The notes under the pieces are model-generated. The model saw only the letters and a list, made by a program, of their open reading frames with translations. It was not told the origin of the DNA and did not search any database. The position numbers were made by a program, and so were the translations under genes. 64,000 nucleotides of DNA from NCBI GenBank assembly GCA_003864495.1, contig ML133386.1, positions 3,421,375 through 3,485,374 on the forward strand, given 5' to 3'. Shown here piece after piece: positions 1 to 64,000 of the stretch (position 1 is its first letter; each line of letters begins with the position of its first letter). This DNA comes from Nemopilema nomurai (taxonomy: Eukaryota; Cnidaria; Scyphozoa; Rhizostomeae; Rhizostomatidae).

Positions 1-2417
1 ACCAAACCAGTGGCAAGGGAAATACAACTGTTCAATACAGGTGAGATTTTCATCAAACAGCATTAAAGAGAGGATGAAGGTTCTAGGCTGTAGAATTCTC
101 TTCTTATGATTAAACAGACAATTTATCCTTTTCGTGTTTAGCATAGAAATGTAGAAGAGCAAAAAAATATTACTATACTTCAAAAACACAGATGATGCTT
201 TAAAAAAGCAGCAACCATTGTGTCTTTTTGAGTCATTGATGTTTCTTTGGCATAGCAAAATGCATGTTTTTGTTAGGCTCAAGATCATCATGAAAATGTA
301 GTGAAACTCAGTGAATTTGAAAGTAAATATGTTTAACAAAACCATTGTTATGGTTTGCAATGCTTTCAACATGCTATGAACTACAAAAATGTTTTAGGAA
401 AAATTCTGTAAAAAGAATATGAATAGTTTTTATATCCATACTATCTATCAATGCAAAAAATTAGTATTCAGGTCAAAATAGAAGTAATAATTTTCAGACA
501 GTAATCCAAGCACCCCATCAAGTTTAAATTGTTTATATTGAAGCTATGTTGAGTTGCACGGTGAGGGCAGGATATTTTAACTTTTGCAAGAAGTAAAAAT
601 TTCACAATTGCTAGAAAAAGCAGAACTAGTTTTCATATACTTAAAGTACTTTTTCGTCTGACACTCCTCAGAGTATGCAAACGTCGGAAGATAACCAAAA
701 ACTGACCGAATAAATAGCCAGATGCAGATCGAAAACACTAGAGGCTGATGAGCAGAGCGCGTAATTGGTTTAATTGACCTGTGGAAAGTAAGAATTGTGG
801 AAAACTTTTGGATAATTTTCTTATTTTGAAGGTCATCTTGATTGCTTCATTCATATTGCAAGTAAAACTGAAGTTTTTCGGACACTTTAAGTTTTTGTCA
901 TGTCACAATCTATGGAAATGGCAGCAGCTTTGGTCACTGCAGCCTGACAGCCCAATAGTTTTTCTCAACAATCAACTTTATCTCCATCTACATCAGGTCT
1001 ATTCTTCTTGTCTTGCCTCATAGATTATTGGCGACAAAAAAGCTGTCCAAAGCATTCGAAAATTTTCATGGACAGGCGATCGCTTGCTGAATCAGTTGCG
1101 GAGAATTATCGGTGTGCCAATAAGATTTGTGCACATCTACAGAAACCCATTTGATAACGTAGCAACCATGGTATTGCAGCATACTGATTCAAGAAATCAG
1201 GCCGCATCTTCAGATTTCAAGGTACGTTCTGTGAAAAAGAACATTTATGGCCCCACTTGATTTTCACATTATTTTTCTACATTTTGAATTTGAAGAATTG
1301 TTTTCAAGTGTATACAATAAATTAACTGCAATACGTTGAATCATAATAGAAAATTATGAAATGCTTCATCCGGGGTTGAAGCAAATCAGACTCAGGCGAA
1401 TTTGATTGTCGCACCCTTGTTCTTAAACAGACATGGCATCATGCAAACCCTTCTGTGACCCCATTACTTTGCATTCTTTTAAACAAGGCTACAGCGTGGT
1501 GTAGTATCAGGATGTCTTCAAACTTGATTACGTGTCGATCATTTTGTGTTCATCGGAACAATACTGGCTGTGGAGCAAAAATGGGTGCTTGAAGCCATTT
1601 TTACATGCGGATTTACCCTTTTGTCTTATAAACCTTAAATTAGTCTTGGAGAGAGCAAATATCTTTGAGAGAGAGATCAAACATTTGGCTTACTTCTCAG
1701 AGTTCAAAAGCTAGAAAAAGTATATTATTTTTTTCAAAACTTGAGATTCAACTAGATTCGAACTGTTATATTTTCGCCTGAATATTGTCTGGTGCGGTGG
1801 TAGATCCTTTGCTTAAGGTGCTTTTTGGAATCCGAATGTCTAACTGATGACTTGCTCGGTAATCCAAGCGTGGTGCTTGTAAAGGCTGGAGGCTTAATAA
1901 CGAGCCTCCTATAAGCCTCAGTAAGTCATTCAAATTGTCTTGCGCCGATAAACCTTTATTAAACGTGTAAGCTAAATACAATTACCAATGTGTAAGCTAA
2001 ATACAAGTCTGACTAAACAAAAGAAAAAGCTGAAATATTATTTGTCTTTATCTTCACTAAAAGACACCGTTCTCATTGCAGCCACTGGATAATGAACTGG
2101 AATTGCGTAGGTGCATCACCCGATACCTGAACTGGGTTAAGCGCCTGGAGGCGATAAGATCAAAGTACCCAGACGATGTTATTGATGTTGAGTACACCGA
2201 GATGGTAAAGAGGCCAAGACAAACCGCAATGAGGCTGTGCGAATTCTTGAAAATTGACTGCAGTCAGCAATACGTTAAAAGTTTTGTAAAGAAGACATTT
2301 CGCAAAGAGACATACACAAGAAGAAAAATTATATGGACCGAAGAATTAAAGTGGAAATTGATTAGCAAAATGGAACAGCTTGCTCCGTACAGAAAATTTG
2401 CCTTTGAGGTATTGTAG
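1..2417 (+). CDS. Sulfotransferase domain protein, 3' part (5' end outside window)
   Basis: This is the C-terminal portion of a PAPS-dependent sulfotransferase, an enzyme that transfers sulfate from PAPS to an acceptor hydroxyl or amine. Three exons join in frame at phase 0: 2-40, 1024-1221 and 2082-2417 (stop TAG), giving about 190 visible residues. The first exon reads PNQWQGKY, a motif I associate with this family. The second has IGDK followed by RFVHIYRNPFDNVATM, which fits the 3'-phosphate-binding RNPxD motif of P-loop sulfotransferases. The third is a mostly helical C-terminus ending AFEVL. The 5' P-loop (PSB) segment must lie upstream of the window. No transmembrane segment is seen in the visible part. 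The acceptor substrate cannot be told from sequence. Introns carry good donors (gtgagatt, gtacgt) and acceptors (cctcatag, cattgcag). The gene is co-directional with the ShK gene, 0.6 kb downstream. Confidence 0.88.
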
Positions 2418-3028
2418 AGTATGTTTTTACATAGATATATCTTAGGTGTGCCTGCTCCGTGTAGACCCCGCAACTTGATTAGAGTAAATATTTCCTTACC
2501 GTATGTTTTTAACCGAATATACGGCTTCTCATTGTACTAAACCAATTGGCTTTCTTGTAGCTATGACTGAGTGAGTTTAGGGTGCCAAGAGAGCGGAAAC
2601 CTACATCGTGTCGAGGCTAGTTCAGAGCGAGACCCCATTACAATCAAATGAGTCCGCTCTTGCATATTTCATGACAATTCTCTCGATCGATTTCTCCAGG
2701 AATGCCCTGTTTTAGAGGTGTTTTCAATGTTCATCCGAAGTTAGAATTCGAAAAATTTCTCGTGAAGAACAAAGACCCAGCTTGACTAAGTGATTGCCTG
2801 CCCCCCTGCAGAGGGGCTATCTAGAGCCGACAAACACTCTTAGTATCTCTTGAAAGTACAGTAGGGTAACCAAACTCCTATCAAAGCCTCTTTTCTCAAT
2901 TAGCTCACCCACTGTGCGCCTAACGTGCGGTCGTAATTGCTCTATATTTGGGTCCTCCTCGTTTATCATTTCACGATAAACAATCTCCTCCTTCCAAAGT
3001 GGATGTGCGTGTTTCGGCCGGCAGCAAA
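2418..3028. other. Intergenic spacer, sulfotransferase to ShK gene
   Basis: This stretch of 611 bases has no supported gene. It should contain the sulfotransferase 3' UTR and the promoter and 5' UTR of the ShK gene. No clear TATA box or CpG-rich block is visible by eye. Confidence 0.5.
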
Positions 3029-6000
3029 ATGGAGGCAAAAATATTATTCCAATTGCTGTGCAGCTTTCTCCTCATTGAGTTGGTAAGCAGGACTCAAATG
3101 ATCTCCTTACAAGATGTCCAAAAGATGAAGGAAGACCTCAACGAAGGTACGTCTTATGTCACCTTGAGCCCGTAACGACCTTGTCGTACTTACGAGATGA
3201 GCCCGTTATTTAGGGTAAACATATCAATATAAACTGTCGCCAAAAGAAACCAACCAGCTATAATTTACGTCATTGTTGTACCTTATGTTGCGTACAAGGC
3301 AAAGAGGATAAAGCCAGATCAATTGCAGGCCTGTGAATTTCAATTGCAAGACTCTTTTGTTTTTAGTGTCTCCCCGTTCCATTAGTAGGTCTATAAAGCA
3401 AGAATGAACGTAATATAATCTTTTTGAACTTTGAGACACTTAAAGAGAAAATAAGATGAAAAAACAAAGTCGCGTTCTTCGTGTAGCTAAATATTTTTAC
3501 ATTCTAAGATGTTTGGTAGATTCTAACTGTATATTGTGTCTTCTTAAAAGTTGCAACGTTTATGTCGTATATGTCAAACGTATATGTAAATTTTGAGCTT
3601 TCAAAGTCCAAGATTTGCTGACATAATCAAGTAGTGTAATGTATGTAAGGAATGTAATGTAAAGATGTCAAACAGTTCTATAGATGCATATCAGAAATGC
3701 ATTGCGATGTTACGTCGATTAGTTAAGATTTTTATCTATCAAGTAAAATCTTCTCGGTTTTGGGAAATATTAGTACCCATCCCAGTCGAGGAGAACATCG
3801 CATCTTCCGGCTGACACCATTCGCCTTTGAAGAAGGCTCGGGCATTTTATTTACTCACAATTACCTTGAGGCACTTGGTAAACAAATTCGTCAAAATAAT
3901 AGATCGCAGTCTTCGGACGAAAACATTTAATCTCCGAGATTAAATAATCGTTAATATCAAACAATACTAATGGGTTCATTTTTGAATTTGGAACAAAATC
4001 TCGTGAAAATGCAACAAGCTTGCAGTAAACTGAGAACGTAGAAAGTGTATGATACATTTTCAGTGACGTTAAAGGGTGCAGGGACATGATAGCCTTGCAT
4101 CCGGATGCACTGCACTGAGCCGAGTTGCGAGAAAGATTGGCGACCAACTTCACTGATCAGCCAGCCTCGGGTTGTGAAAGCCAGGTGGCGAACGTTTTAC
4201 GGGTAGAAGAGCGTGACCACTTGGATCGGGAAGGTGAAACTGCCACTTTCATTGGTGATCGCTGAAAAACACCAGTGCTTGTTTATCATATTTCAGTTTT
4301 TCAGTTCATTTTTCTTCTTCTGATAAAGCTGAACATGCAATAGTGTTCTGGGAGATATAACATCATAACAAGATTTTCCATGTTGGCCTCCCATGTTTTC
4401 CATTCTCGAATTTCTGATTTGCAGATGTTATGAGCAGCCGGAAATTTAAAAAGTTCAACGCAACTTTTCTTCTTTTACTTTTTTCTGTTCAGTCACACTG
4501 CCATTACTGCTATCATTTTCACAATAATCTGTTTGCTAAAATTCCTAGGCTGTTCTTCTGCAACTGATTTCGAGTTTCTTGAATTTCAGCTTGCTGCCTT
4601 CCTAATTTTCGATTATCAAAATGAATCTTCGTATTCAAGTCTTAAGCCAGATAATTCCTCAAGCGCGGTTTACTCCGCACGAGATTATGAAATAAAAAAT
4701 TACGGTTGATTTGCCGAATGAGCTGAAGTAGGCCTGCACCCGAGAAAGGAAAGGTAGTATGCAGAGCAATCGCTTGGGATTAACAAATTACGTATTCTTC
4801 TTGCATTGACCGGGAATCTGAAGAGATTCTGAGCCTAATTATACACGCAGTTTTCTTCATTGTATCTGCTTAGGATGAAAGTGTATGATGGTGACTGGTA
4901 AGGATTGACAAGGTACATCTATGAAGCGGAAAATGGCACTGAAAGGATACTAACGAGTTCTTAAGAAGTTTTAACTAGGTGTTTCGTTGTGGTGAGAATG
5001 GTCTGCATTACAACATTGCGTCATTGAGTGCTCACAAAGCTTGTAGTTGTTCTTCTTAAGAATTTTCTACACTCGACACAGATGAAAGACACTAGAACAG
5101 AGCTTGTCGCACCAATAGCAACAGTAACTGCGCTGACACCTCTGCCTTCTATAGCTACGGGCCTATGCGCTAATGATTTTGAATACCACATTACTACGTT
5201 GAAGCTTTAGATAGGGCCGTGGATACTCAAGTAATAGATGTTTTATGAGCTGTGCAGGTGATGATTTCTTAAATAACCATGAGATATAAAAACTCCCACC
5301 TAAACTATAAAAACTCCAAAAACTCCCAAGTATGTGGTGGATGGTAATAGATGGAAACCGAATTATATTTGCAGGCCTGGGAGTATTGTTCCCAGTGCAT
5401 AATGGCTGCAGATGCAATTATCCTATTAATACCTTAACAATCTGATTGAAAGAAATCATATCTTAACATACTTGGTCCCAAAGAGGAGAAGCTAGTGCAA
5501 CTTAGAATGCAAAACGGAGTTTACGAGAAAAATAGGGCTAAATTTCTCTTAAACATTCGCTAGTGTCTAGCTGAAAGCAAGCGTATGGTTCGAAGAGGGA
5601 TACAGAGCTGCAGAGTCAAAATTGCTGTCTTGGTGCAAGAACTAGCTGGAACACCAGCCTCCTACTGCTGAAAGAATCTTTTTAAAATCAACAGCCAAGC
5701 ATGGAATATTTTTGTGTTGATCCTCTTAATCTCTCTCTAATTTTGCGTTGTCTACTGCCACTACGATTGCATCGAGTCTCTCTTCAACAAGGAATCCAAT
5801 CTTAGTCATTGGGTGGAGGCCCTTAACTCCACATGCAGCTCTTGTCTGGAAATTCAACAGAACAGTTGTCCAACAAAGTCTGAAATCCTAAACGCGCATG
5901 CTTGATGCCTTCGATTTAGGATGCCAGCGGACTGATTCGCTTTCTTCGGTTTCCACAACTGTGTGGCGTCCTTCGGAGAATTCCATAATCGAAATAGCAA

Positions 6001-9000
6001 AAAAGTGGTCGCTCTTGTTGCCAGCGTAAGATTCTCACCAAACATGCTTTGCAGTCAACAGTGGTTTGTAGTTCTTATTCAGAAGTAGTTCTTTCTGGCT
6101 CACTCATCTCAACTTGCTTACAAATTAAGGTGTGGCTATTTAAGGTGGCCTCCTACCTCTTCAGTTAAGGTGATGGTCGCGGGTTTTAATAACTTTGTCC
6201 TGCAAAGTTACCCATGAACCCTTTTGTCCAAAAAAATGATCGATCCCCGCACTTCTCTCTTTTTTCTTCTCTCTTATTTCTTCTCTCTCTTTTCTTCTCT
6301 CTCTTTTCTTCTCTCTCTTTTCTTTCCTCTCTTTTCTTCTCTCTCTTTTCTTCTCTCTCTTTTCTTCTCTCTCTTTTCTTTACTCGTTTTTGGCTGATCT
6401 CTTCTCAATGTCTGCTTTTCAAGAGTTTCTTACATTTCCACAACTATTTTGGAAGGCAACTTTTAATGGGCTTGACATTTTTCAAACAAAAGTATATGAA
6501 ATGGTATTTAAATGTGAAGAGCATGAAGCATGATGCAAAAGTCAATACCGTTGTGAAAATTGTAAGCATACAGTAGCAATGCATATTCAAGGCATGCAAC
6601 TTCTTCAGTTTTGCACCTTTACTGAAACGATGACATGCAACTTTTTCCAGAACTGCATTCGATGGAAAAGACAACAGAAGTGAAGAAAGCTGTCAAGAAA
6701 GGTACCAACCCTGTTCATTATCGTCACCTTTTGCTAACATGTATTGCATAAAGGCGTCGTACAAAAGTATAATCAAGCTTGAATAAAAAATTTGACACCT
6801 ATATTTTTATTACCTATACTTTTGTTTGTCTATCAATATCACAAAGACAATAAATTACTCTTATAGAGATTTCCCTTATACTTTGACAGTTTTTGCACAA
6901 AGCCTGTTGACCATGTGGTAACAATACCATGTGGTAACAATACCATGTGGTAACAATACAATTCTTATAATCTTGTAAAACAAAACAGGCCTAAGCTTTG
7001 TATAGGATTCATGGGCCCTTGTGTATCTTCTACCTGCAATTCTTTTCTTTAGTATAATGATCAAACATTTGCTCTAACAGATTCACCGTACGATGTGGTG
7101 TTGAGTGATTTGATCCAACACGACATTCAAGGCTCGTTGAAACATTTTACAAAAGATTCAGGTAACTTGAAACCTCCCTTTGATGTATGGTTTGGGAAGT
7201 GGGTTGGGTAGGGAAGTTTCGGGGGGGGGGGTTAATGCATTGACAAAAACAATAGCGAAGAAAGCCGCACACTGGGGTTGATGGTACTGGTGATGTGAGC
7301 ATAGCAGGACAATAATATGCAAATGGATATGCATGTGTATTAGGACATATCTATGTATAATGTTGGGGCTTGACAACACACCTGCGGAGAGTGGAACTTT
7401 TTGGCACAAAGCAAAGTGCCTTTTGGTGAAAAACAGGCAACGTTGCAGGTTGTTGTTGTTGAGCAGGGGTGAAATTGGAAAACGTTAACCGGAGTAGCCG
7501 GTGAGAAATTTCATGGCTATAGGAATCAGAAGCGAGGTATAAAAAGCAAGTCTCTAGCTCCTGTCTAGCATTGATTTGCAGTTTCTTCTAATGGATGTAA
7601 TGAAGCATTTAAGAGGGTATCAAGGAGGTATCGAGGAGAGAGAGTGAGGGTTACCTTGACATGCCAAGATTTTGTAAGAGCCCTCGAAGAAGGAATACTA
7701 CCTAACTAGCTTTATTATGAAACTGACGCAGCTTCTCGTTACATGAAGTATTTTGACTAAATCCTTTCAAATTCGTTAGCTTAGGCAAAGTCTTTTAATT
7801 CAGCCATTCCAACATCTTCATAAATTCATTCACTCTTTTGAAAGGTACCGAGGAGGCAGCAATGCGACTAATGAGAAAGATGGTGGATGAAGATCAATCA
7901 GGATATGTCAATGGTACACAATTGTAATTAAAATCTTTTGCTTTCCTTTCATATAAGCCTACAATATTGTACAATAGACAGACGTATTCTAAATTCAATC
8001 ATGACGCGATCCCCATGCAGAGACACTAGTAACTGTTTCCGCCATTTCTATTTCAGACGACGATAAAAAGCTTGATCAGCTCATCGTTAAAGACAAGCAG
8101 AAAAATCTCCTAGGTACATGTCTGCATTTGAACTTGTTCGTCGGCAGCCCCCCCTTTTTTATAGAGGCAGGTGCAAAAGCCAAAGCAGTTGGATAATATG
8201 GAATTACAGAGTCAACAAGAAACGGCAAAAGCCAGTTTGTGGCTGCCAGTAAATTTCCCATTTGCGCCAAAACATTAAACTTTTCATTTCCTTGTTTTCT
8301 TTGTTTGTCTAGTCAAGTACGTCAGTGAGGATGTTTAAACAGGCTTTAAACTTGATTAAAACTGTTAGCTTTTTGCCAACTCAGACAGGAGAACCAAATT
8401 CGCTTTGAGAGTTGCAAACGTAAATTGTTTAAAGAGTTGCAAAATCCTTGCTTTCATTGGCTGACTGTTGAAAATCGAAGAGCAATTATCCACATGAATG
8501 AAAACACGATAATGTTTCTAAATAAACCTTCCTTTTATAGTCGATAAGAAAGAGGCACTCGAAGCTCTGGAGAAGTTGAGAATTAAAGATTTGGAACGCA
8601 GGCTAAACGGTATTGTCCAGTTTATAAAGATAAATAAAGTACACGCTTTTTTGATAAGGAACCTACCACAAGGCCTAGTTTCAAAAGTTCCTTATTCGTA
8701 GACCTCAAGTCATCAGATTTTATACCAAAAGTTCCTTAAAAGTTCCTTAATTTTCACTGCACATCAATAAGCCTTAACACTTAATAGAGAGAGGGGCGAG
8801 ATAGACTATGCGGAAACTACTCAATAAAGAACTTGACACACGAATAGCAAACAAACTATGCGAGTATTGGCTGCAAATGAATGGAACGGGCTTTTTAGTT
8901 CTTGATGCCTGCAGTTATAAAAAATTTTCTAAACGAAGAGTTCCTTGGGGACTTCGTTTTTAGTAGTATAAGTTCTTTAAACATTTCGGCCTTCTACATG

Positions 9001-12000
9001 TAGGTTCCTTATAAAGTGGTCCCTTATAAAAAAGCGTGTATTTCAATCGTGAGATGGTGTGGGGCTGATAAATATTGTAGATGTCACGGTGTTTCTTTCT
9101 TGAGACTCAACCGATTGGATCATTTTGTTAACCTTGACAATTTTCAGCATGTATGAGAACTGATACATGAAAACTGGTCGATAAGAATTTATCACCATGC
9201 AATGATGATAATAAACGTGGTATTTATCAAGTACTGAATTTGTCAAGTTTGAAAGTACTGTATTGCTTTTGTTTGTGCCTTAAAGTGCTGTATCTAAAAG
9301 ACTACTCTTAGACACACGTAAGTAAGAATCTAGAGCACAGCTGATTGCCACTGTGAGTTTTGTGTTTAATGCGATCACCTGTTCAACTTAATATGCCACG
9401 AACGTGTACAACACTGCCCATGACGCGGCATCAAGCGGTTAATGACAGACCACAGTCATATTTTTCGTTTGACCTTAGACGCACAGAACTTCAAAAGACG
9501 AGTTATAGTCAACAGCGTGGAGGCAACTTTACAAGGTAATTTTCAAGTTTCGTTTAAGATGTGATAGGGCTTTTGAGTTTGAAGAGATGACGGTAATGTC
9601 CAATGAGGCATCCAGGCAAGAGCTTCTTGCGATTCATAATAATGGCAAGTTAGTAATAGTTGGAAAACTCGGAAAGGAAGGAAGAATTAAAAAAAATAAG
9701 AAAGAAATAATAAAAGGAAGGAGATAAAGAAAGAAAGAAATAAATAAAAAGAAAGGAAAAAAGAAAGAAGGAAAGAAGAAAGGACGGAAGAAAGGATAGA
9801 TAGGTAGAAAGTTTATAACACAACAGTAAGATTTGAGATCGTATCTTTTGTTCATTATTCTTATGGAAACAGTGGTACTTTTTATCGAGACACCCGATAC
9901 AGTGTGCTTAAATTATTGTAATACGGGAACAGCCTATAAAACGATAATAATGCTTAAAATTGTATGTCATTAGACCAAAAAATAAACGTCAATTATTGAG
10001 CAAAATCATTTCTACTCCATTTATGTCATTTAGCCTTAAATAGTCTTCGCTTTGGTCTTCAAACAGGACATGGTATTCATAAGCAGAGTTATCGGAAACC
10101 CACCTTCTGCTACAAGTAGATTAAACATCCTGTGTTACTATAAATAAAAATGTGTTGGCAAAATTAAATTAAGCAAAAATGGATTGTTCACGTATTATTT
10201 TCCGGCTCAGAAAGATGTATTATTATCATCTTATTTTTTGGAGTTTCTTGAAAATATTGATTTAGTTCTAAAAGTTTCTTAAATTTTTGGGGCTCTAGTA
10301 CTAGGTTTCTTATAAACCGGTTTCTTATAAAGAAACGTGCAAGGGCTCCTCAAAAGGATGATATTTGATTTTAACATCCGCAGAGGAAGATTGCAAGGAT
10401 GAACGACAAGACTGCTACAATCTTGCTCAATACTGCGCCAAAGATGAATACAAACAAACGATGCAGGTGCGATGTCGCTACACTTGCAAATTCTGCCGTG
10501 AGTATAACAAACAATATCGCACAAGTTGTGAATGGTCAAAGTGGATAAATTTAGGCAACGTGAAGGCGGTGTTGTGGTCTATAAATGTATTGATGGTCTA
10601 CCGCTTTAGCAAGGTTATCTTGGTCTGACTTTTTGGACAGATATCGAGTTGCGTCGCCCTCTTGGTGCACTTTTTATTTTGAGTTGTGAAAATACTGTTA
10701 CCCACGTATATGAAATATTAATACTACCAACAGCTTTCCAAATGTATGTTTTATATCGTTTTAGAACTCAAGACCAATATTTAAAACAATTTTATAGTAT
10801 AAGCAAGATGAACAACTGATTGCACCAGTAAGAGCAGGAGACGCCAACGGAGTGATTGCGAATGATTGATCATCTAAAACCAATCAAAAAAATAACAAAT
10901 AGTTTTCCTCAATAATTCACCAATAAATGTTTTATTTTTCAACAAGTTTACTATCTTATCTTACCCCCTTGTTTCTAACTCCGTTCTGAAAACAAATAAC
11001 CTTGACCCCAGGAAATATCTAAATGCTAATCGAATTTATCGGGGCGTGCTTTAGGCGATTTTTCGCCGATCAACATAGGTCTTGTAAAAAATCTCTTGAT
11101 TTGTCCTAACTTTTCAAATCTTGCTCATAATTTCGTTGCGCTGACACTGGAAGGCGGATTTGTTAACCACAACCAAACAAATTATTATTACGGAGAAAAA
11201 CCTCGGAAAAGGGAAGAAAATTACACGTTATTTACAAAGCAAGCAAAGAAATTAAGCATACTCACAAGTTGGTTGGGTTAACACCTGAAAAACTTGTCGC
11301 AGAATAACATTGTTCTTATAAATTTAGTAGAAAAAGACAACATTTGAAGAAAAGACGTCAGCAAGTTGTTTTCGCGCGGTTTTTGTAAAAACGCTAGGCC
11401 CAGTCGACTTTATTTACAATTTGACATGACGTATTGAAATCATACGGATTCCTGGTCGGTGCACTAAGAGGACGACGCCGATTTCGTTCAAGTTGAAAAT
11501 TTCATGCTCAAGTTTGTTCTTATTCATAAATTGTTTCCTTCCTGTACTCCTAAACGGTATGATTCTATTCCTACAGACAGATGTGAGGATGTTTTGACAA
11601 AGGTCATGTGCAGGAGGTTGGCAAAACAGTGCAGGGTCCCCCTATTTGTCCAAAGAATGAGAGAGTACTGCTACTCGACCTGCGGCTATTGCAGTTAGTA
11701 GGACATTCAAAATACAGCTATCCGATAGACAGCTATCCTAATTAAAAGCAACCTCTCCTTCTTTACCGAAGGGGAATCGTGTGATTCGGCACGTTTTGTG
11801 ATTTGCACAAGCACGTGTTGGCCTACGATTTCGAACAACTTAATCACCAGACGCACAAGGGCTGTTTTATCAATGCATTTTGTAAATACCCTTCATGTGG
11901 TTATAATGACATTGCACTGCATGTAGAAGAAGGTCTGTGCTTACCTTGGGAAACCAGCATTTCTCCGCTGACTGATGTCTGCTACCTATATCGCGAGACT

Positions 12001-12293
12001 GATTGTACTGGACATTTTTTGGAAAGAGATGAAGTAATAAATGAAATTCATCTTGGGAGATATCTTATCCTCCCATGGGCGTTTGAAGAGATTTCTCTAA
12101 AGATTTGCGACATTATTAAACAAAAACATTATTCTTTTGGGAATGATTTGCCCAATGCCTTCCAGAAAAGAAGCGTTGCATATGAATTGCATAGAACTTG
12201 GAAAAAGCTGTTGTCAAACACTTGGTGTTGTTCCCTTTTTGTTTCACTACGCATTGGGTTTTCAATGGGCCTAATATAGTTTGCTGTTCAATT

Positions 12294-12331
<38 letters not shown>

Positions 12332-14551
12332 AATTGAATCTGTCTATAATCTGAATAGACTATAATCTGTCTGATGAGTGCGCAAGCACTAAACTCGGAG
12401 TAACAGAGAACATGCCTCATTTCTAGCCTGTCTTCTATTATATCTATTGCTCTGTGCTTTTTGCACATCGAGCACTGTTATGCCAGAATAGACAAAACAA
12501 TCTAGAATATATATACATAGTTATACTTTTCTCGAGAATATTGTAGAGCATTACGTTTCAAACAAGAGGCAACTAACGAATTGCATTTTAGAATCGAAAT
12601 CACCACCCGCCTGCCAGACATCTCCGTTTGGGTGTTGCTGGAACAATGCTACCAAGAAGGAGGACAAGAAAGGGACCAACTGCCCAAGTAAATAAACTAT
12701 TACCTCCACTCTACCGATATTTTTCAGTGTTTTATCTCAGTTTGTATTTAATCAGCATCGAAGCAAAACTTGGTACAAGCTCTGCATTGTCATAAGGAAC
12801 ACAGCTACTTCAGGGCGTTATTAGATACCATGCCAACTCCAGTGGGGAAATGAAATATATGTAGTTCAAAAGCATGAGTACGAAAATATCTGGAATGGAA
12901 ATTTGCTGTTTTGCAAGTTTACGTATTAAATTCATCCTTTGGCAGCCCTGCTTTTCCGCGTTCGACTTTCGATTGCAAGAGCTACGGTTTCGCAGAACTG
13001 TATGTTTTGAAAAGCTAGTCCATATGTTAAGTAGGAAGTGTCTTTCAAAGTGGACACAAGAGAGTTCAATCTGCAAAACTGATATCAAGCTTTCTTTACA
13101 GTTTGTGCAGATAAATACGAAACACTGTGCACCAGATTTCGCGATCAATGCGCGAAGGACAACAGGCCTGGAAAATTCATGAGAAAGAATTGCCCCAAAA
13201 AATGCGGACTTTGTCGTAAGTACAGCGGTAATGTTTTTACCCGTTTGTGCCAGTTTTGAGTCACTCTAAATGCATAGAAACCCCTCGCCACGAGCCGTCT
13301 AAGTCTTGATAACAAGGCTAACAGATTATTCTGATCCTCCCATTGGTGAAATTGCCTGAATATCGCGAAGGGTTGCCTTCGGGCACTAAAGAAGACATGA
13401 ACCCAAAAAGAGAGACGATATCCCCTTCACTCCGTCCCTGTGTTATCCTGGATTTCTGAGTCTAATTGACATCCATTCTTCGAGAGACTGACATACTAAG
13501 GATGTGTTTACGCAATGGTGTTTAAACATTAATGGTTGAAAAGGATTTTGAAACCTAAACTGTCTTAACTTTACATTTCGAACCAATAACTTTTATAAAT
13601 CTCATTCACGAATTGAAATAAGCTTGTTTATCACAAAGAAGCTGAAAACTGTTTCCTAGTCTAGTGGAAGATTAATCTTTGCAAATAGAGAGTTTGCAAA
13701 GGCAATCTAATTCTCTACATCACGAGCAGTTTCCCGCTAGCAACCTAATTACTGGTCACCAATGTTAGCATTTCACTATTTTCTCAGCAATCCACAGATA
13801 ATCATATGAAAGCACTTCTGATAACGTGCGTCATATCATGGTCGTCTCCGATCCTGCGCATCGGCAAGAAACAAACTGTGCTTGTGCGCATGCCTATTCG
13901 TTGATTTGAAGTAGAAACAGCAGCTCTCGTACGCACACACAAATGTGAAATACGCTGAATGACCCTCTAAGAATGGGCAAGGGCCTCTACAAATAGGCTC
14001 CGATACCTCAAATTGGGCCCAGCTCTCTCAAAATTGACTTAACTCTCCTCAAACGGCATTGGTGATAACAATAGCGTGGGTCCTTTCAAAATAGCTTTGG
14101 TCCATTCAAAATGGTCTTGGTCTTGTCAGATTGAACATAATCTCCGAAAACGGCTTCGGCATTTTCAGAATTGGTGGGGCCTCATCCGTTATGGACATGT
14201 TTAGCATGAGATGATTGGCATTCGCTTTTATAATCACAGAGAGTTCCTATACTTAAAGGTTCCAAATGAGTAAGCACGTAATGGCAGGCGAGAAATAAAA
14301 GATGGCACGAAGGGAAAGCATCCCAACATGCAGTTGGTTGGTCTGCTTGGGTAACTGCAATAATGAAGTCGATTTGCGAATCCCGGTTGCAATAATTCTC
14401 TACTTTAATTTCGTCAGGTGAATGTGAAACGAACGTGGACAAGCCCGGATTCAAGGAACTTTGCATGAAATGGAAGAAGGAAGGCTACTGCAGTATTCTA
14501 GACATTGGGGTCGAGTACTGTGCACACACATGTCATTGCCAAAAGATATAG
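3029..14551 (+). CDS. Secreted multi-ShK (ShKT) domain protein
   Basis: Predicted secreted protein of 358 residues. Exons: 3029-3146, 6651-6701, 7081-7161, 7845-7913, 8057-8113, 8541-8609, 9479-9535, 10384-10497, 11577-11693, 12592-12687, 13102-13215, 14418-14551 (stop TAG). Every internal intron is phase 1, so the exons are symmetric and could be shuffled or skipped without a frameshift. Residues 1-23 form a signal peptide (MEAKILFQLLCSFLLIEL). Residues 40-167 are charged, helix-rich and free of cysteine, encoded by short exons of 51-81 nt. Four six-cysteine ShK modules follow at about 168-205, 206-244, 277-314 and 315-358. Between the second and third lies a four-cysteine segment (245-276) with the core SPFGCCWNN. 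ShK modules occur in cnidarian secreted enzymes, matrix proteins and venom peptides; this multidomain layout does not by itself indicate a toxin. A small exon inside the 3.5-kb first intron could have been missed. The alternative acceptor at 13110 is disfavoured because 13101 keeps the first Cys of that module and the phase. Confidence 0.88.
3147..6650 (+). other. Large first intron of the ShK gene
   Basis: This 3.5-kb intron holds no exon that I can support in the required phase. Its notable content is a polypyrimidine microsatellite near its 3' end (about 6247-6378). Open stretches on either strand look like chance. Confidence 0.5.
6247..6378. repeat. Polypyrimidine (TCTCTTTTCTTC)n microsatellite
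   Basis: About 130 bases of almost pure C/T, built from near-identical CTCTCTTTTCTT units. It lies in intron 1 of the ShK gene, about 270 bp before the second exon. The long open frame across it is an artefact of low complexity. Confidence 0.9.
6911..6958. repeat. 16-bp unit tandem repeat, three perfect copies
   Basis: The unit CCATGTGGTAACAATA occurs three times in perfect tandem inside the ShK gene intron between exons 2 and 3. Confidence 0.9.
8640..9040. mobile_element. MITE-like element with terminal inverted repeats and TA duplication
   Basis: A 397-bp non-coding element at 8642-9038, bounded by inverted ends: CACGCTTTTTTGATAAGG on the left and CCCTTATAAAAAAGCGTG on the right. Both ends are flanked by TA, as expected for a Tc1/mariner-type target site. 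The interior has several GTTCCTTA motifs and no coding capacity. It sits in the intron after ShK exon 6. A related right end occurs at 10261-10340. Confidence 0.65.
9655..9800. repeat. Purine-rich GAAA/GGAA microsatellite
   Basis: About 145 bases of degenerate AAAGAAAG / GGAAGGAA purine tract on the + strand, in the ShK intron after exon 7. Confidence 0.85.
10261..10340. mobile_element. Right-end fragment related to the 8640-9040 MITE
   Basis: The stretch CTAGGTTTCTTATAAA..TTTCTTATAAAGAAACGTG resembles the right end of the upstream element (GTAGGTTCCTTATAAA..CCCTTATAAAAAAGCGTG). No matching left terminus is found nearby, so this is probably a truncated or older copy. It ends about 45 bp before the first ShK-domain exon. 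Confidence 0.45.
12287..12338. repeat. (TA)n tract inside a perfect palindrome
   Basis: TTCAATTGGTA, a run of about 15 TA units, then TACCAATTGAA. The whole 52 bp is self-complementary and could form a cruciform or hairpin. It lies 28 bp upstream of the hammerhead-like motif. Confidence 0.9.
12366..12407 (+). ncRNA. Hammerhead-ribozyme-like motif (type I, probably decayed)
   Basis: Segments in order: TCTGT (stem I strand, 12366-12370); CTGATGA, the conserved core (12371-12377); GTGC-GCAA-GCAC, a 4-bp stem II closed by a GNRA tetraloop (12378-12389); TAAA in place of the canonical GAAA (12390-12393); a minimal stem III, A-CT-CGG-AG-T; then the expected cleavage site after UA (12401-12402); then ACAGA (12403-12407), which pairs with TCTGT to close stem I. 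The order and pairing fit a type I hammerhead with a short stem III. The G12 position of the core is U, which would be expected to abolish or strongly reduce cleavage. It lies in a ShK gene intron. A chance match is possible, but pairing in all three stems makes it less likely. Confidence 0.45.
13950..14192. repeat. Degenerate ~20-bp tandem repeat
   Basis: About eleven diverged 19-21 bp units following the pattern TGG.TTTGGTC..TTCAAAA (for example TAGCTTTGGTCCATTCAAAA at about 14092-14111). It fills much of the intron before the last ShK exon. It is an old, eroded minisatellite. Confidence 0.6.
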
Positions 14552-17500
14552 CACTAAGATGTGGCCACTTGAATCAACGTATCTGTATAGAGACTTTTCT
14601 AATACAACATGAACACAACACTGCACATTTGAAAAAACTGATAATCTGGTTAATAGAAGCATTTACTGTCTACCATGAAAAAGAGGCTGCCGGGCAGAAA
14701 GAAATCAAAGGATGAAGAGAACAACAGGATCGAAATCTTGCACGCTGGGATAGACTGACTAGTGACGTAAGCAAAAGGCGCGTCATTTTGGTCATAAATG
14801 TCAAGCTAGTTGAGTGTAATAGATTGTACAAGGTTGACTACAGAACTACGGACGTTTGGCATGAATGAATATAATTAAGCCTTTTTTCCAACTCAGGTCA
14901 AAGGCCAGAGTTCACTCTTTCCTTTTAGAGGTCATATTTGACACTATGAAATGATTCCCAAGAGAACTCTGGGTGGCTATCAACGACAAAGGAGATGGGG
15001 AAGTCTACCTTAGGGGAAGAGGGCTCTAAAGATTTTGAGGTACCAATTTTTGCCACTGGTACCAATAAAATGCCCGATAACTTGCATGGGGTCATTGATA
15101 TACATTGCTTTAAATAGTAACATTCATCTTCTAGACTGCGTTAGTTTTTTAAAAAAAACTCTTTATAATAAGCATAAAGATGAACTGATTATTCTTTTGC
15201 GAAAAGGAGAAATCTTCCCCCAGTTTCCTGGATTGCATTCATCTTCTACCAAAAAACATTATTCCAGACGGTTAATTTGATTTGTTGCGGTTTGAATAAA
15301 ATGTTATAAAGCAGCCGAAAGAACAGGGTAGCAAGAGACATTGTTCTGGTTCTTCTCGCTTTCAGAGCAAGTCTGTCGTTGCTCTTATAATTTCATGCAT
15401 CCCAGCTATTACCATCGTTCAAGCTAAAGTCAAATTTATTTGCAGGAAGCGTGTAGGCAGTTTAGTTATGGCATAAATCAAATTATCAATAAAAGCATGT
15501 TTTTAAAGAAATGGCAACAGAATTTTGCATATCTATAAAATTGACTGATGAAATACATCTATCAATTGTTAAATATTTGCTGCACCTAGTATTTAAGTAA
15601 TCAAGTACCACAATAAGTAACCAAGTATTTAAGTAACCATATGCAATAGCAATTTATTTATGCTTCGACTTCTGTGCACCGCGCCTCGTCATTACCATGC
15701 ATCGTCACACACGCAAAAACCAAACTGACAAAACTTCCCGCCATTTCCGATAAGATATTACCAAAGAAAACAAAACTGCAACTTTAGCATGAAAAATGTT
15801 ATTGAAGGCAAAAAACTAAAATTGAATTAAGTCATTCTAAGTAGCGCTAACAGAAGTGGGGAGTGGTTTTATTAAAAGCTGTAAGATAGACAAAAAAGAG
15901 AAGATAGTATTTGTTGGTATCACGGCCATTAATTCATATATAATTTTCGGATATTTGTTGGTTCAAATCGTTTCCTGATTTTGGCGCCAATTGTAACAAA
16001 CTGCACAAACCCCTTCTCCACAGTGAAAACTCCTAGGGCCGTTATGGACAGTTTAAATTCTCTAGTAACTTACTAGTAGTAAGAAGAGCCTTAATTGCGA
16101 TTATCAACTTTTGTGTGGAAAACGTCGAACAGGATAAAATATCTTGCTTTGCAAAGCTGCTGTGAACTTCGACCATTAATTCATATATATTTTTCGGATA
16201 CTAGCGCACTCTTATTTTTTCCCTAACAGCTCATCATAGAGTTCGACTCTTGTTATGGGTGTGCCTAGAGTGTTTACGGCTTGCAAAATCGCCAATAACG
16301 GGGGCATTCATTAAACAAATCAATAAAATAATAGATATTTGTTGAGAAGATCATTTTTTCTATCTGATGACATGCAAAAACAGCAATAAGTCAACAACAC
16401 GCGAGCAAAATTATTTCCAACGAGAAACGAAGAGGCTAATTGTGTACATTTCATTGAACCAGCTGTTTAAATCACGATTGTTAAAGACAATCCCGTTCAT
16501 TACATGATGGCTAAAGAAGGCACCAGGGCAACTGATTGGAAAGCAGCAGAGTGAAAAGGGCCCTTGATGTCCTGGATCTGAAGTTTGAATGCAATCAATA
16601 ACAAGACTATGGTTGGGGGTGCTTTTGAAGTAGTTGGAGCTGCCCCTTAGTTGTCACTGCTTCCATGTTTACCCTTACTCGGGGTGGTAGCACCTATCGA
16701 CCAGCGGCACATGAAAGAAAAACAAGGGGCGAACAATGACTCTGACCTCTGACCTCTCACTTGACCTCTGCGCTGTCATGTAGAGGCACCGAAAAAAATA
16801 CCACATGTTTTTCCCAATGATAATGGAAACGGTAACGGTAATCGAAGGTACAACTACTAAAAAATAAGTAAATGGGTACGAACAAAGTAAATGGGGATAT
16901 GAACAAAGTAAATGGGGCCAGCTATCTCAATGACATTGATGTCGCGTTTCAGAAAAGAAGTTTCTAGATCAGTGCTTGAACCTCGAAACTGAGAAGGAGG
17001 ACTAGTGCCCATTCCCCTAACGTGGCAGCATGATCTAAGGACAAAGTTGAAAGATTTTGTCTGGCAGTTATTTTCTTCGCTAATATCCTTGTCAAAGCAC
17101 GATCTGGGATTTTTGTTACATCCCATTCAGTGAAATCCAGGCAGAGGAAGCTTGCTCAGGATAGGAACGTGGAATGTCTGGACAGAGAAGTAAAGATAAA
17201 TAGAATCGAGCTACGAACTTAGGGGAGAAGCAGAAAAAGGTGTTTGAGGAGTGGTGTCAGAAGAAATGTGAGAAACTGAAAAACACTAAAAAAGATGGAA
17301 AACAGATGTCTTGTATTCAAAGATAAAAAGTTAACTGAAATGAAGAAAACAATGAGGACGAGAGAGCAATTCGTCATCCATGTTGCGGGATAACATCAAG
17401 GATCAGAGAAAGATGAAGAAGATGGTTGCAAAGAATCTGTCCCTAGGCAAAGCACAATCAATTATGGTGGCGATGATGATGCTTTGCAGATAACAAGCTT

Positions 17501-19009
17501 ATGAACGATGAACTCAGGTTGAGTTGGTATAGTTGCGTCAATTTGATAGCATTTAGCAAAGCTAAGTTGGCTAGTCTAAGTTGAGTTCGACATCACAAAC
17601 CAACGCAATCGTGGTCTCTAAAAAGTGTTGCTTGTTAGGCAAAGAGCCTGGTTAAGCTAGATATTTTCAGCCGAAAATGTTTTCCACAAAACAATCTTCC
17701 AATGTAAGCAATCTTTGAGCCAATGAATGCACCAAATCTCAGATCCAGGTTCAGAACCTCTCCTCATTCTATGTTCCAGTTCGCAGTCTCAGTCAATTCT
17801 TCCCGGATTGTCACGAATGACATCGTCCTTGATTTATTGATTAATTAGTCTGATTAATAATTCATCACAAGGTATATTTTGGGTCACAGGCTTACACCCA
17901 CTACGTACGACGCATACAACCTTGTCTGTTTTTACACGAAGCTGGGCCCACATGCGGCATCTTACATTGTCCAGTATTCTTCTGAACACATTGCTTGGAC
18001 GTTTCATTTCCTTCTGCTGTGAAATTTAATCTCGCTTTGAAATTGGAAATAAACTTGCTGGCTGAAGACAATTCCCGTTACTTCTCGAAGCTCTGTCATA
18101 AATTATGTCAACAGTTTACCTCAATGTTGTGACGGAGGTTATCTAGCTATTATTGAACTGTTTAGGGGTGGCTGTTGAACCTTTACTTAACACTTTCATA
18201 ATCTTCACATTTTGCCCCCCCCCCCTCCAACTTTAAAAAAAAATCGTCGGCCATATCACCTGCGTTTAAACAACAAAGTGAACAAATCTCAACAACACGG
18301 GATGCGTGTGTTAAGTGTGCACGCTCTTGGAGGGCTCCCAGCGCATTTCTAGCCCAGTGGATGTGAATATCGTTCTTTGTTGGAAGGGCAAAAAAAGAAT
18401 TTAATCATAGATAAGGGTTTAAATGTTTTGCGTAAAGTTCATTTTCATCATCATAGAGTTTATTGTTAAAATTATTTGTCTTCAGTTCCTTTCCATGCGT
18501 TGATACGACTGTCCATTTTTTCTGACCAGAAATGTGATCCTTGCAGTGGAAGATGGAACTATCTAGTTTCAACAGAACGGAGGACGAAAATGACAAATAT
18601 GATCCGAATTTTTGTGCTAATCCTTGGGATTTTTTTACCGTGGCAGTTCAAACCGCAGCATGATGGTTTTGTTCATAAACAAGACATTCTGCCCCCCCCC
18701 CCAAATTTCTTCATTAAATACGTATCAATTGGGCGTTCACTTCTTTCATAATGGCGGATGTAAGATACAAAATTCTTACTTGTGCAAGAACTCAATACGG
18801 AAATAAAAAATCTGAGAAATTTGGTCTTGGATAAGCCCGTCGCACAATGGAAAAGAAACATGACAGTACCCCCGTTCTCAACAATGCAAATGCAAAGCTG
18901 CAAATAATCACAGCAGGAAAGGCAGTCGGCAGAAAGCTGGACAAACGGACGGCAACTGATCATTGGATGTCATCATTGACAAATTCGCCTTGCAGTACAG
19001 CAAGCTGGA
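14552..19009. other. Intergenic region with no supported gene
   Basis: This stretch of 4.5 kb between the ShK gene and the first GPCR has no convincing exon on either strand. It contains a ~31-bp direct repeat (about 15922-15952 and 16170-16200), two poly-C runs (about 18216 and 18692) and a weak LINE-like peptide trace near 17140-17180. The GPCR promoter and 5' UTR presumably lie at its 3' end. Confidence 0.55.
15922..16200. repeat. Pair of ~31-bp direct repeats
   Basis: CCATTAATTCATATATA..TTTTCGGATA occurs at about 15925-15952 and again at about 16172-16200 with only one or two differences. The copies are about 248 bp apart. There is no coding content between them. Confidence 0.6.
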
Positions 19010-19792
19010 ATGGCGGCGATAAACACGACGCAGAACGCAACGACAGTGAACCCATGGCCTTACGTCGCACTGGATCCCAAGCAAGGACTCATTCTGTTCC
19101 TGATTACGCTTCCTGGCACAGTCGCAAACATCGTTGCGTTCCTCACCACCCTCAAACTTACCAGGCAGCAGAAGAACTCGGCACCGAACTACCTAATCCT
19201 GGCATTGACATTCACCGATTTCTACGGCATCACCTTCTGCACTCTTCCCACCCTGATTTGCTACCGGTACAAGCGCTGGGTTGGCGGAGATGCGATGTGC
19301 AATTTCCAAAGTGTTTCGACGATGTTTGCGAGTCTGGCTTCGGGAATGCTCGCAACAGCCATGTCCTCGGACCGGCTCATCGCAATCTGGAAGCCCTTTC
19401 TCTACAAGAAGTACGTGAATTTGCGAAAGACCCTCATCACAATCGCCGTAACTTGGATTGCGGCCTTCGTCATCGCAATACTGCCCTTAGCAGGCGAAGG
19501 ATTCTTCGTGCGAAACCTAACGGGCACCTACTGTACCATCAACTGGTTTGCGGAACAGACGGCGAACCAAGTTTACGCGGTGTTTTACGCGATCCTCGGC
19601 GTAACACTGGTCAGCATTGTCGTGTTCTGCAACACCATGATCGTCCACTCGTTGCTGAGCTCGAAAAGAAAACAAAGCGGCCTGCATGGCCTGGCCACGC
19701 GGGACGAAGCGCGGGGCCAGTTCGAAATGCAGTTATTCAAGTCGGTGGGATCGATTTCTGTCCTGTTTCTTCTGTGCTGGTTCCCTTTCATG
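19010..19792 (+). CDS. Prostanoid-receptor-like GPCR, copy 1 (TM1-TM6 exon; TM7 exon not found)
   Basis: A 261-codon exon encodes a class A GPCR from the N-terminus to TM6. The N-terminus carries two N-glycosylation sites (NTT, NAT). TM1 starts near GLILFLITLPGTVANIVAF. Other landmarks are DRLIAIWKPF after TM3, GTYCTINWF in extracellular loop 2 and SVLFLLCWFPFM in TM6. The loop-2 motif resembles the GxWCFxxW of EP/IP prostanoid receptors, and the paralogue at 23606 is closely similar. The exon ends at a donor (ATG|gtgagt, phase 0) at exactly the same place as copy 2. No TM7 exon is visible between here and copy 2; reading on ends at TAA 19820-19822. It may use the copy-2 terminal exon, have an unrecognised one, or be a truncated duplicate. 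Codon third positions are much more GC-rich than in copy 2. The ligand is unknown; prostanoid is an inference. Confidence 0.75.
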
Positions 19793-22700
19793 GTGAGTCT
19801 CTTTTACAAACCAGTGCTTTAACCTTTCCGAGTCAGCCAGACTTTTCTTCTATTACTAATTCTGTCTAAGAATAATTTTTGAATAGCTTACTTAAGAATA
19901 ATCCACCCCACATGTTCTTCCATGGTATCAATATTGGTTCGAACTTCGGTCTTTACACGCGCACGACTATTAGACAGTTTTTAGACGGTTAAAATCTTTC
20001 TTTGGCATTAGAGAAATATTTTAGTACCTCTACAGCAGATGCATTTAGAAAAAGAGCACGGGTAGAATTAGAATATTGTTGTGTTTTGTTTGTTGGATCG
20101 TGTTGTGAATCGAGTAGAGATAATCGGCATCGACAAGGGAATCATTAGCAGAGATCTTCAAAGTTTCAAATCGCACGGAGAAATACTTGTCTTCTGGCAC
20201 CTAAAAGATTTTAACTGAAAATCAGCGGCTGTTTTGGCCTCGTTTACACATCGTATAAAGTGTCTTGATGCTACGTTCTGAGGTCTGGGACCCTGGCTAT
20301 AAATTGCGACTGCGTTGTTTATCAATCGCTGACCTCAATGGAATGCATCACTGCTGCGACTGCATACTTTGAAGTTAAACTTACTGTTTTTGAAGACAGT
20401 GATAGCACGTTTCACACATAATTGAATTTAATAGAACCACAATTACATAAGCTAAATATTGATGGTACGTACAAACAGAGGATACAAGCCTGACCAAAGT
20501 TAGAACGAATCGCAGTTGGAACACGTTGTGGCACTGACGTCACAAATGCCATTTATTTCCTTGCTCAGAGACCATTCTCGCAATATCCAAAAGGAGTACT
20601 TAAGAAGTCATTGCTATGAAGTAATTGCATGACAAGTAGTTTGCAAATGCGCCGGAGCAGAGAATCGCTAAGCGAAGAAACTGCGTACATTCGCACCTGA
20701 TTGACTCGAAATGGACTGCTTTAGCAAAATAGAAACTAAAATACTCCGGACAGCTCGACTCTGCATCATCATCCACAGGCACAATACCCTGGTGAAAAGC
20801 TAGCAAAACTTTCAAGGACATTTGAAGTCGGATAACGTGTTCAGCAATGCGACCATGCGTGTGCCTCAAGTGCTTTGCCTGTATTAGAAGGCCACTTTGT
20901 TATTATTCCACCATAAACAACAAAGTTGCAGATTACCAGTGATGTTTTGCACCCTAGTCCAATCGCTCACTTTTATTCACAATAGGAACTAAGAGATATC
21001 TATCCCAATCCTGTCACCTCCTGAAAGTTTCTAGGGCAATTTGCGGTGCAAAGATACGGGTGCAGTAGACCGTGACTAATTAAGCCGAGAAGATAACAAC
21101 AGGTGCGGACCAGAGAGGATGTTAAAGTCGCACCAAGAGATTTTGAACCAAAGCATTGTGATAGTAAAGATCATTTATCTCCGTATATCATATTTTACGC
21201 CGCTTTTAAACCCAGTTTTTTAATAATGGCTTCTTGCACGAAATACACGTTTCAAGGTCCCGTGGAACGAAGCGAGATGAAAAAAGAAGCAAGCCAACAC
21301 TTTGAAGATCAACATGTCTCTTCAGCCTCCCCAAATATTGATTCAAAGCCCAAGCTTAGCGCCAGAGTTAGAATTTTTTGCATGCTCTCATATGACCAGT
21401 GGTAGTTATAACTACCGGTTTTATCAACTGTGGAGGCGTTTAAAGGGCTGGGAAAATTTAATATCGGGCTTTTAATAGGAGCCTTCAAAGGGGTGTTGTC
21501 AGTTTTATGTGAAATGGAGCTGATAATCTTCCTGCGCTTGATATCACACGCCTTCGCAGGAAAAACCACCTCCGAAACTGAAAGACCCATCTTATGAGTG
21601 AAACTTGATCCGGGCATGGACCTCTTTCCTGCGTCATAACATTGTTTGAGTTGGCACTGCTTCAAAACGAGGCAAGCAGAAGATCGAGAGTAGGTTCAAG
21701 CCACTGTCGCATCAAGCTGGATGTAATTACAACACGTAGGCTCCTTTTCAAACTATTTCCCCTCAAACTCTTTCGCCGTTCTTTATCTTGTTGGAAGCAT
21801 TAAACTTGCGTTGTAGTAACTACAAATAATGAATGAAGATCGGTTAGGTTTGCAAATAGGTCTGACATTGGACCACTATTTTACATTTTACCATGCCCTG
21901 TGCGACGAAAGACTTGAACACGTGGATAGATATCATTTTCGACATGGGCAGTGAATAAGAGGAAGGCGGATCAATCTCATTTTTCATAAAAGGAGTCACG
22001 AAACAACAGGAAATGAGCAGCAACGAAAAAGTTGGGTTCGTAATACTAGAACCTGCCAAAGGAAAACTGTAATGAAAATACCCAGAAGTTGAATATAGAA
22101 GGTTCATGAATTCAACAAGGAAACCAAGTAGACAAAAGCGGGAAAATCCAAATCAGAGTTATAAGCGAAACATACTTCAACACCATTGCATCAAATGTAA
22201 ATAGAACATTTCACGTAGAAGCCCTCCTTGCTTCAATAAAATGGCAATTTCCAGAGCGTCAGTAAATGCCAGTTAACGACTCTCATTTTTACCAGAGCGT
22301 GTTCACTTCCCAAACCTCCCTTAATATATCAGTGAGATTGCAGGGATTTAGGCCATGTTTAAAACATGTTTAATCAAATCAAAGTAAATGGTGGTTCCCT
22401 CTCGTTTTTACTCAATCACTGGCACGCGAGCTATAAACAATTCAGTGTTGCAATTTCTCCTTCAAGCCCCGAATAAGGTCGCATTTTTCTCGCATATCTC
22501 CCTGGCTGCAAAGTTTTAATAAAATTCTTTCTCTGCTTCCATTGTGCGTTCCACTAAGTCTTATGAAGTATTGGATAATTCGATTTGAGGAGATGGCAAA
22601 TGCAATGGATACTACGACCACGCAAGAGGATATATATTCTTTTGAATAAAATCAACGATTCTAATGTCAGGTTTGGTATCCGGTTAAACTATGGTTATAC

Positions 22701-23605
22701 GTAAGTGAAATAATTGAGTTAGCTCGTTCATTTTCTATCTTTCAATATTACCGGATCATTCTACGCATTCAACGCGAGACCTTGCTCGACCCCTTCCTGT
22801 TCGTCTAAAGTTGATTAATTTCCCTGATCAAATTCATTCTAAAAGTCATTCGAAAACCAACCGCATATGATCAACTCGACATGAATATGGAGATGGTTTC
22901 TTGGAAGTGCAAAGGAAGTACGGAAGACGGAAGTGAATGGGAAGTGTTCATCGGAAATCCGGTGTACTCTCCCAGAAGCTAACACCACCATGCAAGCGCC
23001 AACACAGAATGAATTCCCACACCTTCTAATTGGTTGTCACCAAAACTGGGGGTTTCAGGGGGCAGTCTACGAGATAGTGACGGAAAGTAGGCGGTTTTCT
23101 TGAAACCAAGGAATCGAATATTGAATCTTATTCTGGATTTTGAACACAAGTTTTCTCGACTTTGAGATTCAAGAATATTGTTATACTCAGAGGCTGTTTG
23201 TTAAAAGAGCATTCACAAAAACAAACCACAATCAAACGAATAAAAAACAATGGGTTTTTATAAACGCTGACGCACTTATGTGGTAGGAAGGGAGTATTGA
23301 AAAAAGGGAAGACATTGTTCGTTATCTCTGTTTATGGTAAAAGGAAAGAATAAATCTAGGTGGGTTGTTATTTTGCTCTCGGAATTGTTTCTTATCGCCA
23401 CAAAAGATTGACTACAAAGGTTCCATGTGACTATTGCGGAGTTAACGAAGGTCAATGGACTGTTGAAAACCAACACAGGAAGCCGACCAGATATTAATTG
23501 ATGCTTGCCTGATGACGTAAATATTCGGTCTTTTGAACAAGGATCAATGCCCATCCAGTCTGCGATCGACTCTGCCACTGAAGTGCGGAAGGTGTTTAGC
23601 GGAAC
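19793..23605. other. Region between the two GPCR genes
   Basis: This 3.8 kb contains the open donor side of copy 1 and the presumed promoter of copy 2. I searched it for an exon encoding R...N..LDP..Y (TM7) and saw none. No other gene is supported on either strand. Confidence 0.55.
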
Positions 23606-26127
23606 ATGATGGCGTACAATCGAAGCACCGTGTTGCCGGCGACAACAAGTTTGCGAGAGAACTTTACCAACATTTATGGAGCAAATCAAACCACGGCTGC
23701 CACCCCAGACTGGCCATATGTGGCAATCCAGCCGAAACAAGGCCTGATTCTTTTTATCATTACATTTAGTGGTACACTCGCAAACGTTACAGCCTTGTTG
23801 GCAACGATAAAACTGGCTGTCAAGCAAAAGAATGCCATTAATTATTTAATAATGGCGCTTACAATTACAGACATGTATGGAATAACCCTGTGCACCCTAC
23901 CAACACTGCTTTGTTATTTGAAAAGACGGTGGGTTGGAGGTCTGGCTATGTGCAACTTCCAAGGAGTATCTACAATGTTTGCCAGCTTGGCTTCAGGGTC
24001 ATTGGCGACAGCTATGGCAGTGGAGCGCTTGTTTGCCATATGGAAACCTTTCGTCTACAGGAAATTTGCCACGAAAAGAAAAACAGTAGGCACCGTGTTG
24101 GTTATCTGGTTGTCTGCTATTGTAGTAGCCATCTTTCCGCTCTCGGGACAAGGAAATTTTGTTAGAAATTTGACAGGTACATACTGCACAGTTAACTGGT
24201 TTGCAAAGAACAAGGCCAATGTTGCATATGCGCTGTTCTATGTTACAATGGGGGTCACATTGGTTATAGTTGTGATATTTTGCAATGCTAATATTTGCTA
24301 CCATTTAATGCGTGCTAAGCAAAGAAGAGATAACTTGAGAGCTGACTCCCAAAAGAAGAAACTGTTGAAAACTAATTCGGGTACTGATACTTCAAAGGAA
24401 GGCAGAATTGTTTCAAGATCAAACTCAGATTTAGAAAAAGTTGGAGCAAATATGGAGAAAAGGAACTTAACTAGTGCATTGGAAAAGCAGCTGGCAAAAA
24501 CAGTTGGATTAATATCCGTTTTATTTCTTATTTGTTGGGTTCCCTTCATGGTAAGTTTGGGGTCTTAGGGTCAACAGATTCACATCCAAGCTCATTGAGT
24601 TTATGGATCATTTCCAAGCAATTTAATGAGTTATGGTGAACTTTATAGACTATTGTACCAAATTTTAAGCACAATGTGCCAATGCACAAGTGCAAGTTTA
24701 TTTCAGGCGTGATGTTTGGCTATTCCTTATTTGTTCATTTTTATTTATTTGAGACTATTGCAAGTTCATCTTTAAACTTACCATGTTTTACCCATTTCAC
24801 TTTAATCAACGATCATAAGTTTCAAATGGGCTAATGCCTTTCACAGTTTATCAAATGGATATCAAATGTAAAGCTTTGTTCATGCAATGTAAATCTTTTT
24901 ATTACATAAAATTGTGGGGCTACATAGTAGGTAAAATATCCAGTTGCAATATTGTTTTTTTCTTCAGATTAGAATCATCTGCAATCTTACACGCACATGG
25001 ACTGATGCTTGGGTTGATGTACAAGTAGCACGTTTACTGCTCCTTAACTTTGTACTGGATCCATTTCTGTATACACTTTCAAGGAAGCAGTGCAGGGACA
25101 TTGTCAAAGGTTGGTTTTGCTGTTGCTGCTTCAAAAATGGCAAAAGGTAAGAATTTCGCTTTGTTTTTAAAGTCAGTTTTCTGCACAGTTAGTACTCTGT
25201 AGCTCCTGCTTTGCCAGATTAACCCCTACTAAAAAACACAGTAGCCCCTAAAACTACCCCAAAAGAATTAGGCAGGTTAGCCAGAGAAAGTCAAAAGCCC
25301 CAAATTTTAGCCAAAATTTTGTATCAGACAAGCAGGCACAAAGTAACAGGTTTTGACTATTTTCAACATTGATTTGAATATTAAGTCTTTATGTGTGCAT
25401 TGTGCCATCACCACAAAGTTGTTTAAACAGCCTTGATTCAATGATTTATTTCTTAGAATGCAAGTTGATAATGAAATGATTAAATATGACTTAAGAAAAC
25501 AAGGAAGAATCATGATGAATCATTTTGGGCAGGGCAATAGGGCTGCATAAAAGAGGCCTTTTGAATTAGTAAGCTGATGTTAAGTAGATGTCTCATACTT
25601 GTAAATGTTTTAAAACCATTCACAGAAGTAAAATAGTGACAACTGTAATTCAAAGATAACATTATGGAAGGCGTTTGCTTGCTTAGTATTTCTTGATAGT
25701 TTATATTTTCATTTTATTTTCTTGAATTTGTACTTGAATTAGAATCAATCTGTGCCCAAAATGGTTTGCTGCAATGCGGACAAAACATGGGTCATTCCTC
25801 TCCTCGTCTGGCCATATTGCCACAACATCAACATCAACAAATGTTCAACTGACACAAATGAAAAAAGGATCAGTGGACACAACCCCTGAGCAATCAGTTA
25901 GTGATGTTGTTGTACATGCACCCATAATACATAGCCATAAAACAGAAGAAAATGACATGGAAGAAAATGCTGGTGCCATTTGTCAATATCAAATGAAGAG
26001 AGTAGCGATGGCTTTGAAGTCAAGCAAATGCACCGCATGCACTCTGAGGTGCATGCAAAGAAGCCAAAGAGCATTGAAGAAAAAACAATTTCAATGCCAG
26101 ACCTTGCAAGCAAAACTACTTCAATAG
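23606..26127 (+). CDS. Prostanoid-receptor-like GPCR, copy 2
   Basis: Three exons: 23606-24550 (phase 0 exit), 24968-25146 (phase 2 exit), 25743-26127 (stop TAG); 502 residues in this model. The N-terminus has glycosylation sites NRS, NFT and NQT. Exon 1 covers TM1-TM6, with VERLFAIWKPF after TM3 (prostanoid receptors typically have ERYLAI rather than DRY), GTYCTVNWF in loop 2 and LFLICWVPFM in TM6. Exon 2 encodes loop 3, TM7 (ARLLLLNFVLDPFLYTLS) and a cysteine-rich helix 8 (GWFCCCCF, a likely palmitoylation site). The Arg of TM7 aligns with the ligand-carboxylate-binding Arg of prostanoid receptors. Family membership is from remembered alignments; an EP2/EP4-like receptor is the best guess, and other lipid or orphan class A receptors remain possible. 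The C-tail reading frame is doubtful: an overlapping frame to 26198 looks more protein-like (see findings). The upstream paralogue has the same intron position. Confidence 0.85.
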
Positions 26128-27089
26128 AAGAAGAAGAAGTGAAAGTGGATGTTGGTTTCATGTATGACTTGGCCTTCCAAAGGCAAAACAGTCATTAACT
26201 TATAAATGACAAGTTTTAATGAATGAAAGAGGAGAAAATAGTGGATAATAGGGCTTGCAGGCAAAAAGTTTCAAAACACCATTTCAATTTGCTCCCAAAC
26301 CTTGAAAACCTTGATAAAACTTAATAGAAAATCACATTAGCAATAACTGGAAATTGAGGTACCTAGAAAAAAAATTGATTTGTTGCAGGGTCATGTAAAT
26401 CATTTTGGTTATTTACTCAAAAGAATTAATTTCAGTTGATGCTAAAAAGAACTGTAGTTAACTCTGTTTGGGGGATGGCCCTAGGGGTTGGAAATGAAAC
26501 ATCAGTAAGTCATCAATGATTAATTACCACCCATGTTTGTTGGGTTTAGATAATGTCCTGTTAGGTTTGGTGATATTTGCTACCTATATATATATGTCTG
26601 TAGCTCTAAGAATAGTACAACTGGAGGGAAAACCAAAGCAATGTTATGTTGGCCAAGATATACATATATACATAATTGAGTTGAAACATACCAATCTACT
26701 AAGAGATCTTTGTCTCCATTCTGGCCAGTGCAGTTATTCAAGAGATAAAACATGATGCAGGTGTCCAGATAAAACTCAACTCACACTTATTACACCTGGA
26801 TACACTAATACAGTTTAAACATCTATACATCATCTTGTCATATGTAATATAGCCCCATGTTGTTAAGTAACCTGTTAGCAATAATCTTACATTCAATATA
26901 CTTATCTATAAAAGCATTCTAAAGAGATATAAATTTATTGTACCAAAAGGTGTTTTATTGTTTCATATCCCTATTTGTTTTAACACTTCACATCCTATTT
27001 GGTTGAGAAAACAGACAATTTTTGGCTGATATTTACTTCGAAATAATATTCAGTTAGTGACAATTCCAATACAGAATCCATTCTCTGGT
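26128..27089. other. Intergenic, convergent 3' ends
   Basis: This spacer between GPCR copy 2 (+) and the small minus-strand gene should hold both 3' UTRs. If the alternative GPCR tail frame is correct, coding extends to 26198. Nothing else is supported. Confidence 0.5.
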
Positions 27090-28736
27090 CTAACCTTGCT
27101 CATTCAAATGAGCTAATATTTCATTTTTCATTGAGGACAAGGAGCAAGCGTTTGCTTCTAATAATTTCAACAAAGCATTTAATTTACTATTTTGTTCCAG
27201 AAACCTTGATGCCATTTCGTAAGTTAACTTTGGAGTTAATTGAGTTTGATTATCTTCTGTTGGTGGTTGTATGGAAAGTTCTAAAACACAGAGAATAATA
27301 TTCAAAATGAAAGCGAATTATTAAAAATTGGTAAATTAGAAAAAATGAAATCACTGCCTTATTAATCATAACATTGAATGCAAGATAAATCTACTACTTC
27401 TAAGCAACATCATACTTTTAAAAGAAACACAAGAAGCTAGGCATTCTTGTAGTCTGAAATATTTAAAATGTAAGTTGGCACACATACATTATTTTGCAAC
27501 CAATAGACAAAGGAGGTAGATTTACGAAACAGTGTTTAAAGTCTATATACAAAATCTGTCGATATAGAAATGCAAAACCATGATTTGTGTAGGCAAATTC
27601 AATTTTTTCAATATGGTGATTTGAATCTGGTGATGTTTCGTTACCTAACTTTGAGATGTTTATGGATTAGAATAATACTCTGATTGTGCTTTTATTTTTA
27701 GTTACTAACAGCACTACAAATAGTTAGCTTAAATACAGGCAGGATATTAGTTAACTTTAATTCAAAATTTGACAAAAGCCTTCATAAAATCGTAACAGCA
27801 ACTTTGCTGTCCAAATAAGTCCAAAAAATTAGAATGCAGTTTTGAACGAAAAATGGATTGCAATAAATAGAATGCATGGTTGGGCCATACTGACTAAATA
27901 AAATAAACAAAAACAGCACCTTGGAGATTTGGGATGAATTTGGCAATAAATTAATATCAGGTGGGCACCCTTTAATTTAATTGCAAAATGTACTGTCCCA
28001 TACCAGTGGCATCTTTCCCAATCCATCATTGATAAGGTTGTAAAGATTGTTAACGTGGGTCTTTGGTGAATAAATCATGATTTCAAGGTTCTTAAATATC
28101 CAGTTTAAATAAAAAAAGAAGATGTCAACTAGCATCTGCATTGCTAGCCAGAAAATTTTGTATAAGACGAGCATCAATCTGCAAACATGTAGGTTTCTGG
28201 TTTTTGTGTTCTCAAAATGGTTTTTGGGATGTCAATGCAGAATAACAGCACAAAGATTGAGTAAAAATATTTCAAACTTGCCTTCTTCTTCAGTAAGTAG
28301 TTTTGACTGGCTTTCCAAGTTAGACGTCTTTTTAATTGTATTTGATGATTTAAAAACTATATCATCGATTGATGCCTTCTTAATGTCATCAATTATTTCA
28401 TCAACTCCAGGATGCTCTGGTGGGTCACCATATGATTCCGACAGGAATTTAGCCATATCTGCTATGCCTGGAAAAAATCAACAAATTATTGCTACAAAAT
28501 ATAGTCTTTAAGTATTTATAAAAATGTTTCTTTATTTTTCCTAGGAGCGGAGCTTTACAAAATATTACCAAGAATCTTGTTTAACTTTAACAACAATTAA
28601 GATATTTTACCCGCTAAGATATATGCTACATACATAGTATAGTTGCTTTTTTAAATGTCCTTCGTAAGAAGGTACGGTTCTTGATAGCAGTAAAACTACA
28701 ATGTTCAAAGAACTTACCTTTGTTTAAATTTGCCAT
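27090..28736 (-). CDS. Small conserved-looking protein of unknown function, 131 aa
   Basis: I do not recognise this gene. Three exons read on the minus strand: 28736-28718 (ATG, six codons), 28467-28282 and 27280-27090 (stop TAG). Phases are 1 and 1 throughout and total 396 nt. The start MANLNKG joins IADMAKFLSESYGDPPEHPG, then a segment rich in Asp, Ile and Lys (VDEIIDDIKKASIDDIVF), then a C-terminal helix with heptad-like leucines (FLEQNSKLNALLKLLEANA). There is no signal peptide or transmembrane segment. It is small, acidic and helical, resembling subunits of coiled-coil complexes in size only. The second intron has a GC donor (GAAG|gcaagt) instead of GT; the phase match to ELSIQPP supports it. 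It is head-to-head with INTS14, so it is probably broadly expressed. Confidence 0.72.
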
Positions 28737-28912
28737 GTTAGAATATCTAACGTTGTCCAAGACTCCATGATGTTGTTGATGCTGTGAAATCACAAGGATC
28801 TGAGGAGGACAGAATTTTCTAATGGCGGCAACTCCGGTAAACAGGAGTTAAAATCCTCTCTGTCCTATTACCTCAAGTTTTATTGAAGCAGAGTGGCTTT
28901 TTCATTTTCAAG
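28737..28912. promoter_or_regulatory. Bidirectional promoter between the 131-aa gene and INTS14
   Basis: Only 176 bp separate the two start codons, which face away from each other, so both 5' UTRs and a shared core promoter must fit here. No TATA box is obvious. The segment contains AATGGCGGC (28820-28828), whose GGCGGC/AATGGCGG core resembles a YY1-type site. That assignment is an inference from the motif only. Confidence 0.5.
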
Positions 28913-31594
28913 ATGCCGACAGTTATATTACTTGATGTTTCATTGTCAATGTCAAGGCGAACCAACGGGGCTGATGGTCGCAAGACGGAGACACAATTGA
29001 AGCATTTGGCTGAACACGGGATAAAGTTTTTCCTAGACTCGCTAGTCGAGAAAAGTAAACTAGAGTTTTCTGCCTTGGTAATTTTTTCATCTCTTTGGGA
29101 AATCGTTGTTCCATTTACTCGTGATTTCAGTGCTTTGAAAGCTGGTTGTCTGGATTTGGATGTTTATGACAAAACCCGAATCGAAAATGCCCTTCATGGT
29201 GTGCAGAACCTTGTTATGGAGGAATGGGGAGGATTCGTTCCAATAAATTTGATTCTTGTTACAGATGGTCGGGTCGGCACAGGGTCCTGTTCACTCAAGG
29301 AATCTCTGAGAAAACAAAAAGATGGTGGAGATGACTTTCCTTTGCCTTTCAATTTCCCGTGCAATTTATCAGTGATTTGTTTAAGCGACTCGCGGTTTGA
29401 TGAGAACTTCACAGAAAATATGAATTGTTACAAGGAACTGATCAAATTAAACAATAATAATGGAGAAATCTACATCCCAGAAATTCCACTAACAGAGCTG
29501 CACATTGAACACATATTTAAAAAAATTATCCAACTCCATTATGACTGTTTTGATGGATTGCTCACATGTGGGAATTTAAAATCATCCATAACCTTATCAC
29601 CAAATCCTGATTTCCGAAGCAGCTGGTTGAATCTTTTAAATCTATACAGGCCAGACAAGAAGAATTGTTTTCAGGTGAAAATGCCCAATGAGATAAGGGT
29701 GGTGGGATTTTTAGACATAGCTGATATTTCAAATCCACCATATATTAGCAGACACGTCGTTATTCCTGTGCCAAAGAATTTTCATGATGGGGAAAGTGAA
29801 ACTAAAGCTACCTCCAATGAAGATGATGCAAGAAACCCATCTTTTTGCGTCCTTTTGCATGGCAGTCTGAAAATTGAGAAGATGGTAGCCATTGTGAAGT
29901 TGGGGTACGTTTGTTACTCCTGTGTTCTGACATGTTTAAAATTTAGCTTCCATTCTATTGAAGATATCAATTAAGAACCTCTTTTGCAACTTCAAAGCTA
30001 AATCTCTTTAATTCATTTTCAAACATTTAACATAGTCCCTTTAAGTAGCTAAAAGATTGAGAAACCTTAGGTATTAAATTCTATAGTATAAAGGTCAATT
30101 TGCAATTTGAGTCCTCATGAAAGTCACACAACCAGCCTCCAAATTGAGGCAGGTTTTAAATATTGATCCCATAGACCCAGACAGGTCATATGAATCATAT
30201 CAATGTCATACATATCAAGATACTCAACATGGGCTAGGCAGTAACAGGGTTGCCTTTTTTACAGAACTAATTGGTTTGGGATGCTACATTCATGGTCTGA
30301 CAACAGAAAGAAGTCAACTCTCATGCTGTCAATATTTGAGCCAAATATAACAATATCATGGCTTGGAAACCTCAAGGACCTGGGGCCAGGTGCAGAGCTC
30401 AACCCCAATCCGTACTTATATGATCCAAAGGAGGAAGCAGAGGAAACACCCTTCCCTGTTCACCCAATTCGAAGACGGAGTTACCACTTGCAGCCAAATG
30501 TTGTTTGGATAAAAAATGCTGGGTTGCAGGTAAAGTCTGCTTGATTACTCAGCAATTCACTACAAAGAGATTTAGTTTAGAAAACATTTAGCTGTTAAAG
30601 AAACATAGGCCACCAGGTCTGCCATAAAATATGATTGCTGTCATTCATTGACTAAAAATTCAATGAAACTTTTTCCAACTCCAAAATTTTAAATTGAAGG
30701 TTTTTGATTCTCAAAAAGATTATGATAAACATTTCCACCCAAATAGGAATTTACTCTAAGCGCACAACCTGTCACAAAAAAGCAAGAAATATTGTCATTT
30801 GTGTTGAGAAAAGCATGTATGGTCATTCATTTGTTAGCCTAATAATATGAAAATAGTATAACTGTGAGGTAATTTTATGATTAATAGATAGTTTTTAGTG
30901 CTGTATTAAATCCACGTATGACACAGAAACAGCCAAGGAGATCATCTTTTTGAGTTCATTTGTTCTTATATAAGTCCTAATTTTTTATCAGTTCAAAATA
31001 TTTGTCTTATGTTATTACATATTTTCAACATTTTATGACTTTGATTTTCTAGTCTGATGTTCAGAAGGTTTTGAGGTATGCCAAGAAGTTGCCAGACAAA
31101 CATTCAGCTTTCTATAAGGTGAACAACTTACAGCAGATCTAAAATAATTATTAATTTTTGTATTATTTCTATTTAGTTTCTTTGATGATTGTTTTATGAT
31201 AATTCTGTAAAACATAGTCAGTTGGAAACTTGTTTTTAATTGTATAATAACATCTATAAATATATTGTAACTAGAATCAAATCTTTTAGACATTATGTTT
31301 GAACGTATGTCATTCGTTAAATCTGTTTAAGTCATAATTCTGAATCTTTTTTCCTGTAAAATGTTTATAACTTGATATCCCGTTCGTTTGTAGGAGCTGA
31401 ACAGAATTAGAAGAGCAAGCCTCTGCTACAGCTTTCATCAGCTTCTCTTTCATCTGGCAGATCTGCTTGAAAAGGAGGCGAGAAATTCATCAAAAGATGT
31501 TTCCCGCCAACTTGCAAATGCAGCTTCAGAATTAAGACTAGCACCAAAAAGAGAATTAGGAAGAAACATTGGACCACTTGAAAGTAGTGGGTAG
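28913..31594 (+). CDS. INTS14: Integrator complex subunit 14 (VWA domain)
   Basis: INTS14 (VWA9) is a subunit of the Integrator complex, which processes snRNA 3' ends and attenuates Pol II transcription in the nucleus. It works with INTS10 and INTS13. Four exons: 28913-29904, 30265-30529, 31053-31118, 31394-31594 (stop TAG); 507 residues against about 518 in human. The start MPTVILLDVSLSMSRR matches human MPTVVVMDVSLSM and carries the MIDAS-type DxSxS. Further matches are KLEFSALVIFSSLWE, VPFTRD, EWGG, VTDG, IADIS and FCVLLHGSLK. In the later exons, WFGMLHSW, VWIK.AGLQ, VQK.LR.AKKLP and FYKELNR.R match the human C-terminal half. An in-frame ATG ten codons upstream (28883) is ignored because human homology begins exactly at 28913. 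Exon phases are continuous (2, 0, 0). Confidence 0.97.
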
Positions 31595-32340
31595 GGATCC
31601 TTTGCCTGCAAAAGGACAAAAGTTGTACCATTTACAACATCAAAATTGTATACTTATATAGCTGGTGTTTTTAAATAGTTACCAGTGAAAACACACTTTT
31701 GTAGAATATTGTGATCCCTTTTGGGAATTATCAGATAATTTGAGTAAATATAACCAGGTGTTTTCATTGGTCTCTTGAGACTACTTGTTTAATTCAAAGT
31801 TTCTCATTCCATTGCATTAACAATCAATATATAGTTAAAATGCAAATCGTTTGTGTTTTATCATGAAAAACATGATATGAAGCTGATAAAAATTGGTCAT
31901 TGCTTCATAAAAAACAGATATTTTTAACATTTAATAATGGATAGAAAATCTAAAATCCCATTTATGTATAGAACATTTGTAAAAGTTGGTGCAGTTGAAG
32001 ATGATGTATCAAATAGATTTGAGTTTTTCCAGTGTTGAAAATATCCAGCTTGCTTGTACAAAGTGTTGAAAACACACAAAGGCAACTCACTATCAAGCTT
32101 CAAAAATATTCATTCAAATTCAATCTCAAAGGAGGGTGTCGTTTTACAATTTGATGCAACAGGCCATTTGAGCAAATGTTTACCAACAATGCTAAATGTA
32201 GTGTTGATTTGAGACATTCTCAATACTATGGGACAGGTAGACTACTGAATCGCAAACGGGCCACTGCTTGATGCTGTGATTATGATGACATTCAACTATA
32301 CCAGCACATTCTGCATCTCTTTCTATTGGAACCAAAATCA
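31595..32340. other. Convergent 3' spacer, INTS14 / ALDH7A1
   Basis: This 746-bp AT-rich spacer lies between two facing stop codons and holds both 3' UTRs. No gene is seen. Confidence 0.6.
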
Positions 32341-41762
<9,422 letters not shown>

Positions 41763-44024
41763 TTTGAACTGGAAATGAACCTTTGAATAATTATGGCCTA
41801 GGCAAGAAGTCTGGGTCCTAGACTGTCCTGCAGCGTGCTGATTGAAAAGTAATTTCTTTTCGGCAAGCTGCTTATCCTACTTTCAACATTTTGCAACTTT
41901 GTATTTTCTTAAAATATTATCTTTATTTTCTTATAATATTAAAGTTTCTATTAATCTGTAAAACAGAGTATAAAATAAGATGAGAACAAAGTGTTTAAAT
42001 GCTGCTTGATCTTATTTGATCTGCTTTCGAACTTGGAGAGGCATATTTCCATTATTTGTCTTTTATTTGCATCAGTTAAGTAGACAACTCTCATTGCAAT
42101 GCTATTTTTGATGTGTAATCATGGCCTACTGAAAATACTCGAGAAAAATAAGATGCACATGTGTGTTTGGGAAGTAAAATTCTCTCAGTCAAGTCAATTC
42201 AACATCATTGAGTTGTGCAATCTGAACCAATGGTCTTCCTTATTTCGGCATTTATCCAGAAAGCTCAATTTCTTTTGCGTCGGACCCATTCATGGTGGGT
42301 ACTTCTTTGCCACTAAACATGATTCTTAACCCTTCCAGGTTCACTTTCGCGGCGCCGTCTCTGGCTGTAGAAACGTAGGGTCAGCAAAGGGCTCTCATTG
42401 ATAAAGTACCAATCTGGTACCAAAATTGTCTAAATTTGGCATAAACATTTTTTAGCGCCGATGGTCTCTTAAATGGTGTCTTACTTAAGGATCTAGAAGA
42501 GTATTTTTGTTTGGAAATATAGAATTTATGATGATGAAAAACCCTGGCGGCTACGAAGAGCTCAAGAAGATCCAAACAACAATCAAAGTTTTTGAATTTA
42601 ACAATTATGGACACTATGAAGTCAGTTCTGGAGATTTAAATGTTCTCTATCCTTTTCAAGCAGTTTCCTGTGAATGAAATTTGTAATACAAAATTGTAGC
42701 TCGTTAACACTTATAATTTCGAAGCTCACAAGTTGTGCAAAGTGAGAGCTAAAATGATCAGAAGAGGTTATTGGAGAATAACTGTTGTTTTTTATTATAA
42801 GGCCTTCAAAAGCCGCAAAAGTCGTATAAATTTTTTATCATTAGATTCCTGCTACCAATGCAATTTCAATCGCCCTCCTTTGTCTATTCGTCACGTTTCC
42901 CTTTTTATCCGTGCATTGAATATCTGCCTCCACCAGCCCCTCCCCCCACTCCTTTTGGAATTTAGAGTTATCCAATCCAACGTGATAAAATTACCAAACC
43001 TGAATGCAAGAGGGTATCGAATTAGGCACACCATGTTGACAGCATCCTAAACTCTGTATGGATGGTGTTTTGACGTCATCTGTTCACTCTTTATGACTAT
43101 CTTGGATTTGTTGCTTCATTAAGATAGGTCTTCCTGATTTGTTTACTAGCCAAATCTTTAAGACGCGAAGAACTTGAAATCTTCTTCCTTTCAGCAGCAT
43201 TTCGAAGAACTGAGCGCATGTTAGCATGAAGGGCAGTTGTGCCAACTGTGCCAAGAACCAGCTGTGCATTGCGAATCTAGCATGACAACTGAAGTGCAGC
43301 CAATAAATCTAATCGTATTGCCGTATTGCTTCATCTTTCAATGGTAAAAATCTCTCATTCACAGCCAGCTGTTCGTTGGTTGTTGCATAGTGGTAATGCA
43401 TACAAAAAATGTCTCTACGGGCAATGGGACTTGTATCAGTGAAACAATGGCATTCAATTCCTCAGCCTCCAAATTGGACAAAGTGCACTTGTTGATCCAC
43501 GTTTGCGTGTCATGGATTCTTCAATGCATTAGACATCGCACATTAACATTTCTCCAAGCTGTCTAGATGCATTCGACGAGCCCCATCAACAAGCATAACT
43601 ATCCGGACAGCATATTCAGTGGGGTTTTAGGGGGCAGGGGGGCCATGCCTGATTCACAACTTTGGAAGCATCGTTCATTCTTGGGTGTGGAGAAATGTTT
43701 TTTTCAAAAACTACAGTCAACACTTTACTAAATGAATCTGTACTTGCTTCAGTTGGCATTCTCGGAATACATGAAAATATGTGGAATGCAGAATTGTTTG
43801 ACGAAATGGCAACAGAACGTGCCACCAGCAAAACCAACTGGTGTCCAGTTCCTTGCCTCTTCGATGGCGGCATAATTATCCATTTTTGCAAACTTGCTTC
43901 GCTGGGGGTAAACAAAGGACTTTCCTTATGTTCTCCTCTGAGTATAAAAGCCACATCACTTTGATCAAAGTGGCGGCGAGGAAGGACGAAAAAGTTCTCT
44001 CTGTACCCGCATCTCGTCTTTGCA
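41763..44024. other. Divergent intergenic region, ALDH7A1 / GTF2A1
   Basis: This 2.3-kb stretch holds the two promoters. Short open frames on both strands (around 42733-43050 and 43616-43964) resemble no family I know and lack splice context. No RNA gene or repeat is evident. Confidence 0.55.
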
Positions 44025-47000
44025 ATGTCTGCGTCGAATCCGGTTGTGAGTAGTTTCCTTATTTTTAATTGTATGTGTTTAATTTACATCTTTGAACGGG
44101 AAATCGTTATTTTCTTAATGAATATTTCTGCCATTTTAATTTGCAGCCGAGACTCTACAGAACTGTTGTTGACGAGGTGGTAAAAAATGTCAGGGAATCT
44201 TTTCTAAATGAAGGAGTTGATGAGCAAGTTCTTCTCGAGCTTAAACAGGTAGGAAATAGCTCTTTATTTATAATTATTGGAAGTGCTGCTTCTTGTAACC
44301 ACCAAATTTGCCAACAATCGTTTGAACTGCGAACTCCTTCTCGCTGCCCATCTGTGTTAAAGGCGGACTAAATCCCAAAGTTTTGACGAAGCGTACCTTA
44401 TGAATTCTGATATCCCTCGAACGATAATATTGATATGCATTTTTAAGGAGTATAATACCCTTTGGATCGAGCCTTTGCCCCCTTTTACTTCCAGTTATGA
44501 TCTTCGTGCCCTCTAGCACCCGACCTTGTCGTAAGCTACTGTGAACTGGAAGCCATATTTATACAAATACAAAATGACCGAAAAGGATTCTGGGGAAGCG
44601 GTGGCCAACTGACGTATTTCCGCTGGGAATGAATTAAATATCTGGATCACCTGTTGCGGGGTCTGCCGAATATTTATTGCAATCAGAGCAAATTTTGACC
44701 ATTAAAAATCCACAAACTAGATTAATTTTAGTTATGAATTAAATTTAGACAAATAATTATTGCACTGGAAACAAAAAGGAGTTATATTTCCTGTCAGTTT
44801 AATTAGGCGTGGAACTAACTCCCACAGTGTAAAAGTTTTTTGAATACCAAAATCCTTGTTGACTTCAAGCTTAAAAAAACATGATGGGCTTTGGTTTTTT
44901 CGGCAAAAAATTGATTTAAAAGGCTTGGTTTACCATCTTGGTAGGAATCATTTGTAGTAGTATTAGATCGGGTAGTAATAATCAACAGTAATAAGATTAA
45001 TGTATTTTGTCCTTTGGTTGGTCCTTTTCCTCAATAATGTGTGTGATATTCTGTGCTTCCTAACTTCTTCTTGCATATTTTCCACTAGAAACTGCAACCT
45101 AAACAAAGTGGCAATAGAATTAACTTGATTTTTCAGCTTTGGGAAAGCAAACTGCTTCAGTCGAGAGCCATTGATTTCATGCCAGCTGATGCATCTGTTA
45201 GGGTGAATATGAATCTGACATACCCCCTCACCCTGCCCCAATCAAGTAAGCCATCAGTTGTGTCTTCTTTCAGGCATTTACTTCTACACAAAGGAGCGGT
45301 AAACTTTATGTAGATATCACTGATCTATTTTGAAAGTAGCTTAAAAACTTGTTATTGTTTCTCAACTGGATTTTTATCTTTTACAAGCTGCAAAATTTTG
45401 GGGGATATTTATCTGGCCAAGCTATTAACAGGGATTTTTCTTACTTTAGCACACACAAGTGCATTGTTGTACGAATGATGCTTAAATAAGAGAGCCTCTA
45501 GGCTTTGATAATGCACATCTAGCCAATTTCTGTTAGTTAAAGTAAGCCATCTTCTTACTCTGTAAATGGTTTTAATTTTGCAGGTGAACAGTCAAGAGGC
45601 CAGAAGGTTGCAGTAGCTGGACAGATTGTCCCATCTGACAATGGTACAGGGCCAATGGTGTATGTCAGCCACCATCCAACATTAGCAAATGTTCAACAAT
45701 TGGTTGGTGCACCTTCATTCTTAAGATGTGTACCATCCAATTCCTAATTCTATTCAAATATCCACAAGTTAAACATGAGGCATAATTTGATTCATAAATA
45801 TCAAGTAATTTTTGACAAAGAACCCTAGTGTAAAGTGGTTTGTAGCATCTTTTTTATGCTGTAGCATCAGCAGAAAACAATAAAGTTTGTTGGCACTCTT
45901 TTGTTAGTTGAGCAGGCAAGCCCTAAAAACTTTTTGAAACCTTAATGAACTCGGGTATATGTCTTTATGCCAGGTATATGCATTTACCATGAGGGCTTCT
46001 GATTTGAGCACCGTGTCAATAGAGAGCAACACTAGTGATAGAAGTTGCATAGACCAAGGAAATGAAGTAAAAACATGATTTTCTGTTTGCAAAATTTGGA
46101 ATTCTGAAACTCCTAAACTTTGTGTACAATGTATCCCAATTTTAACTTTTTTCAAATGTTCCAAATTTTCTTGAAACAGAGTGCACCTGCGGCACAAGCA
46201 GCACTGGCAATGCAAGGGACAAGTCGTGATAATGGGGCTTCCTCTAGTGCCACCAGCACTGTCCAACAAATCCAGAATTCACTTCCCCAACAGAGTCAAC
46301 AGAGTAAACAGCAACAACAACAACAGCAACAACAACATGTGTTTCAGCATCAACTCCAGCTTCAACAGCTTCAACAAATTCGTCAACACCAACTTCAGCA
46401 ACAACAGCAGCATGCCCAGCAGCAGCAACAACAACAGCAGAAAATCTTAACCCAACATGTAGTTGCGCAACAACAGCAGCATGGAAAACAACTGCAACGC
46501 ATTGAGCTTGCGCAAGGCTCACAGCCACAGCAACAGCAAAATACAGGAATTCAGGTTTGTGACTCAAATTGATGATTCAGCTTAGATACGCGAAATATGG
46601 GGTAACTGATTTAATTTGTTATTCTACATTGACCAACAGCAAAGAAAATATTGCAGAATTTCTTTTGGGTTAATCAGCTCTAGATTTCTTTTGTACCCGG
46701 CTTGCTGTGATTTATAAGATATTTATACTCTATAAATCAAATGTGGATGATGTTTTATGCTATAAATATTACGGATTATTCAAACTTTTAGTATTAAAAC
46801 TGTTGGTTTATTCGTTAATTAGGCAAATGAAGTTCGCATTTGAATTAGAATTGACGAGTATTATCAATTTGTTTCTAGGTTTTACAGGGAGAACCCTCAA
46901 CGACAGGTAAGCGAAATTCTAAAACAAGAACAATATTATCAATTTGTTTTACTCTCCGGTTTCAGCCTTGGCTTTTCATTTTGTTTTGAAGTTAGCGAGA

Positions 47001-48577
47001 TTGCATTATACAACACTTGGTTTAATAACGACCGAGTGCATTCTGCATGGAAGAGTTCGTTGACTAGCCTCAATGAAACTTGGGTTGTTTTTGCAGTTTT
47101 TGGCATATCTCCTGGCGGCAGAGGACCGAGGGTCATATACACACAGCCAGTACCTCAACACCAGACACCGCAACAGCAACGGATCCTTGCTTCAAAGGTA
47201 TGCCATTGTAACTAGTGCTCCACCTGCTGCCAGCTGAATCCACACGTTTCGTTTGAGGCCTGTCCTGTGACGTCATGTTTCATAATGCGAGAGCTTATTG
47301 ATTAGATCTAGTGGCACACCCATTCTTACAAAGGACATCGATCATATCTCTTCTCTTCATGGGGCCCCACCCAAGGTGAGGAGGGCCATGGGAGTTACTT
47401 TGGCCTCCACTCCCCCTCTTTACTGTACAGACTTTGCTCTTGCCTATGTTTTTTTCGCTATTGATGAATCAGGGTTAGCACCAACAGATGTCATACTCCT
47501 CCGTCTGTTTCTTTTCAGCAAATTATCCAAGTTGACGGTGCTGATGATAGTAGTAGCGACGAGGATGATGACAATTATGACGATTTCGATCAATATCCAA
47601 TCAAAGTCGAGTCGAGAAACGAAAACGACAGTGAGGCCATGGATGGAGAGGAGGTATTTTTCTCAACTTTCTACACCGTCAATACCCGTTAGAGTTTGGT
47701 CTGCTAAAGTGACGTAATCATGGCTAGATTAGACGCATTATCATTGCAACTAATTTGTGTTGTAATTAGCTGTAGCATAAAAGTGAAATTGGGTAAAGGC
47801 GCAGTATTTTTAATCCCTTTCATTTTACTGATAATTATGAGTGTATCGGGGTGCCTCAAGGCTGATCTTTGTCCCTCTTGCAAAGGTCATATACGCATCT
47901 CCGTTGTAGCCATACCACAATACACGTTTTCTTAACATGATCTGTTTCCACTCTGTTTTGGGTGCAAACAACTGGGTTGCCTATCTTGTGCATGTCATTT
48001 TCTTGAAGCCCTAGAAATGACATTACGGTTCTCTTCAAAGCAGGACGAAGCCTTGAACACGGATGACGACATCTCGGAGGAAGACCCGGTGGACCTTTTC
48101 GACACGGATAATGTGGTTGTGTGTCAATATGATAAGGTTCGTTACAGGCCCGAAAACCTTTTGAGCTGCCCAGTACTCTCTGGAAAGAATTGCGCATGCA
48201 GATCGCTTTGATCGCAAATTGCGGCTTTGAATGTACTTTGAACCTTTGGCTCAGTTAAGGGCCACATGAGACAGGGTAACGGTTACTAGTCTAAACGGTT
48301 ATGCCAAAACGATTGGGAATACTTAGACCGTGTTTAGGCACATGACATACAGAGAAACCACGCGGTGACTCTTACTCTTGTATTGTTTCAGCTCAGTTAT
48401 AGATCGCTGCTTATTTGTACCGTGATTTCCTCTCTCGCTTGTGACGTTTTTCTTTTTTGTAAATTCTAGATTGCCAGAAGCAAGAACAAGTGGAAGTTTT
48501 ATCTAAAAGACGGAATAATGAACTTGAAGTCCAAAGATTATGTATTTCACAAAGCTAATGGTGAATCCGAGTGGTGA
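44025..48577 (+). CDS. GTF2A1: Transcription initiation factor IIA subunit 1 (TFIIA alpha/beta precursor)
   Basis: TFIIA alpha/beta stabilises TBP on promoter DNA during Pol II initiation; the precursor is cleaved to alpha and beta chains. Ten exons: 44025-44045, 44147-44248, 45137-45245, 45584-45702, 46180-46554, 46879-46906, 47097-47197, 47519-47653, 48044-48136, 48470-48577 (stop TGA); 396 residues against about 376 in human. The N-terminal helical domain reads PRLYRTVVDEVV, GVDEQVLLELKQ, LWESKLLQSRA. A glutamine-rich spacer follows in exon 5. Exon 8 gives IIQVDGADD, a taspase-1 type QVDG cleavage site, before a long acidic stretch. The C-terminal TBP/DNA-contacting domain reads LFDTDNVVVCQYDK, then SKNKWKFYLKDGIMNL and the terminal ESEW. 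All splice phases agree. Confidence 0.97.
46310..46540 (+). repeat. CAA/CAG glutamine-coding repeat in GTF2A1 exon 5
   Basis: Runs of CAG and CAA (nine Gln in the longest run near 46312, with others near 46399 and 46420) make this exon low-complexity and likely length-polymorphic. It encodes the flexible spacer of TFIIA alpha. The antisense frame open across it is an artefact. Confidence 0.85.
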
Positions 48578-50385
48578 AGATGCCAAGAAACATTTCTTCG
48601 CGATGGCATTCTACTTTAGACGTGGATGTTATTTGCTCTACGATGTTGGTTTACGGGTTCCTTGTAGGAGCCATGTGCTTATAGATCCGCCTCAATGAAG
48701 GAGGGGAGAGTCAATGCAAACTTATTTCCACGCTTTGGCAATAAGCATTTAGAAAGCCTCGACTTTCTCGTAGTTAGGTAGGGAGTTAGTGGTGAATTAT
48801 GTAGACTTTGTTGTTTGAAGAAAATGGGTGGGAAAAGCGCAGTGCGCCTCGATAACAAATGTAAAAAGAACGTTGGTGTAATTTCACTTGCCTTGATATC
48901 GTTGTGTTATTACAATTGTCTTCGAAAGAATTCTAATAGCTAATTGTTGGTGCAGTTTTTGTGTATTTTTTTCTGGCTACCAAATTATTTGTAATCGCCA
49001 AAAATTGGGATGGGGGAAACATGCCGGGGTGACAGAATGTTCGAGTTCTGGCGGGAGCTGCTATAGCTTTCTTCGCGAATCCTTCTCGACTAGCAATTGC
49101 TTGATTAAAAGGAAAAATTACTTTATAACAATAGAACATTATGAATAAGAAACATTGTAAAGTTTTGAAACAGGAACAATTTGATTTTGCAAATTAATTA
49201 TAATGCAGGCCGAAATAGGACATTTCCCATGAATTATTGCTCTCGAAATTTTTCCATTCTCCATTTTTCTCTAATTGCGCCACAATACGGGGAGTCGAAG
49301 TAGGTATAGGAAGAAAGATTCCAAGGTACGCATGCCAGACACACACACATGAGGTGATTAGAAGACAGTGGGGGTGCAAGCTGGTTGAATGTGGTGGGCA
49401 GATGGTCATGTTCTTTCTTTAAAAACACACGAAAGTATTGTTCTTGCATGAAATAAAAGCGACATCGTCAAAATCAATAACTCGTAATTGGCGTAGGGAA
49501 ATCCAGAAAACAAGGCGAATAAGAAGAGGCGAGAAGGTGGGAGAAAGGTTTGTGACATAGCATTGTGGACTAGCTGAGTTGCTGGCGGAATCGAGAACGG
49601 AATAGTGAGCGATTCAGTGTTACTATGACTTGCATTTAATGACATTTGCAAAAAAATCACTGCACTGAGAGGAAGGCAAGAAAGCAGGATGCACTTGCAC
49701 TAAGAAACGCTGCACTGTGCAGAATCGAATGTGCGAATCGTTTGCGCGTCTGCTAAATGCGTACATTGTGTTGACGGAAGCAGCGATTCGTCATTGGCTG
49801 TCGACGCAGAGGTTGATGAACGAACACTGAACGTGCTGTGACTGCCATAGTAACAATCAAAACAGACCCAAGTTTACGTTGAATTCAGAACAGTGTACAA
49901 AGGAATGTTTATGCTGAAGAAAATTACCCAAAGATAGGCTGCTTTAAACCACTGCTTTATTTGAACGAGTCTTGTTTTCAAAAGACAAATGCGATTTACC
50001 ACAATATAGGTTAGAAGCTATGCGGATTTCAGTCGAGCAGAAATTACATCACTAAATTGTCTGACCTTAATCGCCTGTGTTTCTGGTAAACTTGCAAGTT
50101 GGATTATCAAAATTTGAATTCACTGTAGAAAGCAAGAGGTCTCCGCAATCTTCGGTCGAGAAAATCGGTTCACCTTTTTGACTGATAAGCAGAAAGTGCG
50201 AATGTTCTAAGTAGCGGTCAAATCAAGTAAATTACGAAACAGTGCAGAAGTCCAACATTCAACAAGAAATTGTGGTACACGAAATCAAACTATTGTGAGT
50301 AAATGACGCTTTGGTGGATTGGCTACTTGGCTTCAAGTAGACGCAATAACTGCACAGAGGGTCTGCACGTTGTTACGAGGGAAGG
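48578..50385. other. Intergenic region, no supported gene
   Basis: This 1.8-kb region holds the GTF2A1 3' UTR and the presumed promoter of the RLS-repeat gene. The open frames around 49194-49660 on both strands overlap each other and have no recognisable content. Confidence 0.55.
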
Positions 50386-51264
50386 ATGTCAGCAAGGGCA
50401 AAGAGCTATTCCGGAACGACCAGAAGTGGCCGGACGCAAAGACCCTGGACCAATCAAGAGGATCTGCATAGAGCTGAAGAGGTAAGCGTCGAGGCCTTTT
50501 CCAGCTCATCGCAACGAGACAGTCTTTTGATACTACCAGAAATGAGCTATAGGAAGAGACAGCAAAGAAGATCGAAACTGCCAGGGCCTCTCAGGCTGCC
50601 GAAAACCTACGAGCCTCGCCTTTTGTCGCCGCTGCAGGAACAAATGCTTGCCCATAGGCTTAGCCGAGTTCCCGAAAGATGGAATGAGAAATACCTGGAG
50701 GACGCAGAACGAAAAAGAATGTTCGTAGCCAAGCGAGTGACCCCGATGGAAGCGGAAAGGATTGTGCGAAGATTGTCGGCGACACCGAAGAAGGACGAAC
50801 CAAAGAAGGAAATTGATCAGCATGAAATGTTGTTTGGGTTTGAGCATGACCACGAGCCGAAAAGCAACGAAGAACGGAAATTTGACGAAGGCGAAGTAGA
50901 GCGATTGGTGCAAAGACTTACACAGGTTAGAATAAGTAGTCGGGAATCTAGCGAAGATGAGACTTCTAGAAGAGGGGTATACATTACGAAGTATGAACTG
51001 GAGAAACTCACAGAGAGATTATCCAGGCCGAAGACGCAAGTTGATCCTGAGGCCGAGCAATTGAAAAGGGGAAGTGGCTCAAGGTTTAACGGGAAGAAGA
51101 TGAGCAAAACGGAGATGGAGGAATTCGTGAAAAGGATTTCGCGAAATGGTGCAAAAGTTGGTAATGACGAAAGACATCTCAGAAAGCAAGAATTGGGGTA
51201 CTTTGCAACGTGGACACCTTGTGATGCTGATTTCATAAAATGGCGGATGATGAATCGAAAGTGA
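50386..51264 (+). CDS. Intronless basic protein with five RLS-type helical repeats
   Basis: I do not recognise a named family. The single exon encodes 292 residues, highly charged and rich in Arg, Lys and Glu, with no signal peptide or membrane segment. Five copies of a short helical motif, roughly E-x-[ILVM]-x-x-[ILVF]-x-x-[RK]-[LI]-[ST], occur at about residues 82-97 (MLAHRLSRVPE), 120-135 (AERIVRRLSATPKK), 167-183 (VERLVQRLTQVR), 201-216 (LEKLTERLSRPKT) and 241-256 (MEEFVKRISRNGA), spaced 34-47 residues apart. Each places a basic residue just before Ser/Thr, so several would fit basophilic kinase sites. The repeats resemble the short periodic motifs of some microtubule- and sperm-tail-associated proteins; that is only an impression. 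The C-terminus ends YFATWTPCDADFIKWRMM. Translation could instead begin at the internal Met 53 (50542), just before the basic stretch SYRKRQQRRSK. The repeated motif in one frame argues against a chance open frame. Confidence 0.7.
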   Translation: MSARAKSYSGTTRSGRTQRPWTNQEDLHRAEEVSVEAFSSSSQRDSLLILPEMSYRKRQQRRSKLPGPLRLPKTYEPRLLSPLQEQMLAHRLSRVPERWNEKYLEDAERKRMFVAKRVTPMEAERIVRRLSATPKKDEPKKEIDQHEMLFGFEHDHEPKSNEERKFDEGEVERLVQRLTQVRISSRESSEDETSRRGVYITKYELEKLTERLSRPKTQVDPEAEQLKRGSGSRFNGKKMSKTEMEEFVKRISRNGAKVGNDERHLRKQELGYFATWTPCDADFIKWRMMNRK

Positions 51265-54147
51265 TTTGTTGACTTAACAGCTATTGCTCTATCTAAGCGA
51301 AGTAGTCTACTTTGATAATAATTCAATCTTTTAAATTGCTATTCAAAATGGAGTTATACGTGTGACATACCAATGAACGACTTTTATTGAGCCGGTATCA
51401 TTTATCAAAGAGCACAGGATGTGTACGAAGTTTACTTTTTCTCCTGAATCGAATTGAAGAAGCAAGCAAGCTGATTAACCGGGAAAGGTTCGATATTAAG
51501 CGAGCTGACAAAAAACAACATAAAAGTTTTTTATTGATAGATGCAGTTTCTATCTCATTCTGAAGTCATGGAAAGGTAAAACAATTATGTTTGCGTTTTT
51601 ATTACTATGAAAATTAGTGATGAAAATTAGTTCAAGAAATCGTGCTGCACAACAGATCTTGTGAAGCAGATGACTTCAGTATTAGAAACGATGGGAATTA
51701 ATTGATTATACCTTTTCGAAATCAACGCAACATAACTTTAAGAATGAGAATAAAAAAAGAGCGGACGAGTAAACAAACGAGGTAACATGCATATAAAGTG
51801 TGTAAGGACTTCTTGTCACTTCACTTGAGAACATTGCTTGTTTAAGTTTGTGGAATCAATTGAAAGCTAAAGGACAGACACCTAAGGCCATCACGTCTGC
51901 ACTTGGGCTTTATTAAGATACTAAATGTCGCAAATGAAGACTGTTACCCGCGGGTCTGTACAAGGCTAGACAATCTTATAGTGATTAAATGATCAACTAC
52001 AGCTAATAAAAACGATTAAAAAAACTGCAACATGTTGAGAGCTTTGTATGACTTTGTCGGATCCAGATATCGAATAATGAAAATGTGCATGCTGTCATGT
52101 GTTAATGCTGAACGCTCAAGGTCCGCTAACAGTATGGAAATGACACGATTGGGACAAGCTGCCTGGATTTGTGGCCAATGATAACCCACTTAGCTTAGAC
52201 GAGTCAAAATTCCCAAGCCATTCTTTGACGAAAATAGCAAAACCTAGTAATACCCCTGGTATTCGTTTCACTATAAGTGTACAATAATTAAAGCAGAAAA
52301 AACCATGAAATAAGATTAAAAGTAAAGCGTGTAAATTATTTATACAAAGCGAATTTAAGTACTCGAATCAAAAAAAGTCTAAAACGTCGAGACGACCACC
52401 CTCGAGTTCCAAATTTAATCAAATCAGGAAAACTTTAAAATGACGTACAGGAGACTTGCATCTGCCCTGTTCTTACTAACAGCTGGAGTCCATTTGTTAA
52501 AAAACGTGTTCCTCCGTTCTCTCCAGACAGTCACATATCCAGGTAGAGGAATGTCAAAAGTGTACGCAGAAAGCACAACACTTCAAAGAAACCTGAACAG
52601 CAAGGGGATGCTTATAACATCCAAGAACAAGAATAAAGTTACTCTTTTGAACCCCTCATCCCCCCCCCAAAAGAAATGACCCTAGCTATAACACTGTCTC
52701 TATGCTAGTAAAAACTGACAAACAAAAAGTATAAATAAAGAAATGAGCAAAGAAGAGTGTATTCAACTACTTTTTATTCCTCATCATTTGTAATATATCA
52801 TTGAAGTTGCTACCAGTGTCTGGGAACATTATGTGTGTGACCTGTGAATATTTATTTATATAAATTTCCATAGCTGAAACGATTGGAATTCAACTGACCT
52901 CCTCGTCACGAAAAACTTACAAAAAATTCGTCTTGCTTTGGTTAAAACTACAAAGGCTACATTAGAAATTATATAAACACTTTGTAATAAGAAATTCCAT
53001 CCATTCTTTCTAATCGCTGAAAGGAAGAAAAACGGTAGCCGTGTACTATGGGTTTGTGTTGCCTTTAAAAAACATCCCGCAAAGGGGATTTATGAAGTTG
53101 GGTTGAGAAGAAGCTTAACTCGCTTGCCACAGGTAGGACGTTACTTCAAGATAAAAGAAAGTGGTGAATGTACTTTGCAAATTATGCATGAAACTGATTA
53201 TAAAGATACAGCTATTTAGAATCCCCATTTCACTAAGAACTATTCCACACTATAGGTCCTCTGGAAAATTCACAAAAATTTACGGAATAAATACATGTCA
53301 TGAGCCGAAATACTCTTTACTGATTCGCTATGCTTCAAGAAACAAAGAATTTCGATTAATGAAAAAAATGTCAGCTAAAAGGCTACTGGTACCCAAATAT
53401 TATTTACAAAAGGCTGCAAATTTACAAGTTAAAGATTAATTATGAAATTTAGAATAATAATCCTGTAATGGCTGCTGCTCGCATGGGTACTAATTCTTCT
53501 TCCCTAAGTACCGCACTTAGATATTTAGATTCCTGTCCATTTGGTAGATAAACAGGAAATTAACCTGATTAAATAACCTGTGCATGGTTTTCCCCGCAAA
53601 AGGGAGCACAGAATCGTCCTCGTCTTTTCACTGGTATATCACTTTGCACAGAATCGAAAGCTACTTCATGATATGAAACAAAATATCAAAAGCCTTGAGC
53701 AAGCATTTACACCTTATTAACCCATTTTTGGCCTCACTTGAAAGTGATTTAGATTTAGTAAAAAAGGAATCTAGTAGTCCTGGTGGACTAATAAATACTC
53801 TAATATATCTAAATATAAATATAAAACAACTACTACATATAACTCTACAGCTTTTAGAGATTGTACCACCATTTTATTTAATTTTATTTTACTAAAATTG
53901 TTTAACTGAATTTTTCCATACTTAGTTCTAAGTTAACAATTGGCGTATAAAATACGTATTAACAAGCCTACATCATGTAGAGCTCCCTTTTCTCATCTGT
54001 ACCTTCAAAGGTGGCAATACATATTCAGATTGATAAATTGAATTGAAGAGTGAAAAGTGGCAGCGCGTTTACTACACCCTGGTGAAGATGCGAGGAAAGT
54101 GTTCGCTATTTAAAGCAAATACGTTAGTAAGCTATAAATTCACTAAT
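51265..54147. other. AT-rich intergenic region, no supported gene
   Basis: This 2.9-kb region lies between the RLS-repeat gene (+) and the 3' end of the myosin gene (-). Short open frames occur but none has splice context or family similarity. There is a C9 run near 52662. Confidence 0.55.
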
Positions 54148-57100
54148 CTACCTTTTCTTGTTCCTTCCTTCTCTCTCTGGAATCGGAGGAGGTGAGCCAA
54201 TTTCTTCGTGACTTCCTTTCAGTTTAATTCGGTTTGCTGCTCTTGAGGGTATAGGTGGGGGCTGCTCACTGGAATTCCGTCTTGCTCGTTCTACGTCACG
54301 TGCTTTAAGGGGAATAGGTGGGGGCAGTTCAGCGACTGGAGACAAGCCAGTGTTCTCGTTCTACAAGATGAAGCATTAGAGAAGAGATAGAAACCACAGC
54401 AAGGTATACTGAGCTAGCCTTCTAAGCTTGTTTAGAATGCCAGTCAAGTCTTCATGACGTCCAGATGTCCAGTCAATGCTATTGGTCAGCAAGGGAATAG
54501 ATGGAAGAGGTTGGCCTGTTTCTGAGGAAGCCTTCTTGAAATGGCTTTAATATTGACATTTTTAGATCGGCGACCAAATCATGAGAAAGGAGGGATGAGT
54601 CGTGAGATTGATTGCAGGCAATGTAGAGAAATGTATAGTGCCAAAATGAAGCAAATCAGTCTGAGCATGCAGCCGCTTAATTCCCAGCACAGAGAACTAC
54701 AATTGCGGAGCTCTAGCTTAAAAGTCTTGGAACGTGAACCACAGTCATAACAGTATGACAATGAAGGTTTCCATAAAGCCTTTTGTTCGTGTTATGAACG
54801 AAGAGTCTTTGGTGGAAACACAGAATTGTGAAAATTACATTGAAATGAAACAAATAAATGAGAGTACCCTTCTCTGCTCAAGAAAGTTCTCCAGTTCAGC
54901 ATACAAGCACGTATAGTCAGAAGATTCACTTCGATCCTTGTAAGCAAAAAATGTTAATGAACAACGCTAGAATCAGATAGATGTGAATTAAACATTGAAT
55001 TGTTCTTCAAGAGACTTGCTTGCCTATAAGCAGAAGTATATTCGGTTACGATCATACAAAGAAAGAGAGGAGATGGGAAAAGAAAATGGCTAACTTAGGG
55101 GTATGAAAATAGAATCACTGGTAGATGGGTCAAGAAAAATGCGTTGAATGAGATCGCTAAAGGCATAGTGGTATCTCTGATATTGCTACATAGACCTAGA
55201 TTTGGACACCATCTTGCATGTGGACTGTACATTAAACCTACAAGTCAGCGAACACGTCTACAGTATAAGGGGGTAGCTTTCAAGGGGGTGGCTCGTGTAG
55301 AACCAGTTAGGCTTCCACGTGACTTACCTGGTCACATGGAACAGTAAGGACATCCTCTTCTTCTGTGACAGAAACCTACCGATGAAATGATAGTTGAAAT
55401 ACAGAACTGGATGTTGCTAGAAATACAACATTTTACACAAATAGAAATTTAATATCAGTTGCAAAAGCTCAATTACTTCACCTCAAGGGGACTGGGGGAG
55501 GGGTGAGACATCCTTGAAAAAGACGCCCCAGATGGTGATAAGAGTGCTATGAGAAACTGATTAGGATGACTAACTACCTGTAGACAGCACCTTTCTTAGG
55601 CTCAAGAAACTTAAGTACACAGTTTCTGGTGCAATAACATTTCCCACCCTACCAGCTTCCTTAAAACTCTAAATGCATTAAAGTATTATCAGGTGACATC
55701 AGAAAATCCCATCTGTTAAGCTTGATTTGAAGGAAAATACTTGATCGCCATCCAAAGACATGAAGTATTCATCCCCAAATGATAATTACAAAACATGTTA
55801 ATGGTTAATGCAAGCGTATGTTCATTTTTAAGCAAACAGCACGACCTGAAAGCACAATGAACTTTGATAAAGAATATGCAGGCACTCCTCGTACCTGGCT
55901 GTAATATGCAATGAGGTCGTGAAGGCTGACAAACGCTTTTGGCAAACCCGCGATGACGTACTTGCCAGATCGGGTTTGCTCTATGAAGAAGTGTTTGCAC
56001 CTGTAGGTGGACCTACAAAGAATCTAACGTTGAGCAACAGAAACTTCATGTGGCATGAGCAAACAAAACTAGGTGCAAGGTTTCAAAGGAGCCTGAGTAT
56101 AGCCTCTCAAATACCTCCAAAAAAGGAATTGATTAGCATGAAGTTTCGGCCGTTGCATTATATTCTTAATCAAACTCTTGCACCAATTTACATTGAAACC
56201 ATTTTGATTTCATTTGTTGCTTAATCATTAACCTGCTCTGACTGTGTATCAAAGCTTTGCCACCATCTTCCCATTGTTTCAAGTGCCTAGTCTTATAATG
56301 TGCTTATAATGTCAGCTAAAATATGCCTTGGAATGGCATGCCTGCGTGAGCTAAGATTAAGCGGTGTTTTCGGTAGCATAGTTGCAAACCAGTGCGCAAA
56401 TGCGGTTGGCTTACCGAGAATTGGTACCCATCATCCTTGAAATATCCTGTTCGAGGTTCCTGAAGAGCTCTGCTCTTGCATCAGGGAATCAAATGCCTTG
56501 CGTTCTCTTGGCGTAAGTGAATGCCCAATCCCACAAGTATAATACAGAAAACTCAACAGAAAACTCACTTGAATGATAAAGAATAGCCAAATTTTGTTTC
56601 ACTGACTCGGATCAAGAAACATCCATTTGGTTTATCCCTTAACAGTTGCTCGGCTTTCCTGCAACAAAACAAGTACAAAACCCATTTGAAGGCCAAATAT
56701 ACCTTTCTGCAAATATCAACAAGGCTTTGATAGCAACCAACCTCATTAAAGTAGATTTTCACAGTCACTGAGGCATTGAGGGGAGATCAAATTTTTTAAC
56801 AGTACCCTGGTTAAGCTGTATAAAGATGGCACAAGTTTCTATCAAACAATAACGACTGACTTAATAAATGGGATGTGATGGTAACCAAATTCAAAACATG
56901 GTATTGCAAAGATTCATAGAGAGTGCGGAAAAAAAACCGACCAGAGTGGGACCCTTGGCGACCCTTGACTTTGTACGCCAAGTGCTCTACCACTGAGCTA
57001 TCGGGTCGGTTATTTTTCCGCACGCTCTATGATTCTTCGTAAGAAATCCTGCTGCCTATGACCTTATTGTAAAGATAAAAGACATTAGAATTCACCCCCA

Positions 57101-60100
57101 AAAGTGTCCCCCTATGACTTGTTTTTGTGTCACACTCGCTTAAACACGAGGAATACTGCGAGGAAGTGGTTTCGTGAGAAGATGCAACTGAAGAAACAGA
57201 TGCTTCAAAAAGGTAAAGGTTTAAAATTTCTGCAATTCGATAACAGACCACTTTTATCTGCTACGCCCACATAACAGAAAAGTCGGTGATTTGGTATCGA
57301 AAACTGCCTGATTCCTTATCTCGGCTCATTGGAGCAAAACTGATACGTGACGACAGGTTTTCTTAAGGCGATAAAACACCATGCATAATTGATGTATGCA
57401 TCCAAAGTGTCTTCAAATAAAACGGGTAGTGTGACATTTCAGAAAACGCTGGTTCTTTAGGATTCTTAAAAGTTTAAGTAGGTGAGGTCATTTTAAAACT
57501 CGACAAATCTTGGCACTGAATTGAGAATTGAACACAAAATATTTTGTTTAAATTGCCCTTAAATTCAATGTCTGGTTGCTCTTTGGTTGAAATAGCAAAA
57601 ACGACGAAGATTAAAGACGGTCTAGGATGTTGAACGGGTACCAGTAATGACGTCATAACAACATGAACAGCGGTCTTTTCTTGCAAACAACCCCCACCTG
57701 TATACAGAGTTTGCTGATGTCGCAAATCGAAGTTGCTGGGAAATAAATGGACGATGAATATACCTTCTTGGTATCAAGCCATGGAACCAAACATCAGGGT
57801 TGCCCGTGGATCCGTTGACAGCACCCTTTGGTATTTGGGTCTCTTGAAACCAACGGGCGGCGCTAGGCAAAACAGAGTTTATTACAGGGGCAAAAAGGCA
57901 AAAAGATAAAAAGTGTATTCAGCAAGCTACAACAAAATGGTAAAGAGAGAAAGCGAGAATATGTGATAGCAGTATTAATAATAAGTGGTTTTAAACTTGG
58001 AGGTTTTTTCAAGGCTGTAACTACAATGCCCGCTAAAAGTGTTGGAACAGTCCAATCATCTTTCCTACTAAACGCCTCCCTCCCCCATATACAATGTTGG
58101 ATTCCGACTGGAAAATGACAACAGATGTATGTTGGAGCGCAAATTGTGTAACCCATGTTTAGCGACATGTTCACCTACCTTCACAACATTGTTTAAGGGG
58201 GGGGGGGGAGAGAGGGTTCTGTCTGCTTGGAATAGGGAATGAAGTGAAAATATACATTTATTACGAGTACAGTCCCGGTGTGTCAACTACTTTTGGCGGG
58301 CATTGTACCTATTTTCTCATTAGAGATCGATTAGCCCAAGTTTGAATAAATAAATATCGTTCATCCCAAAATTAAAAATTTAACAATTTAACTGAGGTTT
58401 TTCTTGAGACTAACCATATTGCGCTGTTAAGTAAAGACCGCGAGGGTTGGAGGTTAATGCCCCTGATTGTTCAATCTACATAACGTAACCCTCAAAGTAG
58501 CCTTCGAAAAGCTTTCCTTGATTACCCAAACCATAATGAACAGTTACATCATATTCCGAAATCTCACTCTTCGCTGGCAATCGCCCGAGATTTTCAATCT
58601 AGAGTACCCTGAGTGATCAAGCAACGACCATTATCGCTGCTGGTGCGTGACAACCATACACAATTGCCACTTGTCTCTTGTGATTTCAGGTGTTTTTACA
58701 GTTTTCGCGATAAGAGCAAGCAGAACGACAAAATAGTCAAAACATAAAGTTATCAGGGCTCCTTGATTTAAATTCGAGCTGGTTTTCGCAACTGATTGTT
58801 CACGTTTTTCGTTACGAAGTAAAGGTGATACACCTACGATGATAATATAAATGTCATTGTTTATACTTTGTTCATAAGTGATGCCGGGGCCCGAAAAAGC
58901 AGTTTCGGGGTACAGAAATATGAAATGTGCTTAAAAGGGCTGCATTGGCAAAACAGAATGCAATTCCTATTGTAGCTGAATGCTTGTTCATAGTTGTGGA
59001 CCAGTATATCCACAACCCCCATCTCTCATAACCCTGCCAACTAAATAAATCCTGCCGTTTAGACAGAGTAAATAAAAAACGATGTATTTTTATGTATTTT
59101 TTGTCTGTGACATGGCTGGAAAACGTTCAAAAAAAGAATACCAATAAAAGAATCAACTGTGAAAGTCTTTGACTTTAAATTAGGGGGAGTGCAGCAAACC
59201 TTGTATTCGATCGCTTTCAAACCTCTTCTCCATAATACAAGATTTGTTTAAGTGAATTCGACCTACATATGGATCCAGCCAAATACAATCCATACCAGGC
59301 GAACTCTATGACCAATTAGTGACGTCAGCTTGCGCCCAGTACTAAATTTCATGATGACTAGCGCTTTAAATATAAACACATACGCCTTCCTGGTCCCTGC
59401 TCTTCCGAGCCTGTTGTGGTCGTACTTTGGGGTTTGTTTGAAGGTGTCTTCTTCTACTTCCAAACCATCTTCGTCTATTTCCTGCTCCGAAACTTCTTCT
59501 ATAGACGGTTTTCTCGAAGGCCGAATGACAACATTTTCCTTGGGATCGACCATGTTGGAAGGAGGCAGTGGAAACCACTCTTTTTCAGGCACATAAGAAG
59601 GAGATAGTGGCGTGAAATCTGTCGGAATTGAGAAGGGTAATTAAGTGCACAGTAAGAAGGGCAAAAATCAGAAAGGCATTGGGAGGCGGAGAATAAAATT
59701 TTGAAAAGTAGCAAAGGCTAACAAGAGCCAGGGTCTGGTCTTGCCTATAAGTATTCTTAGAAGGGAAAGGGAAGATGCATTTAAAAGGGTCTTTGAAAGG
59801 GTTCCTTCATTCGCACCAAACTAATTACACGTCCTATAGATTCTTCTGAAACACAAGCTTACGTGAGTTCACCTAATGCATCAGCCCTGGAATATAAGAG
59901 CCTTTGTGAATGGGGGGCGTCTTGCTTAATCAGGGCCAGTCACTGTGATAACTTTGGTGAAAATGCACTTACGCTGCTCAAAAGATAAATTTTGATAAAC
60001 CTGAGGCAATTAGGCAACGGTGAAGGCCATAATTTGCAACCTACTCTTGGGAATCTTATCAAGGGAAGCTGCCTTAATTCCAATAAAGTTCCCAACTCTC

Positions 60101-63100
60101 TCGACGTTAGAGAGAAAATTATAAACGGTTTGTGCCTCTTTTTCAGCCAACAGCCTCGTTTGTCGCACTTTCCGTCTATCCAAGAATCCTCGCACAACTG
60201 GAAAGAGAGAAAGGTGGGAAACTTAGTAAAACATCAGAAATCGAATCAAGAAAGCCCTTTATAATCAGTAGCATTTACTAGTATCTTTGGTTTTCCTTAA
60301 TTAGAGAATGAATAAATAATGAAGTTTACTTTAATTATCGCTTGAACCTGCCTTTCTTAAACAAAGTAGATGATTTTAATGAAGGCACATAGATAATAAT
60401 GAGACAGTTTGAATAACGATGGCGCAGACGTCTCTATTTATGCTTATCACTAGACTCTGAAAAGACTTTGAACACAGCTGCGCGTGCTTGGAGCCACTAC
60501 GTGCCCGCTAAAATTCCAAGGAATCAGGCAAAATTTTCTATACCCCTAGTCTGGCTGCCACCTCTAATACACGTCGAGATTTCCTGTCATAAAGATGCAA
60601 TGTTGGAATCATATAGTGTTATTGTTCGACACAAGCTTTTAATTTTGCATGAAGAAAATCGGACGGCCGTCACTGACAAAAAGTATTGAGGTTATGATTC
60701 CTAATTCCAAAGATCATTTGGATGAGTAGGGATGTAAATAAGGACAGACGCATCGTTTTACGAGAAACTAAGCAAGGGCCCTGATTTATTACCTTGGTTT
60801 TGGGGGTTTGGTTACGTAAAGTTCCTTATTGACTGTCTTATCGAAAAACCTGAAATAACGCTGACGGGTCACAAGTAGCTTGCGATAAGAAGAAAAAGGA
60901 TCGGATGGATAACCTGATATACATGCTTCAAGATTAAAAAAGACAGCAAAGAAACTCTTCTGGGGCTGCCACACTGTATAACTTAATTTCTTAATTCATT
61001 TATTCTCCAGCCATGAACTGTCTTGTGAATTGTCTTCTCGTAAAAGGATGCAAGACTTTAGAATGCGAACTTTAGAACACAAAAGGTAAATTGGCTTGTG
61101 ATATAAACCTTTGCGTGAAAAGCGCAAAATCATACAACACTATTTGTTTAAAATCATTCAACTTTCAAGCTGGAGAAACAACGACCCGATTGTTTAATTA
61201 CTTTCAAGCACTCTTTCATTGGATTCTACTCTGATTTGCCGGGGTAAACATGGAGACAAAACGGGTTGGCAAAAGAAAGCACATTTTGAAAAGCGCGTTT
61301 TGAAAATCTCAAATTGCCTGCAGCGTTTATGGTTGATGGGGTTGAAATAATCATTTTAGAGTTCTGAGAAAGGCGGGACATGACCCCCTTTTCTGAAATC
61401 GAAATTCAGGCAAAAGCTTCTTGAAAGCTGCGAAATTCATCGTGGGCAGGGGGGATGGGTTGTAAAATTGCAACAGGGTGTATCTTGGAATAAGACTGCA
61501 GTGATAATGTAAAGTTTGAAAACAGGGGCCTGTTGTCTACGCACAGATTGACAGACATCAAGGAATTGTTCAATTAACTGAACTTTGTAGATAAGAAAGG
61601 CAAACAACCTTAAAGTGGGCAGGCATGTACACAAAATGCACGTTGCAGATCTTTAACGAGTTAAACTTTTAAAATTGAAAGTGGATGAACGAGATGCTGG
61701 CCAGAATGCAACCCTTGATTTTTATGTTAAAACACTGTGACATTCGAAATAGTTTGAAAAATAGGCCTATTGTTACACAAAGGCAGCGAGTAAGAGCCAG
61801 GTAGAATTCCAGGTGATATGTCATAATGACAACACAAAACCCATTTTCAGTAAAAACGTGAACGAATTTATTCAACATTGAGACATTAAAAATCAAGGAA
61901 AATTTAGGAGCGATATGAGACAGTCTTCATAACACTGATCTAGGCCATTGTTGTGAACTCGACATGAGAACTGGCATGATTATACATACATTCAACTCCC
62001 TTTCAAAATTTCCACTGGTCCATCATTGAAGTCAGTGGTATCCCAAACGCCCTTATCCATTTTAATTACTCATTTATTTTTCTTTCTTGTTTATACCTGA
62101 GCACGTATACCACGAATGTGATCCTGCTAAGCTTTGCCGTAGATGTGGATGTAGACGATACGAGGAAAAACTTTGTGTAAATCTTTCTCTGTAAATAATA
62201 TACACAATAGAAGACTCCTGGACACACAAACCTCTTTGGATATGGACAGCGCATTTGTCAAGCCTCCGAATATATTGGGACAGAACATCCAAATGATAAT
62301 ATTTCAGGAAAACTTTGGTATGCCTTGAAAAGTATTGTATATTGAAAGACAATAAGATCAATAAAGAGCACATAAAATAAGGCTAAAATCTCTAGCATTG
62401 GAAAAAGGGATTCTTAATGCTATACAGACGTAGGCGCAATGATGTACAAAATAGATGAAAATAGATTGCATTGCTAGACAACAGCAGAAGCACATTTGTG
62501 TTCAATCAATATCTCCAAAAACTACTGTAAATAGAGGGAAAATTGCAATAGAAATAGCTATAGAAAGGTAAAAGCTATAGCAGTTTCCTTTAAACAGGTG
62601 CTAAGAAAGAGCAGGATTCAAGATGCAATAAATCATATTCATTATATGATTCGTGTTAATTTGCAAGTCTAGATTGATAGCGTCATCTCAAGAAGTCATT
62701 GAGACAGTAAGCCTATAAAAACGATAAATGCATAATCACAAATTCATGTTTGTCGACAACCTAAAATCAGTCTGCAAAAATACTTGCCAATCATAACCAA
62801 TGAGATAAAATTCTAATAATTGGAAAATGTTTAACGAAATCAAAGATTTAACATCCAAATTGCACCATTCAATGAGATGGTAAAACAATGCAGTTAGTTT
62901 CAGGCGAGGAATACCAAGGATCGTGAACTAGTTCGAGAGATCAATGCTACTCCCTGCTTGAATTGCACATCAATTGCATGAAACGAATGATCACTTCAAA
63001 TAAAAACACCTACCCTACTTTCCAGTGGTTCATCTTGGCAGTGTGCAGAATCCAAGCACAGGACTGCGCGGTCGGAGGCAAGCCGAGATCTAGCGAGATC

Positions 63101-63917
63101 ACCTTGTACCTAAAGCAAAATCGTGGGTCCCTTGATTCATAAATGCTATAATACCAACGAACATGCAAAAAGGCCACATCCACATGATGACGACATAGGA
63201 ACACTTTGCAGAGCGACAGCAATGCGTGACATGGTACAAGTCTCTGCGTGGACCAGACATGCAACAGTAGAGCAAACAACGTTACAAAAGAATACATACA
63301 AAACAATAACTATTAAATACAAAACAATTTGTCCACTTTTACTGTTAGCGAAAACCCCGATAAAAAGCCATTTTAACATTCTCAGAATATTGCAATGGCG
63401 CTATGGCAACAACAAAAGTTTTGAAACTTAGGCAGGGCGCAAATTGCCTCTGTGAAACAGAACAGACAGTGGATAGGAAGAACTTGACATTGATAAAACG
63501 TCGAAAAATTATTTACTGGAAAAGCCCAAAAACATCTCCCCAGTAGGTGACAGTGTATGGGCCTCAGAAGAAATGACAGATCATAGGAAAGGTAATCACT
63601 CCAAATACCAATGCCTGGTTATTTGAAATAAAGCAAAGGTTGTTCTCACAAAGAAAATGGGACTTAACACCAAAACTCACTTGCTGACAAAGTCCTCAAA
63701 CGGAAGCCTAACGGAGTAGCCATCTTTACGAATTTTGGTCGTTTCCAGGATACCTGTGTAATTCAGCTAGAAAGAAAAACTTTAACGTTAAATTTAACTA
63801 GAATTTGACTAAAAAAAGAGCTGGAAATTTGCTCATCCCTACTGCTTATCAAAAATTGCATATGAAAGAACATTATACCTGTCTCCTAACGTATTGGAAG
63901 TCGAATTTCGAAGGAAC
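54148..63917 (-). CDS. Unconventional myosin with IQ motif and C-terminal SH2 domain (3' part; 5' end outside window)
   Basis: This is the C-terminal 467 residues of an actin-based motor that also carries a phosphotyrosine-binding module. Minus-strand exons: 63917-63879, 63766-63681, 63109-63014, 62323-62232, 60197-60045, 59618-59384, 57862-57764, 56658-56569, 56000-55895, 55668-55578 (tentative), 55362-55328, 54936-54868, 54360-54148 (stop TAG). Residues 1-100 are the end of the motor and converter: FDFQYVRRQLNYTGILETT, RLPFEDFVSKY, NHWKVGHTKVFLKYYH. One perfect IQ motif follows at 102-112 (IQRVVRGFLDR). An acidic, Pro-containing linker (156-236) follows. The SH2 domain starts at WFHGLIPRRKAEQLL (259-273), with FLIRVSE holding the phosphotyrosine-binding Arg (about 284), CKHFFIE with the betaD His, then SLHDLIAYYSQ and LTVPC. 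The tail has DYTCLYAEL and three PPPIP motifs (410, 431, 454). All joins keep phase. I recall an SH2-bearing myosin class (XXVIII) in myosin classifications; unverified. The motor head lies beyond position 64000. Confidence 0.9.
56911..57035. mobile_element. Short element with inverted ends around a tRNA-like sequence (SINE/MITE-like)
   Basis: The 125-bp block has arms of about 27 bp: ATAGAGAGTGCGGAAAAA on the left matches, inverted, TTTTTCCGCACGCTCTAT on the right, and the pairing continues into CCGACC/GGTCGG. GATTC flanks both sides, consistent with a 5-bp target duplication. It lies in the myosin intron between the exons starting at 57862 and 56658. Confidence 0.6.
56937..57009 (-). pseudogene. 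tRNA-like sequence, degenerate
   Basis: On the minus strand, a 73-nt segment has a canonical D-arm and A box (TAGCTCAGTGGTAGAGC). Its acceptor-stem halves GACCCGA/TCTGGTC pair with one mismatch. A CTTGG stem could pair either with TCAAG or with CCAAG. The T-arm lacks the TTCRA loop, and no anticodon can be assigned with confidence. A T8 run, usable as a Pol III terminator, follows. It is most likely a tRNA-derived repeat core rather than a functional tRNA. Confidence 0.5.
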
Positions 63918-64000
63918 CTGAAATTAAATTAAAAAAAATGACAAGCCAGTGTAAAAATACGACGAATGAGAAACAGGCAACATGAGAATGATAGTTTTTC

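Follow-up and report, generated by a model that had tools for sequence, protein, structure and literature searches.

A probable class-28 myosin of the jellyfish Nemopilema nomurai with a one-IQ lever and a C-terminal SH2 tail

Introduction

Does a myosin motor of the scyphozoan jellyfish Nemopilema nomurai continue into an SH2 domain within one gene and, if so, to which myosin class does the product belong and what might such a tail do for an actin motor? The question is raised by the window, a 64,000-nucleotide stretch of DNA (C22:3421375-3485374), in which an earlier note had read one minus-strand gene in continuous phase from a motor through an IQ motif to an SH2 domain, and had mentioned an SH2-containing myosin class. 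Such a class exists: class XXVIII was defined in 2007 by an IQ motif, a short coiled coil and an SH2 domain (accessible part of PMC2375034) and is named class-28 in the accessible part of PMC5583752. In the open literature searched, mostly by title, these two classification papers were the only ones found and no experiments on class 28 were found. The architecture is already described as a class; relative to that literature, the jellyfish member, the comparison of its tail module and the cnidarian TEDS serine are the additions made here. The gene probably encodes an unconventional myosin of class 28 (XXVIII), in which an actin motor is followed by a short lever of one IQ and, at the C-terminus, by a phosphotyrosine-adaptor tail.

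Results

Organization of the gene

The region was read exon by exon on the minus strand between window positions 53900 and 64000. Minus-strand translation and splice-site assembly give 12 in-window exons, which run in phase from exon 19 (beginning at 63917) to a stop codon ending at 54148; each is preceded by AG, the first 11 are followed by GT and all phases are compatible, confirming the continuous phase first read by eye. Exon 19 (63879–63917, minus strand, as are all that follow) encodes the motor after the CIKPN stretch (VPSKFDFQYVRRQ) and matches VPSKFDFLYVRRQ of the Rhopilema protein P0001. The translation of exon 20 (63681–63766; LNYTGILETTKIRKDGYSVRLPFEDFVS) belongs to the converter region and exon 21 (63014–63109) to the converter, while exon 22 (62232–62323) holds the converter end and the start of an IQ motif, the remainder of which (IQRVVRGFLDRR, spanning exons 22 and 23) is followed by a helix in exon 23 (60045–60197). 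Exon 24 (59384–59618) encodes an acidic linker that has low confidence in the AF2 model of the Rhopilema relative. The gene model, the tail alignment and AF2 place the WFQETQ helix and the SH2 start (WFHG) in exon 25 (57764–57862); the SH2 domain continues through exon 26 (56569–56658), which in model and tail alignment carries the FLIR arginine (R891), and exon 27 (55895–56012), which encodes its second half, and in the alignment it ends in exon 28 (55328–55375; VSVTEEEDVLTVPCDQ). The conserved post-SH2 tyrosine motif DYTCLYAEL, found by alignment and motif, lies in exon 29 (54868–54936), and exon 30 (54148–54360) holds three PPPIP motifs fitting PxxPx[RK] and the stop. The IQ and FLIR exons have exactly the borders, 62323-62232 and 56658-56569, that the earlier note had assigned to them.

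A Pfam Myosin_head search of the genome (212.9 Mb) located head exons beyond the window on the same strand and contig, and in the 30 kb extracted there 18 further exons, including the motor head, are sited within the first 11 kb, supplying the upstream head on which the initial reading depended. The probable start Met is at extended position 75044 (C22:3496418). The full model comprises 30 exons and 1,052 residues, including one X, over about 21 kb, and the motor match begins 6 residues after the model start. Donors are GC rather than GT after exons 4, 7 and 9 (extended 73027, 70842 and 69782; outside the window), that is in 3 of the 29 introns, and the reading there is concordant with P0001.

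Head exon 14 (extended 66766-66648; C22:3488022-3488140; outside the window) contains a one-base frameshift at a homopolymer, which is perhaps an assembly error or a real allele. The exon is present in one copy in the assembly, and P0001 is open through the same region. The frameshift and the single copy are what would speak for an inactivated pseudogene, a reading we hold to be very improbable given that the remaining 29 exons all have an open, continuous frame, that the head retains 84% identity to Rhopilema over 708 columns and that the lesion sits at a homopolymer, where long-read assemblies are often wrong.

Elsewhere in the window, on the plus strand, two similar rhodopsin-family receptor frames (18980-19819 and 23600-24565) match 7tm_1 with 127.5 and 123.5 bits, a frame at 28841-29971 resembles Integrator complex subunit 14 (IntS14_b-barrel, VWA_2), and a 304-residue open frame at 50350-51261 with repeated [IVL]x[KR][LI][ST]-like stretches has no Pfam match. 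In the rest of the genome the contig pairs C67/C153, C53/C201 and C61/C70 bear equal-scoring SH2 or myosin exons and are perhaps unmerged haplotypes.

Motor and SH2 domain in one protein

A Pfam search of the joined protein, in a draft still lacking two loop-2 exons, returned Myosin_head (9e-205, 682 bits) and SH2 (PF00017; 5.7e-18, 65.2 bits), so that the complete-looking SH2 domain with its FLIR-type arginine, noted earlier by eye, is recovered by profile. At E 0.001 Pfam returned no IQ domain for the draft; the IQ motif after the converter, IQRVVRGFLDRR at 709, was assigned by motif. The layout in order is thus motor, one IQ, helix, WFQETQ helix, SH2 with the FLIR Arg, DYxxL and three PxxPx[RK]. 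The AF2 model of P0001, built with 58 sequences (mean pLDDT 80.6), displays the motor, a single post-converter helix at 730-795 where a short coiled coil would be expected, low-confidence linkers, a helix at 880-891 that contains WFQETQ and a confident SH2 domain.

The closest protein among the matches listed, which are the best 120 of 7,976 above threshold, is P0001, a 'myosin-IIIb-like' protein of Rhopilema esculentum (1,093 aa, 75% identity, 100% query cover). Both Pfam domains, Myosin_head and SH2, occur in one protein in 116 of these 120 homologues, the other four (P0002, P0055, P0080 and P0082) having Myosin_head only. Named invertebrate sources include sponges, corals, many molluscs, an annelid, a brachiopod, a bryozoan, a rotifer, echinoderms, hemichordates and amphioxus, and vertebrate ones include bony fishes, sharks, rays, axolotl, tortoise and alligator; no named mammalian member is among the best 120 of 7,976 matches. 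Since vertebrate SH2-only adaptors carry the same tail module, the locus could in principle be a myosin gene and an adjacent gene for an SH2 protein that were joined by eye. However, phases are continuous across the exons from the upstream head to the stop, and the two domains co-occur in the homologues as described; in addition the contigs of P0003, P0006 and P0007, only 3.3-3.6 kb long, each hold a complete reading frame (1,029-1,075 aa) that encodes both domains, and these contigs are likely transcripts because the jellyfish gene extends over about 21 kb. On the exon phases and the two-domain homologues the two-gene reading was rejected, its chance being close to nil, and the earlier claim that motor and SH2 domain belong to one gene holds.

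The motor and its relatives

The jellyfish motor has the P-loop, switch I and switch II. Across 58 aligned relatives these motifs vary little or not at all, a conservation suggesting that the ATPase cycle is important. Among solved motors, myosin VIIa and myosin X are nearest in sequence, and a fold comparison of the P0001 AF2 model puts myosin X first. The loop-2 motif RTG[TS] is present in 118 of 121 class-28 rows and in none of 96 other matches (mostly named myosin III), none of three PH myosins and neither of two MH2 myosins; loop-2 RTG is, as far as these sequences go, a mark of class 28.

In a maximum-likelihood tree of 37 heads the 26 SH2-type heads form one group (80/91), inside which the window gene pairs with Rhopilema (100/100) and then joins the other cnidarians (90/91). 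The jellyfish motor thus groups with the SH2-type myosins of Nematostella, fish and reptiles, whose tail of IQ, helix and SH2 it also has. The Nematostella isoform listed ends inside the SH2 domain and is counted among the 26. Myosin III together with the MH2 myosins, and the three PH myosins, one of them named Salpingoeca, fall outside the group, which is retained (79/96) when the long rotifer branch is removed. The tree lends the class moderate support as one group (80/91), with one distant row as outgroup: P0122, cut to 760 residues, is the sole outgroup, the myosin-VII-like P0124 having been dropped for its overlong span.

Two further pairs occur in the same tree. A second, longer SH2 myosin, P0123 (eukprot scpid22251, 1846 aa), pairs with P0032 (100/99), which from naming like that of P0123 is probably of sponge source; the P032x rows with 'scpid' names are taken by us to be Sycon, again from the naming. 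The MH2-domain myosins P0225 (Owenia fusiformis, annelid) and P0146 (Corticium candelabrum, sponge) pair with each other (99/98) beside myosin III. The Owenia protein was considered as a new myosin and dropped, as MH2 myosins are already described in the accessible part of PMC5583752, which covers class-80 and related annelid and mollusc orphans.

By motor score the next class is myosin III (681 bits, with PH myosins at 677), and public annotation labels many class-28 members 'myosin-IIIb-like'. Membership of myosin III was rejected because Pfam finds no N-terminal protein kinase from the model's start Met onward; myosin III differs further in that loop-2 RTG and WFxxTQ are absent in all 96 other matches, mostly named myosin III. 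The SH2 myosins of choanoflagellates and filastereans, which likewise combine motor and SH2 and are likened to the jellyfish protein by description rather than by sequence, are assigned to a 'myosin III-like' group in the accessible part of PMC3942036.

The TEDS position

Following the TEDS rule, the position was read 16 residues before the DALAK-like motif. The residue is Ser in the jellyfish gene, in contrast to Glu in 101 of the 114 readable class-28 rows (7 of 121 were unreadable), the remaining rows having 9 Ser, 3 Asp and 1 Gly; Glu also occupies the position in all 96 myosin-III-type matches. The single Gly belongs to P0029, by reading of its sequence, the P0029 model being without that stretch. 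The serine rows are the jellyfish gene, Rhopilema, Pocillopora, Stylophora, Nematostella, Porites, two cnidarian-like rows and one brittle star, and thus all eight readable cnidarian or cnidarian-like copies have Ser (P0002 is called cnidarian-like by identity, being absent from the tree, and P0003 by the tree). Therefore cnidarian members may need heavy-chain phosphorylation, as their sequences suggest.

Conserved features of the tail

Of 121 tails, 119 were aligned (two dropped), and the set was thinned at 80% identity to 82. The SH2 arginine is kept in 80/80 tails, and the presumed βD5 residue, its position assigned by Src and SH2 residue numbering, is aromatic throughout (Tyr 61, Phe 19 of 80). 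As to binding of a partner's phosphotyrosine, what is seen to be conserved is the Arg and the βD residues. Upstream of the SH2 domain the WFxxTQ motif is almost invariant (W 82, F 81, T 81 and Q 82 of 82). After it, the only columns above 90% of the 82 rows are D (75/78), Y (74/78) and L (77/80) of a DYx[ED]L motif located about 9 residues beyond the conserved PCGQ; the next-best column is a proline near the end, 67/69 filled. The strict motif occurs in 103 of 118 readable class-28 rows, and the jellyfish differs from the class in having DYTCL in its place (DYTCLYAEL, against DYEDLYAEL in Rhopilema) as well as in its three PPPIP motifs. PxxPx[RK], a pattern resembling SH3 ligands, follows the SH2 domain in 48 of 79 tails of testable length, against 13.0 expected by shuffling, and is absent from the other 31.

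The best solved match of the SH2 domain is HSH2D (2cs0, 1.3e-19), which the accessible part of PMC9783222 gives as a pY-x-N binder. Class-wide conservation is a sign of importance and not of partner. The SH2 domain of one molecule might bind the phosphorylated DYxxL of another, in the manner of STAT dimers, and so turn single motors into two-headed ones. DYx[ED]L is the sole post-SH2 motif with columns above 90%, the aromatic βD5 would allow it, the group-I SH2s include a pY-acidic-acidic-hydrophobic type (same part of PMC9783222) and the Src preference is pYE[ENY][IML] in the accessible part of PMC2271153. Nonetheless, this self-pairing appears quite unlikely: HSH2D is listed with another preference, pY-x-N, the acidic residue is replaced by Cys in the jellyfish motif, the strict motif is not universal in the class, DYxxL also occurs in SH2-only adaptors that have no motors to pair, and AF2 confidence in P0001 falls from 81 (1001-1010, the DYEDL block) to 65, a structural role for the motif being possible.

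A tail module in common with HSH2D and SH2D4

Six aligned tails, used together as a query, retrieved 101 proteins which, besides class-28 pieces, are mostly HSH2D and SH2D4A/B. These adaptors share with the jellyfish gene (WFQETQ, SH2, DYTCL) the tail module WFxxxQ-SH2-PCGQ-DYxxL and differ in having no motor, the jellyfish gene having a full one ahead of the module. WF...Q precedes the SH2 domain in 50 of 62 readable rows of the HSH2D block (P0246-P0309 without P0247, which includes unnamed rows and myosin fragments) and in 13 of 14 rows of the SH2D4 block, although the stricter WFxxTQ is found in only 7/62 of the former; the strict DYx[ED]L follows in 36/62 and 5/14, respectively, versus the 103/118 of class 28. 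In a tree of 40 SH2 domains, for which the HSH2D and SH2D4 rows were chosen for matching class 28 and the contrast was 10 other SH2s, class 28, HSH2D and SH2D4 stand apart from those 10 (98/95); class 28 is one group (93/91) and the HSH2D rows are not. Both motifs are absent at 8 other SH2 loci of the genome, a weak control in which WF...Q was hardly tested, as the best matches at 7 of the 8 have fewer than 45 residues of open frame upstream. Titles and abstract openings in the open literature searched yielded no paper tying HSH2D or SH2D4 adaptors to myosins.

A tail built as an adaptor module common to HSH2D and SH2D4, on a lever of one IQ and therefore short, is also what would be expected of a scaffold, in which actin binding by the motor anchors a phosphotyrosine signalling complex with little transport or force. 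The near-invariance of the nucleotide-site motifs over 58 relatives argues against it, and we consider a scaffold the less likely role.

Discussion

For the class-28 myosin described here, the natural reading is a phosphotyrosine-directed placement of an actin motor, which we infer from the domains and motifs of the protein. The SH2 domain would dock the motor on tyrosine-phosphorylated proteins in the actin-rich cortex, filopodia or microvilli, and a phosphorylated DYxxL tyrosine together with the PxxPx[RK] motifs could recruit further SH2 and SH3 proteins. The motor would then tether signalling partners or carry them along actin, and tyrosine-kinase signalling would thereby decide its pulling site or its cargo. 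In cnidarians the TEDS serine might provide a second switch on the motor, operated by a Ser/Thr kinase. A bolder version, in which class-28 proteins are phosphotyrosine-switched motors, the phosphorylated DYxxL pairs two motors through reciprocal SH2 binding, and HSH2D and SH2D4 are relatives of the tail that lack the motor, is a long shot.

Class 28 was named from sequence. The jellyfish gene adds a member with a complete head to a family that would link tyrosine-kinase signalling to an actin motor, from sponges to reptiles among the matches listed, and whose SH2 module is still found in two adaptor families, HSH2D and SH2D4. DYxxL, WFxxxQ, the loop-2 RTG and the cnidarian TEDS Ser are direct targets for mutational tests of how such a motor may be controlled.
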